A stretch of DNA of 64,000 nucleotides from Brevibacillus ruminantium (GCF_023746555.1 NZ_CP098755.1:3794501-3858500); one strand, 5' to 3'. Positions 1 through 64,000 are shown, counted from the stretch's first letter. The notes: generated by a model from the letters alone, not told the origin. A program made the numbers and translations.

Positions 1-286
1 CCGTCAACCCCGAAAACAGGCCCTGGTCCTCCGGTACGTAGCCGATTCCGCGGCGGGCGATTTCGTGTACGGGCAACCGCTGAATTTCGTCCCCGTTGAA
101 CACGACTTTTCCCTTCGCTGGCGGCGTCAATCCCATCAAGGAACGGAGCGTGGTGGTTTTTCCTGCGCCGTTGCGGCCAAGCAGTACCGTAACCTCTCCC
201 TTCCTGATCTCAAACGAGATGCCCTGGAGAATGTGGTATTGCCCGATGTACGTCTCGATTTGCTGTACACTAAGAAGCGTCGTCAT
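1..286 (-). CDS. livF: Branched-chain amino acid-type ABC transporter ATP-binding protein LivF, 3' truncated by window edge
   Basis: This is the second ATPase of a Liv-type importer. I translated the visible 95 codons from the ATG at 286. They start MTTLLSVQQIETYIGQYHIL and contain the Walker A motif GRNGAGKTT and the LivF-typical YVPEDQGLF stretch. The start lies 17 bp inside the end of livG and has GGGAGG just upstream, so the two ATPases are translationally coupled. Signature and Walker B motifs lie beyond the window. The permeases livH and livM are not visible and may lie further left. Substrate cannot be read from the sequence; the neighbours (acyl-CoA ligase, MaoC, KAS III) suggest an organic acid as readily as an amino acid. 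Confidence 0.88.
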   Translation of the reverse strand, partial: MTTLLSVQQIETYIGQYHILQGISFEIRKGEVTVLLGRNGAGKTTTLRSLMGLTPPAKGKVVFNGDEIQRLPVHEIARRGIGYVPEDQGLFSGLT

Positions 287-1034
287 ACATACCTCCCAGA
301 TAGGCGGATTGGACTCGTTCATCCTGCATGATCGTCTCAGGGGTATCCTCTGCCAGAAGCTTTCCGTGAAACAGCACCATCAGTCGGTCAGACAAGTCCA
401 GCACCATGTCCATCTTGTGCTCGATCAGCAGGATCGTCCGATTTCCTTCCGCCTTGATCTTCCGTATCACCTCAAGAATCGCCGGGACTTCCTCTAGCGA
501 CATGCCCGCCGTTGGCTCATCCAAAAGGAGGAGCTCCGTTTCCAAGGCAAGCAGCATGGCAATTTCCAGCTTGCGCTTCTCCCCGTGAGCCAAGTGCTTT
601 GCAAGCGAAGCGTTTTTCCCTTTCAACAGCACGGTTTCCAGCAATGCATGGGCTTTTTCCTCAAAGGCTGCATATTTGGCGGGGCTTGCGAACAGTTTGT
701 AGTAGATTCCTGCCTGCGCTTGCACGGCGAGGCGAACATTTTCCAGTACGGTAAGCGAGGGAAACACGTTGGTGATCTGAAAGGAGCGTCCTATGCCCAT
801 GCGCGTTCTCCTGGCGGGGGAAAGGCTTGTGATGTCCTTTCCCCCGAGAAGCACTTGACCTCCCGTCGGACGCAGCTGACCGCTCAACAGATTGAAAAAA
901 GTGGTCTTGCCGGCACCGTTCGGGCCGATGATCGATGTAAAGGTACGGGGCATCACTTTGACGCTGACGCCGCCTACAGCTGTGTGCCCGCCAAATGCAA
1001 CCGTCAGATCGCGGGTCTCCAGGATCGGTTCCAT
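270..1034 (-). CDS. livG: Branched-chain amino acid-type ABC transporter ATP-binding protein LivG
   Basis: This is the first ATPase of a Liv/HAAT-family importer, about 254 residues, a normal length for LivG. Visible motifs are Walker A (GPNGAGKTTFF), the LivG-type loop GIGRSFQ, Walker B (ELLLLDEPTAGMS) and the switch histidine in LLIEHKMD. The signature region reads LAHGEKRKLEIA, as usual for LivG. I start at the internal ATG at 1034 (MEPILETRDL) because AAAGGA lies 12 nt upstream; the in-frame ATG at 1058 has no ribosome site. It lies 39 bp downstream of the substrate-binding protein gene and overlaps livF. Confidence 0.9.
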   Translation of the reverse strand: MEPILETRDLTVAFGGHTAVGGVSVKVMPRTFTSIIGPNGAGKTTFFNLLSGQLRPTGGQVLLGGKDITSLSPARRTRMGIGRSFQITNVFPSLTVLENVRLAVQAQAGIYYKLFASPAKYAAFEEKAHALLETVLLKGKNASLAKHLAHGEKRKLEIAMLLALETELLLLDEPTAGMSLEEVPAILEVIRKIKAEGNRTILLIEHKMDMVLDLSDRLMVLFHGKLLAEDTPETIMQDERVQSAYLGGMYDDAS

Positions 1035-1073
1035 CTTGTTTTCTCGTCCTTTCTGCATGAAATTACCGCGGCT

Positions 1074-2336
1074 TTATTTCTTGTTGCGGATCGGCGGGGC
1101 AGTCTCGTCCGGGTCGAGCTCTGTCATCAGGACCGGCACCGGATAATCGAAGCCCTCTTTGTCTTTCAGCGTAATGACATACATCGACTGGAGGGCCTGA
1201 TGATCTTCCGGACGGAACGTCATCGGACCTTTGGGCGATTCAAACGTCATGCCCTCCATCGCCTTGATCAGATTTTCTGCGTCCGTGTCTCCGCCTGTCT
1301 TTTTCAGCGCTTCGACAATAGAGATGGCAGCCGACATCCCGCCCGGCACGAACAGATCGGGGGCTTCTCCGTTGAACCGCTTCTTGTGCTGCTCTACCAG
1401 CCAGTCATTTACCTTGTTTTTCGGCAAATCGTAGTAATAGAGCGTGAAGCCCTCCATCCCAACCAGCGACTTCATCGTTTTCAAGGCAGCAAAATTGGCC
1501 GTACCCGTCGACAGCTTGATGCCCTGCTCTTGCAGCTTCATGTCGGCGATCTGGTTCCACGGGGTATTTGCCCCTGCCCAGACGACGTAAAGGTAATCCG
1601 GCTTCGCTTGGATGATTTTTTGCAAATTGGCTGTGACATCTGTAGCTTTCGGATCGGTGTACTCCTCCAGGATAATATCGGCTCCCAGCTTGACGGCCGT
1701 TTCCTTAAATGCCTCCACTCCATCCCGTCCGAACGCGTAGTCCTGAGCGAGGGTGGCGATCCGCGTCCCGTTTTTGGCAATCGCGAGTGCAGCTGCGATC
1801 GCATCCTGCGAGGAATTGCGCTGCGTGCGGAAAATATACTTGTTCCAGTTGGCTCCGGTGATGCTGTCTGCGGCGGCAGGCTCGACAATCATAACTTTTT
1901 TGTATTCTTCAGCGAGAGGCACGACCGCCAGCGTGTCTGCCGAGCTGGAAGAACCGACGAGAAAATCTACTTTTTCGTCTTCGATCAGCTTCGTTGCCTT
2001 TTTTACCGCCACGTCCGCTTTTGTCTCGGTATCCTCGACTATGAATTGAAGCGGTCTGCCGTCTAACATCAAGCTGCCTTCAGTCGCGTAATCCAGTCCC
2101 AATTCAAAGCCGCGCACCGTTTGCTTGCCGTAGTCCTCCAAAGCGCCTGTCATTGACGCCAGAACGCCGATTTTGATCGGCTCCTTCTGCCCTGCTGCAC
2201 TCCCTGTCTGCCCTTGCGCATCCCCCTGCCCGGAAGGCGACGTGGCGGCACCGTTTCCGCACGCCGCCGCAAGCATCATGACCCCGGCCAGTGACGCTGC
2301 CAGCCCTATTCTTGCCCAGCCTTTTATACGAACCAT
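1074..2336 (-). CDS. Liv-type ABC transporter substrate-binding lipoprotein
   Basis: This is a periplasmic-binding-protein type 1 (Leu/Ile/Val-binding, Peripla_BP_6) lipoprotein of 420 residues. The N-terminus is a lipoprotein signal peptide: MVRIKGWARIG, a hydrophobic stretch, then lipobox LAAACG, followed by a Ser/Gly/Gln-rich linker. The mature protein begins with IKIGVLASMTGALEDYGKQ, the classic opening of this fold. The ATG at 2336 follows GAGGGATCGGAA, and upstream in-frame codons lack a signal peptide. It would capture substrate outside the membrane for LivF/LivG. The preceding acyl-CoA-handling genes make an aromatic or branched organic acid a possible ligand; that is inference only. 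Confidence 0.88.
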   Translation of the reverse strand: MVRIKGWARIGLAASLAGVMMLAAACGNGAATSPSGQGDAQGQTGSAAGQKEPIKIGVLASMTGALEDYGKQTVRGFELGLDYATEGSLMLDGRPLQFIVEDTETKADVAVKKATKLIEDEKVDFLVGSSSSADTLAVVPLAEEYKKVMIVEPAAADSITGANWNKYIFRTQRNSSQDAIAAALAIAKNGTRIATLAQDYAFGRDGVEAFKETAVKLGADIILEEYTDPKATDVTANLQKIIQAKPDYLYVVWAGANTPWNQIADMKLQEQGIKLSTGTANFAALKTMKSLVGMEGFTLYYYDLPKNKVNDWLVEQHKKRFNGEAPDLFVPGGMSAAISIVEALKKTGGDTDAENLIKAMEGMTFESPKGPMTFRPEDHQALQSMYVITLKDKEGFDYPVPVLMTELDPDETAPPIRNKK

Positions 2337-2365
2337 TTCCGATCCCTCTCTTCGATTCGTTGTTA

Positions 2366-3388
2366 TTACTTTGCTCCACTGCCCCATTCGATCACCGTTG
2401 CTGCCCAGGTGTATCCTGTCCCGGCACTGAGTGCCACGGCGAGGCTGCCGTCTTGCAACATTCCCCGCTCCCGGGCCAGGTGAAGGCCGATACATGGATC
2501 GAGTGCCGACATATGACCGTACTCATCGAGATAAATTGCCTGCTCCTCCTGCAAGCCGAGTTGGGCGAGCAATTCTTCAAACATCGACCGTTTTGTGTGA
2601 AGCGGCAGGAGGCAATCGATATCTGCCAGCGTGTACCCGCTCCTGGCGACGGCCGTTTTGACGACCTGAACAAAATTGGGCACCGAAACCGGATCGAGCC
2701 TGCTTTTCATGCTTGCCGGGTCTTTTACATCGATCGAATGAAGGCGCTCCTGCAATGTCAATGTGCTTGCCGGCATCCTGGAGCCGCCTGCAGGCACCTT
2801 GACGTCATCGTGAAAAGATCCGTCTGTCATGATGGCAGAGGCCAAAATCCTGCTTGTTTGCGCTCCCCGCTGAACGAGCGCCGCTGCTCCTCCGTCAGCG
2901 AAGTTGAACATGAACCTGGAGCGGGTGTTTTCGTAGTCGATCAGATGGGATTCCTTGCAGCCGCCCACAAGCAAAACATTTCGGATAAAGTCGTCAGACA
3001 CCAGCATATCCTTCGCCACCTTGAGCGCAATGGGAAAACAGGAGCTGACATTCATCATTTCAAACGCATAGGCATTGTTCAGCCCCAGCTCATGCTGAAT
3101 CTTGGGAGCGCACGACCATACCTGATAGTCCTTGTAGGGGCTCCCGAAGTAGATCACGACATCGATGTCATTCCGGTCGACCTTTTCCAGAATCGGCAGT
3201 GCAGCCCGGACAGCCATATCGGAGGCATGCAAGTCATGGTCCGATACATGTTTTTTCACTAGACCAAATTTTTCGATAATGGCTTCCTCAGGAATTCCTG
3301 TCTGCTCCGCCATCTGACTGGCTGTCTGCACTTGCGGCGGAAAGAACATGCCTGTGTCGACGATCCCCACGTTCTTCGCTAGTGTCAT
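2366..3388 (-). CDS. 3-oxoacyl-ACP synthase III (FabH/KAS III)-like thiolase-fold enzyme
   Basis: This 340-residue thiolase-fold protein resembles KAS III. The N-terminus (VGIVDTGMFFPPQ) and the middle (DVVIYFGSPYKDYQ) fit the fold. The nucleophile is probably Cys117 in MNVSSCFPIA, and His264 sits in LPLHTKRSMF where FabH has its catalytic His. The third FabH residue, Asn in YGNTSA, is His here (YGHMSALDP, His292), so it is not an ordinary FabH. It may use acyl-CoA made by the neighbouring ligase. The start overlaps the maoC-like stop (ATGA), showing tight coupling. PqsC- or OleA-like condensation, or thioesterase activity, are alternatives. Confidence 0.75.
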   Translation of the reverse strand: MTLAKNVGIVDTGMFFPPQVQTASQMAEQTGIPEEAIIEKFGLVKKHVSDHDLHASDMAVRAALPILEKVDRNDIDVVIYFGSPYKDYQVWSCAPKIQHELGLNNAYAFEMMNVSSCFPIALKVAKDMLVSDDFIRNVLLVGGCKESHLIDYENTRSRFMFNFADGGAAALVQRGAQTSRILASAIMTDGSFHDDVKVPAGGSRMPASTLTLQERLHSIDVKDPASMKSRLDPVSVPNFVQVVKTAVARSGYTLADIDCLLPLHTKRSMFEELLAQLGLQEEQAIYLDEYGHMSALDPCIGLHLARERGMLQDGSLAVALSAGTGYTWAATVIEWGSGAK

Positions 3389-3801
3389 GCAGACGCCTCC
3401 TCTCGGGGCACTAGCATCGCAGCTTCTCCTTCCAAAACCAGGACGCCGTTTTGATTAAAGCAATCTGTTTTTAACGTCAGCACACGCTTCTCTTCGGAAA
3501 AAGACAGGACTTCCGCATGTGCCGTGATTGTATCGCCGATCAGTACCGGCTTCACGAAACGCAGCGTCTGACTTAAATAGACCGAGCCTTTCCCAGGCAG
3601 ATGCATCCCGAGCAAACCGGACAGCAAGCTTGTCGTCAATAGTCCATGCGCAATCCGCTGGCCAAATCGAGTCTCTTTGGCATATTCCCTGTCAATGTGG
3701 ATCGGGTTGAAATCGCCGCTCAGTCCGGCAAACTGAACGATGTCGCTCTCCGTAATCGTCTTACTGAAGCTGGCCTTCTGGCCGATTGCAAATGTCGCCA
3801 T
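3385..3801 (-). CDS. MaoC-like (R)-specific enoyl-CoA hydratase
   Basis: This 138-residue single hot-dog-fold protein is a MaoC/PhaJ-type hydratase. The hydratase-2 motif is clear: Asp30 and His35 in GLSGDFNPIHID, followed by RIAHGLLTTSLLS. Such enzymes hydrate trans-2-enoyl-CoA to (R)-3-hydroxyacyl-CoA. GGAGGAG lies just upstream of the ATG at 3801. The gene overlaps the end of the acyl-CoA ligase gene by 41 bp and the KAS III-like gene by 4 bp, so the three products are probably made together and act on the same acyl thioesters. A dehydratase role with the KAS III-like partner is also possible. Confidence 0.85.
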   Translation of the reverse strand: MATFAIGQKASFSKTITESDIVQFAGLSGDFNPIHIDREYAKETRFGQRIAHGLLTTSLLSGLLGMHLPGKGSVYLSQTLRFVKPVLIGDTITAHAEVLSFSEEKRVLTLKTDCFNQNGVLVLEGEAAMLVPREEASA

Positions 3802-5368
3802 GTCTGTTCTCCTCCATCCTCTTCTCCAACATGATTTTTATCTGATTTTTGTCAACTTTGCCTGTGGCGTTCTTCGGTAAAGCGCTTACAAAAACAATTG
3901 TCGCGGGAACCTTGTACTTCGCCAAACGGCGCATGCAATGCGATTGTACCTCTTCCAACCGGGATTGCTCTTGGGAAGTCTCTGCTTCCCCCTCGTCTTC
4001 CGGGCTCCTTTCTTTAAGCACAACTGCTGCTGCCGGAACTTCCCCCCATTTGAGGTCGACTACTCCTACCACAGCTGCCTCATCTACCGATGGAAGCTCG
4101 CGTATCACTTGCTCGATTTCCAGTGGATACACATTCTCACCGCCCGAGATAATCATCTCTTTCTTGCGGCCTGCCACATACACAAAGCCATTTTCATCCG
4201 CTCGGACCAAATCTCCGGTGGATAGCCATCCATCGCGGAGGGCTTTGTTCGTCTCCTCCGGTAAATTCCAATAGCCCTGCATCACGTGCGGTCCCCGGAC
4301 GAGCAGTTCTCCAATCTCACCGGCCTTCACATCTCGCCCTTCATCGTCTACAATCCGAATGTCGCAATAGAGAACCGGCTTTCCGATGGAACCGACTTTT
4401 TTCGTGTAATCCTCTTTCGAGAGCAAAAAGACCGTCGGCGAGGTTTCCGTCATTCCGTACCCCTGGCCAAATGGGATGCCCCTGTCGAGATAGTAGGTTA
4501 TCAGCTCATGCGGGCAAGGTGCGCCTCCATTGTACAGCCACCGAAGAGAGCTGAGGTCGGTTCCCTCGAAAGCGGGACTTTTCCTGAGCAAATCATGCAT
4601 CGTCGGAACCCCCAGCGCGATGGTCACCCGGTGCTCCTCGATCATCTTCAGGACTCGCTCCGGCTCAAATCTGTCGGGCAAGATGACGCACCCGCCGGCA
4701 AACAGTGCGGGAAGGGAGAACAGGCCGATCCCGCCGATATGGAACAGCGGCAATAAGGCCATAATCCGATCTGCGGAAGTTATGTCCAGGCCGAGGCAGT
4801 TGTTGACAGCGTTCCAAAACATGTTTTCCTGGGTCAGGACGGCTCCCTTCGGCCGACCCGTCGTGCCCGAGGTGTAGCAGATGATAAACGGCAGCGAGGC
4901 GTCTGCGCCGGTTTCGCCGAATGTCCCCTCACACTCGCTGATACGGTCCTCAAGCCGTTCAGCAGTGAGACCATGGGGGTCAAACCAGAGAACATCCGCG
5001 AGCCCGCTCCCAGCGACGAGCTGTGTCCCGAGCTCCCTGTAGCATCCTTCCGCCACCAACAAACCGGCTCCGCTGTCATTGAGCTGAAACGTCAGCTCGG
5101 GTGCTGTCAGCCGGGTGTTGAGAACGACCGCAATCGCACCCAGCTTGGCGATGGCAAATAACAGGACCATGTACTCCACGCCGTTCCCCGCGAGGATTGC
5201 GATCCGCTCCCCCTTTTTTACCGCATGCTGATCGGATAGAAGCCGGGCCGTCTGGTTAATCTCCCGGCTCATATCCCGATAATTGAGCTCCCTCCGCTCC
5301 CCGATGAGCGCGGTCCTCTCCGGTGCTGTCTCCGCCCGCTTTTCAATCCACTTCACGATTCCTTCCAT
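3761..5368 (-). CDS. AMP-dependent acyl-CoA synthetase/ligase (ANL superfamily)
   Basis: This 535-residue adenylate-forming ligase would activate a carboxylic acid to its CoA thioester through an acyl-AMP. Motifs in order: P-loop ICYTSGTTGRPKGAVLT, adenine-binding GQGYGMTETSPTV, DGWLSTGDL, hinge GRKKEMIISGGENVYPLEIE, and the C-terminal catalytic lysine region LPKNATGKVDK. The substrate (long-chain, aromatic or branched) cannot be told from these motifs. It starts 26 bp inside the TetR gene with GAAGGAAAGGTGG upstream. Together with the MaoC and KAS III-like genes it suggests uptake of an acid, activation, then modification. The C-terminus, rich in Glu around residues 455-475, is slightly extended. 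Confidence 0.9.
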   Translation of the reverse strand: MEGIVKWIEKRAETAPERTALIGERRELNYRDMSREINQTARLLSDQHAVKKGERIAILAGNGVEYMVLLFAIAKLGAIAVVLNTRLTAPELTFQLNDSGAGLLVAEGCYRELGTQLVAGSGLADVLWFDPHGLTAERLEDRISECEGTFGETGADASLPFIICYTSGTTGRPKGAVLTQENMFWNAVNNCLGLDITSADRIMALLPLFHIGGIGLFSLPALFAGGCVILPDRFEPERVLKMIEEHRVTIALGVPTMHDLLRKSPAFEGTDLSSLRWLYNGGAPCPHELITYYLDRGIPFGQGYGMTETSPTVFLLSKEDYTKKVGSIGKPVLYCDIRIVDDEGRDVKAGEIGELLVRGPHVMQGYWNLPEETNKALRDGWLSTGDLVRADENGFVYVAGRKKEMIISGGENVYPLEIEQVIRELPSVDEAAVVGVVDLKWGEVPAAAVVLKERSPEDEGEAETSQEQSRLEEVQSHCMRRLAKYKVPATIVFVSALPKNATGKVDKNQIKIMLEKRMEENRHGDICNRPEGQLQ

Positions 5369-6035
5369 TCGTACCCACCTTTCCTTCTGATGAGGAATTG
5401 GATAAACCTTGAAAAATCATCGTCATCGCATCGTCAAAAACTTCTCCCGGCACATCCTTGCCTTCCCAGTACACCCACCGCATCCCGATGAACTGGCTGA
5501 TTCCCATCAGGCAATACGCAATGGTTTCGGCGTGCAGGCTCTTAAACTCGCCTGCTCCCATCGCTTCTTCCAGTCCTTTGACATACCCCTTGGCCAGACG
5601 CTCGTAGTAGGCGCGGTACAATGATTCGTCCACGAGCACAGCCTGCTGGACGATGCTGTATAAGTTGCGGTGTGACTGAACCCAGGTGAAGAAGACGCGG
5701 AAGCCGATTCGCTGCGCCTCCTCATAGCTTTTTGCCTGAGCGAGCCCCTGCCGTATCTGGCCGCGGAAATCCCGGCTCAGCTGGGTCAAAAGCTCGGCAA
5801 AAATTTCGTACTTGGATTCAAAGTAGTTGTAGAACGTACCCTGGGCGACCTTGGCTTGTTGGGTGATGTCTACAATAGAGGCTGCGAAATACCCTTTTGT
5901 TCCAAACACCTCCTCTGCTACGTCCAGCAGCTTTTGCCGCGTCTTCGCCCCTTTGCTGGTAACGGGAACCTTGGTTTGTGCTTTTGACTCTACTGAATTT
6001 TCAGACATGATTGAGCTCACCCTTTTGCTAGACAT
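5343..6035 (-). CDS. TetR/AcrR-family transcriptional regulator
   Basis: This TetR-family repressor has its helix-turn-helix near the N-terminus (TRQKLLDVAEEVFGTKGYF, then IVDITQQAKVAQGTFYNYF). The C-terminal ligand domain resembles fatty-acid-responsive YsiA/FadR-like members. It is the first gene of the operon with the acyl-CoA ligase and overlaps it by 26 bp, so autoregulation of the whole acyl/Liv operon by an acyl-CoA is a natural inference. Two starts are credible: ATG at 6035 (AGGCAGGTG upstream) and ATG at 6008 (AAGGGTGAG upstream); I chose the longer. A short palindrome at 6083-6095 could be its operator. Confidence 0.85.
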   Translation of the reverse strand: MSSKRVSSIMSENSVESKAQTKVPVTSKGAKTRQKLLDVAEEVFGTKGYFAASIVDITQQAKVAQGTFYNYFESKYEIFAELLTQLSRDFRGQIRQGLAQAKSYEEAQRIGFRVFFTWVQSHRNLYSIVQQAVLVDESLYRAYYERLAKGYVKGLEEAMGAGEFKSLHAETIAYCLMGISQFIGMRWVYWEGKDVPGEVFDDAMTMIFQGLSNSSSEGKVGTNGRNREVD

Positions 6036-6082
6036 AAGAAGCACCTGCCTTAAAATAAACAAAGAAGAATGAAAAAACTGAA

Positions 6083-6095
6083 AACTGAATCAGTT
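6083..6095. promoter_or_regulatory. Possible TetR operator palindrome upstream of the acyl/Liv operon
   Basis: AACTGAATCAGTT is a perfect palindrome with 6-bp arms around one central base, about 50 bp upstream of the TetR start. TetR-family regulators usually bind such sites in their own promoters. No convincing -35/-10 pair was found around it. Confidence 0.35.
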
Positions 6096-6140
6096 GTCAC
6101 TTTTGAAATCATGATACCCTGACTCCCTGATTTTGACAAG

Positions 6141-6173
6141 AAAAAAATCCTCTCTTTTCCAAAAAAGAGAGGA
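6141..6173 (-). terminator. Intrinsic terminator of the pts/dga-like operon
   Basis: On the minus strand TCCTCTCTTTT and AAAAGAGAGGA pair around a short loop and are followed by a run of seven T. It lies about 80 bp downstream of the ptsI stop codon and marks the end of the long operon. Confidence 0.85.
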
Positions 6174-6250
6174 CATCAAAAATCGGGAGCGGCTGGATAA
6201 CAGCCTCGTCAGGCGTTTATTCGGTCTAGTGTTTATTCGTCCGAGTTTAT

Positions 6251-7999
6251 CTAGTTCCGGGTTCTTTCTAAGAGCAGCGCCTTTACTTGCTCTTGCCCCT
6301 CCAGCTGAAGGGCTGCTTCCGCCAGGTCCTTCATCTCATTGAAGGACAGCTGATTGATCAGCTCTCGTGCAGCCAGCACAGACGATGCGTTCATGCTAAA
6401 CCCGTCAAGTCCCATGCCTACGAGCAGCGGGATGGCCAACGGATCGGCAGCCATCTCACCGCACATGCTGACACGGCGGTCATGTCGGTGAGCGGCTTCG
6501 ATCACCAGCTGGATCAAGCGCAGAACAGCTGGATGAAACGGCTGATACAAGCCGGATATTTGCTCGTTCATCCGGTCGCAGGCGAGCGTGTACTGGATCA
6601 AATCATTGGTCCCGATCGACAAAAAGTCGGCCTCCCGGGCAAACAGATCGCTGACCAGGGCCGCTGCCGGCACTTCGATCATCAGTCCTACCTGAATGGC
6701 AGGGTCAAACGGAATCCCCGCTCGTGTAAGCGTCGATTTTGCCTCGGCCAAAAAGCGGTTCGCTGCCCGCCATTCTTCGAGCGTAGCGATCATCGGGTAC
6801 ATCAGCTTGACAGAGCCGTAGTGAGAAGCGCGGAGAATGGCCCGCAGCTGAGTGAGAAACATTTCCTCCCGATCCAGACAAAGCCGGATCGCACGATAGC
6901 CGAGAAAAGGGTTCAGCTCTTTTTGCAGGTTCAAAAGCGGCAGCTCTTTGTCGCCCCCGATATCCAGCGTCCGGATGACGACAGGCTTTCCATTCATGTC
7001 ATGTGCGACTTGCCGATACGCCTGGAACTGCTCTTCTTCATCTGGCATACTGTCCCGGTTCATAAACAAAAACTCGGAGCGAAACAGACCAATACCCTCT
7101 CCGCCAACCCGTAGGACAGCCTGACATTCATCCGGATGGCCGATGTTTGCGCCCAATTCGATACGATGCCCATCCCGGGTCACGGTGGGAAGCTCTGCCC
7201 AGCGTGCTTGTCTCGTTTTCTCGCGCAACCAGTCGGCTCGCTTTTGCTCGTAGAACGCAAGCTCCTTCTCGTCTGGTCGCAGGCAGAATAGTCCTTCTGT
7301 CCCATCCAGCACGATCAGGTCCCCATCCTCTACCTGCTCCAAAGCCCGCCCGAGGCCGACTATTGCCGGGATTCCAAGAGCACGGGCCATAATCGCGGAA
7401 TGCGAGGTGCCGCCTCCGATTTGTGTGGCAAAACCCTTGATCAGGCCGGTATCAAGCTGGGCCGTATCCGATGGAGACAAGTCATGTGCGACAACGATAA
7501 GCGAATCAGGCGCGGTTTTCTTCTCTTCCCGTGCAGATCCTTGCAGATTTCCCCATACAGTACCAGTACCTTGCAGACAGAACAGGAGACGCTGCCCCAC
7601 ATCCCGAATATCTGCCGCGCGTTCCCGCATGTACTCGCCATCCAGCGATGCAAATAAACTCGCCAGCTCGCCCGTCACCTGCTGCACAGCCGCTTCCGCG
7701 TTTATGTTTCCTGCTGCCAGCAGCATCTCGATCGGACCGATCAGCTCCGGGTCTTGCAGCAGCATCATATGGGCCTGAAAAATATCTGCTTCCTTCTGTC
7801 CCAGACGCTTTCTGGTCTGTTCATACAATGTCGCCAGCCCGCTCAATCCCTGCTCGCAGGCTGTTTTGAAACGAGCCAGCTCCTCTTCAGGCGATTTCAC
7901 CTCCTGACCGATTTTTTGAACCTGTTTTTTCCACACCTGTGCCCTGGCAATCGCGACTCCGGCAGATGCGCCTATCCCTTTTACGCGTACGGTTCCCAT
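6251..7999 (-). CDS. ptsI: Phosphoenolpyruvate-protein phosphotransferase (PTS Enzyme I)
   Basis: This cytoplasmic Enzyme I takes phosphate from PEP and passes it to HPr. At 582 residues it is full length. The phosphorylated histidine is about His200 in GGGTSHSAIMARALGIP. The PEP-binding domain shows GIGLFRSEFLFM, IRTLDIGGDKELP and the catalytic Cys in SMCGEMAADP. It starts 2 bp after the ptsH stop. It is the last gene of a dga-like cassette, not next to a ptsG gene, so it may be a second copy dedicated to this cassette. Whether another ptsHI exists elsewhere cannot be seen here. Confidence 0.95.
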   Translation of the reverse strand: MGTVRVKGIGASAGVAIARAQVWKKQVQKIGQEVKSPEEELARFKTACEQGLSGLATLYEQTRKRLGQKEADIFQAHMMLLQDPELIGPIEMLLAAGNINAEAAVQQVTGELASLFASLDGEYMRERAADIRDVGQRLLFCLQGTGTVWGNLQGSAREEKKTAPDSLIVVAHDLSPSDTAQLDTGLIKGFATQIGGGTSHSAIMARALGIPAIVGLGRALEQVEDGDLIVLDGTEGLFCLRPDEKELAFYEQKRADWLREKTRQARWAELPTVTRDGHRIELGANIGHPDECQAVLRVGGEGIGLFRSEFLFMNRDSMPDEEEQFQAYRQVAHDMNGKPVVIRTLDIGGDKELPLLNLQKELNPFLGYRAIRLCLDREEMFLTQLRAILRASHYGSVKLMYPMIATLEEWRAANRFLAEAKSTLTRAGIPFDPAIQVGLMIEVPAAALVSDLFAREADFLSIGTNDLIQYTLACDRMNEQISGLYQPFHPAVLRLIQLVIEAAHRHDRRVSMCGEMAADPLAIPLLVGMGLDGFSMNASSVLAARELINQLSFNEMKDLAEAALQLEGQEQVKALLLERTRN

Positions 8000-8001
8000 G
8001 C

Positions 8002-8262
8002 CTACTCGGCTCCTTGTCCCAGAAAGGCGGCCAGCGCAACCAGCGCCTCTTCCTCATCGGAACCGTCGGCGGTCAGCTTTACGCTCTCTCCGTTTGCCAC
8101 GGCAAGCGACATCACCCCAATGATGCTTTTGGCGTTTACGCTTTTGTCCCCCTTGATCAAACCGATCTCACTGGAAAAGGAGGTGGCCGTTTTTACAAAC
8201 AGCGTCGCCGGCCGGGCATGCAGCCCCTGGGGAAGGTGAACAACGACTTGCTTCTCTCTCAT
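8002..8262 (-). CDS. ptsH: Phosphocarrier protein HPr
   Basis: This 86-residue HPr-family protein carries both regulatory residues: His15 in LPQGLHARPATLFV (phosphorylated by Enzyme I) and Ser46 in VNAKSIIGVMSL (site of HPr kinase). It could therefore act in phosphotransfer and, as HPr-Ser-P, as a CcpA co-repressor. Having His15 excludes a Crh-type protein. It lies between the KDGP aldolase gene and ptsI. The operon promoter contains a cre-like site, so HPr made here could feed back on its own operon. Confidence 0.93.
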   Translation of the reverse strand: MREKQVVVHLPQGLHARPATLFVKTATSFSSEIGLIKGDKSVNAKSIIGVMSLAVANGESVKLTADGSDEEEALVALAAFLGQGAE

Positions 8263-8295
8263 CTCATTTCACTCCTATCTCGATTCGTTGAAAGG

Positions 8296-9020
8296 CTATA
8301 CGGCAGGCAGGGCAGCGAGCAAATCTTCCACCTGATCGAGCCGTGTCAGCCCCGTCTCCCTATCCATAATGGATGTATAGACGTGTGGAATGACCTCTTG
8401 TACGCCTTGCTCCAGGCAGGTTTCCACGATGGGTCGGATGGATTTTGCATCGATCCCGCCTGTCGGCTCGAACACGGGAATGCCGTAACGGGCGGCTGCT
8501 TTTGCCATCATTTTGACTTCCTCCAGCTTTTCGGTTCCGCCGACTGGATAAAATTTGACGGAATGAACGCCGATCTCGGCAAGCATGGCGGCGGCAGCAT
8601 CACAGGACACCAGTTCCTGCAACTGCCCGCTGAGCGGACCTGTTGCGACAATGACCTTTCCCGGCGTGCCGCTCGGCGCAATCAGGGCATTGACCAGCGT
8701 GTGCCGGCTGTCCACTGCCTGCAAGGCACCCAACGTATAGCCGGCGGCAGGAAAAACCTGATTGACGTGATCAGGCTTTGTGAGTACGGCGGTCTCGGCG
8801 ACCTTTCTCCACTGGCTTGGATCGCCTGCACCAGCCCTACTGACACGGGAATGCTTGCCTCCTGGTACGCTCTGATCGTTTCCACAGCGGCCTCCACGGA
8901 AGGGAAGCCTTTTACCATAATGCCGATCAAGACGCGCCCCTCTGCCGTATCTGCAATCTGTCTGGCATTGTCCACATCTCTGGCCAGGACGTTTAATCGT
9001 ATGGCTGGGCTTTTCGTCAT
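8296..9020 (-). pseudogene. KDGP aldolase (DgaF-like), reading frame broken by a single-base frameshift
   Basis: The product would be a DgaF-type 2-keto-3-deoxy-6-phosphogluconate aldolase of about 240 residues. The N-terminal part begins at the ATG at 9020 (MTKSPAIRLNVLARD) and runs to IPVSVGL. The rest continues in another frame from GAGDPSQWRKVAETAV and includes the likely Schiff-base lysine in HSVKFYPVGG and EPTGGIDAKS, ending at 8296. Restoring one G in the GG at about 8831-8832 rejoins the frames as VGLGAGDP. Both halves look intact, so this is either a recent mutation or a base-call error. The start overlaps the DgaE-like stop by 4 bp. Confidence 0.8.
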
Positions 9021-10138
9021 GACTTATCACTCACTTTCTGTTGTCCCCATATCTCTTTGAAGCGTGCGGCAATGACTTTTTCCTGGCCCTCATGGAGCGG
9101 ACGGGGATCGATGAAAATCACTCCTGTATTGGCGTAATGGTTTCGCGTAAAAATGGCGGGATCTCCATTCTCGAGAAGCCGGATCACTTCCTTTGCCGAA
9201 AATCCCGACTCGCGTTCATCAATCCGTACATGTGTCCGGTAAATGTCCCGTCCCGCCTCGTCCTTGACTACACTGGCTGAAAGTCCGGACAATTGGTTCA
9301 ATTCTCGGGCGAGCCATTCCACTCGCCCCCGCAAAACTCCGGTGTGGCCTTCCTCCCGACCGTACCGGCCCAACGCTGTCAGCAATCCGATGATCGCCTC
9401 CTTGCCCGTTTTCATCGCACGCCCCACGCCTTTATACTGAGCCTGGCACGCCTCAATCAGGTCTTTGCGGCCGGTGATAAAACCCGATGTGGGGCCGCCG
9501 ATTGCTTTTGCCCCGCTGTACACGACCAGATCAGATCCCATCGCCACATAGCGGCGCAAATCCTCTTCCGCAGCAGCATCGACGATCACCGGAACCTTGT
9601 ATTCGCGCCCGAGCTGAATCATCTTCTCAAGCGACTGCATGCCTTTTTGCACCGCGTGATGGGATTGCACGTACAAAAGCGCGGCCGTCTGATCGTCTAT
9701 CTCCGCACGCAAATGCGCTTCCTCCACATGATTGGCATGACCTGCCTCGATGGCTTGCCCCCCTCCGAGGGCAATCATTTGCCGCAGCGGCGCTCCAAAA
9801 TGCACGGCGTGTCCTTTTTGCAAAATAATCTTGTTTTTCAGTCCTGCCGAGTCGGGCAATCGTTCGATCAGACGCAGATCGGTACCGGCGATAACAGCCG
9901 CCACGCTGATGGCTACCCCTGCTCCCGCTCCCGCCGTGGGACAGCCGTCCTCGCCGCCGGTAGCCTCGGCGATCAGCTTACCTGCCTTTTTGATGAGCTC
10001 GCTGATCTCTACGTAATCCATCGCTGCCTCACCCATTGCTCGGGCTACTTCCGGGTGGACGGCGCTTCCGCCCAGCGCCGTCATTTTTCCGCTTGCATTG
10101 ATCACTTGCTTCAGCCCTAGCTGCTGATAGATGCCCAT
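9017..10138 (-). CDS. DgaE-like PLP-dependent ammonia lyase (SelA-like fold)
   Basis: This 373-residue fold-type I PLP enzyme resembles DgaE, the D-glucosaminate-6-phosphate ammonia lyase of the Salmonella dga pathway, and more distantly SelA. The N-terminus reads LKQVINASGKMTALGGS; a glycine-rich phosphate-binding segment is TAGAGAGVAISVAA; Asp187 (VIVDAAAEED) and the Schiff-base lysine about Lys211 (VVYSGAKAIGGPTSGF) are in place. The expected product, 2-keto-3-deoxy-6-phosphogluconate or an analogue, is what the overlapping aldolase would split. With the metallohydrolase upstream, the natural substrate may be an N-acylated amino-sugar acid; that is inference. Confidence 0.82.
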   Translation of the reverse strand: MGIYQQLGLKQVINASGKMTALGGSAVHPEVARAMGEAAMDYVEISELIKKAGKLIAEATGGEDGCPTAGAGAGVAISVAAVIAGTDLRLIERLPDSAGLKNKIILQKGHAVHFGAPLRQMIALGGGQAIEAGHANHVEEAHLRAEIDDQTAALLYVQSHHAVQKGMQSLEKMIQLGREYKVPVIVDAAAEEDLRRYVAMGSDLVVYSGAKAIGGPTSGFITGRKDLIEACQAQYKGVGRAMKTGKEAIIGLLTALGRYGREEGHTGVLRGRVEWLARELNQLSGLSASVVKDEAGRDIYRTHVRIDERESGFSAKEVIRLLENGDPAIFTRNHYANTGVIFIDPRPLHEGQEKVIAARFKEIWGQQKVSDKS

Positions 10139-10181
10139 ATCTCATATCCCGTCCTTCCTGATTCTGTTTCCGACGCCTTGT

Positions 10182-10832
10182 TTACTGTGTGGGGATGGGA
10201 AAAATGGCCCCGAGAACCATGGCTCCGATGATCGCTCCTCCGGCGATTGGCTTGTTGTAGTGGTAAAAGATGGCCGCTCCCGCTGTTGCGCCGATTCCAA
10301 CCGGAATGGAGGCCATGATGGCGGAGATGACGATGAGCGGACCGAGATAGCGTCCCGCGGCATTCCCTGCACCCATCATGACATCGGCACCAAATGTGGA
10401 ATTGACCGAATTGATCGTAAATTTGCGAATCAAAATAATAACGGCACCAATCGCCAGTCCCAAGACCGCCCCCGTCGCCAATGCCAGCGGGAAGGAGGTC
10501 AATGGCGCGGTAAACCCGGCACCCAGCATCAAGGCTGGAACGCCAATTCCGATACCTGTTTGCAGAGAACCGCCGATGTCGAGGATGCCGACCAGCGGCC
10601 CCTCCAAAATCCGGGCAAACAGAAAGCTTGCGCCAAACGCGGCAGCTGCTCCGTATCCGCCTCCCTTGATCCCCGCTTCGAGCATGGCAACAATCGCGAT
10701 GTCGTTAAAAGCGCCTACGTGATAGACATAATACAGATGAGTACCGGCAAAGATTCCCGAAGAGAGGCACGCGACAAAGAGGGCAAACGCCCATTCCGAA
10801 TACCAAAATCCTTTTGCTTGCAGTTCATTCAT
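10182..10832 (-). CDS. DUF4310-family multi-pass membrane protein
   Basis: This protein of about 216 residues is mostly hydrophobic with several Gly/Ala-rich membrane helices (SGIFAGTHLYYVYHV, MLEAGIKGGGYGAAAAFG, GPLVGILDIGGSLQTGIGIG). I recognise it as DUF4310, always found with DUF4311, DUF4312 and SFCGS proteins. Start ATG at 10832 overlaps the DUF4311 stop as TAATG, with GGCGGTGA upstream; a longer in-frame start at 10880 would overlap that gene further. No function has been shown for the family as far as I know. Its operon with amino-sugar-acid enzymes and HPr/EI makes a permease component likely. Confidence 0.82.
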   Translation of the reverse strand: MNELQAKGFWYSEWAFALFVACLSSGIFAGTHLYYVYHVGAFNDIAIVAMLEAGIKGGGYGAAAAFGASFLFARILEGPLVGILDIGGSLQTGIGIGVPALMLGAGFTAPLTSFPLALATGAVLGLAIGAVIILIRKFTINSVNSTFGADVMMGAGNAAGRYLGPLIVISAIMASIPVGIGATAGAAIFYHYNKPIAGGAIIGAMVLGAIFPIPTQ

Positions 10833-11620
10833 TATTTCTTCACCGCCGATCCAAATGTTTCGTGAAGCTGTACCAGCCATTCTGGAATCTCTACTTGCAG
10901 GCTCTTTAACAGCGCGACATCAAAGGCACGGAAGAAACCGCTCAAGATAAACAAGAGTGCGACGGCCACGACCATCGTTTTTGTAATCCGGTTCCAGCCG
11001 CTGTCGTCCAGCCCTTTTCCGATCAGGATACCGAGCACGATGCCAGGCACGGCATTGCCCATGACCAGGTGTGACAAGCCGCCGAGTACGGTGCCCCAGA
11101 TCCCTGTCCGCTTGCCAGCATCCAACGCCGCCATCCAGAAGACAATCGGCATGATCGGGTTGATCAACCAGTTGGCGGCAGGAACCAGCACTTTTGTCGC
11201 CACCAGCTGCATCGATTCGGGAATGGCGGTTGCCGTCGAGTTGAGCAGCGTCACGACGACGACACCAACCAGCGCTCCGGCGAACGCCATCCGCTTCGGA
11301 TTGTGCAGCGTTTCTTCAACGTTTTTGTTTTTCCAAAGAAGGATGGCTGCCGACCAGTTCGGGATAACCCGGTGATCGACGTCCTGCGTCAGAGCCCCGG
11401 CCCCCACCACGGAAGCCCATGAGTTGAACAAAAAGCCAAGCCCGAAGGAAAAATGAGAAATGGGATCTCCGGCACAGGCATTCAACTCTCCAAACGTGCG
11501 AAATGCTCCCATCCCCTGGACATTCGGCGCGTGAAACATGCGAGCGGCACCCGCCCCCACACCGAAGCCAACCAATGCCCCAATGACAATCGACTTCAAA
11601 ATGATGATGATCGTTATCAT
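10832..11620 (-). CDS. DUF4311-family multi-pass membrane protein
   Basis: This is a 262-residue integral membrane protein with hydrophobic segments at the start (MITIIIILKSIVIGALVGFGVGAG), around VVGAGALTQDV, at GALVGVVVVTLLNSTATA, at GTVLGGLSHLVMGNAVPGIVLGILIG and near MVVAVALLFILSGFF. I assign it to DUF4311 by sequence and neighbourhood. It is the longer of two membrane subunits and probably forms a channel or permease with the DUF4310 protein. NPIMPIVFWMAALDAG and the Gly/Pro-rich helices resemble carrier cores. Stop and next start overlap by 3 bp, implying fixed stoichiometry. Confidence 0.82.
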   Translation of the reverse strand: MITIIIILKSIVIGALVGFGVGAGAARMFHAPNVQGMGAFRTFGELNACAGDPISHFSFGLGFLFNSWASVVGAGALTQDVDHRVIPNWSAAILLWKNKNVEETLHNPKRMAFAGALVGVVVVTLLNSTATAIPESMQLVATKVLVPAANWLINPIMPIVFWMAALDAGKRTGIWGTVLGGLSHLVMGNAVPGIVLGILIGKGLDDSGWNRITKTMVVAVALLFILSGFFRAFDVALLKSLQVEIPEWLVQLHETFGSAVKK

Positions 11621-11645
11621 GAACCTTCCCCCCTTTTATTTTTTT

Positions 11646-11984
11646 CTATTTCTGACTCAGCACCTGTCCCAGCCGTGCAGCCTGCTCTGCCTGCTTTTGA
11701 AACGGGATGCTTGCCACGTCCACGACACCCAGCCGCACCTGGATATCCACAGTGATGTCGTACTTCGCTCGCGTACGCGGGAAAAACAGGCCGAACAAGC
11801 GCTCCTTGTGAATGCTCTCTGTCGCTGACACGAGCTCCATGTGAACCGGCTCAATCCGCACGACGAGATCACTTGTCTGTCTGGCCACGACCTGCTTGAT
11901 CTGTCCGAATATCTTGTTAAACGCTCCTTCCTTCGTATCCGCACTGCCCGACAACCGCAAGGTCTCGATCCTTTCTTTGTACAT
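11646..11984 (-). CDS. DUF4312-family cytoplasmic protein
   Basis: This is a 112-residue soluble protein, assigned to DUF4312 by its sequence (ETLRLSGSADTKEGAFNKIFGQIK; FGLFFPRTRAKYDITVDIQVRLGVVDV) and its position between SFCGS and DUF4311 genes. It has no signal peptide or membrane segment and looks like an alpha/beta protein. It might be a cytosolic subunit of the DUF4310/4311 membrane pair. It lies 3 bp from the SFCGS gene stop on one side and 25 bp from DUF4311 on the other. No catalytic motif is visible. Confidence 0.78.
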   Translation of the reverse strand: MYKERIETLRLSGSADTKEGAFNKIFGQIKQVVARQTSDLVVRIEPVHMELVSATESIHKERLFGLFFPRTRAKYDITVDIQVRLGVVDVASIPFQKQAEQAARLGQVLSQK

Positions 11985-11987
11985 GGC

Positions 11988-12350
11988 TTACCTCCCCCTC
12001 AGCTTGATGCATTCTTCGGTCATTCTTCTGCCCAGCTCCTCCGTATCCATAAAGCCAAAACCGATCACTTTATTGCCGTTGCGCAAGGCCGTAATTCCCG
12101 CGTCTACAGATCGCAGACCGTATTCAACGGGATAGCCGTACTTTGTCTTGGCCGTCAAGGCGCCTGCTCCCCCGCTGCCGCAAAACGACAAGCCGAGATC
12201 AGCCCCCTCCTGCTTCACGACATCTCCTACTTTCATATCAGCCCCGACTCCCTGAATGACGACGGGGATACCTCCGGCAGCCTCCACTCCTTTGGCGATG
12301 TTCTGCCCCTTTCCCAGACGATCTCCGATCACGATCTTTACTTTTGTCAT
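11988..12350 (-). CDS. Glycine-rich SFCGS-family protein
   Basis: This 120-residue soluble protein carries the family-defining SFCGSGGAGALTAKTKYG segment near residue 55. It starts VKIVIGDRLGKGQNIAKGVEAAGG, which resembles the opening of small PTS IIB or DUF2620-type proteins. The Cys in SFCGS is a conceivable phosphorylation site given that HPr and Enzyme I are in the same operon, but no such role is established. Start ATG at 12350 (MTKVKIV) is chosen; the upstream in-frame extension overlaps the PRD gene heavily and has no homologous look. Confidence 0.78.
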   Translation of the reverse strand: MTKVKIVIGDRLGKGQNIAKGVEAAGGIPVVIQGVGADMKVGDVVKQEGADLGLSFCGSGGAGALTAKTKYGYPVEYGLRSVDAGITALRNGNKVIGFGFMDTEELGRRMTEECIKLRGR

Positions 12351-12390
12351 CACTTCGGCCTCCCCTATACATTCTTTGAACGGCTCGCAT

Positions 12391-12756
12391 TCATTTCCCC
12401 TGGTCCGCTCGTATCGCCTCAAAATGAACAGCAAGCAGAAACACTTCCGTTCGGTCTTCCTGCCAGCCCGTTTCCTGTCCAAACAGGATGCGACGAGACA
12501 GCGCCAACATATTCGGGTGAATCTCCTCGAACAGTTCTGCTTCGACCTCCGGCAGCTTTTCACCGCTCGCCATGCGGCGGACGAAAGCGAGCAGATGAGC
12601 GCAAATGGCCAACCAACGGTAACGCGGTATCTCGTACCTTCTCTCCCGCATTTCCGCCTCGATCATTTGCATGAGTCGCTTACATTCCGAATATTCCGTC
12701 ATTTCTTCATCTGTTGCTCCCGCTACTTCTCTCACAATTTCTTCAATCATGTGCAT
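12391..12756 (-). CDS. Small stand-alone PRD-domain protein
   Basis: This 121-residue helical protein looks like a single PTS-regulation domain without DNA-binding or RNA-binding parts. It contains histidines placed as in PRDs (AICAHLLAFVRRM, EEIHPNMLALSRRI). Stand-alone PRDs of this kind accompany the SFCGS/DUF4310-4312 cluster and are similar in role to YhfY-type proteins. It probably senses phosphorylation by HPr or an EII-like component and may bind the large PRD regulator. It overlaps the metallohydrolase gene by 10 bp. RNA or DNA binding cannot be seen. Confidence 0.7.
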   Translation of the reverse strand: MHMIEEIVREVAGATDEEMTEYSECKRLMQMIEAEMRERRYEIPRYRWLAICAHLLAFVRRMASGEKLPEVEAELFEEIHPNMLALSRRILFGQETGWQEDRTEVFLLAVHFEAIRADQGK

Positions 12757-13901
12757 GTCAAAACCTTTCCTGATGTAATGACCTGTTGGGCGAACACTGC
12801 CTCTTTGGCAAGGATCGTTTCCTGTTCCGAATCGGTCAAAGCGATGGGCATCGTCTCCCTCCGCAAGATCGTGACATCCGCATATGCTCCGGGCGCAAGC
12901 GTCCCAATCTCCCGCTCAAGCCCCAGCACCTTGGCCGGTGCGGATGTGCAGGCCGCCACAATCTCGTACATCGTGAAGCCTAGTGCGAGAAACTTGCTCA
13001 TCGTGTGAGTCAGGCTGTGCACAGGACCGTTCAGATTGCGTGCATGGACGTCCGTGCTGATGGAGTAAGGGGCGATCCCCAGCGCTTTCGCTTGCTGCAT
13101 GGTGCGGAAGCTGAAGCTGGATTCGCCGTGCCCGACATCAAACAGCACTCCTCTGGCCAAGGCGGACTCCGCTTCCGGGAGAAGCTGCCCCCGTACATCC
13201 AGAATGCCTCCTTGTTTACCGTGGAACGCGTGCGTTACCACGTCTCCCTCGTCGAGCAGACTGAGCACCTCGGAAAGGGTCGGGGGGGCATTGCCGATGT
13301 GGACCATCAGCGGAACCCCAGCCTCTCGGGCAGCCTGCTTTGCCACTAGCAAGGGAGCAAGACCATTATTTTTGACTACAGACGCACTCATCCTCGCCTT
13401 GATCCCCCGGATCGACGGCTGCTCACGAATGAGCGTGACCGCGTCCTTCGCTGCCAGTCTGGACATGTCGGACAGTTCGGCTCCTCCCCTGCACAAGCCG
13501 TCCCCTGAGATATTGAGAAACGCCAAAACACGTGTGATCGATGGCTCCACCCCTTCCTTCAGGAAAGCGTCAAATGTCCATGCTCCTGCGCTTCCCGCGT
13601 CGACCAGAGTCGTCACCCCTTGCTCAATGCCAACAGAATCAGCCCTTACTCCCAACTGAGTGCTTTCGGAAATGACATGAGCGTGCAAGTCGATCAGCCC
13701 TGGCGTTACGATACATCCGGCAGCATCTATCGTTTCTCTCGCCTGCACAGGTTCATTGGTCTTCCCGTCATTGGTCTTCCCGTCATCGGTCGTCACGATG
13801 TCCATGATGCGTCCATCTGAAATGACGAGATCATATCCTCCATTCAGCTTCTGGGAAGGATCGATCACCCACCTGTTTCGAATCAGCAAATCAGCACTCA
13901 T
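12747..13901 (-). CDS. Amidohydrolase/deacetylase-family metallohydrolase
   Basis: This is a 384-residue amidohydrolase-superfamily enzyme with a complete binuclear metal site: His73/His75 (GLIDLHAHV), carboxylated Lys168 (GIKARMS), His201 (MVHIGNAP), His224/His227 (VTHAFHG) and Asp284 (STDVHARN). Relatives are dihydroorotase-like deacetylases. In this operon it could remove an acyl group from an N-acyl amino-sugar acid before the DgaE-like lyase acts. Residues about 40-50 contain a duplicated DGKTN unit from a 15-bp tandem repeat, in a surface loop between beta strands. It overlaps the regulator gene by 11 bp. Confidence 0.85.
   Translation of the reverse strand: MSADLLIRNRWVIDPSQKLNGGYDLVISDGRIMDIVTTDDGKTNDGKTNEPVQARETIDAAGCIVTPGLIDLHAHVISESTQLGVRADSVGIEQGVTTLVDAGSAGAWTFDAFLKEGVEPSITRVLAFLNISGDGLCRGGAELSDMSRLAAKDAVTLIREQPSIRGIKARMSASVVKNNGLAPLLVAKQAAREAGVPLMVHIGNAPPTLSEVLSLLDEGDVVTHAFHGKQGGILDVRGQLLPEAESALARGVLFDVGHGESSFSFRTMQQAKALGIAPYSISTDVHARNLNGPVHSLTHTMSKFLALGFTMYEIVAACTSAPAKVLGLEREIGTLAPGAYADVTILRRETMPIALTDSEQETILAKEAVFAQQVITSGKVLTCT
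13754..13783. repeat. Two perfect 15-bp tandem repeats inside the metallohydrolase gene
   Basis: CATTGGTCTTCCCGT occurs twice in direct succession, with a third degraded copy after it. The unit length is a multiple of three, so it only adds DGKTN units to a loop of the enzyme. Confidence 0.85.
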
Positions 13902-15837
13902 TTGCTCCCCCCTCCTTTTCGGAAAAATACCGCAGGATGGCCGTTACTTCACTTTGCGGGACGTTGACTCCGGCTTCCTGCATAATTTGGTTGACGCGAG
14001 TACGCCAGGAGGAATGCGCAGCGGTCTCCTCTCCGCTATGTCTATCCCATTCGTCATAGGAGGAGCCGAATGCAAGCCTGTTTACCATCAGCTGCACATG
14101 CAGCGCCAGCCCGCTTGCCGTCTGCTCCGTCAGTTGGCCGCGGAAAGCCTCCATCAGCTTGCAGCTGATCTCGTATCCTTTTACAATCACATCCTGGGAA
14201 AGCCGCTCCACCAGAGGCAAATCCCTCAGGCTTAGCTCCGCTGTCTGCACAGGCATCCAGGCGTTTGGAGACTTCGCTGAATGCTTCCGCACTCCGTCTG
14301 ATTCCAGCTCTGGCTCCAGCTGGAGCGCTTCCAGACAAGCAAGAATGCGGCCGATGTCCTGACGCGTCGGCAGCGGATTCACGATGACTACGGGTACCTC
14401 TGTTTTCACGGGCAGCACGCTGATAATCACATCTACCTCGCGAGTAGCCAGATACTTCTCTACCTCCAGCGTGGAACAAAGACCCACGACCCGGAGGGAA
14501 CGCACTTCACTCTCCAAATGGTTTTTCAAAAAGCGGGCCGTCCCTCGCCCTGTACCGCAGACGACAAGCGCGCATGCTTTTTTCTTGTCTTGCCAGCGGT
14601 CATAACCGGCTTGAAAATGAAGAACGAGGTAGGCGATGTCAGCATCCATGAGATAAATCCCGTATGGCCAAAACACTTCTTCACAGGAACGTTTCACTGC
14701 ATCAAACATACGTGCATAGGAGCGGCGAATCTCCTCGGTCAACGGGTTGGGATAAAGGACACCTTGCATATACTTCGTCATCCGGTCATTTAGATGGGCG
14801 AAAAGGTGCTCACCGAGCTCCGGATCATCCCACAGCGGCGTCCGTACAATCTCCCCCACCTTTTGAATCAGCTCCCTAGCCGCCTGGAAGATGTCCATCG
14901 ACTGCCTGCTGGCACGTCTCTTCATGTGAACCTGTTCAGCTTCCAGCAGCGGCAAGGAGGAATAGGCGATCTCATGCTCGGGTATTTTCATGTGCAAACG
15001 CTCGCACATCTCATGCACCTTCCGCACGAAAAGAGAGTAGCTGCCCCACTCAGCCGCTTCCGCCAAATCTGCCTCATCCACAGAGACGACATGCCCTCTC
15101 TTGACGCGGTTGACGACAATACAAAGTCGGATCATGATACTGATCAGCGTCCGATCCGGCAGGCTTTTGTCCAGCTTACCGACAAACCTCTTGGTCAACC
15201 GGATGATTTCGTCCAGTTCCGGCTGACTGATGAGCCACTTTTCCAAAAGCGATCCGGCTTCCGTGCCTGGACCGTTCTCCGGCAGGACACCCTGTACCAG
15301 ACGATACATGACGCTGCCATCCAGAGAATCATGTGTCAAACACTCGAGGGCGTAACGCTTCTGTCGTTCGCTTCCTTCCACCCGGATACCGTATCTCTGC
15401 TTGGAAACCAGTTCCAGGTGCAATCCATTGAGCAATTTCTCCGTCTCTTTCACATCGACGACAACGGTATTGCGGCTCACCCCCACGTGATCAGCCAGGT
15501 CGTGCAGACGCTGGTAGCCATCTGAAAGCAGCAGGATAAACGCAAGATGTTTGGCCCGCTCTTTTTGATGAAGGATGACATCCCTGCCGCCGTGCGCATT
15601 GAGGCTGTGCCGGAGACCTTGAAGGACCTCGTCTGCTTCACTAATCCAGATCCCTTTATTCGGTTGGGAATGGAGAATGATGTTGCGCTCTTTCAGCCAT
15701 TGTCTGATGTTCTCCAGATCGTATTTGATCGTCCGCTCGCTCACCTGAAAACCGTTTGCAACCTCTCTGATTTTCAGCGGGTGGGCACTGTCCAGGATCA
15801 CCTTCAAAAGTGCTTGGGAACGCGATGTCAACAGCAT
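13891..15837 (-). CDS. BglG/MtlR-type PRD transcriptional regulator with EIIB-like domain
   Basis: This 648-residue regulator has DNA-binding helix-turn-helix regions at the N-terminus (LKIREVANGFQVSERTIKYD and LADHVGVSRNTVVVDV), two PRDs between roughly residues 180 and 415, and an EIIB-like domain with a phosphorylatable Cys about residue 427 (ALVVCGTGRGTARF). After this it has another helical stretch to the end that looks like a third PRD rather than an EIIA. I start at ATG 15837 because GGGGGTGAG lies 10 nt upstream; a GTG five codons earlier is inside that ribosome site. As first gene of the operon it probably activates it under PTS control. Confidence 0.85.
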   Translation of the reverse strand: MLLTSRSQALLKVILDSAHPLKIREVANGFQVSERTIKYDLENIRQWLKERNIILHSQPNKGIWISEADEVLQGLRHSLNAHGGRDVILHQKERAKHLAFILLLSDGYQRLHDLADHVGVSRNTVVVDVKETEKLLNGLHLELVSKQRYGIRVEGSERQKRYALECLTHDSLDGSVMYRLVQGVLPENGPGTEAGSLLEKWLISQPELDEIIRLTKRFVGKLDKSLPDRTLISIMIRLCIVVNRVKRGHVVSVDEADLAEAAEWGSYSLFVRKVHEMCERLHMKIPEHEIAYSSLPLLEAEQVHMKRRASRQSMDIFQAARELIQKVGEIVRTPLWDDPELGEHLFAHLNDRMTKYMQGVLYPNPLTEEIRRSYARMFDAVKRSCEEVFWPYGIYLMDADIAYLVLHFQAGYDRWQDKKKACALVVCGTGRGTARFLKNHLESEVRSLRVVGLCSTLEVEKYLATREVDVIISVLPVKTEVPVVIVNPLPTRQDIGRILACLEALQLEPELESDGVRKHSAKSPNAWMPVQTAELSLRDLPLVERLSQDVIVKGYEISCKLMEAFRGQLTEQTASGLALHVQLMVNRLAFGSSYDEWDRHSGEETAAHSSWRTRVNQIMQEAGVNVPQSEVTAILRYFSEKEGGANEC

Positions 15838-15887
15838 TCTTTTTCTTCTCACCCCCGTTAAAGTCGCCTTTGACTGGACCCGAGTTC

Positions 15888-15916
15888 ATTATATGAAACC
15901 GTTTTCATTCGGTAAA
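15888..15916 (-). promoter_or_regulatory. SigmaA promoter of the PRD/dga-like operon
   Basis: On the minus strand a -35 TTTACC (15911-15916) and a perfect -10 TATAAT (15888-15893) are separated by 17 bp. Transcription would start near 15880, about 40 bp upstream of the regulator start. Confidence 0.7.
15894..15907. promoter_or_regulatory. cre-like CcpA operator between -35 and -10
   Basis: The minus strand reads TGAAAACGGTTTCA, which matches the consensus TGWNANCGNTNWCA at every position. It fills the spacer of the operon promoter, a place where CcpA binding would block RNA polymerase. The operon encodes an HPr with Ser46, the CcpA co-repressor residue. Confidence 0.7.
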
Positions 15917-16023
15917 GAACGATTCCTTTCCCTATGATTCGTGCAATTTTTGCAATAATCAGCCAAAAGGAGGACTGCCAACACTTTTTTGAGTGGGACA
16001 CAAGATTTCAAATTGAAGCCCTC

Positions 16024-16077
16024 GAACAGAGAAAAGCCGCTGAACGCCTTGGCATCCAGCGGCTATGACTCTGTTCA
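16024..16077 (-). terminator. Intrinsic terminator downstream of cysK
   Basis: On the minus strand AGCCGCTG and CAGCGGCT form a stem followed by TTTTCT. An outer helix of GAACAGAG with CTCTGTTC encloses it and overlaps the last bases of cysK. Confidence 0.7.
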
Positions 16078-16989
16078 GAAAAAATTCATGCTCAAATAGC
16101 GTTCACCCGTATCCGGCGCGATGCAAACCACCCGTTTGCCCGCTCCGAGCCGAACAGCCACGCGGATCGCCGCAAAGACCGAAGCACCTGAAGACGGACC
16201 TACCAGAATCCCTTCCTTGGAAGCGAGCGCTCGCATGCTGTCCAGCGCGTCCTCATCGGCTATCTGCATGATTTCGTCGTAGATCCTGGTATTCAGGATT
16301 TTGGGCACAAAGCCTGGACTTGTTCCGACGAGCTTGTGCGGACCGGGCTTTCCACCAGACAAAACAGGCGAGCCTTTTGGTTCCACTACCCCGATGTACA
16401 GCTCTGGGAGCTTTTCTTTGAGCGCCTCCCCCGTCCCCGTGATTGTGCCCCCTGTTCCCGCTGTGGCGATGAATGCATCCAGCCGCCCCTCCATCTGCTC
16501 GTAGATCTCGCGGGCAGTGGTTACGCGATGAATATCGGGATTCGCTTTGTTTTCAAATTGATGGGGAATGAAGCTGCCGGGAATCTCTTTTTGCAGCTCC
16601 ATGGCTTTGGCGATCGCTCCAGGCATCCGCTGCTCGCTCGGGGTGAGTACGACTTCTGCCCCGTATGCCTTGAGCAGGTTGATCCTTTCTTTGGACATAT
16701 TGTCCGGCATGACAAGAATCGCTTTGTATCCTTTCGCCGCCGCATTCATGGCCAGCCCGATACCCGTGTTGCCGCTCGTCGGCTCGATGATCGTATCCCC
16801 CGGGTTGATCAGCCCCTCCGCCTCTGCGGCCGCGATCATATTGTAGGCGGCCCGATCCTTGACACTGCGCGAGGGATTGTACATTTCCAGTTTCACGTAT
16901 ACTTCCGCAGCGTCCTTGGGAACCATCCGGTTGAGGCGAACGAGCGGTGTGTTGCCTATACAGTCCGTAATATGCTGGTAGACGTTCAT
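16075..16989 (-). CDS. cysK: Cysteine synthase A (O-acetylserine sulfhydrylase)
   Basis: This 304-residue PLP enzyme makes cysteine from O-acetylserine and sulfide. The N-terminus TDCIGNTPLVRLNR, the PLP lysine in NPSRSVKDRAAY, the Asn-loop EPTSGNTGIG and the phosphate-binding loop TAGTGGTITGTG are all present, and GILVGPSSGA follows near the end. Length is normal. AAGGAGG lies 6 nt before the ATG at 16989. It is single-gene, ending at its own terminator. No S-box or T-box was seen in the 240 bp upstream; CymR control is possible but no site was recognised. Confidence 0.93.
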   Translation of the reverse strand: MNVYQHITDCIGNTPLVRLNRMVPKDAAEVYVKLEMYNPSRSVKDRAAYNMIAAAEAEGLINPGDTIIEPTSGNTGIGLAMNAAAKGYKAILVMPDNMSKERINLLKAYGAEVVLTPSEQRMPGAIAKAMELQKEIPGSFIPHQFENKANPDIHRVTTAREIYEQMEGRLDAFIATAGTGGTITGTGEALKEKLPELYIGVVEPKGSPVLSGGKPGPHKLVGTSPGFVPKILNTRIYDEIMQIADEDALDSMRALASKEGILVGPSSGASVFAAIRVAVRLGAGKRVVCIAPDTGERYLSMNFF

Positions 16990-17233
16990 GACGGCCTCCT
17001 TATGTAAAAGAGAGAGGATTGAAAGTAGAGTAATACACTAAGGATACTACACTTTATCAGATTTCTCGAGGGATCTTTTTCTCTAAGCGATCATCCATCC
17101 TCCTATTTCCATTCACACAGCATTAACACGTTTTTTACAACCGATTCATATGGTTTTCATTTTGTTTGTTTACGATAGGTGACAGAACAATCACACAATC
17201 AAACAGAAACAAAAACAAAAAGGAGCCATGGTG

Positions 17234-18331
17234 ATGAAGGGAAACCAGTTGAGATGGAAACGAACCGCTGCGATTATGACATCTGTTTTTTTGCTTGCGG
17301 GCTGTGCTTCTGAAACGAAGACGACAGCTCCTGCAGACACTTCCGAGCTCACACTTGAGCAGATCGTCGAGAAAGCCAAGCAAGAAGGAGCAGTAAACTC
17401 GGTCGGGATGCCCGATACCTGGGCCAACTGGGGAGAGACCTGGCAAAACCTCTCAAAGCAATACGGCCTGAAACATACCGATACGGACATGTCCAGCGCC
17501 GAGGAACTGGCCAAGTTTGAAGCGGAGAAGAATGACGCCACCGCAGATATTGGCGACGTCGGCATCGCTTTTGGGCCGCTGGCGAAGCAAAAGGATCTCA
17601 CTCTTCCCTACAAAACCTCCTATTGGAATGACATCCCCGACTGGGCGAAGGACGACCAAGGACATTGGCTGCTCGGCTACACAGGTACCCTGGCATTTAT
17701 CACTGATAAAACCAAGGTAAAAAATCCGCCAAAATCCTGGGCTGATCTGAAAAATGGGAACTACAAGGTCTCCGTAGGCGACGTCATGAAAGCAAACCAA
17801 GCGCAATTTGCCGTATTGGCGGCCGCTTATGCCTCCGGCGGCGATGAGAATAACATCCAGCCCGGCATTGATTTTTACGCGGATTTGGCCAAGAAAAAAC
17901 GCTTGAACGCCAGCGATCCAAGCGTAGCTAATCTGGAAAAGGGTGAAATCGAAGTCGCAATCCTCTGGGACTTCAATGCACTGGGCTATCGCGACCAGAT
18001 CGATAAAAACCGCTTTGATGTGGTGATTCCAGAGGAAGCCTCTGTCATCAGCGGCTACGCTACTGTCATTAACAAATACGCGAAGCATCCGCATGCTGCC
18101 ATGCTGGCTCGCGAATATATCCTGTCTGATGAAGGCCATTCCAATCTCGCCCGCGGCTATGCCCGTCCGATCCGGACCAACGCGAAGCTGGATGAAAATG
18201 CAAAAGCTATGCTGCTTCCCGATAACATGTACAAAAATGCCCGTCCTGTCGGCGATCTGAAGTCCTGGGAAGAAACCACCAAGAAATTGCCGCAGCTGTG
18301 GCAAGAGCAGGTATTGATCCATGTCCAATAA
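17234..18331 (+). CDS. ABC transporter substrate-binding lipoprotein (Fe/polyamine/phosphonate-type)
   Basis: This 365-residue extracellular binding protein has a lipoprotein signal (positively charged start, then SVFLLAGCASE). The mature part fits the type 2 solute-binding fold used by iron, polyamine, opine and phosphonate importers (SBP_bac_8-like), with LGYTGTLAFITDKTKVKNPPKSWADL and EIEVAILWDFNALGYRDQ. I prefer ATG at 17234, because AGGAG is 8 nt away, over the ATG at 17228 which is only 2 nt from it. The next gene encodes a phosphodiesterase, so a phosphate ester or phosphonate ligand is plausible. Confidence 0.87.
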   Translation: MKGNQLRWKRTAAIMTSVFLLAGCASETKTTAPADTSELTLEQIVEKAKQEGAVNSVGMPDTWANWGETWQNLSKQYGLKHTDTDMSSAEELAKFEAEKNDATADIGDVGIAFGPLAKQKDLTLPYKTSYWNDIPDWAKDDQGHWLLGYTGTLAFITDKTKVKNPPKSWADLKNGNYKVSVGDVMKANQAQFAVLAAAYASGGDENNIQPGIDFYADLAKKKRLNASDPSVANLEKGEIEVAILWDFNALGYRDQIDKNRFDVVIPEEASVISGYATVINKYAKHPHAAMLAREYILSDEGHSNLARGYARPIRTNAKLDENAKAMLLPDNMYKNARPVGDLKSWEETTKKLPQLWQEQVLIHVQ

Positions 18332-19154
18332 CAAACTGGCAATGATCATGCTCGATGGCCTGCGCTATGATACAGCCGTATCGCATATGGGCTATCTCCA
18401 TCATCTGGTTGAATACGGAAAAGCTTCCCGCTTCCGTGTCCAATCTGAGCTTCCCAGCCTCTCCCGCCCTTTATACGAGGTGCTGCTGACCGGAACGCCG
18501 GTGTGGACAAATGGCGTCACCGGAAACCGGACGGTTCGCTTGTCTCATCAAGAAAGCCTGTTTCACCTGACGAGAAAACAGGGGCTGACCAACGCCACGG
18601 CATCCTACTACTGGGTGAGTGAGCTGTATAACGAGGCCCCCTTTGATCCGCTGAGAGACCGCATCCAACAAAATACGGACAAGCCGATCCAGCACGGTAT
18701 CTTTTATTTCGAAGATCATTATCCCGACACACATCTGTTTGCGGATGCCCACTACCTGCTGAATACCCATGGTCCTGATTTTCTTTACGTGCATTCCATG
18801 AATATCGACGACGACGGGCACAAGTATACGGCTGATTCGATCCAGTACCGCAATCGCGTGCTGGCAGCAGATGCCATTTTGGCAACCGTCCTGCCTGTCT
18901 GGATGGAAAAAGGCTATCAGATTATGATCACAGCCGATCACGGCATGACCGCTGATGGAAATCACGGAGGCACGACTTCGGCCGACAGAGAAGTTCCGTT
19001 ATTTATCATCAGTGATCGCATCGCTCCCGGTATCCTCGAAGAGACGATTTCCCAATTGCAGGTGGCGCCGCTCGCCTGCCATCTGCTGGGCATCCCTGCC
19101 TCGGAGGCGATGCAGCCCCTAACCGTATGTGATCGGAGTCCGGCGTCTCCCTGA
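18321..19154 (+). CDS. Alkaline phosphatase-superfamily phosphodiesterase/nucleotide pyrophosphatase-like protein
   Basis: This 277-residue protein belongs to the type I phosphodiesterase/NPP branch of the alkaline phosphatase superfamily. Metal ligands can be traced: Asp in MIMLDGLRYD, nucleophile region PSLSRPLYEVLLTGT, Asp and His in NIDDDGHKYT, Asp-His in TADHGMTADG, and His in NHGGTTSADREVP. No signal peptide is seen, so it acts in the cytoplasm, perhaps on the imported ester. It begins 11 bp inside the binding-protein gene. Its stop codon sits in the loop of a terminator hairpin that separates it from the permease genes. Confidence 0.83.
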   Translation: MSNNKLAMIMLDGLRYDTAVSHMGYLHHLVEYGKASRFRVQSELPSLSRPLYEVLLTGTPVWTNGVTGNRTVRLSHQESLFHLTRKQGLTNATASYYWVSELYNEAPFDPLRDRIQQNTDKPIQHGIFYFEDHYPDTHLFADAHYLLNTHGPDFLYVHSMNIDDDGHKYTADSIQYRNRVLAADAILATVLPVWMEKGYQIMITADHGMTADGNHGGTTSADREVPLFIISDRIAPGILEETISQLQVAPLACHLLGIPASEAMQPLTVCDRSPASP

Positions 19155-19170
19155 GGGGGCGCCTTTTTCT
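19142..19170 (+). terminator. Intra-operon intrinsic terminator / attenuator
   Basis: GGCGTCTCC and GGGGGCGCC pair over nine positions (two G-T) around loop CTGA, followed by TTTTT. The loop contains the TGA stop of the phosphodiesterase gene. The permease gene starts 26 bp after the T-run with a strong ribosome site, so partial read-through is expected. Confidence 0.78.
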
Positions 19171-19195
19171 CCTCATTCAGGAAAGGAGTCCGCGT

Positions 19196-20041
19196 ATGAA
19201 AAGGTTCACCAGTATGCTTTTTTTGACAACGATGCCCTTCTTTTTGCTGGTCATCCTCTTCCTCATCGTCCCGCTTCTGTCCATGATCAACGGGAGCTTC
19301 CAGACAGACGGAGGAGGAGCCTACACACTCAATCAATACCGTGAAATTTTTACAAATCCTTACTATTGGCAAGCCTTTCAAAACAGTGTGCTGATTTCGT
19401 TTCTGTCCAGTCTGGTCGGGATTGTGGCGGCTGTCTTTGCCACGTATGCGATTACCCGCTTTCCCGATCGCCTGCAGCAGCGAATACTCGTCATTACCAA
19501 CCTGACCTCCAATTTTGCCGGTATCCCGCTCGCCTTTGCCTTTATCGTAATGCTTGGCAACAGCGGACTGTTTATTCTGCTGGCTCGAAAGCTGGGCTTG
19601 GATCTGAGCCAATCCTTCAGTCTCTACTCATGGAGCGGTCTGACGCTGGTGTATATCTACTTTCAACTTCCGCTTGCGGTCATGCTCCTTTTTCCGCTCT
19701 ACCGCGGCGTCCAGAAGCAATGGATGGAAGCTGCCGAACTGCTTGGCGCCTCCCCTCTAAAGTTTTGGCTGAAAATTGGCCTGCCTGTGCTGCTGCCGGG
19801 GATCGCCGGAACGTTCAGCATCCTGTTTGCCAATGCGATGGGGGCCTACGCCTCAGCCTACGCGCTGACGACAAGCAACTACAATCTCGTGCCGATCCGC
19901 ATCGGCGCACTGGTGTCCGGCGATATTTTTGCCCGCCCCGAGCTGGGCAGCGCCCTGGCTGTCCTGCTTGGTCTGACGCTTGCCATCGCTCTGACGCTCA
20001 ATGAATGGCTGACGAGACGGATTCGGAGGGATTTATCGTGA
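19196..20041 (+). CDS. ABC transporter permease, first subunit
   Basis: This is a 281-residue inner-membrane permease with about six hydrophobic segments, beginning with TTMPFFLLVILFLIVPLLSM. The ATPase-contacting EAA loop reads WMEAAELLGASPLKFWLKIGLPVLLPG. It forms the channel with the next gene product. GAAAGGAG precedes the ATG at 19196. The last codon overlaps the GTG start of the second permease (GTGA). The family is the POPT/Fe-type binding-protein-dependent permeases, in line with the binding protein and the TOBE-type ATPase. Confidence 0.9.
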   Translation: MKRFTSMLFLTTMPFFLLVILFLIVPLLSMINGSFQTDGGGAYTLNQYREIFTNPYYWQAFQNSVLISFLSSLVGIVAAVFATYAITRFPDRLQQRILVITNLTSNFAGIPLAFAFIVMLGNSGLFILLARKLGLDLSQSFSLYSWSGLTLVYIYFQLPLAVMLLFPLYRGVQKQWMEAAELLGASPLKFWLKIGLPVLLPGIAGTFSILFANAMGAYASAYALTTSNYNLVPIRIGALVSGDIFARPELGSALAVLLGLTLAIALTLNEWLTRRIRRDLS

Positions 20042-20826
20042 AGCGCTTGAACCTGCCTACTCTTTCTTTTGCCCTGGTGATGATCTACCTGTTTTTGCCA
20101 GTAGCTGCCACTGCGCTCTATTCCCTGGCGACTGAGTGGAACAGCACGGTGCTGCCCGAAGGTCTGACCGTCAAATGGTTCGCGGAGCTGTACAGCGACT
20201 CCCGCTTCTTGCAGGCCTTTGCCCGTTCGTTTCTGCTCAGCGGCCTGACGACCATCGCCGGGATTCTCATCATGGTTCCCGCCATCTTCTCTATCGTCGT
20301 CTATGCACCGAAGCTGGAGCGGCTGGTCCAATTGCTGGTGATGCTGACCTACGCCTTGCCGGGTGTTATCCTGGCCGTCGGACTGATCCGCACCTATGCC
20401 GGTTTGGGCATTCCGATGATTTTGATTGCTGCAGGCGCCTACCTCGTCGGGTTGCTGCCGTTTCTGTACCAGGGAATACGCAACAGCCTTCATACTGTGC
20501 AGGCCCATTCGCTGATGGAAGCAGCCGAGCTTTTGGGGGCCGGTCGCTGGCGTGCTTTTCTGCGGGTGATTGTCCCCAACATCATGCCCGGCATTCTCGT
20601 GTCTGCGCTGCTCTCTTTCTCTATCCTGTTCGGCGAATTTGTGCTGATCAACATCTTGGTCGGCGGCCGCTATGAAACCCTGCAGATTTATCTGTATAAC
20701 AAGCTGTCCAAAAGCGGACACATCGCCAGCGCGATTACCGTCACTTACTTTATCCTGATGGCCGTCATCACCGGCCTGATCGTAAAATTTACCCGCGGCG
20801 GCTCCGCCCAAAAGGAGGTATCCTGA
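20038..20826 (+). CDS. ABC transporter permease, second subunit
   Basis: This is a 262-residue permease with a GTG start at 20038, preceded by GGAGGG at 7 nt and overlapping the stop of the first permease by 4 bp. Hydrophobic segments begin with TLSFALVMIYLFLPVAATALYSL. The EAA loop is SLMEAAELLGAGRWRAFLRVIVPNIMPG. It would be the heterodimer partner of the first permease. An in-frame ATG at 20005 exists but would extend into charged residues unlike a permease N-terminus, so it was not used. Confidence 0.9.
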   Translation: MKRLNLPTLSFALVMIYLFLPVAATALYSLATEWNSTVLPEGLTVKWFAELYSDSRFLQAFARSFLLSGLTTIAGILIMVPAIFSIVVYAPKLERLVQLLVMLTYALPGVILAVGLIRTYAGLGIPMILIAAGAYLVGLLPFLYQGIRNSLHTVQAHSLMEAAELLGAGRWRAFLRVIVPNIMPGILVSALLSFSILFGEFVLINILVGGRYETLQIYLYNKLSKSGHIASAITVTYFILMAVITGLIVKFTRGGSAQKEVS

Positions 20827-21845
20827 TGAGTTACGTGCAGATAGAAAATTTGACCAAGACGTTTCACGGCCAGCCCGTCTTGAATCAGTTGTCGCTTGCG
20901 ATCCAAAAAGGCGAGCTGGTCACGCTCTTGGGCCCGAGCGGCTGCGGAAAGAGCACGCTGCTCCGCATTCTCTCCGGATTGACCGCATCGGATAGCGGTT
21001 CGATTCACATCGATGGAAAAGACGTCACCGCGGTACAGCCGAAGGAACGGGAAATCGGCATGGTGTTCCAGTCGTACGCACTGTTTCCCAACCTGAACGT
21101 CAGTGAAAATATCGGATTCGGGCTGGAAATGAAAAAAGTGGCCAAAGCGGAGATGCAGCGCCGCGTCCAGGAAATGATTGAGCTGGTGGGTCTGACGGGA
21201 AAGGAAAGGGCCTATCCCCGGGAGTTGTCCGGCGGGCAGCAGCAGCGTGTCGCACTTGCCCGCTCTCTTGTAACCCGGCCGAAGGTGCTGCTGCTCGATG
21301 AGCCGCTAAGCGCATTGGATGCGCAAATCCGTAAAAATCTGCAAAAGCAGTTGCGAACGATCCAACGCGAGCTGAACATGACCACGGTGCTGGTCACGCA
21401 TGATCAGGAGGAAGCGATGGCCGTCAGTGACCGCATTTACATCATGAACGGCGGTCGCATCGTTCAACACGGCAATCCGCACGAAATATACACCCAGCCG
21501 CGTTCTGAATTCGTGGCCCGCTTTATTGGCAATTACAACGTTCTCACGGCGGAACAGCTTGGCCGCATTGCACCCGGCTTGCCTCTTCCTGCAGCAGAGC
21601 GCTATGCCATCCGGCCAGAGACTCTGCGTGAGGCGCCCGCGGCGGAAGGCGGCATCCCTTTGACCGGAACCATCGACAACATCACCATGCTGGGCAACTT
21701 TACCCGCTACGAAATCGCCGTCGACAATGTCCAGCTGCTCGCCGATCACCTGCACCTCTCCTATCAGCCAGAGCATGCCGGAAAAGCGAAGACGCTGTAT
21801 ATCTGCCCAGAGGATGTGATTCCGCTTCATGACACTTTTGCCTGA
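20826..21845 (+). CDS. ABC transporter ATP-binding protein with TOBE-like C-terminus
   Basis: This 339-residue ATPase energises the importer. Walker A GPSGCGKST, Q-loop VFQSYALFPN, signature LSGGQQQRVALARSL, Walker B VLLLDEPLSALD and H-loop VTHDQEEAM are all intact. The last about 110 residues (YAIRPETLREAP; TGTIDNITMLGNFTRYEI) form a TOBE-like regulatory domain common in CysA/PotA/FbpC-type importers. The start ATG at 20826 overlaps the permease stop and has AAAAGGAGG at 8 nt. It overlaps the DeoR gene by 17 bp. Confidence 0.93.
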   Translation: MSYVQIENLTKTFHGQPVLNQLSLAIQKGELVTLLGPSGCGKSTLLRILSGLTASDSGSIHIDGKDVTAVQPKEREIGMVFQSYALFPNLNVSENIGFGLEMKKVAKAEMQRRVQEMIELVGLTGKERAYPRELSGGQQQRVALARSLVTRPKVLLLDEPLSALDAQIRKNLQKQLRTIQRELNMTTVLVTHDQEEAMAVSDRIYIMNGGRIVQHGNPHEIYTQPRSEFVARFIGNYNVLTAEQLGRIAPGLPLPAAERYAIRPETLREAPAAEGGIPLTGTIDNITMLGNFTRYEIAVDNVQLLADHLHLSYQPEHAGKAKTLYICPEDVIPLHDTFA

Positions 21846-22602
21846 AGAACGAAAGCAAGTGATTATGGATGAACTGCTGCGAAACGGAAAAATCCAGGTG
21901 ATCAACCTGGCCAAGCAGCTTGTCGTCACACCGGAGACGATCCGCCGCGATCTCGATGATCTGGAACAACAGCGCCTGCTCAAACGGGTTTATGGCGGTG
22001 CCATTCCCTATTCCTATGCCAAGCGAGAGCCGCATTTTGAAAAGAAACAGGCGATCCAGCAGGAGGCCAAAGCCCTGATCGGAGGCATCGCCGCCCGGCT
22101 GCTATGCGATGGAGATACCATCGTACTCGATGTCGGCACGACTACCCTGGAAATGGCCCGTGCGATCAAAGGGATCAGCCAGCTCACGATCGTCACCAAC
22201 TCGCTTCCCGCTGCTTCCCTGCTCAATGATCTGCTGGAAGCGAAGGTTTTTGACGGCCAAGTAATCATGCTGGGCGGTGTCACCCACCCTGCGCAGAAAT
22301 CCGTTGCCGGAACCTTTACCTGTGAACAGCTTTCCCGCTTCCGCTTTGACAAAGCCTTCCTCTCGTGCGGGGGTATCGCCCTGGATGGCTTTACCGACTA
22401 CGACATGGAGGAAACCCTGTGCTCAGCCATGATGGCGAAACGGGCGGAACAGGTCTATATGCTCGCCGACGAAACAAAGCTGGGCCAAACCCAATTTTTC
22501 CGAATCTGCGGCTGGGAGGAAGTCACTGCTGTCATTTGTGACCAGCCCATGCCTGATGAATGGCGCACGTCCTCTTTGTCCATCAACTGGATGCACCCAT
22601 GA
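21829..22602 (+). CDS. DeoR/GlpR-family transcriptional regulator
   Basis: This 257-residue DeoR-family regulator has the N-terminal winged HTH (MTLLPEERKQVIMDELLRNG; VVTPETIRRDLDDLEQQRLL) and the sugar-phosphate-sensing domain (DGDTIVLDVGTTTLEMARAI; TIVTNSLPAA; FLSCGGIALDGFTD). Family members usually repress until a phosphorylated intermediate binds. Being co-transcribed with the importer, phosphodiesterase and PHP phosphatase, it probably senses a sugar or polyol phosphate released by them. Start ATG lies inside the ATPase gene. Confidence 0.9.
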   Translation: MTLLPEERKQVIMDELLRNGKIQVINLAKQLVVTPETIRRDLDDLEQQRLLKRVYGGAIPYSYAKREPHFEKKQAIQQEAKALIGGIAARLLCDGDTIVLDVGTTTLEMARAIKGISQLTIVTNSLPAASLLNDLLEAKVFDGQVIMLGGVTHPAQKSVAGTFTCEQLSRFRFDKAFLSCGGIALDGFTDYDMEETLCSAMMAKRAEQVYMLADETKLGQTQFFRICGWEEVTAVICDQPMPDEWRTSSLSINWMHP

Positions 22603-22623
22603 TCGCGAAGGAGAGAAGACAAC

Positions 22624-23634
22624 ATGCTGGTAGACTACCATCTCCATTTGGAGGAAGGACCCTATTCATTCCGCTGGCTCGACCGCACCAATCGGGCGCT
22701 CGGCCATTTTTTCCCGCTAGATGAACCGCGACATACCCGCGCTTGGCTGGCTGCCAGCCATGCCCGATTAAATACACGCCTGACGCAAGGGGCATACCAC
22801 GCAGACTGGATCGATCTGTACCTGCGGGAGGCCAAGCAAAAAGGCTTGCAAGAGGTAGGCATCGTCGACCATTTATACCGCTTCCGGGAAGCACGCCCCT
22901 ATTTTGAAAGGCATATGGATCTGAGCGACACTCCGCTCGGCCGCCTGCAACGCACCTGGCTTGACCAGGTTTGCACGGAGAGCATCCGCGATTTTTGCGA
23001 TGCCATTCAGGAAGCCAAGCCACGCTGGGCAGACCAGGGAGTGCAGCTTCGGCTAGGGCTGGAAGCGGATTATTTTCCCGGAGGAGAGCAAGAACTTGAG
23101 AAGCTGCTGACGCTTGGACCTTGGGATTACGTGATCGGTTCCGTCCATTTTCTCCGCGGCTGGGGATTTGATAACCCCGATACGGCAGAGCGCTTTAGGG
23201 AATTCGATCTGTCTTCGCTGTACGGTGATTTTTTTCAGGTCGTGGAGTCCATGATCAGAAGCGAGCTGTTTGATTTCGTCGCTCATCTGGACAACCTGAA
23301 GGTGTTCTCCTACCGTCCAAGTGAGGCAGAGCTTGTGCCGCATTACCGACAGATCGCCGCGGCCTTGGCCGAGACGGACACCGCCACCGAAATCAACGCC
23401 GGGCTGTACTATCGCTATCCAGTGCGGGAGATGTGCCCCAGCCCTGCTTTCCTGGACGTCCTGCTGGCCTGCGGTGTACCGATTACCCTGTCGTCCGACT
23501 CCCATTTCCCCGACGACATCGGCAGCTATGTCGCGGAAAACTTGCAAACGCTGCGGAGCAAAGGCGTAACAGAAATCGCCACGTTTCGCGGCCGACAGCG
23601 CATCATGAAGCCGTTGATGCCGTTGTTGCCGTAG
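22624..23634 (+). CDS. PHP-domain phosphohydrolase (histidinol-phosphatase-like)
   Basis: This 336-residue PHP-superfamily metallohydrolase opens with the HxH motif (VDYHLHLEEG), followed by GIVDHLYRFRE, a conserved Glu in LRLGLEADYF, SVHFLRGWGFD, FVAHLDNLKVF, and the final SSDSHFPDDIGSYV. These are the trinuclear metal ligands. In this setting it is more likely to remove phosphate from an imported ester product than to make histidine, since no his genes are near. GAAGGAGAG lies just upstream of the ATG. An insertion around residues 25-60 is longer than in typical HisK. Confidence 0.83.
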   Translation: MLVDYHLHLEEGPYSFRWLDRTNRALGHFFPLDEPRHTRAWLAASHARLNTRLTQGAYHADWIDLYLREAKQKGLQEVGIVDHLYRFREARPYFERHMDLSDTPLGRLQRTWLDQVCTESIRDFCDAIQEAKPRWADQGVQLRLGLEADYFPGGEQELEKLLTLGPWDYVIGSVHFLRGWGFDNPDTAERFREFDLSSLYGDFFQVVESMIRSELFDFVAHLDNLKVFSYRPSEAELVPHYRQIAAALAETDTATEINAGLYYRYPVREMCPSPAFLDVLLACGVPITLSSDSHFPDDIGSYVAENLQTLRSKGVTEIATFRGRQRIMKPLMPLLP

Positions 23635-23722
23635 ATGCCGTTGTATTGCGTTTTCGCTGTTTGCGTTCCATTGGCTTGTAGCCGCATTTCGTTTCGAGTA
23701 TCGTTACTTTTTTTACCAGATA

Positions 23723-23731
23723 TGCTATAAT
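23723..23731 (+). promoter_or_regulatory. Extended -10 promoter element of the 55-residue membrane protein gene
   Basis: TGCTATAAT is a perfect extended -10 about 33 bp before the start codon. A convincing -35 is absent, as is common for extended -10 promoters. Confidence 0.55.
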
Positions 23732-23763
23732 GAAGGTATCACCCACGGAAAGGTGTGATCCCT

Positions 23764-23931
23764 ATGCTCTACCTGCTCGGCGGCATTGCTCTGCTGGCTG
23801 GCCTCGCCTGGTGCCTCACTGGCTCCATCAGCCTGAGCAAGAAGGATGAATTTGGAGCCAAACAGTCGATGGACGATGCGATTGCACATCAGACACTGAA
23901 TCAGATCCATCAACAACATCATCATTTTTGA
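23764..23931 (+). CDS. Small single-pass membrane protein with His-rich tail (55 aa)
   Basis: I read a 55-residue frame from ATG 23764 to TGA 23931. It starts MLYLLGGIALLAGLAWCLTG, one membrane helix, and continues with a charged segment and a tail HQTLNQIHQQHHHF. AAAGGTGTGATC provides a ribosome site, an extended -10 lies upstream and an intrinsic terminator follows, so it looks like a one-gene transcription unit. I do not recognise the family. The six-histidine-rich tail could bind metal. Topology would be N-out or N-in with a short cytosolic tail; no partner gene is apparent. Confidence 0.65.
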   Translation: MLYLLGGIALLAGLAWCLTGSISLSKKDEFGAKQSMDDAIAHQTLNQIHQQHHHF

Positions 23932-23977
23932 TAACGATGAGGAAAGCGTGACCAAACTCACGTTATCGCCTTCTGAT

Positions 23978-24006
23978 GAGCCGCTTGAACTTCGCGGCTC
24001 TTTTTA
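23978..24006 (+). terminator. Intrinsic terminator after the small membrane protein gene
   Basis: GAGCCGC and GCGGCTC form a 7-bp stem around TTGAACTTC, followed by TTTTTA. From here to 24197 I see no further recognisable element. Confidence 0.8.
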
Positions 24007-24197
24007 TGTACTTGGTTGTGTTTCAAAATAGTTCCTCTTTTGAACATGTTCTCCAGAGGACTTTGAGTTCGCTGATAATTGAATACTTATTCGTTCAAGA
24101 CATTTTTCATATACATTCATGGGGTAAGCGGAATTACTGACAGAGATTATCATTCAAAAACCCATCCTGGTGTATCGAAAAGGAGGATTATAAGCTG

Positions 24198-24725
24198 ATG
24201 AAAAAAGTAATAGGTACTCTCACCGTAACAATTCTAGGGGCTGCCGTGTTATTTAGCGGTTTTTCAAATACGGAAGCAAGCGATGTTCCAATTTCAACTG
24301 ATATTCAAAATAAGTGGGAAATCTATGCTCAAAATGAGATAAGTAAGAAATTATCAGAAACACACGAGGATGCGATACAAGACTTTCAAATCGATGAGTC
24401 CCAATACACCTACCAAAGTTTGTACGACAAAGAGTTTCAAGGATTAGGGAAAGACGACTCGAATCGCTTGTTCATTTCAGTGTTTAACAGCGTCTTGGTA
24501 AATCAGAAGCAAGGTGACTTTGTACCAGGGTTGCTCCTAAAAAATGATTTATCGGAGGCAATTGTTGTATATAAATCATTGGAGAGTGGAGATAACCACT
24601 TATATGTATTCACTCGCGATGGAAAAGAATGGACTTTAATAAAAGAAGATGTGCAAAAGGGCAAAAAGATGGAGAAAGTAACGTACAAAAATTTACAGCA
24701 ATTTAATGCTGAATATAAATGTTAG
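24198..24725 (+). CDS. Hypothetical secreted protein, AT-rich
   Basis: This is a 175-residue protein with a clear signal peptide (MKKVIGTLTVTILGAAVLFSG, cleavage probably after NTEA-S). The mature part is rich in Lys, Asp, Glu and Tyr, with LYVFTRDGKEWTLIKEDVQ near the end. I do not recognise the family. AAAAGGAGG lies about 11 nt upstream of the ATG. Its AT-richer codon use differs from the neighbours and hints at acquisition or low expression. It is convergent with gerE across a shared terminator region. A spore or cell-surface role is only a guess from the neighbourhood. Confidence 0.7.
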   Translation: MKKVIGTLTVTILGAAVLFSGFSNTEASDVPISTDIQNKWEIYAQNEISKKLSETHEDAIQDFQIDESQYTYQSLYDKEFQGLGKDDSNRLFISVFNSVLVNQKQGDFVPGLLLKNDLSEAIVVYKSLESGDNHLYVFTRDGKEWTLIKEDVQKGKKMEKVTYKNLQQFNAEYKC

Positions 24726-24727
24726 GC

Positions 24728-24771
24728 AAAAAAAAATCCTCCCTCCCAACGCAAGGGAAGAAAAGGGAGGG
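24728..24771 (-). terminator. Intrinsic terminator of gerE
   Basis: On the minus strand CCCTCCC and GGGAGGG pair across a 17-nt loop and are followed by AGGATTTTTTTTT. No T-run follows on the plus strand, so it serves gerE. Confidence 0.75.
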
Positions 24772-24786
24772 TTGTGTGGACTGGGT

Positions 24787-25008
24787 TCAAATCTCTAACT
24801 CACCAAGTCGAACAAGTTCGACTACTGCTTGAGATCGACCTTTTACACCTAGTTTTTGCATGACGTTGCTAATGTGATTGCGTACGGTTTTTTCACTGAT
24901 GAAGAGTTGTCCGGCAATCTCTTTTGTTGTCTTATCCTGGACCAAGAGTTCAAACACTTCTCTTTCTCGGTTTGTCAACAACGGCTTGGTTTGGTCGCTA
25001 CCCTTCAA
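24787..25008 (-). CDS. gerE: Spore coat/germination transcriptional regulator GerE
   Basis: GerE is the last regulator of the mother-cell sporulation cascade and controls coat genes together with sigma K. The 73-residue LuxR-type HTH protein is almost collinear with B. subtilis GerE (KPLLTNREREVFELLVQDKT; ISEKTVRNHISNVMQKLGVK; GRSQAVVELVRLGELE). A GTG at 25017 is in frame but AGGAGG lies only 2 nt before it. I prefer TTG at 25008 (spacing 10), which also gives the length and M-K start of the B. subtilis protein. A sigma K-type -10 lies upstream. Confidence 0.93.
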   Translation of the reverse strand: MKGSDQTKPLLTNREREVFELLVQDKTTKEIAGQLFISEKTVRNHISNVMQKLGVKGRSQAVVELVRLGELEI

Positions 25009-25068
25009 TCGTGCCACCCCTCCTTGTGGGCTCTACAGGAACAAGGTTGAGGGATTACAGAGTCACCT

Positions 25069-25077
25069 TATCCTATG
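25069..25077 (-). promoter_or_regulatory. Sigma K-type -10 element upstream of gerE
   Basis: The minus strand reads CATAGGATA, an exact match to the sigma K -10 consensus CATANNNTA. An AC-rich stretch 14-17 nt upstream supplies several possible AC -35 dinucleotides. gerE is transcribed by sigma K in B. subtilis, so the site is expected. Confidence 0.65.
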
Positions 25078-25184
25078 TAGGGGTGTGGGTGGTGGTGCCG
25101 GAATTATGGGGATTTTAGGCTTTTGCCATACATCCTATTCAAAAAATGGGCGAGAGGTTCCGTCAATGTCTGGCAAATGCCAAT

Positions 25185-26108
25185 TTAAATAAACGGCTTG
25201 CGCTGATAAGTCTCCTGAAAACGGTCGCGCAGCCCTTTCGCCAGCAGGGAAAAAGAGCTGATGGCAAAGATGAAGGCAGCGAGCGGGATCATGAAGATCC
25301 AGGAATTATTCCCATAGAGGAAGCCTCTGTACGAGCCGAGCAAACCAGCCCACTCCTGTGTGATCGAGTAGTTGATCACCGGGTCGAAGGTCCTTTTTGT
25401 GCCGCCCACGAACAGATCAAACATGCCGAGAAGCCCCATCAAGGTCATGATCGCCACCATCTCCGTCACAGCAATCAGAATGAGCTGTTCTTTTAACTGC
25501 GGCAGGATATGGCGAAAAATGATCTGCTCACGACCGGCTCCCAGTGAAGTGGCCGCCAAGACGTACTGTGTCTCTTTGATTTGCTCTGTTTTTTGTCGGA
25601 TGGAAGAGGCCACACTGGGCGCCCCTAATACGGCCACCAGGAAGATAAACAGCGTGACGAGCCTGGCAACGGAAAGATCGGAATTGATACTGACCCCTAC
25701 GAGCAAAAAGTAGGTGGGGATAAATATAGGCAAATAGCCCCACGCGTTTTCAATAGACAGCCACCAGCTTTGAGGCTTGTCCTGCATGCCGATATATAAC
25801 CCGATCAAGGTGCCGATCAGAAGCCGGGCAACAGCCGCCGCCATGGTCACGAAGATGGTATACGGCGCCCCATACAGCAGCTTCGTCAACAGATCATAGC
25901 CCCATTTGTCCGTTCCCAGCCAGTGCTCCTCGGAAGGCGGGAGCGGCGGCGCGAGGATCACCGTTTTTCCGTTCACTTCCACATTTTTTAATTTTTCTTG
26001 GAAATCGAGGTCGTAGGGCGCGATATAGGGCCCGACGATCCCGATAACGATCAGGAACATCACCAAAACTGCCCCAATCCACAGGGCCGGATTTGCTCGA
26101 TTTCTCAT
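25185..26108 (-). CDS. Peptide/nickel-type ABC transporter permease (DppC/OppC-like)
   Basis: This 307-residue permease of the oligopeptide class has an N-terminal membrane anchor (LWIGAVLVMFLIVIGIVGPYIAPYD), the extracytoplasmic loop typical of DppC (PPSEEHWLGTDKWGYDLLTKLLYGA), and the EAA loop YVLAATSLGAGREQIIFRHILPQLK. It follows its partner permease by 36 bp. No ATPase or binding-protein gene lies nearby, which is unusual for this family, whose operons normally carry DppA and DppD/F. The complex may borrow subunits encoded elsewhere. Substrate is unknown. Confidence 0.85.
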   Translation of the reverse strand: MRNRANPALWIGAVLVMFLIVIGIVGPYIAPYDLDFQEKLKNVEVNGKTVILAPPLPPSEEHWLGTDKWGYDLLTKLLYGAPYTIFVTMAAAVARLLIGTLIGLYIGMQDKPQSWWLSIENAWGYLPIFIPTYFLLVGVSINSDLSVARLVTLFIFLVAVLGAPSVASSIRQKTEQIKETQYVLAATSLGAGREQIIFRHILPQLKEQLILIAVTEMVAIMTLMGLLGMFDLFVGGTKRTFDPVINYSITQEWAGLLGSYRGFLYGNNSWIFMIPLAAFIFAISSFSLLAKGLRDRFQETYQRKPFI

Positions 26109-26144
26109 GGAAGAACCTCACTCTTTTTTTACATACTTCACTGA

Positions 26145-27008
26145 TTATTTATAGACGACGATCCGCTCAAAGAGATACAAAATGAGGCGCATCAACGTAT
26201 AGACAAAAATGGAAAGCAAGATGATACTCATCAGGCCAATTACTGCAGTGTTGAACTGATAGCCCCCCGTTTTGGAAAAGATAAACCGGGTCAGGCCGAC
26301 GACATTGAGAAGATATTCAACCACAAATAGATTGGCAACCGTGATGGCAATCGTCTTTTTCAGATCCGAGATCAGGAACGGTTTTACATTTTTAAAGACG
26401 TGATGGACGAGAATATGCCAGATCCCCATGCCTTTCGCCAGGACGGTCTTGATATAATCTTCTCCGCCAATCTGTTGATATTTCAAACTGACGACCTTCA
26501 TTAAAAAAATCGTCGGACCGATCGCCAGCATGGTCAACGGAAACCACATCGTGCTGGAGTCGCTATTGGGCGAAAGCGTAATAATCCGGATATCTGTCCA
26601 TTTATAAAACTGGATTGCAAGCGTAATCGATAACATGATGAGGACAAAATCGGGTATTGTTGAAAGCATATTCAGAATCCTTTGAAAGTGGCGCACTGCA
26701 GCAAAGCGCTGCAAGAACAGTCCAAACAAAAGACTTGCTGATACAGCGATGAGCACACTGTAAAACATCAATTCAAAAGAGGTAATGGCAAAGGGAACGA
26801 TATCCTCGGCAATGCTTCGTTCGTTGACTCCTGAATAATAAGTCCCAAGTGATCCCTCTGAAAATTGCTGGAGCAAAAAGACGGTGCGGGCCACGATATT
26901 TTCTGGAGAAAAATGCACTTCATCTTTTATTGAATAGAGCATATACGGACCGCCGCAGACGAACACGACTAGGAAAAACATCCCGAAGAGCTGCTTGATA
27001 TAGGACAA
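26145..27008 (-). CDS. Peptide/nickel-type ABC transporter permease (DppB/OppB-like)
   Basis: This permease of about 287 residues has membrane segments from the N-terminus (YIKQLFGMFFLVVFVCGGPYML) onwards and an EAA-like loop IKTVLAKGMGIWHILVHHVFKN. An opening stretch of this kind followed by a long external loop (FLLQQFSEGSLGTYYSGV) is DppB-like. I use a TTG start at 27008, with AAGGGGG 8 nt upstream; an earlier in-frame TTG at 27038 lacks a ribosome site. It pairs with the DppC-like permease downstream. The sequence is divergent and the substrate is unknown. Confidence 0.78.
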   Translation of the reverse strand: MSYIKQLFGMFFLVVFVCGGPYMLYSIKDEVHFSPENIVARTVFLLQQFSEGSLGTYYSGVNERSIAEDIVPFAITSFELMFYSVLIAVSASLLFGLFLQRFAAVRHFQRILNMLSTIPDFVLIMLSITLAIQFYKWTDIRIITLSPNSDSSTMWFPLTMLAIGPTIFLMKVVSLKYQQIGGEDYIKTVLAKGMGIWHILVHHVFKNVKPFLISDLKKTIAITVANLFVVEYLLNVVGLTRFIFSKTGGYQFNTAVIGLMSIILLSIFVYTLMRLILYLFERIVVYK

Positions 27009-27226
27009 ACATTCATTCCCCCTTACTATCTCAAACAATACACGATCTGGAAAAAATCAGCTAGACAATCAAAAATATTTTATCTTTTTTTATTATTCCA
27101 ACTCTTATGTGGTTTCGTCAACCTTTCGGGGAAAACTTGCTCCGCCCACCACTTTCGAGGCAAGATGAACATACAAATTTTGACCTATTGTTAGCCGGCA
27201 GTTGCCACAACCTTTTAAATGGAAAA

Positions 27227-27257
27227 AGAAAAAAAGCGTTCTGCCTGTGCAGAGCGC
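27227..27257 (-). terminator. Intrinsic terminator of the CheX gene
   Basis: On the minus strand GCGCTCTGC and GCAGAACGC pair (one mismatch) around ACAG and are followed by TTTTTTTC. It lies 9 bp after the stop codon of the CheX-like gene. Confidence 0.8.
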
Positions 27258-27265
27258 CATATCGG

Positions 27266-27724
27266 TTACTTTCCAACAACGACTTGAATTTCCATGCGGC
27301 CCATATCACTCAGATCAAGCGGAACCGTGAAGGCAGGACGTGCGACCCAGAGATTGTCTTTTGTCTGGACAAATTGCGGCGGTGTAATATCAATCACAAT
27401 TCCTTGATTGAACAATAAGGTGCTGGCATTCCCAGAAATCATATTTCCCAGTTCGGAAATGGCGCTTTTTCCGATCTCGTCAAGCTCGTTGACCGGAAAG
27501 CCTCCCATCATCGCCGAGACAATCCGCAGCGCAAGCTCGTTCTGCAGACCGAAGAAGACATCTCCCTCTAGCTGTCCGGTCATTCCGATCCGAATCCAGG
27601 TATGGTCGTCCCGATAGTACCACTCGGTCATTTCCATTTCTCCCCGTCTAATCGAAACGTTGCAGAGCTGTTCGATAACCAAGGAAGCGGAATCCAGAAA
27701 CGGATTGAGGTACTGGACTTTCAT
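27266..27724 (-). CDS. cheX: Chemotaxis protein CheX (CheC-like phosphatase family)
   Basis: This 152-residue protein fits CheX, a CheY-P phosphatase of the CheC/CheX/FliY family. The phosphatase helix with the conserved Glu and Asn is visible in DEIGKSAISELGNMISGNAST. The start MKVQYLNPFLDSASLVIEQL is typical for CheX. It probably shortens the lifetime of CheY-P or of another receiver protein. No flagellar or other chemotaxis gene lies near, which is common for cheX. CTTCCTTCC-type AGGAAGG precedes the ATG. Confidence 0.85.
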   Translation of the reverse strand: MKVQYLNPFLDSASLVIEQLCNVSIRRGEMEMTEWYYRDDHTWIRIGMTGQLEGDVFFGLQNELALRIVSAMMGGFPVNELDEIGKSAISELGNMISGNASTLLFNQGIVIDITPPQFVQTKDNLWVARPAFTVPLDLSDMGRMEIQVVVGK

Positions 27725-27811
27725 TTTCGTTCCTTCCTTCCCGTGCAGATTTCCCCCATGGGCTCATTATAATGTCGAAAAATGGCAGATACAAGACGTT
27801 GCAGAAAAAAA

Positions 27812-28195
27812 TCAAGGACTTTTGATAGAAAAGATAGGGATATCCCGAAACAAAACCTGTACCTTCGAACTGGACTCACTTGTGATAATTAGACTACACT
27901 TTCGAAGATCAAGTGTCTCAATGCCCACTTCGTGGTTGCTGAGCTGCCAGTATGGCTCTCCAATCCTTTCAAAAGCAAAGACCGTATTTCCAAAGACAAG
28001 GCATTCGGTTATACAGCGTTCTGCTGAGAAATCCGGCCCCTCTTCCAGCAAATGAACCGGTTCTACCCCAAATTGTTCCAACAGATGGACACGGTCAGCC
28101 AATTGCCCGGCATGTTTGCGAGATACATTTCTTCGCGGTGATAGCAGGGGATACTCTTTTTCTACATATTCCCAGTCAATCCCGTGATAAAACAT
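27812..28195 (-). CDS. Conserved-looking hypothetical protein (127 aa)
   Basis: This soluble protein of 127 residues starts at ATG 28195 (MFYHGIDWEYVEKEYPLLSP) with AGGAGGCGG 5-8 nt upstream. It has no signal or membrane segment. It contains Cys in AERCITECLVFGN and LRKCSLIITSES and an aromatic-rich N-terminus. I do not recognise the family. It lies between the CheX gene and the secreted protease gene, all on the minus strand, with 87 bp to cheX, so it may be co-transcribed with either. Confidence 0.65.
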   Translation of the reverse strand: MFYHGIDWEYVEKEYPLLSPRRNVSRKHAGQLADRVHLLEQFGVEPVHLLEEGPDFSAERCITECLVFGNTVFAFERIGEPYWQLSNHEVGIETLDLRKCSLIITSESSSKVQVLFRDIPIFSIKSP

Positions 28196-28247
28196 GCAGC
28201 CGCCTCCTGTAACAGGGAAGAGGATGCCTGCTGGCACCCTCTCCTGA

Positions 28248-31200
28248 TTATTTGCCTACCAAAAACATCTCTGCTTTTGCTTCTCGTCCCAAAGCATCTA
28301 CTGCAACGACAGACAGCTTTTGCTTACCCTGCTTGACACTGTCGAGACGTACGCGAAATTCGCCCTGATCATTCACATCAACTGGCACGTGCTGTTCCGC
28401 ATAATCGAGGTGCATCATGACTGTTCCTGGCGCTGTTACTCTCCCGGAGATGACGTAGCTTTCTCCAGCAGGCGCCTCATTGTTTGGCTTGTGAAATTTG
28501 AGGACAGGCGCCGGAACTCCTTTTGCCTGATACGTCAAGCGTTGCTCACCATGATTCATCACGATAGAACCTGCCAGTGCGTCTACATAGGCGTAAACCA
28601 CTATCGAAGACGCATTTCCCGCTCCGTCCTTCCCTTCCAGTAAAATCCGGTTTTCACCGTGCTTGAGAGTCAGACGCTGTGAAAATGTCTTATAGACGGC
28701 CTTCTCCAGCTGATCTTCCTCCCAGCTCGATACAATCTGCCCATTGACACTGACCTGCCCTTTGTAGTTCTGGTCCCGGTATGCAAAGCGGAGTGGCACC
28801 AGCATGCGCTTGGTTCCAGAATCAAACCAGATTTCCTCAGTACCGTCATTCAAGAACTGCAGGAGCGGCGGAGTCGTATCGACAATGACTCGCTGGGTAA
28901 ACTGTCTCGTGTTTCCGTACATGTCCTGGGCCTGGTAGGCGACATAGTTGAGACCTTCCGGCAGCTTCAGTATCGTTTCAAACGAACCGTCCGTCTCGAC
29001 TTTTACCGGTTTTTGATTGATCAGCAGCCGTACTCTGTCCAGCATATCTTCGCCCGCAATTCGCCCGTTTATGGCCACATCAGGAGCAGATGAGATCATC
29101 ACCGCAGTATACAGATCTCCGGGAAACTTGACGTAAGGCGGCACCGTATCACTTTTTCCGTTGATGTGGGTGACACTCATGTTGCCAGCAAAATCGTAAG
29201 CGACCAGCGAGATTGGTTTGTCCGGCTGGCTGACAAACGTACTGTTGACGGTTGATGAGTACGGACCGCCTACTTTTTTGCCGCCGACATACAACAGGTA
29301 CCCCTGAATATCCTTGTCCCGGCTGCTCCACTCTACTTTATTTCCGGACAGTGACGCCGTGACTACAGGCGGTTTCGTATCCACTTTGACAGGCAGAGTC
29401 AGCGTGTGCCAGCTTGCCTGACGATTGTCGATACGGGCCCGGATCACAAAGCGGTAGTTGCCGTCAGGAACCGTTTCATACACCCCTTTTTCTGGAATGA
29501 AACGCTTGCCGTCCCAGCTCCACTCTTCTCGCTCCGTATAGTAGTAAGCCGTTCCCAGCTTGGATTGGTCAAATTTGCTGATCTTCTCATCCCGGGACAG
29601 CGAGCGGATCAGACTACCGTTTTGATCCACCACATCTACGGTTACCTGGCGGGCATTGCGCAAAAAGGTGATCGAGGGAGCGGCAACATCGTAGTGTCCA
29701 TCTCCATTGGGAGAAAACGCAATTTTATCCGGATCGACCTGAACCTTTCCATCCTCGGTCACACCCGTGACGCCCAGGTAATCGCGGAATTTCCACTTAT
29801 CGTTTTCCTTGTCGTGGTACCATGTCGTTTTCACGCCTGTCCGATGCTCCTGATTGCCCGCCTCCCACATGGGTTGATCCATAACCCGCGGCTCGTCCCA
29901 GTTGCCGTAAAATCCGTAATACGGCACGCGCAGCGCAGGCAGCTCGCTGTCATCCGGCTGAAAGGCCACAAAGCCTTCGGCAAAAATATTGCGCGGCACA
30001 CTCTTCGGTATTTGCAGAGTAACTTTCACTTCTGCACGCTGCCCGGGCTGCACGGTTAGCTGCTGCGCGGAAAAACGCAGCGATGCTCCTTCCAGCACCG
30101 TTTCCTTAAGCGTATTGATCCCGTTCTGCCGCTTGTCTGTCAACACTCCAAACTCATCGGAGATGCGGTAGGTAATCGGTTTTTTGCCAAATTTGTTTTG
30201 GACGAATAGCGAAAAGGTAACACTTTCCCCAATTTCGCCAAGGGAGACACCTGCTTTTCCTTTTGCGTCTGTGACAATCGTGGGGGTTTTCATCGCTTTA
30301 GCAATTTGTATCATGCCTGCACCCTGCACGCGCGGGCTGTAGGGTATTTTTCCAGCCTTCCTGCCTCCTGAACCAGCCGTCACCTCCAGCGGCTCCAGAA
30401 CCGGCTGCGCGGTGTTCATGGCGGCCGCCTTCAGCGTCTCTACCAGCTCTCTTCCAGCCAGCTTGTAGCCCTGCTTTTGGTAGGCTTGTTTCAAAAGCGC
30501 CATCCCCCCGGCTACATGCGGCGTTGCCATGGATGTTCCGCTTTTTACGGCGTAATCACTGTTTCGAACCAGCGAGAGTATCCCCCCGCCTGGACCCGCG
30601 ATTTCCGGCTTGAACTGCAAATCAGGGGTAGGTCCCCAGGATGAAAACGCAGACACCGTTCCTCCCTCGGGGTAGGGCATGGCATTTTGTCCGTATTGCC
30701 CATCAAAGTTCACCTTTACCTTTTTCCCCTTCTTCAAAGCCTGGGTCAGCTGCTCGCCCATCTGCTTGAGAATGGACACGGCTGGCAATGTCGCGGTGGT
30801 TTCCGCGGAGATCATGAGCGGTCCTGGCTGGTTGTTGAAGATGATCGCGCCAGAAGCCCCCTCTTCTTTGGCCAGCTTCAGTTTTTCATCGAAAGAGATC
30901 TCGCCCCGCTCCAGAAGTACCACCTTTCCCTTGACCGAGACGTTGTAGTCCTCCTTTTTTCCTTTCCCCATGTAGATCAGATCGTAGCTCTTCATCAGGG
31001 TTTGGACGGGATTGAGTGCTTGGCCGTTTCCGGCGTGACCGTGCAGGTAAACCACTCGCTCCAACCCGGAAACGCCCTCTACTTTAAAGCTGTAGCCAGC
31101 CAGTGTTGTCGCATTGACCGAGGCCACGGAAAGGGCGTCAGGAGCAAGCCCGGGTGAGCCGATCATCGCGACATCCGTATTTTGCGCCTTTACCTTGTCG

Positions 31201-31997
31201 CTGCCAAAATAGGCATCATTCCCTGCAGCGGCTACAACGATTACGCCGTTGTCTACCGCACGCTTGACTGCGTATTGCTCCGTATTGGTTTCATCCACAT
31301 ATCCGGCAGATGAACCCAGACTCAGATTAATCACATCAGCTTTTTTCGCGATGGAGTCATTGATGGCAAACAAGATGGATTCGCTTAGTCCCGGCACTTC
31401 GCCCTGATAATTGCTGAATACCTTTTGGCTGAGCAGTTGGGCTTCCGGGGCTACTCCCTTCATGTTGCCATTGGCTGCGACGATGCCTGCCACGTGCATG
31501 CCATGCTGGGATTCACCGACATCCTCCGTCACCTGGTTGCGATCGGCCCAGTTATATCCCGGGATCACTTTTTGCGTTGATCCCGACTTTTGTTGAGCCG
31601 CACGTTTGTCTTTGGGAGTGGGAAGGTCCGGGTGCTTTCCGTTGATCCCGGTATCGATGACAGAGACGAGCATCCCTTCTCCCTTCACTCCCCCCTCCTG
31701 CCATGCTTTCGCTGCTTCAATCATATCAAGCGTCGAGGAAGGCGTGCCGGCTACCTGCTCACCCAGAAGCACATGGTCGGCTCGGGTCCATTCATCTGCA
31801 GAGGCTGACTGTACTCCGCCCGTCGCAGAGCTCCCCGCATTTGTTTTTTCCTGGTCTGCGTGCAAATCTGCCCAGACCTGCTGCTTCGTAATTGCAGGAA
31901 TGGTGCCTGAGGCATCTCCCCGTGGACTCCATGTACCCGCCATTGATGACGGAAGCAAAACAAGCGATAACCCGATAGACAATAGCTGTTTTTTCAT
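28248..31997 (-). CDS. Large secreted subtilisin-like serine protease (S8, lactocepin/C5a-peptidase-like)
   Basis: This is a 1249-residue exoprotease. Signal peptide: MKKQLLSIGLSLVLLPSSMAG. The catalytic triad is about Asp115 (VSVIDTGINGKHPD), His165 (SQHGMHVAGIVA) and Ser489 (KSGTSMATPHVAGG), with the oxyanion Asn near 260 (VAAAGND). A PA domain (about 330-425, GASGAIIFNNQPG) is inserted between His and Ser. Downstream come an Fn3-like domain, a FlgD-type IAFSPNGDGHYD segment and Ig-like repeats to the end. No SLH or LPXTG anchor is seen. Start 31997 follows AGAAGGAGG; the upstream open frame is non-coding. Confidence 0.93.
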   Translation of the reverse strand: MKKQLLSIGLSLVLLPSSMAGTWSPRGDASGTIPAITKQQVWADLHADQEKTNAGSSATGGVQSASADEWTRADHVLLGEQVAGTPSSTLDMIEAAKAWQEGGVKGEGMLVSVIDTGINGKHPDLPTPKDKRAAQQKSGSTQKVIPGYNWADRNQVTEDVGESQHGMHVAGIVAANGNMKGVAPEAQLLSQKVFSNYQGEVPGLSESILFAINDSIAKKADVINLSLGSSAGYVDETNTEQYAVKRAVDNGVIVVAAAGNDAYFGSDKVKAQNTDVAMIGSPGLAPDALSVASVNATTLAGYSFKVEGVSGLERVVYLHGHAGNGQALNPVQTLMKSYDLIYMGKGKKEDYNVSVKGKVVLLERGEISFDEKLKLAKEEGASGAIIFNNQPGPLMISAETTATLPAVSILKQMGEQLTQALKKGKKVKVNFDGQYGQNAMPYPEGGTVSAFSSWGPTPDLQFKPEIAGPGGGILSLVRNSDYAVKSGTSMATPHVAGGMALLKQAYQKQGYKLAGRELVETLKAAAMNTAQPVLEPLEVTAGSGGRKAGKIPYSPRVQGAGMIQIAKAMKTPTIVTDAKGKAGVSLGEIGESVTFSLFVQNKFGKKPITYRISDEFGVLTDKRQNGINTLKETVLEGASLRFSAQQLTVQPGQRAEVKVTLQIPKSVPRNIFAEGFVAFQPDDSELPALRVPYYGFYGNWDEPRVMDQPMWEAGNQEHRTGVKTTWYHDKENDKWKFRDYLGVTGVTEDGKVQVDPDKIAFSPNGDGHYDVAAPSITFLRNARQVTVDVVDQNGSLIRSLSRDEKISKFDQSKLGTAYYYTEREEWSWDGKRFIPEKGVYETVPDGNYRFVIRARIDNRQASWHTLTLPVKVDTKPPVVTASLSGNKVEWSSRDKDIQGYLLYVGGKKVGGPYSSTVNSTFVSQPDKPISLVAYDFAGNMSVTHINGKSDTVPPYVKFPGDLYTAVMISSAPDVAINGRIAGEDMLDRVRLLINQKPVKVETDGSFETILKLPEGLNYVAYQAQDMYGNTRQFTQRVIVDTTPPLLQFLNDGTEEIWFDSGTKRMLVPLRFAYRDQNYKGQVSVNGQIVSSWEEDQLEKAVYKTFSQRLTLKHGENRILLEGKDGAGNASSIVVYAYVDALAGSIVMNHGEQRLTYQAKGVPAPVLKFHKPNNEAPAGESYVISGRVTAPGTVMMHLDYAEQHVPVDVNDQGEFRVRLDSVKQGKQKLSVVAVDALGREAKAEMFLVGK

Positions 31998-32188
31998 TGT
32001 TTGCCTCCTTCTAGAAAAACATCCCCATACCATCAGTCTTCCAAAGAAGGCAGGCAGGTATTCTTCTAAACTGGGCTCCGGCAGATGGATTTCAAAGTTT
32101 CGCCATCTAAAAAACTTGGCTTCGTCAAGCTTTTGGCGAAGACTTCGTTGCACATATGCAGATAAGAATTTTTTAAATTCATATCCGT

Positions 32189-32228
32189 AAAAAAAAAGCG
32201 TGCCACCCTTATCGTGGTGACACGCTTT
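32189..32228 (-). terminator. Intrinsic terminator of sdhCAB
   Basis: On the minus strand AAAGCGTGTCACC and GGTGGCACGCTTT pair with one G-T/mismatch and are followed by about nine T. It lies just downstream of sdhB. Confidence 0.85.
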
Positions 32229-32245
32229 AAAACAGCCGCTCTTTC

Positions 32246-32995
32246 TTACGAGAAGAAGAAACGCTTCACGGCGTATTTGGTTGTTTCTTTGTTCATATGG
32301 GCGATGGACGTTGTCAGCGGAATGCCTTTTGGACAAGCCTGTACGCAGTTTTGCGAGTTGCCGCAATCACCGATACCGCCGTCCTCCATCAGCGCTTCCA
32401 GACGCTCGTGCTTGTTCATCGCACCTGTCGGATGCTGGTTGAACAGACGAACCTGCGAGATTGCAAACGGACCGATAAAGTCCGATTTTTGGTTGACGTT
32501 CGGGCAGGCTTCCAGACAAACACCGCAAGTCATGCACTTGGACAGTTCATACGCCCATTGGCGCTCGACTTCCGGCATACGCGGACCTGGTCCCAGATCA
32601 TGCGTACCGTCGATCGGAACCCATGCTTTGACGCGTTTCAGGGCATCAAACATGCGGCTGCGGTCAATAGAAAGGTCACGCTGAACCGGGAAAGTGCTCA
32701 TCGGCTCCAGGCGAATCGGCTGCTCCAGCTTGTCGATCAGAGCGGAGCACGCTTGGCGAGGCTTGCCGTTAATCACCATGGAACAAGCGCCGCACACTTC
32801 CTCCAGACAATTGGACTCCCAGTTTACCGGCGTTGTCTTTTGTCCTTGAGCGTTTACAGGGTTGCGCTGAATCTCCATCAACGCACCGATCACGTTCATG
32901 TTCGGGCGGTACGGAATTTTGAACTCTTCTACGTACGGAGCGCTGTCAGGGCTGTCTTGACGAGTGATTTTCAGATGAATGAGCTTTTCGGCCAT
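32246..32995 (-). CDS. sdhB: Succinate dehydrogenase iron-sulfur subunit
   Basis: This 249-residue subunit carries electrons from FAD to the quinone site. The 2Fe-2S ligands lie in NCLEEVCGACSMVINGKPRQAC, and the 4Fe-4S and 3Fe-4S clusters in KCMTCGVCLEACPNV and CGNSQNCVQACPKGIP. It is the last gene of sdhCAB and lies 18 bp after sdhA, with GGGGAGGGAA before the ATG. A strong terminator follows. The order C-A-B matches Bacillus-type enzymes with a single two-heme membrane anchor. Confidence 0.96.
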   Translation of the reverse strand: MAEKLIHLKITRQDSPDSAPYVEEFKIPYRPNMNVIGALMEIQRNPVNAQGQKTTPVNWESNCLEEVCGACSMVINGKPRQACSALIDKLEQPIRLEPMSTFPVQRDLSIDRSRMFDALKRVKAWVPIDGTHDLGPGPRMPEVERQWAYELSKCMTCGVCLEACPNVNQKSDFIGPFAISQVRLFNQHPTGAMNKHERLEALMEDGGIGDCGNSQNCVQACPKGIPLTTSIAHMNKETTKYAVKRFFFS

Positions 32996-33013
32996 GATCA
33001 GTTCCCTCCCCTC

Positions 33014-34774
33014 TTACTTCTTCTTCTTGTCAGACGTATAGTCACGTTTACGCGGAGCTATCAGAGAAACATCGATATCTTCGTAGTAAATTTCCGGTGC
33101 AGTCGTGTCTGGATTGTATTTCGCCATCGTAGTCTTCATGAAGTTCTCGTCATCGCGCTCTGGGAATTCAGGCTTGTAGTGCGCGCCGCGGCTCTCGTCA
33201 CGCTTCAAAGCGCCAAGCGTAATCACGCGGGAGAGCACCAGCATGTTCCACAGATGACGCGTAAAGGAAGCTCCAGAATTGCTCCATTTGCTCGTATCGT
33301 TGATGTTGATGTTTTTGTAACGCTCCATCAGTTCCTGGATCTTCTCGTCTGTTTTTTGCAGACGGTCATTGTAACGAACAACGGTTACGTTATCCGTCAT
33401 CCACTCGCCCAGTTCCTTGTGGAGGATGTATGCGTTTTCTGTGCCATCCATTTTCAGGATGTTGTCGTATTTTTCTTGATGCTGCGTGGTATAGCCATCG
33501 AACAGTGTAGAAGACAGGTCATCTGCCGATTCATCCAGACCGTTAATGTACTCAATCGCTTTCGGTCCAGCTACCATACCGCCGAAAATCGCGGACAGGA
33601 GGGAGTTGGCACCAAGGCGGTTTGCACCGTGCTGGGAGTAATCGCACTCACCGGCAGCGAACAGGCCAGGGATGTTGGTCATTTGGTTATAGTCTACCCA
33701 CATGCCGCCCATGGAATAGTGAACAGCCGGGAAGATTTTCATCGGTACTTTGCGCGGGTCATCGCCGACGAACTTCTCGTAAATCTCGATGATACCGCCC
33801 AGTTTTACATCCAGCTCTTTTGGATCTTTATGGGACAGGTCAAGATAAACCATGTTCTCGCCATTGATACCCAGCTTCATGTCTACGCACACGTGGAAGA
33901 TTTCACGAGTCGCGATGTCACGCGGAACCAGGTTTCCGTATGCCGGATATTTTTCTTCGAGGAAGTACCATGGTTTCCCGTCTTTGTATGTCCAGACGCG
34001 TCCACCCTCACCGCGGGCAGATTCGGACATCAGACGCAGCTTGTCATCACCAGGGATTGCCGTCGGGTGAATCTGGATCATTTCACCGTTTGCGTAGACC
34101 ACACCCTGCTGGTAAGCAGCAGAAGCAGCGGTACCGGTGTTGATGATCGAGTTGGTCGATTTACCGAAGATGATACCAGGACCGCCTGTCGCCATGATTA
34201 CGGCATCAGCACGGAAGGATTTGATCTCGGACGTACGCATATTTTGCGCGGTAATCCCTTTACAGGTCCCTTTGTCATCAAGAACGGCACCCAGGAAATC
34301 CCAGTATTCATATTTGGTTACAAGACCTTCTGCCTCAAAGCGGCGGACTTGCTCGTCCAGCGCATAGAGAAGCTGTTGTCCTGTGGTTGCACCGGCGAAA
34401 GCGGTACGGTGGTGCTTGGTTCCCCCGAAACGGCGGAAGTCCAAGAGTCCCTCCGGTGTACGGTTAAACATGACGCCCATGCGGTCCAGCATGTAAATAA
34501 TGCCCGGCGCTGCGTCACACATTGCTTTTACTGGCGGTTGGTTTGCCAAAAAGTCTCCGCCGTATACTGTATCGTCAAAGTGCTCCCAAGTGGAGTCGCC
34601 TTCCCCTTTGGTATTAACGGCACCATTGATTCCACCCTGTGCACAAACGGAGTGGGATCGCTTCACCGGAACCAGGGAGAACAGCTCGACGGGAACGCCT
34701 TTTTCTGCTGCTTTAATGGTAGCCATCAAGCCGGCCAAGCCACCACCGACAATGATCAGTTTACCTTTTGCCAT
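33014..34774 (-). CDS. sdhA: Succinate dehydrogenase flavoprotein subunit
   Basis: This 586-residue catalytic subunit oxidises succinate to fumarate. The FAD-binding start is LIIVGGGLAGLMATIKAAEKG; the covalent-flavin region contains RSHSVCAQGGINGAVNTKGE; the active-site segments include MGGMWVDYNQMTNIPGLFAAGECDYSQHGANRLGANSLL in the usual order. Length fits B. subtilis SdhA. It lies 18 bp after sdhC with GGGGGAC upstream. A long antisense frame covers most of the gene but is a codon-bias shadow. Confidence 0.96.
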   Translation of the reverse strand: MAKGKLIIVGGGLAGLMATIKAAEKGVPVELFSLVPVKRSHSVCAQGGINGAVNTKGEGDSTWEHFDDTVYGGDFLANQPPVKAMCDAAPGIIYMLDRMGVMFNRTPEGLLDFRRFGGTKHHRTAFAGATTGQQLLYALDEQVRRFEAEGLVTKYEYWDFLGAVLDDKGTCKGITAQNMRTSEIKSFRADAVIMATGGPGIIFGKSTNSIINTGTAASAAYQQGVVYANGEMIQIHPTAIPGDDKLRLMSESARGEGGRVWTYKDGKPWYFLEEKYPAYGNLVPRDIATREIFHVCVDMKLGINGENMVYLDLSHKDPKELDVKLGGIIEIYEKFVGDDPRKVPMKIFPAVHYSMGGMWVDYNQMTNIPGLFAAGECDYSQHGANRLGANSLLSAIFGGMVAGPKAIEYINGLDESADDLSSTLFDGYTTQHQEKYDNILKMDGTENAYILHKELGEWMTDNVTVVRYNDRLQKTDEKIQELMERYKNININDTSKWSNSGASFTRHLWNMLVLSRVITLGALKRDESRGAHYKPEFPERDDENFMKTTMAKYNPDTTAPEIYYEDIDVSLIAPRKRDYTSDKKKK

Positions 34775-34792
34775 GTATGAGTCCCCCTATCC

Positions 34793-35404
34793 CTATTGAA
34801 TGAACGCTGCCATCGCACTCAGGCCAATAAACGAAACGATTACAAAAATCCCCATCGTTACGTAAGTGGCAATGCGCTGGGAACGCGGGCCAACCGTAAT
34901 TCCCCAGTGAACGAGGAATGACCAGATTCCGTTGGAAAAGTGGAAAACGGTGCTGAGAATCCCGATTGCATAAAATATGACCATCACCGGGCTGCTCAGG
35001 ATGTTAGCCATCATGTCATAGTTGACTTCGGCACCCATCGCCTTGGGAATGCGAGTTTCAAATACGTGCCAAGCGATAAAAATAAGTGTGATAATACCTG
35101 TCAGTCGCTGCCACAGGAACATCTGATTCCGGAAGTAACCGAAGTTTCCTACATTGTGCTTTGCTTGAAAAGCGATGTAGATCCCGTACACAGCGTGAAA
35201 CAGGATGGGAATGTAGATGAAGACAAATTCCAAGACGAGCAAAAACGGAACATTTTCAATCAAGCCTACGACTTCATTGAACGCTTCCGGGCCTCGGGTT
35301 GCCTGATAGTTTGCTGTTAGGTGAAACAGTAGAAACAGCCCGACTGGGAACAAACCGAGTAAAGAATGCAGCTTGTGACTCAAAAAGCTATGGCCTTTCG
35401 CCAT
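34793..35404 (-). CDS. sdhC: Succinate dehydrogenase cytochrome b558 subunit
   Basis: This 203-residue membrane anchor binds two b-type hemes and menaquinone in Bacillus-type complexes. Five helices are visible, with heme-ligand histidines in SHKLHSLLGLFPVGLFLLFHL, PILFHAVYGIYI, IIFIAWHVFETR-like and VFHFSNGIWSFLVHWG regions. It starts at 35404 with AAAGGGGGACC upstream. It is the first gene of the operon, behind a good sigmaA promoter and a leader of about 160 nt. Confidence 0.95.
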   Translation of the reverse strand: MAKGHSFLSHKLHSLLGLFPVGLFLLFHLTANYQATRGPEAFNEVVGLIENVPFLLVLEFVFIYIPILFHAVYGIYIAFQAKHNVGNFGYFRNQMFLWQRLTGIITLIFIAWHVFETRIPKAMGAEVNYDMMANILSSPVMVIFYAIGILSTVFHFSNGIWSFLVHWGITVGPRSQRIATYVTMGIFVIVSFIGLSAMAAFIQ

Positions 35405-35573
35405 ACAATGGTCCCCCTTTCAATTATATGTCGCGTCCTTTTCTTAGAGCTTTTCCCCACTATCCTAACCCATTGCCAGCAGGGTTACACATAAGCGAAG
35501 GTGACTACTCCCATTGCGTGGCAGATTGTGTCGGAAAACGGAAAAAAGTTGGGCAAAACTTTGACCAAAACCA

Positions 35574-35602
35574 ATTGTACTCCTGTACGTATGGAGCGTC
35601 AA
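35574..35602 (-). promoter_or_regulatory. SigmaA promoter of sdhCAB
   Basis: On the minus strand TTGACG (35597-35602) and TACAAT (35574-35579) are separated by 17 bp. Transcription would begin near 35566, leaving a leader of about 160 nt in which I see no known riboswitch. Between this promoter and yslB (35603-35813) the sequence is AT-rich with no recognised element. Confidence 0.75.
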
Positions 35603-35813
35603 GCCAGTGAATAGACTTATTCTATTTTTGGAATGGACTAAAAAAAACACTATTTTTCTATCATTCTGTCATAAGTAGTCTTTCTTTCTCATAATCTTTT
35701 AACAAATCAACCAATCAGACAGCAGTCCCAGCAGAGCGGCGCGCATGCGTAAATATTTGGCCGTGGTCACTGGACAAGCTCTCCGCTCTCTGCAGGACAA
35801 AGGAGGCATCCGC

Positions 35814-36257
35814 ATGAAACAAGAACAACTGGAAGCCCTGCTTTCCGTTCCCGTGATATCTGATATCGAGCGGATTCACATGCCCTATCTGGGCTATCAT
35901 CTCTTCCGCGAACGCCTGACGCAAACCATGCTGGGCGAAAGTGAGCAGGCCATCCTGCACTGGCTGGGGAAGGACATCGGGCGGAAAATACCGATTCAAT
36001 CGGCAACCGGTATGGTGATGCCCTTTATCAGGCTGGGATTGGGCCAGCTGGATGTCTTGGAAGAGGGAGCCCGGCAGTATCGCTACCGCTTGACCCACTC
36101 GATTTTTCGTTATATGTCGACGGAGCGAAAACTGAGATCGCTGGCGCTCGAATGCGGGATACTTGCGGGCGCTTTTGAAAACTGGCTGGGCAAAGAGGCG
36201 GAGGTGCGGATGGAAGTAGAGGAAAAGGGGAGTGTCCTGATCACATTGACCCCCTGA
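35814..36257 (+). CDS. yslB: YslB-family protein (DUF2507)
   Basis: This 147-residue protein matches YslB in length and neighbourhood (sdhC-yslB-lysC-uvrC in B. subtilis). It begins MKQEQLEALLSVPVISDIER and contains GYHLFRERLTQTMLGESEQAILHW in two segments and ECGILAGAFENWLG near the end. The fold resembles the 4-vinyl-reductase-like/ V4R-type small ligand domains. Function is unknown. AAAGGAGG lies 6 nt before the ATG at 35814; an earlier ATG at 35745 lacks a ribosome site. It is convergent with lysC. Confidence 0.85.
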   Translation: MKQEQLEALLSVPVISDIERIHMPYLGYHLFRERLTQTMLGESEQAILHWLGKDIGRKIPIQSATGMVMPFIRLGLGQLDVLEEGARQYRYRLTHSIFRYMSTERKLRSLALECGILAGAFENWLGKEAEVRMEVEEKGSVLITLTP

Positions 36258-36325
36258 CCTGGCGTTCCATCTATCCATCTATATGAGCAGCAGTTGGCAA
36301 AAGCAACTCTCACTGCACATGGATA

Positions 36326-36353
36326 CCCCCCTCTTCCATAATGAAAAGGGGGG
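36326..36353. terminator. Hairpin between convergent yslB and lysC
   Basis: CCCCCCTCTTC and GAAAAGGGGGG pair with one mismatch around CATAAT. Neither side has a proper T-run, so termination by this hairpin alone is uncertain. Confidence 0.4.
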
Positions 36354-36366
36354 AGAGCAGCCCAAA

Positions 36367-37608
36367 TCAGGCTTTATGAACAACAGCCAAAGTGCTCGTA
36401 TCCAGTCCGTACGCGGTATGCAGGCTGCGTACTGCCAGATCAGCCAGCGCGGCAGGAACGACGCACGACACCTTAATATCTGATGTCGAGACCATTTTGA
36501 TCGTGATCTCCTGTTCGGCCAGCACGCGGAACATCTCGGCGGCAACCCCTGGGTTGTTCACCATGCCCGCTCCCACGATAGATACCTTGGTCAGTCCTTC
36601 CTCGTAGTCCACTTTGTCAAAGCCAAGCTCAGTCTGATTGGCCGCCAAAGTGTTCAAAGCTTTTTGCAGGTCGCTTCCGGCGACGGTGAACGAGATGTTC
36701 GTCACGTCAGCGTCATAGGAGCTTTGGATAATAATATCCACGTTTACCTGATTGTCTGCCAGCGTATTGAAGAGGCGTGACAAGGTTCCTACGCGTGCCG
36801 GCATGCCTACAACCGTCACTTTTGCCACATCTTCATCATGGGCAACCCCGCTAACTACTCTTCCTGTTTCCATGTTGGCTACCTCCTCTACGTACGTACC
36901 TTCTTCTGTCGAAAAGCTGGAGCGGACGACAAGCCGCACTTTATATTTTTTGGCTGCTTCCACGGAGCGGGGATGCAGGACACCCGCCCCCAGATTAGCC
37001 AGTTCAAGCATTTCATCATATGAGATGCTGTCCAGCTTTTGCGCCGCCGGAACGACGCGCGGGTCAGCCGTATAGACCCCAGCCACATCGGTGCAGATTT
37101 CGCACCAATCTGCTTGCAGTCCCGCGGCCAGTGCAACGGCTGAGGTGTCCGAGCCACCGCGTCCCAGTGTTGTCACTTCCCCTTCGTCACTGATCCCTTG
37201 GAACCCGGCTACGATCACAACCCGGCCCCTCGCCAGTTCTTTCTGGATGCGCTCCGCCTGAACCTCTTTGATCCGCGCCCGGCCATGGATCGATTCTGTC
37301 ACAACTCCTGCCTGCCAGCCCGTCAGAGAAATGGCGTCATACCCGCGCTGATGCAGCGCCATCGCCAGGAGGGAAATTGACACCTGTTCTCCGGTTGCCA
37401 GCAGCATATCCATCTCGCGCTCTGATGGATACGGAGATATCTGTTTCGCCATGTCTACCAGAACATCTGTCGATTTGCCCATCGCGGAGACGACGATCAC
37501 CATATCATGACCCGCTTCTTTATATTCAACAATCCGATCTGCCACTTTAAAAATACGCTCAACAGTTCCAACGGAGGTGCCTCCGTATTTTTGCACGACC
37601 AACCCCAT
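36367..37608 (-). CDS. lysC: Aspartate kinase, lysine-riboswitch controlled
   Basis: This 413-residue aspartokinase makes aspartyl phosphate, the first step to lysine, diaminopimelate and threonine. It begins MGLVVQKYGGTSVGTVERI; further kinase-site segments are TTLGRGGSDTSAVALAAGL and EICTDVAGVYTADPRVV. Two C-terminal ACT domains follow (VTVVGMPARVGTLSRLFNTL; VSIVGAGMVNNPGVAAEMF), as in lysine-sensitive AKII. Start ATG at 37608 follows AAGGGAGAG; upstream in-frame codons belong to the leader. Expression is under an L-box at 37712-38072. The next gene upstream is uvrC. Confidence 0.95.
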   Translation of the reverse strand: MGLVVQKYGGTSVGTVERIFKVADRIVEYKEAGHDMVIVVSAMGKSTDVLVDMAKQISPYPSEREMDMLLATGEQVSISLLAMALHQRGYDAISLTGWQAGVVTESIHGRARIKEVQAERIQKELARGRVVIVAGFQGISDEGEVTTLGRGGSDTSAVALAAGLQADWCEICTDVAGVYTADPRVVPAAQKLDSISYDEMLELANLGAGVLHPRSVEAAKKYKVRLVVRSSFSTEEGTYVEEVANMETGRVVSGVAHDEDVAKVTVVGMPARVGTLSRLFNTLADNQVNVDIIIQSSYDADVTNISFTVAGSDLQKALNTLAANQTELGFDKVDYEEGLTKVSIVGAGMVNNPGVAAEMFRVLAEQEITIKMVSTSDIKVSCVVPAALADLAVRSLHTAYGLDTSTLAVVHKA

Positions 37609-37711
37609 GCGGCTTCTCTCCCTTTTCCTAAAAGACGGTTGTCTCTCTTCGATAATGTGTCCGATAATGCGTCCATCGAACAAACGCCATTCATGTATCA
37701 GTTTTCCTATT

Positions 37712-37748
37712 AAAAAAGCAACGACGAGGATATAACCTGCCGTTGCCT
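37712..37748 (-). terminator. Terminator of the lysC riboswitch
   Basis: On the minus strand GCAACG...CGTTGC with an inner AGG/CCT helix is followed by TTTTTT. It lies about 105 nt after the L-box aptamer and 104 nt before lysC, so it is the expression platform. Confidence 0.85.
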
Positions 37749-37853
37749 ATTCATCCGTAGACAATATCGGTTCCTCCTTCCCTGGACTACGCGAGCCGAA
37801 GCTGGCTTGGACATGACAGGACATACCCTGTCTCAAAAGCACGCTGCAGGCTC

Positions 37854-38039
37854 GTGAGATAGCTCTCCATCTGACAGTAGGGGATACTGCACAGATGACA
37901 GTCCTGTATTTGTTCAACACAGGCCCAGCACGAAAGAGAGCGGGTCTCTCTTTGTACTTCGGCGAATCCCCCTTTCCACTGCCCGTCAGCGATGCCCGAT
38001 CTCAGGGAGGTACTCATGGTTTTCGCGCCTCTACCTCAC
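37854..38039 (-). ncRNA. Lysine riboswitch (L-box) aptamer in the lysC leader
   Basis: The minus strand has the L-box landmarks in order: AGGTAGAGGCGCG near 38035, the AAAGGGGGATTCGCCGAAGTA core, GCTGGGCCTGTGTTGAACAA, and GGAGAGCTATCTCACG. The P1 helix pairs GTGAGGTAG (38031-38039) with CTATCTCAC (37854-37862). All match the B. subtilis lysC leader in order and spacing. When lysine binds, the downstream terminator at 37712-37748 should form and stop transcription. A Cys-rich open frame crossing the aptamer (37787-38017) is an artefact of this RNA. Confidence 0.92.
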
Positions 38040-38078
38040 TCCATAAGGGAAGTGAGGCTACTATTCTGTTTGAAAGGG

Positions 38079-38107
38079 ATTATAACACGCATGCTCCTGG
38101 TGTTCAA
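38079..38107 (-). promoter_or_regulatory. SigmaA promoter of the lysC leader
   Basis: On the minus strand TTGAAC (38102-38107) and TATAAT (38079-38084) are 17 bp apart. Transcription would start near 38072, about 33 nt before the L-box P1 helix. Confidence 0.8.
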
Positions 38108-38126
38108 ATAGTATTTTGAAGATTCG

Positions 38127-39908
38127 CTACGTATCCAGACCCCTGAGGTGAGCAAGTATCTCCCGGGCCAGCTTGTCTCCAATCCCCACCTGACGGAAAT
38201 CCTCCACAGTGGCCTCCTTCATTTTTTTCAGAGAGCCAAAATGCTGGAACAGAAGCTTGCGCCGTTTCTCTCCGATGCCGGGAATCTCGTCCAGTTGGGA
38301 AGAGAGGAGTGTCTTGGTGCGGGATTGCCGGTGAAAGGTGATGGCAAAGCGGTGCACCTCATCCTGCACGCGCTGGAGCAGGTAAAATTCGTAGCTGTCC
38401 CGCCTAAGCTCAACCGGCTCAGGAGGATTTCCATAAAGAAGCTGGGCCGTCTTGTGCTTGTCATCTTTCGCCAGACCGCATACCGGGATATAGAGCCCCA
38501 GCTCATTTTCCAGCACGTCCATGGCCGCACTGATCTGCCCTTTTCCGCCGTCGATGACAATCAGGTCGGGGAGTGGCTGGTCTTCTTTCAACAGGCGGGT
38601 GTACCGGCGGCGCACGACTTCGCGCATCGATCCGTAATCATCCGGCCCCTCGACGCTCTTGATCTTGAATTTCCGATACTCTTTTTTGTCCGGCCGACCA
38701 TCCGTAAAGACAACCATCGCCGAAACTGGCTCTGTTCCCTGGATGTTGGAGTTGTCAAACGCTTCGATCCGGTGCGGGGTGCCAATGCCGAGAATATGGC
38801 CCAGATTGTGAACAGCCTGGATTGTCCGGGCATCGTCCTTGGACATGAGCGCAAATTTCTCCTCTAGGGCAATCCGCGCATTTTCATTGGCCATTTGCAC
38901 CAGTTCGCGCTTCTTGCCCCGTTTGGGCGCATGCACCTTGATGCCGAGCCATTCGGCCAACAGCTCCGGATCGCTTTCCTCCGGCAGAAGAATTTCCCGC
39001 GGTAGCACACTTTGCTTATCGTAGTAGAACTGGCTGACATAGGACATGAAATCCTCTTTCTCGCCGCCGTAATAGGGGAAGGAGGTCGTATCACGTTCGA
39101 TCATTTTGCCCTGTCTCATGTAAAAGACCTGTACGCACATCCAGCCTTTTTCCACCGAGTAGCCGATGATATCCCGATCCACTGTATCGGTCAAAGTGAT
39201 CTTTTGCTTTTCCATGACCGCCTCGATACTGCGAATCTGATCACGGTATTCCTTGGCCCGCTCAAACTCCATGTTTTCGGCTGCGAGCTGCATCTTTTCT
39301 GTCAGCTGCTTTTTCATCTCTTCGTGTCCGCCGTCGAGAAAACGGGCGATCTCTTCCACGATCCGCTGGTTCTCTTCCGCCTCTACCTCGTAGACACAGG
39401 GAGCCAGGCACTGTCCCAAATGGTAGTACAGGCAAACCTGTTTGGGCATGGTTTTGCATTTGCGCAGCGGATAGAGCCTATCGAGCAGTTTTTTTACCTC
39501 GGAGGCTGCACCTGAGTTGGGATAGGGACCAAAGTAACGGGCTTTGTCCTTCAGCACCTTTCGCGTGATCTCCAGACGCGGCTGCTTTTCGTTGGTAATT
39601 TTAATGTAGGGATAGGTCTTGTCGTCCATCAGCCGGACGTTGTAGCGCGGGTTGTGCTTTTTGATCAGATTGCACTCCAGAATCAGCGCTTCGATCGCCG
39701 AAGAAACGACAATATATTCAAAGTCGGCAATTTCACTGACCAAAAGCTGCGTTTTCCCGTCATGACTGCCTGTAAAATAGGAGCGAACACGGTTCTTCAG
39801 CACTTTGGCCTTGCCCACGTAAATAATTTCGCCCTCTTTGTTTTTCATCAGGTAGCAGCCCGGTTTTTCCGGCAGGACGGCTAGCTTGTCTTTCAAGGAG
39901 CTGTGCAA
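38127..39908 (-). CDS. uvrC: Excinuclease ABC subunit C
   Basis: This 593-residue nuclease makes both incisions in nucleotide excision repair. The N-terminal GIY-YIG domain begins [21 protein letters not shown]; the UvrB-binding UVR helix pair lies near residue 200 ([20 protein letters not shown]); the RNase H-like nuclease region has [20 protein letters not shown] and [11 protein letters not shown]; two helix-hairpin-helix motifs end the protein ([15 protein letters not shown]). The start is TTG at 39908, with GGGGGAG 5 nt upstream; alignment with known UvrC supports it. Confidence 0.96.
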
Positions 39909-40032
39909 GGCTGCTCCCCCCTTCTTGATGACTGTTCTTTCTCTTGCTCTGTGGTGACGGTTCCCTGTCTTTCAACTGCAGGGATGGTCCCTTGTCTTCA
40001 ATCGCTTGGATCATCCGGCCGAGTTCGTTGCA

Positions 40033-40287
40033 TTATCGTCCTCTTTCGGTCGTGAGCGGCTGTTCCAGCGTATAAAGCTCATCCTCCAGGGCGTTTACAC
40101 GATCCATGACAAGCACGCGGCAATCATCCACCGCCTGATTGTACACGATGGGACCGATTGTCTTTAAAAAGAAATCGAGTATTTGCTCCGAGGCCAAATG
40201 TCCCAATTCTTCGCCCCGCTCCTCCTGAAAATATTGCTGGATTTGACTGATGACGTACTCACGTTGTTCGCGTGGAAATTTTTTCAT
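40033..40287 (-). CDS. DUF2164-family protein
   Basis: This 84-residue protein fits DUF2164, small Firmicute/Proteobacterial proteins of unknown function, with FPREQREYVISQIQQYFQEE at the start and LDFFLKTIGPIVYNQAVDD in the middle. I use the second ATG at 40287 because AGGAG is 8 nt from it and only 2 nt from the first at 40293. It lies 124 bp upstream of uvrC in the same direction. The gap contains no terminator, so co-transcription with uvrC is likely. A repair link is possible but not shown. Confidence 0.8.
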   Translation of the reverse strand: MKKFPREQREYVISQIQQYFQEERGEELGHLASEQILDFFLKTIGPIVYNQAVDDCRVLVMDRVNALEDELYTLEQPLTTERGR

Positions 40288-40438
40288 TTTCATTTCTCCT
40301 AACCCCTTCCCGATTGTCCGTAAACGAATGGTTTGTACAAGCCTCTCACGTTTTCCGGCACAGACCTGCGGTGACTGGTTTGATCGAGAATTCGTACCGT
40401 TCTTTATCGCTTCTCCTGACCTGATCAGACAGTCGCGA

Positions 40439-40450
40439 GAATATACGTTC
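40439..40450. promoter_or_regulatory. LexA-like half-match box upstream of the DUF2164-uvrC genes
   Basis: GAATATACGTTC differs by one base from the Firmicute LexA core GAACNNNNGTTC. It lies about 150 bp before the DUF2164 start. uvrC would be a sensible SOS target, but one mismatch in the core makes this weak. From 40451 to 40601 I see no gene or element. Confidence 0.3.
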
Positions 40451-40601
40451 TATCCTTCATGTTAACATGTTTTAGGAAAAAACTCGACGGAATCTGTCTC
40501 CATTTGTTAAGCTCCCGCGTCGGAAGGAAGCATGGTTAGCTGTCTAAAAAGGGCTTCACGGTGCAGGCCCGAAACGAAGCCGGAAAGAGAAAAAAGTGCG
40601 T

Positions 40602-40635
40602 AAAAAAAGCAGCACCCGCATAAAGCGAATGCTGC
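40602..40635 (-). terminator. Intrinsic terminator of trxA
   Basis: On the minus strand GCAGCA and TGCTGC enclose a loop and are followed by TTTTTTTA, about 30 bp after the trxA stop codon. Confidence 0.8.
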
Positions 40636-40663
40636 CTTCGTCCTTCGAATCTGGCTTTTAGTC

Positions 40664-40981
40664 TTACAGGTGTTTGCCGACTGTGCCCATGAGCGCTTCT
40701 TTTGGTTGGAAGCCGATCACTTTATCCACAGGTTGACCGTCTTTGAATACGATCAGGGTAGGGATGGACATGACGCCAAAACGTCCTGCAGATTCCGGAT
40801 TGTCATCGACGTTTACTTTGACGATTTTGAGCTTGCTGCCCACTTCACTGTCGATTTGTTCCAGTACAGGTGCGATCATTTTGCAAGGGCCGCACCAAGG
40901 AGCCCAGAAGTCAACCAGGACAGTTCCGCCTTGCTCAACTTCCTGGGAAAAGGTCTGATCGGTTGCATTTACGATAGCCAT
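40664..40981 (-). CDS. trxA: Thioredoxin
   Basis: This 105-residue thioredoxin reduces protein disulfides in the cytoplasm. The active site is Cys30/Cys33 in VDFWAPWCGPCKM, and the cis-proline lies in VMSIPTLIVFKDG. The length is standard. ATG at 40981 follows AAGGAGG at 9 nt; a longer frame upstream has no ribosome site. In B. subtilis trxA lies next to etfA. Here about 3.2 kb of accessory DNA separates them. Confidence 0.96.
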   Translation of the reverse strand: MAIVNATDQTFSQEVEQGGTVLVDFWAPWCGPCKMIAPVLEQIDSEVGSKLKIVKVNVDDNPESAGRFGVMSIPTLIVFKDGQPVDKVIGFQPKEALMGTVGKHL

Positions 40982-41032
40982 GGAAAAAAACCTCCTTATA
41001 TTCGTTACGGAAAAAGGTTCCACACGCCACTC

Positions 41033-41061
41033 AGTATACCATCCTCTGAAAAAATTGACTA
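41033..41061 (-). promoter_or_regulatory. Candidate sigmaA promoter of trxA
   Basis: On the minus strand TAGTCA (41056-41061) and TATACT (41033-41038) are 17 bp apart, about 50 bp upstream of the trxA start. Both hexamers are imperfect. A TTGACA further upstream has no matching -10. Confidence 0.45.
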
Positions 41062-41265
41062 CGCTCGGCGACACTTTATGCCATGTCAACGTATATTGTG
41101 TCCGAATAGGCTGTTCCTATTTGCAGTTTTTTTGTTCCGATCTGCTTGTGACCTATTCGTGCTTTGTAAAGCCTATTCTTGATTTGGTGTTGTTCGGGGC
41201 AATATTTTATGTTTCTGCTTAGTACTTAGTTACGAATATAGGAACGTTTCTGCGGGGCTGCAGTG

Positions 41266-41466
41266 AGAAGAAGCATGTTCCCCTGCTCGGCTCCGTTCTC
41301 CGCCCTGCATAGGATGTTTCACTGTCCGCTCCACAGCGGCTGGCGGGGGTCCGCAAAAGCAGCACTGCTTCGCGGTCATCCCAAGGTTGCGCCCCTCTTT
41401 CCCGCCATCCGCTGCTCCGCTAAGCCGGGCTCCGCAAGTCGCTCCGCAGGGGAACATGCTTCTTCT
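41266..41466 (+). repeat. MITE-like structured repeat, copy 1 (201 bp)
   Basis: The element is bounded by perfect 21-bp terminal inverted repeats (41266-41286 and 41446-41466). Inside, 41334-41347 pairs with 41401-41414 at 13 of 14 positions, and a smaller CGCAA/TTGCG helix encloses an AAGCAG-CA-CTGCTT hairpin. A second copy lies inverted at 43888-44086. The two share an almost identical core (CGCAAAAGCAGCA to GGTTGCGC). No target duplication was found. Open frames across it on both strands look incidental. There is no transposase inside, so mobility would need one in trans. Confidence 0.88.
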
Positions 41467-41623
41467 TGATCCGTTTTGGTGTTTACAGGTTTAAAAGAAA
41501 AGATAAAAAAGTCAGTGATTCAGTGAATTTGAAGGTAACTGATTTTAAGATAAGCATCAGGGGAAACGTTTGTGATTGTTCATCACGAGGTTCCGTCTTA
41601 TGTCGAATCCAGTTTTTACTTTC

Positions 41624-42283
41624 TTATTCACTTTTATCCCAAACCTTGGGATTATCAATCGTCAAATTCTCTCCGCGCGTTAGGAAATCATAACTATCCT
41701 TTGCACCAGTATACCAATCAACAATGACTAACTTACCGTTTACATTACGTACGAGAAATTCAGTGACTTCACCATAACTACCTACACTTTTAATAATTTC
41801 CACAGGTAATTTTAAATAGAGAAACCCTCCATCCTCATTATTAGTAAACTCCGCTTCCCAAGCGCCAATAACAATATCCTGCACCGAATTTTCAGTTACA
41901 TTTTTATACACGTCATATTGGGATAGAATCTTCTTTAGCGTATACTGTTTCAGGTTATCGTTTTCGATAAACGCATCCAGTTCAATATTCGTGCCATTCC
42001 AGACAGCTTTATAATAGTCAGTCAATGCATTCACACACATCTCATAAGCTGTTTCAATATCAGACTCAGATAGTACACTTTCATTTTTGGCTAAATAATC
42101 GGGGGAATTTTGTCGTTCATTCTGTTCCGTGCTGGGCGAAATTTCTGTGTTTAACACACTATCTTTCCCGCTATCTTCCGTGACTACATGCGTGTTTTTC
42201 TCGTCAACATTAGTAGTATCCTTAACACAAGAAACTAAAAAGATGATTGAAATGATGGAAGTGATCAAAAGTAAGCTTCTCAT
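41624..42283 (-). CDS. Hypothetical lipoprotein, AT-rich
   Basis: This is a 219-residue protein with a lipoprotein signal (MRSLLLITSIISIIFLVSC, lipobox LVSC). A Thr/Asn/Ser/Glu-rich linker to about residue 70 is followed by a globular part (ESDIETAYEMCVNALTDYY; EFLVRNVNGKLVIVDWYTGA) resembling NTF2-like small domains. I do not recognise the family. It is much richer in A and T than its neighbours, which points to horizontal origin. It sits inside the accessory insert between the first repeat copy and the IS element. No clear promoter or terminator was found. Confidence 0.72.
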   Translation of the reverse strand: MRSLLLITSIISIIFLVSCVKDTTNVDEKNTHVVTEDSGKDSVLNTEISPSTEQNERQNSPDYLAKNESVLSESDIETAYEMCVNALTDYYKAVWNGTNIELDAFIENDNLKQYTLKKILSQYDVYKNVTENSVQDIVIGAWEAEFTNNEDGGFLYLKLPVEIIKSVGSYGEVTEFLVRNVNGKLVIVDWYTGAKDSYDFLTRGENLTIDNPKVWDKSE

Positions 42284-42377
42284 TTATACCTCTATTTGTT
42301 ATTCTGACTTTTCTGTAACCTTATAGAATAGACGTGTTTTCACATAAAAGGTTTCATACTAAATTTAACTATTCACC

Positions 42378-42385
42378 CGTTTGTT
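42378..42385. repeat. Left 8-bp target-site duplication of the ISL3 element
   Basis: CGTTTGTT here is repeated exactly at 43727-43734, directly outside both inverted repeats. Eight base pairs is the usual ISL3 duplication. Confidence 0.8.
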
Positions 42386-43726
42386 GATTCATCACCATAA
42401 CCCGTGCTAGACATTGAAAAAACGCAGATGTTCCTCTATCGTGGGAGTTGTCGAGACAACCACTGAAAAGGAGGAAATCTGCGTTGTGCCTTGATTTTAG
42501 CACAGACTTTGTCAGACTTCCATCATTCCATCTCACTCATTGGGAAAAAACAACGGAAACGGATTGGATCGCTGTTCTGGAACCGAATTCTGCTTGTTAT
42601 CTTTGTCCGATCTGTCTCCGAGCCAGTACCAACCATGCCCGTCCTGGACGGCGTATTCTTCGTCATCGTTTCGTTCCTTCTTGGGGGACCGTCTGGGTAT
42701 CCGTTCCCGTGTATCGCCAGCGCTGTGCGAGTTGTGGGCTTACATGGACAGTGGAATGGAACGGTATCCCGCCTCGAGGATTGGTCACCTCTGCTTTTCA
42801 AGAGATGGCGGTGGATATGTGCCGCGGCCGGGATTTGCTCTCGGTTGCCAAGCAATTGAGTGTGGCCTACTCGACACTCGAACGCTGGTACTACCAACTG
42901 GCCCCCCAACGCCTTGCTCAACCAAAAGAACATGAAGCTCCTGAAGTGGTCTGTCTGGATGAGTTTGCGTTGCAAAAAGGACATAAGTACGGCGTGAACC
43001 TCATGGATGCTCAAACCGGTCATATCTGGCAAGTCACAGAAGGACGTTCACGTGAACAGGTACGAAACGCCCTGCAGCAATGGCCCTTTCGTAAGGCTCC
43101 CCATGTAGTTGTCACGGATTTGGCTCCAGGAATGGCTGAAACAGTACGCCAAGTCTGGAAGCATACCCTTGTGGTAGCAGATAAATTTCACGTGATCCAG
43201 CTTTTCTCGAAAGCGTTGGAAGCTACCCGAAAACGCACTCATGCTCGTGGAACACATCGTCGGGGCAGACATGAGCAACGCCTGCTCCATACGATCCCTG
43301 ACAAGCTGAAGCCCGAAGAGCTTCAGGAACTGAAGAATTGGTTAGCAGAAGATCCACACCTCAAACGACTCTACTTTGCGCTTCAAGACATAAGAACCGT
43401 GTATGCCGTTCAAACCCAAGAGGCAGGCGAGGAAGCACTTCAGAAATGGATTGACGACCATCTCTATTCTCCGACTCCTGCGGTTCGTTCCATTGCCAAA
43501 ACGATTGTCCAGTGGCGAGAGCCCATTCAGAATTATTTCTCCTTTCGGGTAACGAATGCCAAGATTGAAGGGACACACAACAAAGTGAAGGTGATCAAAC
43601 GAAGAGCCTACGGCTACCGCAATCTAGAGAGATTCAAGATTCGCATTAGACTGGAGTGTAAACCGGCTACATAACTACGAAAAACTGCGATAGAGGGAGA
43701 TCAAGCACGTTTTACGGTGAAGAGCT
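42386..43726 (+). mobile_element. Intact ISL3-family insertion sequence (1341 bp)
   Basis: The ends are imperfect inverted repeats: left GATTCATCACCATAACCCGT and, on the opposite strand, right AGCTCTTCACCGTAAAACGT, both continuing with GCT and matching at most positions from CACC onward. An 8-bp duplication CGTTTGTT flanks both ends. The single transposase frame is complete. Size and duplication fit ISL3. The perfect flanking duplication suggests a fairly recent insertion. Confidence 0.85.
42484..43674 (+). CDS. ISL3-family transposase
   Basis: This 396-residue transposase has an N-terminal zinc-finger region (CYLCPICLRAS; YRQRCASCGL), a helix-turn-helix (LLSVAKQLSVAYSTLERWYYQL) and the DDE catalytic core: Asp in VVCLDEFALQKGHKYG, Asp in VVVTDLAPGMAETV, and Glu in NAKIEGTHNKVKVIKRRAYG. 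The protein ends with the family-typical YRNLERFKIRIRL. I start at TTG 42484, 9 nt after AAGGAGG; an in-frame TTG at 42448 has no ribosome site. No frameshift or stop interrupts it, so it may be active. Confidence 0.92.
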   Translation: MCLDFSTDFVRLPSFHLTHWEKTTETDWIAVLEPNSACYLCPICLRASTNHARPGRRILRHRFVPSWGTVWVSVPVYRQRCASCGLTWTVEWNGIPPRGLVTSAFQEMAVDMCRGRDLLSVAKQLSVAYSTLERWYYQLAPQRLAQPKEHEAPEVVCLDEFALQKGHKYGVNLMDAQTGHIWQVTEGRSREQVRNALQQWPFRKAPHVVVTDLAPGMAETVRQVWKHTLVVADKFHVIQLFSKALEATRKRTHARGTHRRGRHEQRLLHTIPDKLKPEELQELKNWLAEDPHLKRLYFALQDIRTVYAVQTQEAGEEALQKWIDDHLYSPTPAVRSIAKTIVQWREPIQNYFSFRVTNAKIEGTHNKVKVIKRRAYGYRNLERFKIRIRLECKPAT

Positions 43727-43734
43727 CGTTTGTT
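43727..43734. repeat. Right 8-bp target-site duplication of the ISL3 element
   Basis: CGTTTGTT, identical to 42378-42385. Between here and 43887 a short AT-rich open stretch of about 48 codons runs into the second repeat copy and may be a gene remnant. Confidence 0.8.
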
Positions 43735-43887
43735 GAATATGGACTACACATTGCTGAACGCTTTGTCCATTTCAAACATCTCCCCCGAATGTTCGTTCTC
43801 GTATGAATTAAATCAAGAATTCGTACAAGCATCAAATATCAACATTTTATCTGTAACAGAGTATTTTTTTAAAAGCAGCGGACTCAT

Positions 43888-44086
43888 GAAGAAGCATGTT
43901 TCCCTGCGGTGCGACTGTGGAGCCCTGACCCAGCGAAGGGGCGATTCGCGGGAAAAAGGAGCGCAACCTTGGGATGACCTCGAAGCATTGCTGCTTTTGC
44001 GTCTCCCCCGCGAATCGCCCTGGAGCGGACAGTAAACACTTCCCCGGGGGCGGAATACGGAGCTGAGCAGGGAAACATGCTTCTTC
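43888..44086 (-). repeat. MITE-like structured repeat, copy 2 (199 bp), inverted relative to copy 1
   Basis: Perfect 20-bp terminal inverted repeats (43888-43907 and 44067-44086) differ from copy 1 by one base on each arm, and the change is matched in both arms. The internal stem 43940-43952 with 44007-44019 is a perfect 13 bp, yet its sequence (GGCGATTCGCGGG) differs widely from the copy 1 stem. Pairing is kept while sequence changes. The central core of about 40 nt is nearly identical to copy 1. Confidence 0.88.
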
Positions 44087-44133
44087 TCACCACAGCCCCG
44101 TTCCAGCGTAATTATTATCTGAAAAGTATGGAT

Positions 44134-44170
44134 GAAAAAAACAGCCCTGCTTCCGCAAAAGCAAGGCTGC
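44134..44170 (-). terminator. Intrinsic terminator of the etf operon
   Basis: On the minus strand GCAGCCTTGCTT and AAGCAGGGCTGT pair with one mismatch and are followed by TTTTTTT, about 70 bp after the etfA stop. Confidence 0.82.
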
Positions 44171-44239
44171 ATTTCTATTCAAAGACATGTTTTTCAAAGA
44201 CAAGTATCCTTCGTCACCAGATACAACAGAAGACGTACT

Positions 44240-45199
44240 CTACACCAAAACCTTTTTGAATTCAGCAGTCAGCAGTGGAACCACCTCAAACAGATCGCCC
44301 ACGATGCCGTAATCCGCCACCTGGAAAATCGGTGCTTCCGGATCTTTGTTGATCGCGACGATTACTTTGGAGTTGGACATTCCGGCCAGATGCTGAATCG
44401 CTCCCGAGATTCCGCAGGCGATATACAGATCAGGTGTAACCACTTTACCGGTCTGCCCGATCTGCATGGAATAATCGCAGTAATCGGCATCGCACGCACC
44501 GCGGGAAGCGCCGACTGCAGCGCCCAGCACCTCAGCCAGCTCGTTGAGCGGCTGGAAGCCTTCAGCGCTTTTCACTCCGCGACCTCCCGCAATGATCACC
44601 TTCGCTTCGGAGAGGTCTACTTTGCCGCTGGTTTTGCGAACGACCTCGCGCACGATCGAGCGCAGGTCCTTGATCTCTGCTTCAAACGGCACGACAGTCG
44701 CCGTTTTGGCCGTATCTGCCGAACCTGCAGCGATGTTGTTCGGACGGATGGTGACCATGATTTTCCCATCTTGGAAACGGCGCTTCTGAAACGCTTTTCC
44801 TGCATAGATCGGGCGGACAAATACCGGGCCATCCTCCAGTCCGGTTACATCGGAGATGAGGCCAAGTCCGAGACGAGCCGCTACGCGCGGAGCCACGTCA
44901 CGGCCAATAGCGGTATGACCCAGCACGACTGCATCCGGATTGACAAACTCAATCAGTTGCTTGATAGTCTGCGCATAGGCATCTGGCGTATATTGGGCAA
45001 GGTCAGCATGGTCAGCGACGTAAACGGTGCCAGCTCCGTGATGCCCCAGTGCTTCGGCATGTTTCCCTGTATCAGGTCCGAGCAGGGCAGCTACCACTTC
45101 GCCGCCTGCTGCCAGTGTCCCTGCTGCTGCGAGTGCTTCCAGAGAGACATTGCGCAATTGTCCGTCACGTACTTCAGCGATTACCAGTACTTTTTTCAT
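44240..45199 (-). CDS. etfA: Electron transfer flavoprotein subunit alpha
   Basis: This 319-residue subunit binds FAD and passes electrons from acyl-CoA dehydrogenases to the quinone pool. It begins KKVLVIAEVRDGQL; the FAD domain shows SEAKVIIAGGRGVKSAEGF, GASRGACDADYCDYSMQIGQTGKVV in consecutive segments, and the C-terminal ACGISGAIQHLAGMSNSKVIVAINKD. All fit EtfA. It lies 20 bp after etfB with GGGAGAG before the ATG. The operon serves fatty-acid degradation with the adjacent fadB- and fadR-like genes. Confidence 0.96.
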   Translation of the reverse strand: MKKVLVIAEVRDGQLRNVSLEALAAAGTLAAGGEVVAALLGPDTGKHAEALGHHGAGTVYVADHADLAQYTPDAYAQTIKQLIEFVNPDAVVLGHTAIGRDVAPRVAARLGLGLISDVTGLEDGPVFVRPIYAGKAFQKRRFQDGKIMVTIRPNNIAAGSADTAKTATVVPFEAEIKDLRSIVREVVRKTSGKVDLSEAKVIIAGGRGVKSAEGFQPLNELAEVLGAAVGASRGACDADYCDYSMQIGQTGKVVTPDLYIACGISGAIQHLAGMSNSKVIVAINKDPEAPIFQVADYGIVGDLFEVVPLLTAEFKKVLV

Positions 45200-45219
45200 C
45201 GTTCTTCTCTCCCTCTCGC

Positions 45220-45987
45220 TTAGATTACCTTCGCTTCATTTCGCAGCAATTGCACCAATTCGGAAACCTGTGCAGGTATCTCTCCGGAAAGGATGCGGCC
45301 TGCTTCTTTTTTCGGCGGCAGGGTCTGGTCGACCACTTCCGTCTTGGCAGCTACATCTGCGGCAGACAGCCCGAGATCATCTGCAGCATAACGATCCAGC
45401 GGCTTTTTCTTCGCTTTCATGATACCCGGCAAGGAAGGATAGCGCGGTTCGTTCAATCCCTGCTGCGCGGTAATCAGGACAGGCAGGCTGGTTTCCACAA
45501 CCTCCATGTCTCCCTCCACGTCGCGCTCGACACGGACAGAAGTCCCGTTTACCTCCAGCTTTACTGCTGTTGATACGTGGTTGATTCCCAGCTCTTCAGC
45601 CAGACGAGGACCGCCTTGTCCTGCACCGGAATCGACAGCCATCTGTCCGCCCAGAATGATGTCGTAGCCCACCTTGTTTGCGACGGCGGCCAACACCTTG
45701 GCCGTTGTGAATTCATCGCCAAATAGCGACTCGTCATCCACCAGAACGGCTTTGTCAGCACCCATCGCAAGCGCGGTGCGCAGTTCCTTTTCAACGCGAT
45801 CTGCGCCGATGGAGACTACGGTTACCTCACCGCCGTGCTCTTCCTTCAGCTTGATGGCTTCTTCAATCGCATATTCGTCATAGGGGTTGATGATAAATTC
45901 CACTCCGTCATCCTGAATCTTTCCATCCTGGATGACGATCTTTTCTTCTGTATCAAATGTTGACTTCATGACAACCAGAATATTCAC
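45220..45987 (-). CDS. etfB: Electron transfer flavoprotein subunit beta
   Basis: This 255-residue partner of EtfA binds AMP and docks on dehydrogenases. It begins MNILVVMKSTFDTEEKIVIQ and contains the AMP-binding GGQMAVDSGAGQGGPRLAEEL and the EtfB signature around VERDVEGDMEVVETSLPVLI. Start is GTG at 45987, 7 nt after AGGAGG. It follows the enoyl-CoA hydratase gene by 42 bp, so the three genes probably share a transcript. Confidence 0.96.
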   Translation of the reverse strand: MNILVVMKSTFDTEEKIVIQDGKIQDDGVEFIINPYDEYAIEEAIKLKEEHGGEVTVVSIGADRVEKELRTALAMGADKAVLVDDESLFGDEFTTAKVLAAVANKVGYDIILGGQMAVDSGAGQGGPRLAEELGINHVSTAVKLEVNGTSVRVERDVEGDMEVVETSLPVLITAQQGLNEPRYPSLPGIMKAKKKPLDRYAADDLGLSAADVAAKTEVVDQTLPPKKEAGRILSGEIPAQVSELVQLLRNEAKVI

Positions 45988-46029
45988 AAGAATACCTCCT
46001 CATAGTGACGATTCAGCCATGGGTCCGTC

Positions 46030-46803
46030 TTAGCGGTCCGAGAATTGCGGCTTCCGTTTTTCCAAAAAAGCGGTAACCCCTTCTTTCATGTCTTCCGTGT
46101 CAAATGACTGACCGAACAGCTTCGCTTCTTCAAGAAGGCCAGCGGTTTGCCCTTCAGTTACGCCCGTATGGATCGCATTCAGGGCCAGACGCAAGGAAAC
46201 GGCACCCTTTTCGGCGATCACGGCAGCCAGTTCTTTTGCCTTTTCCAGGAGCTGGTCGAGAGGATATACAGCCTCCGCGAGACCGATGCGCTGCGCTTCC
46301 TCTCCTCCGATCATCTCCGAGGTCAGGATCATTTTCGTAGCGCGTCCGCGTCCCACCAGCCGGGGCAGCCTCTGTGTGCCGCCATATCCAGGGATCAGCC
46401 CAAGATTCAGCTCAGGCAAACCCAGCTTCGCCTCGGGTGCAACCAACCGAATGTGGCAGGCCAATGCAAGCTCCAAGCCTCCGCCCAAGCAAGCTCCATT
46501 GATGGCCGCAATAATCGGCTTGGGAAAAGTCTCCAGACGGTCAAATGTCTGTTGCCCGCTGCGGGCCATCGCTTCGGCATCGGAAGGCTGCAGCTCTGTA
46601 AACTCCTTGATGTCAGCGCCCGCGATGAAAAAGCGCCCTTCTCCGGTGAGAACAATCGCTTTGACTACAGCGTCGCTCTCCAGTTCATCCAAAAGTGCGT
46701 TCAGTTCCTTTAAGGTCTCCTGGCTCAAAGCGTTGGCCGGAGGTCGGTTCACGCTCACCACCGCGACCCGGTCTTCCCTATGAATAGTCCAATGAGAATA
46801 CAT
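46030..46803 (-). CDS. fadB: Enoyl-CoA hydratase (FadB/YsiB-like)
   Basis: This 257-residue crotonase hydrates trans-2-enoyl-CoA in beta-oxidation. The oxyanion-hole segments are FFIAGADIKEFTEL and INGACLGGGLELALACHIR, and the catalytic glutamates fall in LPELNLGLIPGYGGTQRLPR. Position between fadR and etfB is the same as ysiB in B. subtilis. GGGGGAGAAGC precedes the ATG at 46803. A 16-bp palindrome lies between its candidate -10 and the start. Confidence 0.93.
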   Translation of the reverse strand: MYSHWTIHREDRVAVVSVNRPPANALSQETLKELNALLDELESDAVVKAIVLTGEGRFFIAGADIKEFTELQPSDAEAMARSGQQTFDRLETFPKPIIAAINGACLGGGLELALACHIRLVAPEAKLGLPELNLGLIPGYGGTQRLPRLVGRGRATKMILTSEMIGGEEAQRIGLAEAVYPLDQLLEKAKELAAVIAEKGAVSLRLALNAIHTGVTEGQTAGLLEEAKLFGQSFDTEDMKEGVTAFLEKRKPQFSDR

Positions 46804-46849
46804 GCTTCTCCCCCTCTACCTTTTCCCAACGGAAGGGTTACTCATTTTT

Positions 46850-46865
46850 CTGAGCGAACGCTCAG
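46850..46865. promoter_or_regulatory. 16-bp palindromic operator candidate upstream of fadB
   Basis: CTGAGCGAACGCTCAG has 7-bp perfect arms around AA. It lies just downstream of a possible -10 TACAAT (46879-46884, minus strand), at about +7 to +22. It is unlike the FadR box at 47548-47567, so a second TetR-type regulator may act here. Confidence 0.5.
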
Positions 46866-46920
46866 TCTTGCTCTTCCCATTGTAACAAACGGACTCTTTC
46901 AAAAAAAGCGTTTTCTTTTC

Positions 46921-47508
46921 TCATTTGCCCTTCATACCAAATTGGAAGAGGTTATGAATGGGATCAACATGAGAGAGCAGGTCGTATTTGCACTCTTTCA
47001 TGACCCAGGACGTCGTCACTTCATCCAGCGTGCCAAAAATCATTTTTCGCGCCAAGCGTACATCGATATCGGGACGAAATACGCCCTTTTCGATACCTTC
47101 CTTGACCAATTCCTCAATCAGGTTGAAGTACTGTTTCATGACCGTACCGATGCCTTCACTGATTTCAGGATTGGATTGACGCAATTCAATCTGCGTCACC
47201 TTGGCCAGCTCGGGATCGCGAGACAATTGGCCCAGATGAGTGTGAACAAGGATGTACAATTTTTGTTCGATGGATTCTGCCTGTTCCAGGCGTCCTCGGC
47301 CTTCCTCAATAAAAGCACCCATCTTCTCGTTGAAAAGCGAGATGAGGATGTCGTCCTTGTTCTCAAAGTAGAGGTAGATGGTGCCGTCCGCTACCTTCGC
47401 CTCTTTTGCAATTCTGGATACCTGGGCGCTGTGATAGCCCTGTCGAGCGATGACGCGAACTGCCGCATCAATAATGGCTTGATACTTTTCCCCCGTTTTT
47501 TTCGCCAT
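46921..47508 (-). CDS. fadR: TetR-family fatty acid degradation regulator FadR (YsiA)
   Basis: This 195-residue repressor is very close in length and context to B. subtilis FadR, which is released from DNA by long-chain acyl-CoA. The HTH is AIIDAAVRVIARQGYHSAQV then IAKEAKVADGTIYLYFENKD. I start at ATG 47508 (MAKKTGEKYQ) after GGAGGG; a longer in-frame start is inside the leader. Its own promoter overlaps a canonical FadR box, so it represses itself. It is expected to act also on other fad genes away from here. Confidence 0.93.
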   Translation of the reverse strand: MAKKTGEKYQAIIDAAVRVIARQGYHSAQVSRIAKEAKVADGTIYLYFENKDDILISLFNEKMGAFIEEGRGRLEQAESIEQKLYILVHTHLGQLSRDPELAKVTQIELRQSNPEISEGIGTVMKQYFNLIEELVKEGIEKGVFRPDIDVRLARKMIFGTLDEVTTSWVMKECKYDLLSHVDPIHNLFQFGMKGK

Positions 47509-47547
47509 GATTCCCTCCACGTTGATCTGCAAGTCTTGAAAACTGAA

Positions 47548-47567
47548 ATGAATGACTATTCATTCAT
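47548..47567. promoter_or_regulatory. FadR operator box
   Basis: ATGAATGACTATTCATTCAT is a near-perfect 20-bp palindrome matching the known Bacillus FadR site (TGAATGANTANTCATTCA type). It covers the predicted transcription start of fadR near 47565. Confidence 0.9.
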
Positions 47568-47571
47568 ATTC

Positions 47572-47600
47572 AGTGTAAGACAGTTCCTCTGTCCTGTCAA
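47572..47600 (-). promoter_or_regulatory. SigmaA promoter of fadR
   Basis: On the minus strand a perfect -35 TTGACA (47595-47600) and -10 TACACT (47572-47577) are 17 bp apart. The FadR box follows directly. Confidence 0.75.
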
Positions 47601-47648
47601 TCCCTGCCGTTTCACTTTGCAGCAAGCGTAAAGGGGGACCTTTCCCCG

Positions 47649-47680
47649 CAAAAAAGAGGCCCTGGAAATAGATGGGCCTC
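47649..47680 (-). terminator. Intrinsic terminator of lcfA
   Basis: On the minus strand GAGGCCC and GGGCCTC form a stem followed by TTTTTTGC, just past the lcfA stop codon. It separates lcfA from fadR, which has its own promoter. Confidence 0.82.
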
Positions 47681-47689
47681 GTCGCTGTT

Positions 47690-49390
47690 TCAGCTCGTTT
47701 TCTCTTGTTCTTCCCTATGATGCCGCGCCTTTTCCTCCTCTTGGAGCTGGCGGCGGAGCACTTTGCCCACCATGGTTTTGGGAAGTTCTTCACGCACTTC
47801 GTAAAACCTCGGAATTTTATAGGCGGCCAGCCGTTTCCGGCAATGCTCGTCGAGTTCGCTGTCACCGATCTGCTGTCCCGGCTTGAAGACGACATACGCC
47901 TTTACCGTTTCCCCCCGGTAAGGATCGGGAACGCCGATCACCGCCGCTTCCTGTATGGCCGGATGCTCGAACAGCACTTCCTCTACTTCGCGGGGATAGA
48001 TATTAAAACCGCCGGCAATAATCATATCTTTCTTCCGGTCCACAATGTAGAAATATCCCTGCTCATCCATATACGCCATATCACCTGTGAGCAGCCAGCC
48101 GTCCTGGAGAACCGCCGCCGTCTCTTCCGGCCGGTTCCAGTAGCCGCGCATCACCTGCGGACCTTTGACAGCCAGTTCGCCAATCTCGCCTTGCGGAAGC
48201 GCTTCACCCGTGGCGGGATCGACTACCCGGCAATCCGTATCGGGCCAGGGCAGGCCAATGCTGCCGTTTACCCGTTTGCCCCAGACCGGATTGGAATGGG
48301 TGACAGGGGATGCCTCGGTCAACCCGTAGCCTTCCACCAGCTTTCCTCCCGTCAGCTCTTCAAACCGGTTCTGTACCTCAACCGGCAACGGCGCAGAACC
48401 GCTGACACATGCTTCTATCGACTTCAAATCGTACCTCCCCAGATCGGGATGATTGATCAAGCCGATATACATCGTCGGCGCGCCGGGAAACAACGTCGGT
48501 TTGGTTTTGTCTATCAGGCTCAGAATCTCTTTCACATTGAATTTGGGAACCAAAACCAATTCGGCTGCAATCGATATCCCCTGATTCATGACCGTCGTCA
48601 TGCCGTATACGTGAAACAGCGGAAGCACTCCCAAAATCCGTTCCTTGCCCCGCTCGCATTTGTACAGCACGGCACGGCACTGGATTGCATTGGCGATCAG
48701 GTTTTTGTGGGTGAGCATGACGCCCTTGGCCACTCCGGTCGTGCCTCCGGTATACTGCAGCAGAGCCAGATCATTTTCCGGGTCTACATCAGGGACCACA
48801 GGCTTGGCAGCGCTTTCTTTTAAAACGGAAAGAAAGGCCTCCACTTCGCCTCCATAGACGACTTGCGGATTTTGGCCTTGTCTTCTTTGGACGAAGGGAT
48901 AGATCCAGCTTTTGAGCAACGGGAGAAAATCACCAATACTCGTAATAATCAGACGTTTTAACGGAGTAGAATGCTTGACACTTGTGACGCGCTTGTACAA
49001 CAGGTCCAAAGCAATGATCGTTTCAGCACCGGAATCATGCAACTGGTGAATCAGCTCCCGCTCCGTATAAAGCGGGTTGGTCATGACGACAGTAGCCCCG
49101 GCGAACAGAGCGCCGTAATAGGAAATGACTGCCTGGGGGCAATTGGGCAGCATGATCGCGACCCGGTCTCCTTTTTTCACACCCCGTTTGATCAGGGCGT
49201 TGGCAAACTGGTACGACATGGTCAGTAGCTCACGGTAGGTCAATCGTTTTCCCATAAAATAAAGCGCATGGCGCTCGGGAAACTCTGCCGCCGCTTCTTC
49301 CAGAAAATGAGTCAAAGGAACACGGGGGTATTCCAGTGACGGTGCGGTTTCGGGCGGGTAACTGGCAATCCAAGGCTTGGCAATAGACAT
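47690..49390 (-). CDS. lcfA: Long-chain fatty acid-CoA ligase
   Basis: This 566-residue adenylate-forming enzyme activates long-chain fatty acids for beta-oxidation. Motifs: LLQYTGGTTGVAKGVMLTH (P-loop), EGYGLTEASPVTH, DGWLLTGDMAYMD, DRKKDMIIAGGFNIYPREVEE in two blocks, and LPKTMVGKVLRRQL at the end. Gene order with fadR, fadB and etfBA matches B. subtilis lcfA. ATG at 49390 lies 8 nt after GGAGGG. The visible promoter has no FadR box, unlike fadR. Confidence 0.95.
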   Translation of the reverse strand: MSIAKPWIASYPPETAPSLEYPRVPLTHFLEEAAAEFPERHALYFMGKRLTYRELLTMSYQFANALIKRGVKKGDRVAIMLPNCPQAVISYYGALFAGATVVMTNPLYTERELIHQLHDSGAETIIALDLLYKRVTSVKHSTPLKRLIITSIGDFLPLLKSWIYPFVQRRQGQNPQVVYGGEVEAFLSVLKESAAKPVVPDVDPENDLALLQYTGGTTGVAKGVMLTHKNLIANAIQCRAVLYKCERGKERILGVLPLFHVYGMTTVMNQGISIAAELVLVPKFNVKEILSLIDKTKPTLFPGAPTMYIGLINHPDLGRYDLKSIEACVSGSAPLPVEVQNRFEELTGGKLVEGYGLTEASPVTHSNPVWGKRVNGSIGLPWPDTDCRVVDPATGEALPQGEIGELAVKGPQVMRGYWNRPEETAAVLQDGWLLTGDMAYMDEQGYFYIVDRKKDMIIAGGFNIYPREVEEVLFEHPAIQEAAVIGVPDPYRGETVKAYVVFKPGQQIGDSELDEHCRKRLAAYKIPRFYEVREELPKTMVGKVLRRQLQEEEKARHHREEQEKTS

Positions 49391-49462
49391 GGGCAATCCC
49401 TCCAATCCCATATTGACCTTACCTCTCCCGTACGATCCACATTCATAACCTCTTCCATCTCC

Positions 49463-49492
49463 ATTCTATTCGAAAGATAATCAATTTTCCAA
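49463..49492 (-). promoter_or_regulatory. Candidate sigmaA promoter of lcfA
   Basis: On the minus strand TTGGAA (49487-49492) and TAGAAT (49463-49468) are 18 bp apart, about 65 bp before the start codon. Confidence 0.5.
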
Positions 49493-49529
49493 CAAAAATT
49501 ACAAAACTTGTCCATATTATCGTTGTAAA

Positions 49530-49568
49530 TAAAAAAGATGTACCTTCGCTTCATGCGACGATACATCT
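49530..49568 (-). terminator. Intrinsic terminator of the LCP-family gene
   Basis: On the minus strand AGATGTA/TACATCT and an inner TCGC/GCGA helix form a hairpin followed by TTTTTTA. It lies about 20 bp after the LCP gene. Confidence 0.75.
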
Positions 49569-49587
49569 CCCGCTCTCCGTTTCCTTA

Positions 49588-50580
49588 TCAGGGAGCCAAC
49601 TCCGACAAGAGGCTCTGTTTCGCTCTTTGCCGTTCTTGCTTGGAAACGAGGTGATACCAGCCGAGCACGTTATGATGCCAGATTCGCTCGTCTGCCCCGG
49701 TAAGCGTATCGGAGAGGATGGTATTGGGCGTCGGATCGCTGTAAGAAAGCAGCAAGGAAGCAATTTCCCTGTCGGTCAGATCGGTTTTCACATGCTCGCC
49801 TAAAATTTCCATCAGGGTAAAGGCCTTGGCAAATGCCTCCGCCGAGGTACCTTTCTCTGCCAATGCTTTCACGATTTCTTGCTGGCGGTTGATTCGTTCG
49901 TAGTCACTGTCCTCCTTGCCGAGGTCGCTTTTCCGATAGCGTGCATAGTCGAGTGCCTGGGCACCGTTCAACGTCTGCAGCCCCGGGTTCAGGTCGATAT
50001 GGGTATCGTCAGTCGGGTCCGTATATTTCATTTTCTTTTTTACTTCGATCGGCACTCCGCCAAGCGTGTCCACGACCTTCCGGAATCCATCAAAATCAAT
50101 TGTGACATAGCGGTCGATGCGAACATCCAGGTAGCTCTGTAGCGATTGCTTCACCAGCTTGGGACCGCCGTGCGCCATGGCGTGATTCAGCTTGTCATGC
50201 CCTTTGCCGGGGATCTCCAGGTAAGTATCGCGCGGGATCGATAATAAATAGACACGCTGCTTTTCCGGATGGATGGAAGCCAGCATGATCGTGTCCGATC
50301 GGGCTCTTTCCCCGTCCCGGCTGTCGATTCCCAGAACGAGCAGCACAAATGGCTTCAGTGGTTTCGTGCCGGCAATCAGCTCCAGAGGGGCTGCGGCTGA
50401 TGCGGGCCTCTCAACGGTGACGCCCGGCTTTGCTTCAAGCGGTGCATACCATTCACTCGTCATTTGCTTGTACTGATAGATGCCATAACCGATGGACACC
50501 AAAAGTGAGAGGGCCACTCCCATCAGTCCGTACCAGATCACCCGCTTGCCACGCTTGCGGAACCAGGAAAAGAGATTCAT
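49588..50580 (-). CDS. LytR-CpsA-Psr (LCP) family cell wall glycopolymer ligase
   Basis: This 330-residue membrane-anchored enzyme probably transfers teichoic acid or another anionic polymer from its lipid carrier to peptidoglycan. An N-terminal basic stretch (MNLFSWFRKRGKR) precedes one membrane helix; the extracellular LCP domain has the phosphate-binding LGIDSRDGERARSDTIML, RDTYLEIPGKGHDKLNHAMAHGG in two blocks, DFDGFRKVVDTLGGV and DYARYRKSD. Arg and Asp residues match family catalytic positions. Start ATG at 50580 has GGGGG about 10 nt upstream. The polymer locus 3 kb to the right gives it a likely substrate. Confidence 0.9.
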   Translation of the reverse strand: MNLFSWFRKRGKRVIWYGLMGVALSLLVSIGYGIYQYKQMTSEWYAPLEAKPGVTVERPASAAAPLELIAGTKPLKPFVLLVLGIDSRDGERARSDTIMLASIHPEKQRVYLLSIPRDTYLEIPGKGHDKLNHAMAHGGPKLVKQSLQSYLDVRIDRYVTIDFDGFRKVVDTLGGVPIEVKKKMKYTDPTDDTHIDLNPGLQTLNGAQALDYARYRKSDLGKEDSDYERINRQQEIVKALAEKGTSAEAFAKAFTLMEILGEHVKTDLTDREIASLLLSYSDPTPNTILSDTLTGADERIWHHNVLGWYHLVSKQERQRAKQSLLSELAP

Positions 50581-50610
50581 AAATGCGTTCCCCCTTTGAA
50601 GTAAACAGGC

Positions 50611-50626
50611 CACGACAGATGTCGTG
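50611..50626. promoter_or_regulatory. 16-bp palindrome upstream of the LCP gene
   Basis: CACGACAGATGTCGTG has perfect 7-bp arms around GA, between the thiolase terminator and the LCP start. It could be an operator or an mRNA hairpin; no promoter was recognised around it. Confidence 0.35.
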
Positions 50627-50630
50627 TACG

Positions 50631-50664
50631 AAAAAACCCCATCTCTGCTGCACGTAGATGGGGT
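50631..50664 (-). terminator. Intrinsic terminator of the thiolase gene
   Basis: On the minus strand ACCCCATCT and AGATGGGGT form a 9-bp stem followed by TTTTTCG, about 60 bp after the thiolase stop. Confidence 0.85.
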
Positions 50665-50721
50665 CTAGCTCTCATTTTTAACAGGGGACGCTACTTTTAA
50701 ACCACTTTTCTCTTTTTTCGC

Positions 50722-51897
50722 TCAGCTTCTTTCCACGATCATCGCCATGCCCATTCCTCCGCCGACGCAGAGTGCTGCCAGACCATACCGCGATTGCCTC
50801 CGCTTCATTTCATGGAGCAGTGTTACGACGATCCGGCAGCCGGTGGAGCCGACCGGGTGACCGAGGGCTATCCCGCTTCCGTTTACATTGGTGATCTCCC
50901 GGGGCAATTCCAGCAGCTTTTCCACGACGGCGTATTGAGCTGCAAAGGCCTCGTTTACCTCGATCAAATCCATGTCGGCCAAAGTCAATCCTGCACGCGC
51001 CAGCGCTTTTTTCACAGCCGGCACCGGTCCGTACCCCATCATGTCAGGCTCTACTCCCGCCCACGCATATGAGATGATGCGCCCTAGCGGTGTGAAACCG
51101 GCTTCGCGCGCCTTTCGCTCGCTCATCAAAATGACCGCAGATGCTCCGTCATTTAAACCCGAGGCATTACCGGCAGTGACCGTCCCCTGCTCCCGGAAAC
51201 CCGGTTTTAATTTCGCAAGGCTCTCCAAAGTCACTCCCCGCCGCGGATGCTCATCGGTATCCACGTACACGGTTTCACCCCGTTTTTTCACGGGTACAGA
51301 GATGATCTCTTCCTGGAAACGGCCATCGTCTATTGCTTGGATCGCATTTTGCTGGCTGCGCAGGGCGATCTGATCCTGCTCTTCGCGGGTGATGCCGTAG
51401 CGGTCGACGAGCCGCTCCGCTGTCTCCCCCATCAGGATGCCGTGATGCGGGTCGGTCAACAGCTCCCACATGGAATCGGTCATCTCTCCGTGTGTGAGCC
51501 GCTTTCCCCAACGGGCATGCTTCAGGACGTATGGAGCGTTGCTCATGCTCTCCACGCCGCCCGCGATCACCACGTCGCTTTCTCCCAGCATGATTTGCGA
51601 CGCTCCACTCGCGATTGCCTGCATCCCGGATGCGCATTGGCGCTGGACGGTAAACCCTGTCACCTCTTTCTCCAGACCGGCGTCCAGAGCGGCAACACGG
51701 GCAATATTGGGTTCATCCGATCGCTGAATGCAATTCCCCAGAATGACTTCGTTTACTTGCGCCGGATCGAGGTTTGTCTGGTTGATCACACCCTTGATGA
51801 CCGTCTCAGCCAGCTTGCGAGCGCTTACATCTTTTAACGCGCCACCAAACGTACCGATTGGTGTACGCCCGGCGGATACAATCACTACCTGCTCCAT
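50722..51897 (-). CDS. Acetyl-CoA acetyltransferase (thiolase)
   Basis: This 391-residue thiolase makes or cleaves acetoacetyl-CoA/3-ketoacyl-CoA. The nucleophilic Cys is in VQRQCASGMQAIASGA (about residue 88), the His in NVNGSGIALGHPVGSTG, and the second Cys in AALCVGGGMGMAM. Length is standard. ATG at 51897 follows GGAGGAG. It is transcribed alone, behind its own terminator. Degradative or biosynthetic direction cannot be read from sequence; the fad genes nearby favour degradation. Confidence 0.92.
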   Translation of the reverse strand: MEQVVIVSAGRTPIGTFGGALKDVSARKLAETVIKGVINQTNLDPAQVNEVILGNCIQRSDEPNIARVAALDAGLEKEVTGFTVQRQCASGMQAIASGASQIMLGESDVVIAGGVESMSNAPYVLKHARWGKRLTHGEMTDSMWELLTDPHHGILMGETAERLVDRYGITREEQDQIALRSQQNAIQAIDDGRFQEEIISVPVKKRGETVYVDTDEHPRRGVTLESLAKLKPGFREQGTVTAGNASGLNDGASAVILMSERKAREAGFTPLGRIISYAWAGVEPDMMGYGPVPAVKKALARAGLTLADMDLIEVNEAFAAQYAVVEKLLELPREITNVNGSGIALGHPVGSTGCRIVVTLLHEMKRRQSRYGLAALCVGGGMGMAMIVERS

Positions 51898-51999
51898 CCG
51901 CTTTCTCCTCCTCTGGAAAAAATATCTTCTTTCTCCCTATTTTGACACAGATGAGTTACAAATGCGCAAGTTCGTTTCCAAAAAACGGACGCCTCTTCC

Positions 52000-52920
52000 C
52001 TATGCTTTTTCCATTAAAATCGTGACCCATTCCTCACTTGCTCTTTCGGTGATCAACGAAAAGCCTGCTTGCTGATAGGCATCTACCACATGATCTCGAT
52101 TCCAGGTCACGATTCCCGAGAGGATCACTTGTCCCCCCTGAACGAGCCGTTCTTCTACAACCGGCAGCATCTCCACGTCTTCGTCTCCGCCGATATTCAC
52201 CAGGATCAAATCCACCTGTTCCGGAAGCTCGGCCTGAAGCGACGGCTCGGCTGCATCGCCAATCAAAATCTCGACATCCTGCTCATCCACGTGATTATTG
52301 GCTCCGTTCACCCGGATTTGGTAATCACTCTGCGGATTGATGTCGACGGCCCAGACCGGCTTTGCCGCACCGCTCTTTACACAGAAAAGCGAGAGAATAC
52401 CCGAACCTGCACCGATGTCCATTACGCGTTTGCCCGCTGGGGAGCGCTCCTGCAGCAGCTTCAGGATATCTTGCGTCGTGCCGTGATAGCCGGTGCCAAA
52501 TGCAGCGCCTGGATCAATCCATAGAACGTTCTGGGCAGCCAGCACTTCCTCGGTTGTCGTCCAGGACGGGGCAATCCACCACTCCCCGATGCGGACCTCG
52601 CGAAACTCTTCCTGCCAGGAATCATGCTCTTCTGCCACTCGTTCTACCTGGTTCACGGAGACGGCATCCGCCCAATGACTGATATACGAATGAAGTCTCG
52701 CCACATGTTCCTCCTCGCTATCCTCAATCTTTTCAAACAGGTATACAATGACCGGCCCCTCTGTGTTTTCCGCATAGTCGTAGCCGTTTTCCGTCGTCAG
52801 GATTTCAATCTGCGGCTCTACCCAGCCTAGCGTATAGGGGCTGTCCAGCAATTCTCCTACGAAAAGGTCTTCTATTTTTCTGTCTACCAGCAATGTGTAC
52901 TTCAACCAAGTCAGTTCCAT
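52000..52920 (-). CDS. PrmA-like SAM-dependent methyltransferase
   Basis: This 306-residue protein resembles ribosomal protein L11 methyltransferase. The N-terminal domain starts WLKYTLLVDRKIEDLFVGEL; the key segment LWIDPGAAFGTGYHGTTQ corresponds to the PrmA DPGLAFGTGTHPTT motif; the SAM site is VMDIGAGSGILSLFCVKSG. The post-II segment reads LVNIGGDEDVEML where PrmA has NI.A.. residues. These changes suggest a paralogue rather than PrmA itself, which is normally next to dnaJ. Target is therefore uncertain. Confidence 0.8.
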   Translation of the reverse strand: MELTWLKYTLLVDRKIEDLFVGELLDSPYTLGWVEPQIEILTTENGYDYAENTEGPVIVYLFEKIEDSEEEHVARLHSYISHWADAVSVNQVERVAEEHDSWQEEFREVRIGEWWIAPSWTTTEEVLAAQNVLWIDPGAAFGTGYHGTTQDILKLLQERSPAGKRVMDIGAGSGILSLFCVKSGAAKPVWAVDINPQSDYQIRVNGANNHVDEQDVEILIGDAAEPSLQAELPEQVDLILVNIGGDEDVEMLPVVEERLVQGGQVILSGIVTWNRDHVVDAYQQAGFSLITERASEEWVTILMEKA

Positions 52921-53034
52921 CCCTAGAAGCCTACTCCTTTTTCTCTCGTTTTCCGTCCCTCTCTATAAATAGCAGAAACGGTCGTTTAATGATATGATAC
53001 AATAATGGACTCATTTCCACGCAGGGGGTATCAC

Positions 53035-53151
53035 ATGTTTGATGAATTTTTCTATCGGCGCCGCAAAAACAAGGCCATGCTGGTCGTAATGATCGCCCTG
53101 ATCGTACTGGGCATCGGCATGTTTGCAGCAGGCTTTCTCTATCTGTTCTAG
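53035..53151 (+). CDS. Small single-pass membrane protein (38 aa)
   Basis: I read a 38-residue frame from ATG 53035 to TAG 53151. It has a charged start (MFDEFFYRRRKNKAM) followed by one helix (LVVMIALIVLGIGMFAAGFL). AGGGGGTATCAC gives a ribosome site at good distance. A -10-like TACAAT lies about 35 bp upstream but without a good -35. It is too short to classify. It lies between the divergent PrmA-like gene and csaB and might be translated with csaB. Confidence 0.55.
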   Translation: MFDEFFYRRRKNKAMLVVMIALIVLGIGMFAAGFLYLF

Positions 53152-53235
53152 GTAGCTTTACTTACCCTTGTTTACTCGATTATACTTGAGAATGTGTTTT
53201 TCCTGTACGTTTGATATAGAAAGAAGGTTCACTCC

Positions 53236-54339
53236 ATGTCGCGTATACTCATCTCCGGGTATTACGGTTTTAATAACGCCGGAGACGATGTAGTCCTGTA
53301 CGGCATTATCAGCGCGCTCAGGCGGGAACAACCGAATATGTCACTGGCCGTGTTGTCCAACCAACCCGAACGGACAACCTCCCTGTTTGGTATTCCGGCG
53401 TATAATCGCTGGAGCCTCCCCGTTATCTTGCGTGAGCTGATGAAAAGCGACATGCTGGTCATGGGCGGTGGAACCTTGATGCAGGACGTCACCAGTCCGC
53501 GCAGCGTTCTCTACTACCTGGGCATCGTCTCCATTGCCAAAATGCTTGGCAAGCCTGTGGTTTTTTACGCACAGGGATTTGGCCCCATACTGAAACCGAT
53601 CAGCCGCAGACTGATCAAACAGGTCGTCAATCGCGTCGATGTCATCACTGTCAGGGACTATGAGTCGGGTGATGATTTTCAGGCCTGCGGCGTAACCAAA
53701 GCTCCGATCTATGTTACCGCCGATCCGGCCATGACCATCTCCCCTGACGATATATCCAGTGATCGGGGACGCGAGCTGCTGCAGGCGTTGTTTGCGGATT
53801 TAAGCAAACCGCTCGTCGCCATTTCCGTCCGTGATTGGAAACAGGAGCAAGCCTTTAAAGAGGTGATCGCCCGCGCTTCCGACCTGTTTCTGGACAAGGG
53901 GTGGAACGTCCTGTTTTTGCCGATGCATTATCCCAGCGATCTCGCTCCTTCGCGAGAGATCATCGGCATGATGAACAGACCGGGTGCAAAGCTTTTGGAT
54001 GAAGCGGTCACCTTTCACGATATCATGTCCGTGCTGAAGCAGTGTGACTACGTCGTCGGGATGCGTCTCCATTCGTTAATCTTGGCTTGTATGCTGCAGA
54101 CACCGTTTACCGGCATCTCCTACGACCCGAAAATTGATCGCTTTGTCGAGCGGGCCGGCATGCCGTGTGCCGGACATATTACCCAATTGCAGGATGCCGA
54201 GCTGCTCTCTTTGCTGGAGGAACGCATCTCACAGCTTGACCGGGAAAAAGCGATCATCCGGGAACACTCTGAGATCCTCTCCCGTGAAGCTGCCAAAAGC
54301 AGCGAGCTGGTGCTACAGGCACTGCGTCAAAAGAAATAA
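53236..54339 (+). CDS. csaB: Polysaccharide pyruvyl transferase CsaB
   Basis: This 367-residue enzyme adds a ketal pyruvate to the secondary cell-wall polymer, which makes it a ligand for SLH domains of S-layer proteins. It begins ISGYYGFNNAGDDVVLYGII, with further family segments LVMGGGTLMQDVTSPRSVLYY, VVFYAQGFGP, ITVRDYESGDDF and VVGMRLHSLILACMLQTPF. Length fits CsaB. AGAAGG precedes the ATG. A terminator follows. Its presence implies an S-layer or SLH proteins in this organism. Confidence 0.93.
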   Translation: MSRILISGYYGFNNAGDDVVLYGIISALRREQPNMSLAVLSNQPERTTSLFGIPAYNRWSLPVILRELMKSDMLVMGGGTLMQDVTSPRSVLYYLGIVSIAKMLGKPVVFYAQGFGPILKPISRRLIKQVVNRVDVITVRDYESGDDFQACGVTKAPIYVTADPAMTISPDDISSDRGRELLQALFADLSKPLVAISVRDWKQEQAFKEVIARASDLFLDKGWNVLFLPMHYPSDLAPSREIIGMMNRPGAKLLDEAVTFHDIMSVLKQCDYVVGMRLHSLILACMLQTPFTGISYDPKIDRFVERAGMPCAGHITQLQDAELLSLLEERISQLDREKAIIREHSEILSREAAKSSELVLQALRQKK

Positions 54340-54341
54340 GC

Positions 54342-54382
54342 GGGCCCTGCAGGGATCAATCGTCTTCGCAGGGCTCTTTTTC
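54342..54382 (+). terminator. Intrinsic terminator after csaB
   Basis: GGGCCCTGC and GCAGGGCTC pair over nine positions around a 17-nt loop and are followed by TTTTTCC. The next gene begins 28 bp later, so some read-through is likely. Confidence 0.75.
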
Positions 54383-54409
54383 CGTGTGATTTGAAAGGAG
54401 GAATTTCTG

Positions 54410-55267
54410 ATGTCCCTATCCTCGCAGCTGTTGCTCCGCGTCAATAAAATGTTTCCGCTGCCTGTTCATCCGTTCAACCTGGCCAACGACGGACAAATGA
54501 GCTACACCGAATGGCAGTTTCAAAAAGGGGAGCAAACGATTCAGTTCTTTCTCGACTACCATACCCAGGAGCAGATGTTCCGCGACAAGACCGTACTGGA
54601 TATCGGCTGCGGCGGTGGCGGAAAGACCTGCTACTACGGCACGTTTGGCCCAAAAGAGATGATCGGGATCGACATCGTGCCTCACTACGCTGAGGAAGGC
54701 AATGCCTTTGCCCGGGAAAAAGGGCTGGCTGATCGCGTTCGTTTCATGACGGCAGACTCGGCAGAGCTTCCCTTTGCCGAGAACACCTTTGACACGATCA
54801 TCATGAACGATGCCATGGAGCATGTGGACAGACCAGAGCTCACGTTAGAAGAGTGCTTCCGTGTCCTCAAGCCCGGCGGTCATCTCTACATCAATTTTCC
54901 GCCTTACTATCACCCGTATGGCGCCCATCTCTCCGATGCGATCGGGATTCCCTGGGTTCACGCGTTTTTCTCTGAGCAGGCCTTGATCGACGCGTATAAA
55001 GAGCTGGTCCGCGACCTGCCAGACGGGAAGGACCGGATTTCCTTCCGTTTTGGCAAAAAACCGGATGGCAGCGATACGATCGCCTACATCAATCAAATGA
55101 CGATTAAACGTTTCCGCCGCATTCAGGAAGGTGTCGCACATCCGGCTGTCTACCAGAGAGAAGTGCCGCTCCGGGAAGTGACGGCCGGGCTGGCCAAGCT
55201 GCCGATCTTCCGGGAATTTTTCGTGAAAATGGTTGTGTGTGTCTATCAAAAGCATGAAACGAACTGA
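54410..55267 (+). CDS. Class I SAM-dependent methyltransferase
   Basis: This 285-residue methyltransferase has motif I VLDIGCGGGGKTCYYG, the acidic motif II IGIDIVPHYAEEG, and motif post-I/IV FDTIIMNDAMEHVDRPE with the Methyltransf_11 pattern FRVLKPGGHLYINFPPYY. GAAAGGAGG lies 9 nt before the ATG. It is placed between csaB and two flippases, so a sugar or polymer-end methylation during cell-wall polymer synthesis is likely. Small-molecule targets cannot be excluded. Confidence 0.88.
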   Translation: MSLSSQLLLRVNKMFPLPVHPFNLANDGQMSYTEWQFQKGEQTIQFFLDYHTQEQMFRDKTVLDIGCGGGGKTCYYGTFGPKEMIGIDIVPHYAEEGNAFAREKGLADRVRFMTADSAELPFAENTFDTIIMNDAMEHVDRPELTLEECFRVLKPGGHLYINFPPYYHPYGAHLSDAIGIPWVHAFFSEQALIDAYKELVRDLPDGKDRISFRFGKKPDGSDTIAYINQMTIKRFRRIQEGVAHPAVYQREVPLREVTAGLAKLPIFREFFVKMVVCVYQKHETN

Positions 55268-55289
55268 TCAAGAAGATCGCCGAAAGAAA

Positions 55290-55330
55290 GAAAGGCCCCC
55301 ATTCCCATTGGAATAGGAGCCTTTCTTTTT
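55290..55330. terminator. Bidirectional terminator between the methyltransferase and flippase genes
   Basis: GAAAGGC and GCCTTTC with an inner CCC-ATTCC/GGAAT-GG helix form a hairpin with T-rich tails on both strands (CTTTTTG on plus, TTTCTTTC on minus). The genes on either side are convergent. Confidence 0.75.
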
Positions 55331-55332
55331 GT

Positions 55333-56961
55333 TTAGCGCGGGTCCGACGAAGATTGTTTTTTCCGCAGCGCATTCATCAGCAACCGCAGCTTGCCGCCAC
55401 CAGGAAGCCATTCCAATTCCTTGTCGTGAATCAGCGGAATGATAAGGAAGAGTCCCAGGTAGACGATCAGCCCTACACCGACACCCGCCACAGTTTCGGC
55501 TGCCCCCAGCATGCGTGCTTTCCAGTGAAGCAGGTACCCCACTGCCTCTGTCGTGCCCCATGCCAGCAGCAGCATCAGATTGGACACCAAGAGCGGGTAC
55601 AGTGTGTCGAATTTCCAATTGATCTCGACGCGAACCAGTCGCCTGATCAGACGCAGGTTTAGCAAGCACACGATAGTGGTCGCAACCAGCCAGGAGACAG
55701 CCAGGCCTTCAATCCCCATCAGAGAGGTAAACAACAGCGTACTGGCGATCTTGATCAAAACCCCCCACAAGAGGTTCAAAGCCGGCCATTTTTCTTTCCC
55801 CAATCCTTGCAGGATACCATTTGTCGCCAGCAAGAGCGAAAGCGGAATCGCACTGACGCCAAGGATCGCCATGGCCCGCGTCCCCTCGATATCTCCATAC
55901 AAGGCCAGGTTTGCTCCTTCTGCCACCGCCGTAAGCCCCAGACCCGCCGGCAAACCGATCAGCCAGGCAAAGCGCATCGACAGCTTTGTCAGCGTCTGGA
56001 CGCGCTCTTCATCCCCCTGTCGTTTTGCCTCTGCAATCGCCGGAACGATCGAGAGGGCGATCGACGAACCGAACAGACTGGCTAACTGCAGCAAAGGACC
56101 TCCCCTGCTGTAAATGCCAAACCAGGTATCTGCCGTCAGCCCGTCTACTTGCCATACATAGCGAAAAATATTGATCGCCAAAAAGGAGTCGACCAGGCTG
56201 AAGATCGGGATGACCAGCGCACTTATGCAAATCGGCCAGGCGATGCGCCACATCGAAAGGAAGAACTGCCGATCGTACCACCAGTCCAGCCTCTTCCACT
56301 CGCTGCCGAGTGTAATGGGCTGCTTTCGTCTGTGCAGCCAGAGTAAAAATGCGAGGAAGCCCAGGCTGAGCATCGTGCTGATCATCGTCCCGAAATTAAC
56401 GCCCGTAATGACGGTATCCGTATCCTCACCAAGCGAAACGAGATACAGCGAGGCGACCAGGATAAAGGCTACACGAAGAGATTGCTCAACAATCTGGGAC
56501 AACCCGACATACAACATTTTTTGGTGTCCGTAAAAAAATCCGCGAATCACCGCAATCAGCGGAACAAACAAGAGCGACAGTGAAATCGCGCGAATCGGCT
56601 CGATTAGATGTGGATTTCCCATCAGCTTGGCAATCAGCGGAGAGCTCGCATAGAGGAGCGCAAACAGGACAAGCCCGATTCCCCCCATCAGCACCATGCT
56701 GCGGGCGAGAATTTGACTGACCGTACCTTGTTTGCCCTCGGCCAATGCTTCTGCGATCACGCGTGAAAGGGCAACCGGAACACCCGCAGTAGCCAGGATC
56801 AAAAAGGTCAGATAGAGCGGATAGACCTCCTGGTACAGGCCCAGTCCATTATCTCCCACGATCTCCTGCAGCGGGATGCGGTAAAACATGCCGATCACTT
56901 TTGATAAAATCCCTGCAAACGCCAGGATAAAGGCGCCTGCGAGAAAACTATTTTTCACCAT
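55333..56961 (-). CDS. MOP-superfamily polysaccharide flippase (SpoVB/YkvU-like)
   Basis: This 542-residue protein has about 14 membrane helices and belongs to the polysaccharide-synthesis/SpoVB branch of MOP exporters (Polysacc_synt). It begins MVKNSFLAGAFILAFAGILSKVIGMFYRIPLQ and includes the family segment GDNGLGLYQEVYPLYLTFLILATAGVPVALSR, each typical of SpoVB-type proteins. ATG at 56961 is 6 nt after AAGGAG. It may flip lipid-linked polymer units made by this locus; a sporulation peptidoglycan role cannot be excluded. Confidence 0.85.
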   Translation of the reverse strand: MVKNSFLAGAFILAFAGILSKVIGMFYRIPLQEIVGDNGLGLYQEVYPLYLTFLILATAGVPVALSRVIAEALAEGKQGTVSQILARSMVLMGGIGLVLFALLYASSPLIAKLMGNPHLIEPIRAISLSLLFVPLIAVIRGFFYGHQKMLYVGLSQIVEQSLRVAFILVASLYLVSLGEDTDTVITGVNFGTMISTMLSLGFLAFLLWLHRRKQPITLGSEWKRLDWWYDRQFFLSMWRIAWPICISALVIPIFSLVDSFLAINIFRYVWQVDGLTADTWFGIYSRGGPLLQLASLFGSSIALSIVPAIAEAKRQGDEERVQTLTKLSMRFAWLIGLPAGLGLTAVAEGANLALYGDIEGTRAMAILGVSAIPLSLLLATNGILQGLGKEKWPALNLLWGVLIKIASTLLFTSLMGIEGLAVSWLVATTIVCLLNLRLIRRLVRVEINWKFDTLYPLLVSNLMLLLAWGTTEAVGYLLHWKARMLGAAETVAGVGVGLIVYLGLFLIIPLIHDKELEWLPGGGKLRLLMNALRKKQSSSDPR

Positions 56962-57111
56962 GAGAAGCTCCTTGTACAAACGTGGTAAAAAGTCTCAAAA
57001 ACATGCGTAAATCCACTCTCTATCCTACTATCAATCGAGCCTACTGGCAAACAGGTATAGGGGCCCATTTTGGCTGGAATAATGAGGAAAACGGCAAAAG
57101 GAGGAGCTTCT

Positions 57112-58491
57112 ATGCCCCTGACCGCTTCCCTCATACGCAACGTACAATGGCCACTGATGGAGCGTTTTAAACAGAATCAAACAAGAACGTATATCCAACA
57201 ACTTCTCGAAGCCCAATATTTGTCACCGGCTGACTTGCAAAAACGTCAATCTGCCAAGTTAAAACAGCTCTTGGATCACGCTGTGCAAAACGTCCCCGCC
57301 TATACCGAATTCGCCGATGAATGGAGGACGACCGCAGAGGAGCCTGAACAATTTATGCAGCGCATGCCCCTGCTCGACAAACGTCATTTTCGCGAGTCAG
57401 CCGACCGCTATCTGAGTGCGGGAGCCAATCCCGCCGAGCTGATTGCCAATCGGACCGGCGGGTCGACGGGTGAGCCCACACGTTTTTTTCTCGACCGGCC
57501 AACGGTTGAGCGCTATGAAGCTGCTCGCTGGCTGGGCTTGTCCTGGTATGGTATTCAGATCGGCGACCCTTCCGTCATGATCTGGGGCTCCCCCATCGAG
57601 CTGAACCAAAGAGAGGCTTTGCGCTATCAGTTGAAAGAAAGATGGTTGAAAAACAGGTTGATCATCTCTGCCTACGAGCTGGAAGAGAAACGGATCGCCG
57701 AGCATTTGCGCACAATTCGCCGCTTTCGTCCGGCGTATCTGTACGGCTATGCCTCGGCGTTTGCTCTTTTTGCGGAGTTGATGCTGCAAAAAGGCCTCTC
57801 CCTCGATATACCTCTGAAAGCCGTCATCTCAACCGCAGAAACATTGCACGAACATCAGCGCAAAGTAATCACGGAAGCATTTGGAGCTCCGGTCGTCAAT
57901 GAATACGGAGCCAGAGACGGCGGCATCATCGCCTATCAGTGCCCGGCGGGACGCATGCATGCGTTTAGTGAAAATTGCTTTCTCGAAGTAGTAGATCCAG
58001 TATCGGGAAAACAAGTCCCCATCGGAGAAGCTGGCGCCCTGCTCGTCACGGACCTGTACAACCGGGTCATGCCCCGACTGCGGTATCAGCTGGGAGACAT
58101 GCTTGCCCTCTCTGCGGAAAACTGCTCTTGCGGGATCAACTACCCTGTGCTCAAAGAAATTGACGGGCGCGTGGACGACATGTTCGTCTCTACGAACGGC
58201 ACCTTCGTTCACGGGCATTTTATCAATCACATCATTCGCAGCCTGGACGGCTTCCGGACGTTTCAACTCGTCCAGCACGCTCCAGACCGTTTGACACTCC
58301 GTCTGGTCAAGCATGACGAGAAGTTTCAACCGGAGGATGAGCTTACGGTCCTTGCCGGCATTCGCTCGGCTTTGGGCGGCGACGTGAGCATTGCAGTGCA
58401 CTACGTGGAGCAAATCCCGCCGACAGCCTCTGGAAAAACCCGATATGCCATCCGCGAATGTCCGCTTACGGGGAGCTGTCCGCAGGAGTAG
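57112..58491 (+). CDS. PaaK/CapK-like adenylate-forming ligase
   Basis: This 459-residue protein belongs to the phenylacetate-CoA ligase/CapK/coenzyme F390 synthetase group. The ATP-binding segment is IANRTGGSTGEPTRFFLDR, followed by VVNEYGARDGGIIAYQCPAG, LVTDLYNRVMPRLRYQLGDM and IDGRVDDMFVSTNGTFVHG. A Cys pair in ENCSCGINYPVL marks the family. CapK-type members are often in polysaccharide loci and may activate an acyl group for transfer. AAAGGAGGAG precedes ATG 57112. Its last 26 bp overlap the convergent murJ gene. Confidence 0.85.
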   Translation: MPLTASLIRNVQWPLMERFKQNQTRTYIQQLLEAQYLSPADLQKRQSAKLKQLLDHAVQNVPAYTEFADEWRTTAEEPEQFMQRMPLLDKRHFRESADRYLSAGANPAELIANRTGGSTGEPTRFFLDRPTVERYEAARWLGLSWYGIQIGDPSVMIWGSPIELNQREALRYQLKERWLKNRLIISAYELEEKRIAEHLRTIRRFRPAYLYGYASAFALFAELMLQKGLSLDIPLKAVISTAETLHEHQRKVITEAFGAPVVNEYGARDGGIIAYQCPAGRMHAFSENCFLEVVDPVSGKQVPIGEAGALLVTDLYNRVMPRLRYQLGDMLALSAENCSCGINYPVLKEIDGRVDDMFVSTNGTFVHGHFINHIIRSLDGFRTFQLVQHAPDRLTLRLVKHDEKFQPEDELTVLAGIRSALGGDVSIAVHYVEQIPPTASGKTRYAIRECPLTGSCPQE

Positions 58492-60028
58492 AGCGTCTTT
58501 TCAGGACTCTCACCAGTAATTCTGATACCAGCTGCTCTTTGAAAACAGCCAAAACCGCGAAGTAGACGATGGCAGCGCCGCCCACTCCCACAAGCACGTA
58601 GAGCCAAAGCGGAAGGGCGGAAAGCCATGGGTCAACGACAATCAACGCTGCTGCCATGACCGCGCAGCCAAGCAGGGTTTTCGCTGTGGTCAGCAAAAAG
58701 CTGCGTTGGATCAGCGAGCCGACATTTCGCCACAGCAGGATAAACAGCAGCAGTGCCTGACTGCCTGCGGAAATCGCCGCACCCAGCGCAATTCCCCCAT
58801 GATCAAAGACCGGAATCAACAGGAGATTAGCCGCGGCATAGACGATGACCCCGAAAGCGCCAACGATTACGGGGGTCCGGGTATTTTCCAGTGCATAGAA
58901 GGCCCTCGTGATCAAATCGCGGGCAGCCAGACCGTATAGCGCCAAGCCGTAGAAAGGAAGCGCCCAGGCCGTCAGCATGACGGAATGCTCATCAAAAGCT
59001 CCCCGCTCAAATACCAGCCTGATAATCGGCTCTGCGTACACGATGAAGCCCACTGTGACGGGCAATAGTAAAATCAGCAGATAGGAGAGGCCTTTTTGCA
59101 GCGTCTCCTTCATACGATCCATCTCTCCCCGCTTCACGAAACTGGCAAGCAGCGGAAACAGCGGCAGCGTAAAGGCGCCCACAAAGATCGCCATCGGCAT
59201 TTGCACAAGCTGATTGGCATTGGCCAGCGCTGTTACTTTTCCCTCGCCCAAGCCATTGGCGAAGCTTTTCTCCAAGAGCGAGGTAGCCTGAGCTACAACA
59301 GCCCCGATCAGGATCGGCACGACCCGCTCTCCCATCTCCCGCAAAGCCTGATCCTCCCGCCAGTGAAAGGCCAATCGATGCTGGTAGTCAAACTGTTTCA
59401 TGGTGAACATCATCGGGACAATCGCTGCCAGATATCCGAGGGTGGTCGCAATCGCGAGACCCGTTGACCCATAGACCGGCACCAGCAGATACATACTGAC
59501 GATGACAACGGCTCCATTGGCGACGGTGGAGAGTGTCGGTGTGAAAAAGTGTTGATTGGCATTGCTGACACTGGACCACAAGCCAGCCAGCCCGATAAAG
59601 ACCACGGAAGGCCACATCAAGCGCAGCATTTCCGTCGTCAGATCCAGAACATTCCCCAACTCGCCCGGCCCAAAAGCGACCACTTCATCCTTTGCTCCCA
59701 GCAGCATTGCGATCGGTCTGGCAAAGACGATGCCAAGTGCAGCGATGATTGTAAAAATCACCAGGACAATGGTAAACATTCGCTGATAAAGCGGACCTGT
59801 CTGTTCATTTTTTTCCAGCATCCCCCGCATCGTGGGGATCAGCACGGCATTGATCGCCCCCGGAACGATCAGGTATAGGGTAAGGGGAATTTGAGCAGCC
59901 GTATTAAAGGCGTCTGTCACCCCGTTGGTTCCGTAAATATTTGACAAATAAATCGTGCGAAAGAAGCCCAGAAGCCTTCCGACGAGCGTCAGCACGACGA
60001 TCATCGAGGCTGTTTTTAGTAAGCTCAT
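58466..60028 (-). CDS. murJ: Lipid II flippase MurJ (MviN family)
   Basis: This 520-residue membrane protein of the MurJ/MviN family has about 14 helices. It begins LLKTASMIVVLTLVGRLLGF FRTIYLSNIYGTNGVTDAFN (two consecutive blocks), and includes IPTMRGMLEKNEQTGPLYQR and the gate region around GLAGLWSSVSNANQHFFTPT. It would flip lipid II or a related undecaprenyl-linked unit across the membrane. As a second flippase near the SpoVB-like one it may be specific for the secondary cell-wall polymer. ATG 60028 follows GGGAG at 9 nt. Confidence 0.9.
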   Translation of the reverse strand: MSLLKTASMIVVLTLVGRLLGFFRTIYLSNIYGTNGVTDAFNTAAQIPLTLYLIVPGAINAVLIPTMRGMLEKNEQTGPLYQRMFTIVLVIFTIIAALGIVFARPIAMLLGAKDEVVAFGPGELGNVLDLTTEMLRLMWPSVVFIGLAGLWSSVSNANQHFFTPTLSTVANGAVVIVSMYLLVPVYGSTGLAIATTLGYLAAIVPMMFTMKQFDYQHRLAFHWREDQALREMGERVVPILIGAVVAQATSLLEKSFANGLGEGKVTALANANQLVQMPMAIFVGAFTLPLFPLLASFVKRGEMDRMKETLQKGLSYLLILLLPVTVGFIVYAEPIIRLVFERGAFDEHSVMLTAWALPFYGLALYGLAARDLITRAFYALENTRTPVIVGAFGVIVYAAANLLLIPVFDHGGIALGAAISAGSQALLLFILLWRNVGSLIQRSFLLTTAKTLLGCAVMAAALIVVDPWLSALPLWLYVLVGVGGAAIVYFAVLAVFKEQLVSELLVRVLKRRSTPADSSP

Positions 60029-60130
60029 ACATCGAATCTCCCATCTCTTTCGAGCAAGTACTTCCTATTAAAAATACACCTGTTATCATAACGCATTTCT
60101 TTTGATCCTACCAACTACTTTCCCCATCCC

Positions 60131-60160
60131 TTGCGACAACGAGCGCTAATTCATTATAAT
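60131..60160 (+). promoter_or_regulatory. SigmaA promoter of the O-antigen-ligase-like operon
   Basis: TTGCGA (60131-60136) and a perfect TATAAT (60155-60160) are 18 bp apart. The -10 covers the upstream in-frame ATG at 60159, which supports the downstream start at 60198. Confidence 0.65.
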
Positions 60161-60197
60161 GTATGAGTTAATCCAATCTAGGAGGATTCAAATTCAA

Positions 60198-61463
60198 ATG
60201 AGAGAGACTGTGTTGAAGTGGGGAAGCCGGTCTAGCACGTGGCTGTCTATACTGATTGCCTTTCCAATTATCGATTACGTCTTGCGAAAGTTCTTGCCGA
60301 TACCTGTTTTGCCATCTCTATGGGATAAAGCTTTGCTTGTGGTCCTCCTGTTGTTTACGTTCTTCGCCTATCTCCAGACCGCACGCAAGCTGCCCTCCAT
60401 CAAGCATCCGTTTCTGGCGTTTATCGTCTATGGAATCGGGCTGATGGTTATCGACATGACGAACTGGGCTGCCAGTTTTGAAGGCTTTCGTTCCGTCTAT
60501 CAGTACATGAGTGCCTTCTTCATCGGCTTCTATCTGCTGGCTGACCATAAGCAGCTGGCTAACCTTTTGAAGATGCTTTCACTCGTCGGGTTCATCACCG
60601 GTTTGTACGGTGTGGCCCAGGTCGTGTTGGGAGTGGAAACCCCGATGGGCTGGGTACAAGAGGGAGAAGCGACAACGACCCGGGCGTTTTCGTTCGTTAC
60701 CAGTCCCAACGTACTCGGCAGCTACATGGCCCTGGTTGCTCCTGTGTCGGTGGGCCTCGCTCTGTATACGAGCAACAAAAAAGAGCGGCTGCTTTGGATA
60801 CTCGTCGCCTTGACGACGCTTTTGGCCTTGCTCTTGACCGGATCGCGCGGGGCATGGTTCGCTTTGGCCGCAGCCTTGTTTGCCTGCTTCTATCTTTGGA
60901 AGAAGCGCTGGGCGGGCTACCTGGTCCTCGCCGGAATTATCGGAGTGCTCGGTCTCTATTTTCTCGTGCCTGATACCGTTCCAATTGTCGGAACCATTAA
61001 AAACCGGATCTTCACGCTGTTTACGGCCGATTACATGGAAGCAAGCAGTAAAGCCGGGCGTCTCCAGCGCTGGCTGACGGCCTATGATCGCATGAGAGTA
61101 GAGCCTCTGTTTGGAGTCGGTCTGGGTCATCACGGAGGAGCCGTAGCCTCCCGCCGCTTCGGAACGATTTATACGGACAGCTATTTGTTCAAAAGTCTCG
61201 CCGAGCTGGGGCTGATTGGGCTTAGTATGTTCATCGGTTTGATCCTGATGACCTTCCGCTATGGGGTTAAAGTGGCCCGCTCTCTGACTGGCAAGCCCGA
61301 ATTTTTCCTCACGCTCGGGCTCCTGGGCGGGATGATCGCTGTGGCACTTCACAACGTCGCGGAAAACATCTTTGAAGTTCCGTTCATGTCGCTCCAGTTT
61401 TGGCTGTTCGGCGGCATTTTCGCAGCCCTTTACGCCGATCTAACAAATGAAAAAAGGGGGTGA
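60198..61463 (+). CDS. O-antigen ligase/polymerase (Wzy/WaaL-like) family membrane protein
   Basis: This 421-residue protein has about 11-12 membrane helices and the O-antigen ligase domain: GSRGAWFALAAALFACFYLW, then the large external loop with RLQRWLTAYDRMRVEPLFGVGLGHHGG and DSYLFKSLAELGLIG, each a family hallmark. It probably polymerises or ligates the cell-wall polymer on its lipid carrier. ATG at 60198 has AGGAGG 12 nt upstream, slightly long. The next gene follows by 9 bp. Confidence 0.88.
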   Translation: MRETVLKWGSRSSTWLSILIAFPIIDYVLRKFLPIPVLPSLWDKALLVVLLLFTFFAYLQTARKLPSIKHPFLAFIVYGIGLMVIDMTNWAASFEGFRSVYQYMSAFFIGFYLLADHKQLANLLKMLSLVGFITGLYGVAQVVLGVETPMGWVQEGEATTTRAFSFVTSPNVLGSYMALVAPVSVGLALYTSNKKERLLWILVALTTLLALLLTGSRGAWFALAAALFACFYLWKKRWAGYLVLAGIIGVLGLYFLVPDTVPIVGTIKNRIFTLFTADYMEASSKAGRLQRWLTAYDRMRVEPLFGVGLGHHGGAVASRRFGTIYTDSYLFKSLAELGLIGLSMFIGLILMTFRYGVKVARSLTGKPEFFLTLGLLGGMIAVALHNVAENIFEVPFMSLQFWLFGGIFAALYADLTNEKRG

Positions 61464-61472
61464 ACCAAGCCC

Positions 61473-63104
61473 ATGAAACAGAATCGATTCTTACCTTTTG
61501 TGAACTGGGCCTTGTACGCCATCGCCTTGTTCCTCATTTACCAATTACTGGTAAAGCCTGCGTTTCTTGATTTTTCCTGGATCGCGCTGGTGATCTTTTT
61601 GTTGCTGCTCGCCCTTTGTTATTATCTGCCCCACCCGAGGGAGCGGCGACAGATCATTGTCTTTTCACTCGGCTTTTTACTTCTGGACCGGGCATTGAGT
61701 CAGCTTGACGTGAAATCGATCGTCGCTGTCATCATTGGCGGTGCAGTGGCCATCATCGTGATCGCGCTTTTGGCGAAATGGTACGGACGTCTCAGCTGGA
61801 TGGCCGTCTGTGCGCTGGTGTTGGTTGCTGTCGTGATGAACACGACTTTTTACCGGGATAATCTGTACGCCCTCAGCCACTTCACCGTAAAGTATGAGTC
61901 TGACCGACTTTACAACGGCACCTGGGTTGACTATTTCCCGATCGCGCTCTACGACGTGGATGGCGACGGCCAGCAGGAAATCATCACTTACGGCAATTCT
62001 GAGGAGCTTCCTCTCCCGAGTGAAGAATTGACAAAACCGGAAACCGAGGAAGAAAAGAAAGCCTTGGCCGACAAGCTGCTCCATCTGCAAGCCGAACCCA
62101 TTTCGCTGTACGTCATGAAATGGCAGAATGGAAAGCTGGTTCGCATCCCAAATGACCAGATTCCCGCCGAGAAATTGGCGACGGTCAAGGAACAGCTGCC
62201 GACCGATTTCCCTGGTTTCCCGTACTACACGATGAAAGACAACCAGCTTGTACCGAATGTACAGCGCCAATCCTATGCGGAAGGCATGCTGCAAATGGGC
62301 ACAGCGCCGTATCGGGCACTTCTGCTGGATTTGCAGCACATCGGAGATACGCTGGCGGAAAATAAAGGAAGCATGGATGTACGCATGACTTTGGGAAGCA
62401 AATACAAGGATCTCAGCATCCATGAGGGCCTTTTGACCGGAACGTATGAAGGCAGACCTTTTGCCGCTACGACCAAAGCCACGAAAATTCTCACCACGAT
62501 GAATCTGCCGGATGGGCGGGAAGGCCTGATGATCATGGGTGAACATCTGAGTGTTCTCGCCGTTGAACCGGATGGCTCGACTGTCGAAGCCTATACGTTG
62601 ACTCGCAAAGAGATGTCGTTGGCGACTGCTGAATTTATACCGGCTGATCTGGACAACGACGGAGCAGATGAGCTGTTGATCGCCAACACTCCGTCCTACA
62701 TCCTCAAAGCCAAGCCAGACGGGACATGGGACGTTCTCTGGTCAAGTGAAGAAGGAGACAAGAGCTTCCGTTTCTCCAATTTCGCTGCTGTCGGGAGCGA
62801 AGCTCAACCAGAGATAGTGGCCAAAGCAAAAAGCTGGGTTAGCATGAATGAAACCCGTTATCTAACCGGATACACGTACACATCAGATGGCCTGAAGCAA
62901 AACTGGCGAATCTACATGCCGCTGCTCAATGTTCAGGTGGGGGACATCGACGGTGACCAAACCAATGAAATTATTGCCACCGTCTACGATCAGCACCGGG
63001 TCCTCATCTTCAAGCGTCATAACGTGCCGGTCGTACCTCTTGTCAGCCTGCTGTTCGTCGGATTGATTGGATACGGGATCGTAAGGAGGGTTCGCCATGC
63101 GTAA
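61473..63104 (+). CDS. Membrane protein with FG-GAP/VCBS-like repeats
   Basis: This 543-residue protein has four or five N-terminal membrane helices (to about residue 125), a large extracytoplasmic domain and one C-terminal helix (VVPLVSLLFVGLIGYGIV) ending in RRVRHA. The outer domain carries three Asp-rich, calcium-binding-like loops typical of FG-GAP/VCBS propellers: DVDGDGQQEI, DLDNDGADEL and DIDGDQTNEI. It probably helps assembly or surface display of the polymer with the preceding ligase/polymerase. GGGGGTGA is 9 nt before the ATG. It overlaps the lipoprotein gene by 8 bp. Confidence 0.8.
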   Translation: MKQNRFLPFVNWALYAIALFLIYQLLVKPAFLDFSWIALVIFLLLLALCYYLPHPRERRQIIVFSLGFLLLDRALSQLDVKSIVAVIIGGAVAIIVIALLAKWYGRLSWMAVCALVLVAVVMNTTFYRDNLYALSHFTVKYESDRLYNGTWVDYFPIALYDVDGDGQQEIITYGNSEELPLPSEELTKPETEEEKKALADKLLHLQAEPISLYVMKWQNGKLVRIPNDQIPAEKLATVKEQLPTDFPGFPYYTMKDNQLVPNVQRQSYAEGMLQMGTAPYRALLLDLQHIGDTLAENKGSMDVRMTLGSKYKDLSIHEGLLTGTYEGRPFAATTKATKILTTMNLPDGREGLMIMGEHLSVLAVEPDGSTVEAYTLTRKEMSLATAEFIPADLDNDGADELLIANTPSYILKAKPDGTWDVLWSSEEGDKSFRFSNFAAVGSEAQPEIVAKAKSWVSMNETRYLTGYTYTSDGLKQNWRIYMPLLNVQVGDIDGDQTNEIIATVYDQHRVLIFKRHNVPVVPLVSLLFVGLIGYGIVRRVRHA

Positions 63105-63915
63105 ACGAGCTACTGTACTTTTCGCCCTGTCTGCTCTGCTTGGCGCCTCTCTGTTGAGCGGGTGCGGTACGTATGAGTCTGGGCCAAAAGCATTTGCCAG
63201 CACGAATTACGGCACATCCACTGACATGACTGCGCCCCAGCAGACGGAATCCGCGGCCGAGTGGTTGCGCACCGCTCTGGAAAATGCAAAAACCGATGAA
63301 CATGCCCAGCAGTTCTGGTACAAGGGATTTGTTAAAAACTACATTCTCAACCGTACCACAACCAGCATGTTCGACGGCGCCGTTCGCAATCCGGACGGGT
63401 ACAATGTCGATGCCAGAATTGCCCGGCAGGATTACCAGTACTACCGAATCGGTGACAAGCGTTATGTCCGCGTCAAGGATGCCTGGATGACAGCGCGGGA
63501 AACACCGCTGGATTTTGACGTATGGGCCGGCTTTGAGGATTGGCTGCCTTTTATGGATCAAGCCGTCCAGCTCAAGGATGACAAAGTATACGGCACGGTC
63601 TGTGTTCCGTTCCAGTTGAAGATGACCGGCACCGACTGGCTGGCGAAAAGCAGCAGTCCGCTGTTTGAGCCGCTGAAGCAGCAACTGGCAGAGCGGTCTG
63701 ACATCGAATACCTGCTGAAGGATTCCACCATTAAAACAACTTTCTGGATCGGCAAGGACGATCGTCTGATTCATCAGTACGAAACCTGGATCATCCTGCC
63801 CATGCCGGGAGGCGGCACCATGGACCAGCAAGTCCAATTCCAGATGTACAAGTACGACGATCCGGGCATCCATATCAAAAACCCGGAAGAAGTGGAAAAA
63901 TACCTGTTGTACTAA
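63097..63915 (+). CDS. Hypothetical lipoprotein of the cell-wall polymer operon
   Basis: This 272-residue protein has a lipoprotein signal (MRKRATVLFALSALLGASLL followed by SGC). The mature protein has alternating short beta-rich segments (YYRIGDKRYVRVKDAWMTAR; TTFWIGKDDRLIHQYETWI) reminiscent of LolA/LppX-type lipid-binding folds, but I cannot assign a family. AAGGAGGG precedes the ATG, which lies inside the FG-GAP gene. It would work outside the membrane with the two membrane proteins upstream. A strong terminator ends the operon. Confidence 0.78.
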   Translation: MRKRATVLFALSALLGASLLSGCGTYESGPKAFASTNYGTSTDMTAPQQTESAAEWLRTALENAKTDEHAQQFWYKGFVKNYILNRTTTSMFDGAVRNPDGYNVDARIARQDYQYYRIGDKRYVRVKDAWMTARETPLDFDVWAGFEDWLPFMDQAVQLKDDKVYGTVCVPFQLKMTGTDWLAKSSSPLFEPLKQQLAERSDIEYLLKDSTIKTTFWIGKDDRLIHQYETWIILPMPGGGTMDQQVQFQMYKYDDPGIHIKNPEEVEKYLLY

Positions 63916-63940
63916 AAAGAAAATCTCGTGGCACGCAAAA

Positions 63941-63993
63941 AGAGACTGTTTCCCAGGTAGTATGCGCTACCTCGGAAACAGTCTCTCTGTTTT
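63941..63993 (+). terminator. Strong intrinsic terminator of the polymer operon
   Basis: AGAGACTGTTTCC and GGAAACAGTCTCT pair perfectly over 13 bp, with an inner AGGTAG/CTACCT helix, followed by CTGTTTTC. Confidence 0.85.
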
Positions 63994-64000
63994 CAAATGC

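Follow-up and report, generated by a model that had tools for sequence, protein, structure and literature searches.

PTS permeases belong to a few superfamilies with defined folds. In Salmonella, D-glucosaminate is taken up by a mannose-family PTS and degraded with the help of DgaE and DgaF, all encoded by dgaABCDEF (PMC4987338), and manual docking has placed Arg301, Arg332 and Arg346 of DgaE at the phosphate of the substrate (PMC9529869). N-acetylglucosaminate is handled by the ong pathway, which relies on a sodium symporter together with a KDG kinase (PMC9537276). The closest described system to the locus considered here is a conserved cluster without an assigned function, most of which is already defined by the hypothetical equivalogs TIGR03577-TIGR03583 of NCBIfam; the NCBIfam names for most of the operon proteins derive from EF_0829-EF_0839/AHA_3910-3917. 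A study devoted to this type of cluster was not found in the open literature. In Enterococcus faecalis, EF0839 is an Eda-like enzyme with a possible tie to amino-sugar metabolism and EF0838 turned up in a transposon screen (PMC7701990), while EF0839 is also among the urine-induced genes (PMC2912369).

A cluster of this type lies in the window, a stretch of 64,000 nucleotides from Brevibacillus ruminantium (NZ_CP098755.1:3794501-3858500) that was analysed as a whole. All seven families TIGR03577-03583 are matched by adjacent genes, which places the operon in the EF_0829-EF_0839 cluster, with DUF4312, the small PRD protein, the amidohydrolase and the frameshifted DgaF scoring below the curated cut-offs. 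The cluster itself is therefore already known; novel here are the evidence for a PTS connection, the RpiB fold of the SFCGS protein, the argument from the phosphate site and the parallel with YhfY-YhfU-YhfT. With a probability of roughly one half, the operon serves the PTS-driven, phosphorylating uptake and the catabolism of an amino-aldonate, for which D-glucosaminate or an N-acylated derivative such as N-acetyl-D-glucosaminate is the likeliest candidate.

Gene content of the operon and its relatives

Eleven genes run head to tail on the minus strand from 15852 down to 6251 and form a single operon, in which neighbouring genes overlap or are separated by at most 43 bp. The first encodes a PRD-type transcriptional activator (13891..15852, with an alternative ATG start possible at 15837) with HTH_11, Mga and PRD domains and a weak EIIB-like domain. 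As the domain search gave no match to a CAT (RNA-binding) domain, the domain content of the regulator suggests an activator, not an antiterminator. It is followed by an amidohydrolase/deacetylase of the EF_0837 family (12747..13901; NF006689, E 6e-127), a small single-PRD protein (12391..12756; TIGR03582, E 8e-15), the SFCGS protein (11988..12350; PF14272, E 1e-57), the small soluble protein DUF4312 (11646..11984; PF14189, E 7e-26) and the membrane proteins DUF4311 (10832..11620; PF14188, E 2e-121) and DUF4310 (10182..10832; PF14187, E 4e-106). The remaining genes encode a DgaE-family PLP ammonia-lyase (9017..10138; TIGR01437, E 2e-141), a DgaF-family KDPG aldolase, whose gene is interrupted (8296..9020; PF07071, E 2e-55), HPr with the phosphorylation site GLHARPA (8002..8262; PF00381, E 1e-30) and Enzyme I (EI) with its active-site histidine in GGGTSHSAI (6251..7999; TIGR01417, E 4e-197). 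Every gene named in a previous sequence-only reading of this DNA is thus found on the minus strand with a strong family match. That reading also held DgaE- and DgaF-like genes to be kept, which is correct as far as the families go, but relative to Brevibacillus centrosporus, in which the gene is intact, dgaF has lost one base near 8830, which disrupts its frame. This frameshift may be genuine or may stem from a sequencing error.

A scan of genome contigs yielded at least 501 stretches encoding the cluster, spread over Bacillota, Enterobacterales and their relatives, and Actinomycetota, with the closest relatives of the operon in Brevibacillus; 79 loci were examined. The small PRD, SFCGS, DUF4312, DUF4311 and DUF4310 occur together in nearly all of these, and five loci (L030, L044, L056, L064 and L088) consist of the activator and this core only, without catabolic genes. 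The retention of the core without catabolic enzymes assigns SFCGS and DUF4312 to transport rather than to catabolism, in line with the previous idea that the four DUF and SFCGS proteins act together, to which the small PRD would have to be added. The activator is fused to the small PRD in L056, and the small PRD to SFCGS in L180, a cluster that may be decaying since a stop codon lies inside its DUF4311 gene. Some apparent variants were discarded: weak DUF4311 matches in G204 and G301 are put down to chance, as L016 among them sits on an MFS-like ORF, and the long “fusions” in L054, L074, L077 and L078 are over-extended ORFs.

Linkage to the PTS

EI (PF05524) is encoded in all 38 cluster handles, which represent 36 distinct genomes because the pairs G244/G416 and G384/G404 give identical places, compared to 118 of 299 in a phylum sample, a rough comparison as cluster genomes lean toward PTS-rich groups. 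HPr was present in all of the 32 cluster genomes tested. It is also encoded near the cluster in 26 of the 79 loci, in both Bacillota and Actinobacteria, against about one expected by chance for four HPr genes in 5.6 Mb when relatedness is ignored. In the Streptomyces locus L070 HPr is fused to DgaE, and in two of the five core-only loci (L030 and L044) it leads the operon. The proposed tie of the core to the PTS is supported by these numbers, and a wide occurrence of the cluster without any PTS component was not seen.

Linkage to EI is rarer and was seen in the Brevibacillus operon, in eight of the 79 loci, all from Paenibacillus, and in G159. The Paenibacillus gene lies on the opposite side of the operon, and in a tree of EI sequences, of which the deeper nodes are unsettled, the Brevibacillus cluster-EI falls outside a well-supported clade of Paenibacillus cluster-EIs. 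The genome encodes another EI together with its own HPr, among a total of four HPr-type genes, so that the pair in the operon is supernumerary; the operon EI shares 53% identity with the housekeeping one. A dedicated ptsH-ptsI therefore exists in this operon but is not a general property, and most clusters, which have no HPr/EI of their own, must depend on the general HPr/EI.

The putative transport core and its counterpart in yhf operons

The AlphaFold model of the SFCGS protein (120 residues) is confident, with a pLDDT of 94 and a pTM of 0.88. RpiB/LacAB isomerases make up nearly all of its top matches in the PDB (Foldseek E 1e-4), with VIA Z-scores from 12.0 at best (117 residues, 2.9 Å) down to 8, and the next folds in the VIA ranking are unrelated receiver domains at a Z of about 7.5. 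SFCGS has an invariant Cys57, and in profile alignments the cysteines of SFCGS and of YhfU coincide with the stretch around the catalytic cysteine of RpiB (E 8e-4 and 2.5e-4). About 30 profile pairs were compared and hhalign E-values apply per pair, so that an E near 1e-3 for SFCGS and RpiB counts only jointly with the fold search. As modelled, SFCGS has an RpiB/LacAB fold with a Cys-glycine catalytic loop and not the fold of EIIB, and the likening of this protein to EIIA or EIIB is not supported. The RpiB-like fold is in itself still compatible with a phosphocysteine on SFCGS, and the conserved cysteine could either be catalytic or act as a phospho-acceptor within an unusual fold. A likeness to the glucitol EIIB motif noted by eye has no counterpart in profile similarity, and that between “GDRLGKGQ” of SFCGS and “DDRLIHGQ” of mannose EIIB is noise (E 0.08).

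In the small PRD, His54 and His111 are present in 99% of 78 members; the Brevibacillus protein lies just below the Pfam PRD cut-off (20.9 vs 23 bits). These two near-invariant histidines had been overlooked; they are an equally good candidate for the phospho-acceptor as the SFCGS cysteine. DUF4312 is without a conserved His or Cys.

None of SFCGS, DUF4312, DUF4311 and DUF4310 matched a Pfam PTS EII family at E<=1, which agrees with the view that the EII genes are missing. Profiles of DUF4310 and DUF4311 did not resemble those of mannose EIIC/EIID, of glucitol EII or of YhfT, and in no comparison did the mannose and glucitol EII profiles score above noise. DUF4311 contains the invariant residues Cys49, Asp52, His56, Asp80 and His83; its model is mediocre (pLDDT 78, pTM 0.63), the fold search gave no match, and none of the 140 chains aligned with it is EIIC-like, an absence that carries no weight in either direction. 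Kinship between DUF4310 and DUF4311 was not seen by profile comparison, and a weak single-sequence match suggesting DUF4311 as a part of YhfT (E 0.004) was gone once an alignment was used.

By profile comparison SFCGS is related to YhfU/DUF2620 (P 88, E 3.5e-6). In E. coli, yhfY (a PRD protein), yhfU, yhfT and yhfS stand in one gene row, yhfZYXW-php-yhfUTS, and in 10 of 11 Bacillota loci the genes for the PRD protein, YhfU and YhfT are adjacent, with the first PRD histidine and the YhfU cysteine invariant across these loci. In a gene list from Lactobacillus rhamnosus, consecutive accession numbers belong to a PRD protein, a DUF2620 protein and a membrane protein (PMC7513527). As none of 274 genomes sampled around Klebsiella yielded YhfT, the YhfT sequence set was taken from Bacillota. 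Both the yhf and the EF_0829-type clusters thus combine a His-containing PRD with an SFCGS-type Cys protein and a membrane protein, a parallel that had also been overlooked.

Proposed pathway, alternatives and comparison with known systems

The DgaE of the operon retains Arg301, Arg332 and Arg346, and so do 73, 72 and 72, respectively, of the 74 cluster DgaEs, the remainder being alignment gaps; with 447 bits, it stays under the NF047797 equivalog cut-off of 600. No kinase was detected among the 20 ORFs scanned out of 30 operon-extension ORFs. The conserved phosphate-binding arginines, together with the lack of a kinase among the operon ORFs scanned, make phosphorylation of the substrate during uptake probable. 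HAD phosphatases are recurrent among the extension ORFs scanned. The amidohydrolase suggests an N-acyl substrate, for which N-acetylglucosaminate is plausible by analogy to the ong pathway; relatives of the enzyme with solved structures carry varied names and hence do not fix its substrate.

From the gene set, the co-occurrence with the PTS, the conserved phosphate site and the predicted SFCGS fold, all of which are observed, we infer transport, phosphorylation at uptake, the substrate and the route of the phosphate as follows. DUF4310 and DUF4311 would form the membrane carrier, with DUF4312, SFCGS and the small PRD as its soluble partners. Phosphate would pass from PEP via EI and HPr to a core protein, with the histidines of the PRD and/or the cysteine of SFCGS as acceptors, and finally to C6 of the substrate during uptake. 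The amidohydrolase would then take off the acyl group, DgaE would eliminate ammonia to give KDPG, and DgaF, or the Eda-type KDPG aldolase that replaces it in four Actinobacteria (L067, L068, L070 and L073), would cleave KDPG into pyruvate and glyceraldehyde-3-phosphate, with the PRD activator sensing the phosphorylation state. Several points count against PTS-driven uptake: the lack of EII similarity, the isomerase-type fold of SFCGS, the missing carrier-fold match for the mediocre DUF4311 model, the lack of an own HPr/EI in most clusters, a kinase that may lie elsewhere in the genome, the dgaF frameshift in this genome, and the fact that PRDs alone can be regulatory, with the L056 fusion of PRD and activator pointing to regulation.

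The same L056 fusion, the absent EII similarity and the classically regulatory role of PRD domains would also fit an ordinary, non-phosphorylating permease made of DUF4310 and DUF4311, which the PTS regulates through the PRD proteins and HPr while an unlinked kinase phosphorylates the substrate, much as the ong pathway (PMC9537276) runs on a symporter and a kinase. This is unlikely, since the arginines of DgaE suggest that phosphate is added before this enzyme acts, operons are without a detected kinase, and the recurrent acquisition of HPr and EI, with the DgaE-HPr fusion as one case, exceeds the needs of a regulator. That the adjoining ptsHI is an incidental duplication with no functional connection to the cluster would agree with the absence of EI from the cluster in most relatives and with the second HPr-EI pair of the genome, yet HPr neighbours the cluster in two phyla, EI adjoins it in Brevibacillus, Paenibacillus and G159, and one DgaE is fused to HPr, so that a coincidence is highly improbable.

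Two further explanations turn on the nature of the SFCGS protein. It may be an isomerase or epimerase of the RpiB/LacAB type with the cysteine as acid/base, which concerns only one part of the system and overlaps with the other readings; the structural matches, the aligned cysteine stretch and a weak match of the L180 fusion to PF02502 (E 0.0035) speak for such an enzyme. It is nevertheless doubtful, as SFCGS is kept in operons devoid of catabolic enzymes and is fused to a PRD in L180, as the C-terminal conserved region of RpiB (GGRH-R) has no counterpart by profile alignment, and as the family alignment has no conserved His. The literal model proposed before, with DUF4310/4311 as diverged EIIC/EIID and SFCGS/DUF4312 folded like the EIIA/EIIB proteins from a known PTS family, draws on the number and kind of parts, which resemble a mannose-type PTS, and on the DgaE and DgaF in common with the Salmonella dga pathway (PMC4987338). 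The RpiB-like fold and the noise-level comparisons to mannose and glucitol EII profiles make it very unlikely.

Less probably, the core may represent an unrecognised group-translocating class in which EI and HPr feed a small PRD (His) and an RpiB-fold protein (Cys), acting in the manner of EIIA and EIIB on non-homologous membrane proteins, with YhfY-YhfU-YhfT as a second branch. Such a PTS-powered transporter of unrelated parts would be an additional class across Bacillota, Enterobacterales and Actinomycetota. It would provide functions for several “unknown” families, bring the E. coli yhf operon within reach of experiments, and open the use of amino-sugar acids, possibly including products of oxidised chitin, to study in soil and gut bacteria.

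The operon shares identical, adjacent families with the EF_0829-EF_0839/AHA_3910-3917 cluster, to which the Brevibacillus locus adds a neighbouring HPr and EI. With Salmonella dgaABCDEF it has in common the DgaE and DgaF families, PRD-type activation and a probable 6-phospho substrate of DgaE, but in place of classical EII genes it contains DUF4310, DUF4311, DUF4312, SFCGS and the small PRD, plus an amidohydrolase. The ong pathway of Pseudoalteromonas for oxidative chitin use likewise proceeds from a deacetylase via a deaminase to KDPG, with a sodium symporter and KDG kinase where the operon has a putative PTS-linked transporter. SFCGS shares the fold and the Cys-glycine motif with the RpiB/LacAB sugar-phosphate isomerases, although it is shorter, lacks their C-terminal conserved region and accompanies transport genes. 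The yhf operon of E. coli and the YhfY-YhfU-YhfT loci of Bacillota have a small PRD, the Cys-containing SFCGS relative YhfU and a membrane protein in common with the operon; no similarity of YhfT to DUF4310 or DUF4311 could be detected, the yhf operons showed no DUF4312, and their enzymes differ, E. coli YhfS being annotated as a putative aminotransferase.

The dgaF gene and its substitute

In the window, dgaF (8296-9020) lacks one base near position 8830 when compared with its counterpart in Brevibacillus centrosporus, where the reading frame is unbroken. Among the related cluster loci, those of the Actinobacteria designated L067, L068, L070 and L073 have DgaF replaced by an Eda-type KDPG aldolase.

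Fusions and surroundings of related clusters

The Streptomyces locus L070 encodes the phosphocarrier HPr fused to DgaE (11587-13140). At L180 the small PRD and SFCGS are joined in one ORF (10134-10883), in a cluster that also carries a TAG inside DUF4311. The core cluster is present twice, in tandem, in Brevibacillus daliensis (L026). HAD-family phosphatases lie immediately downstream of the cluster at L039-L041, L049, L052, L059, L060, L178 and L180, with the Pfam scan of these phosphatases covering L039, L049, L052 and L059.

The activator and a possible uptake operon

In the PRD-type activator (13891-15852, minus strand), a region bearing the motif CGTGRGT weakly matches the EIIB-like domain PF02302 (E 0.03). 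Elsewhere in the window (17228-23634), judged by eye alone, an ABC importer and its solute-binding protein are accompanied by a DeoR-type regulator and two enzymes, one phosphodiesterase-like and the other a PHP-type phosphatase; together these possibly form an uptake operon for a phosphorus compound.
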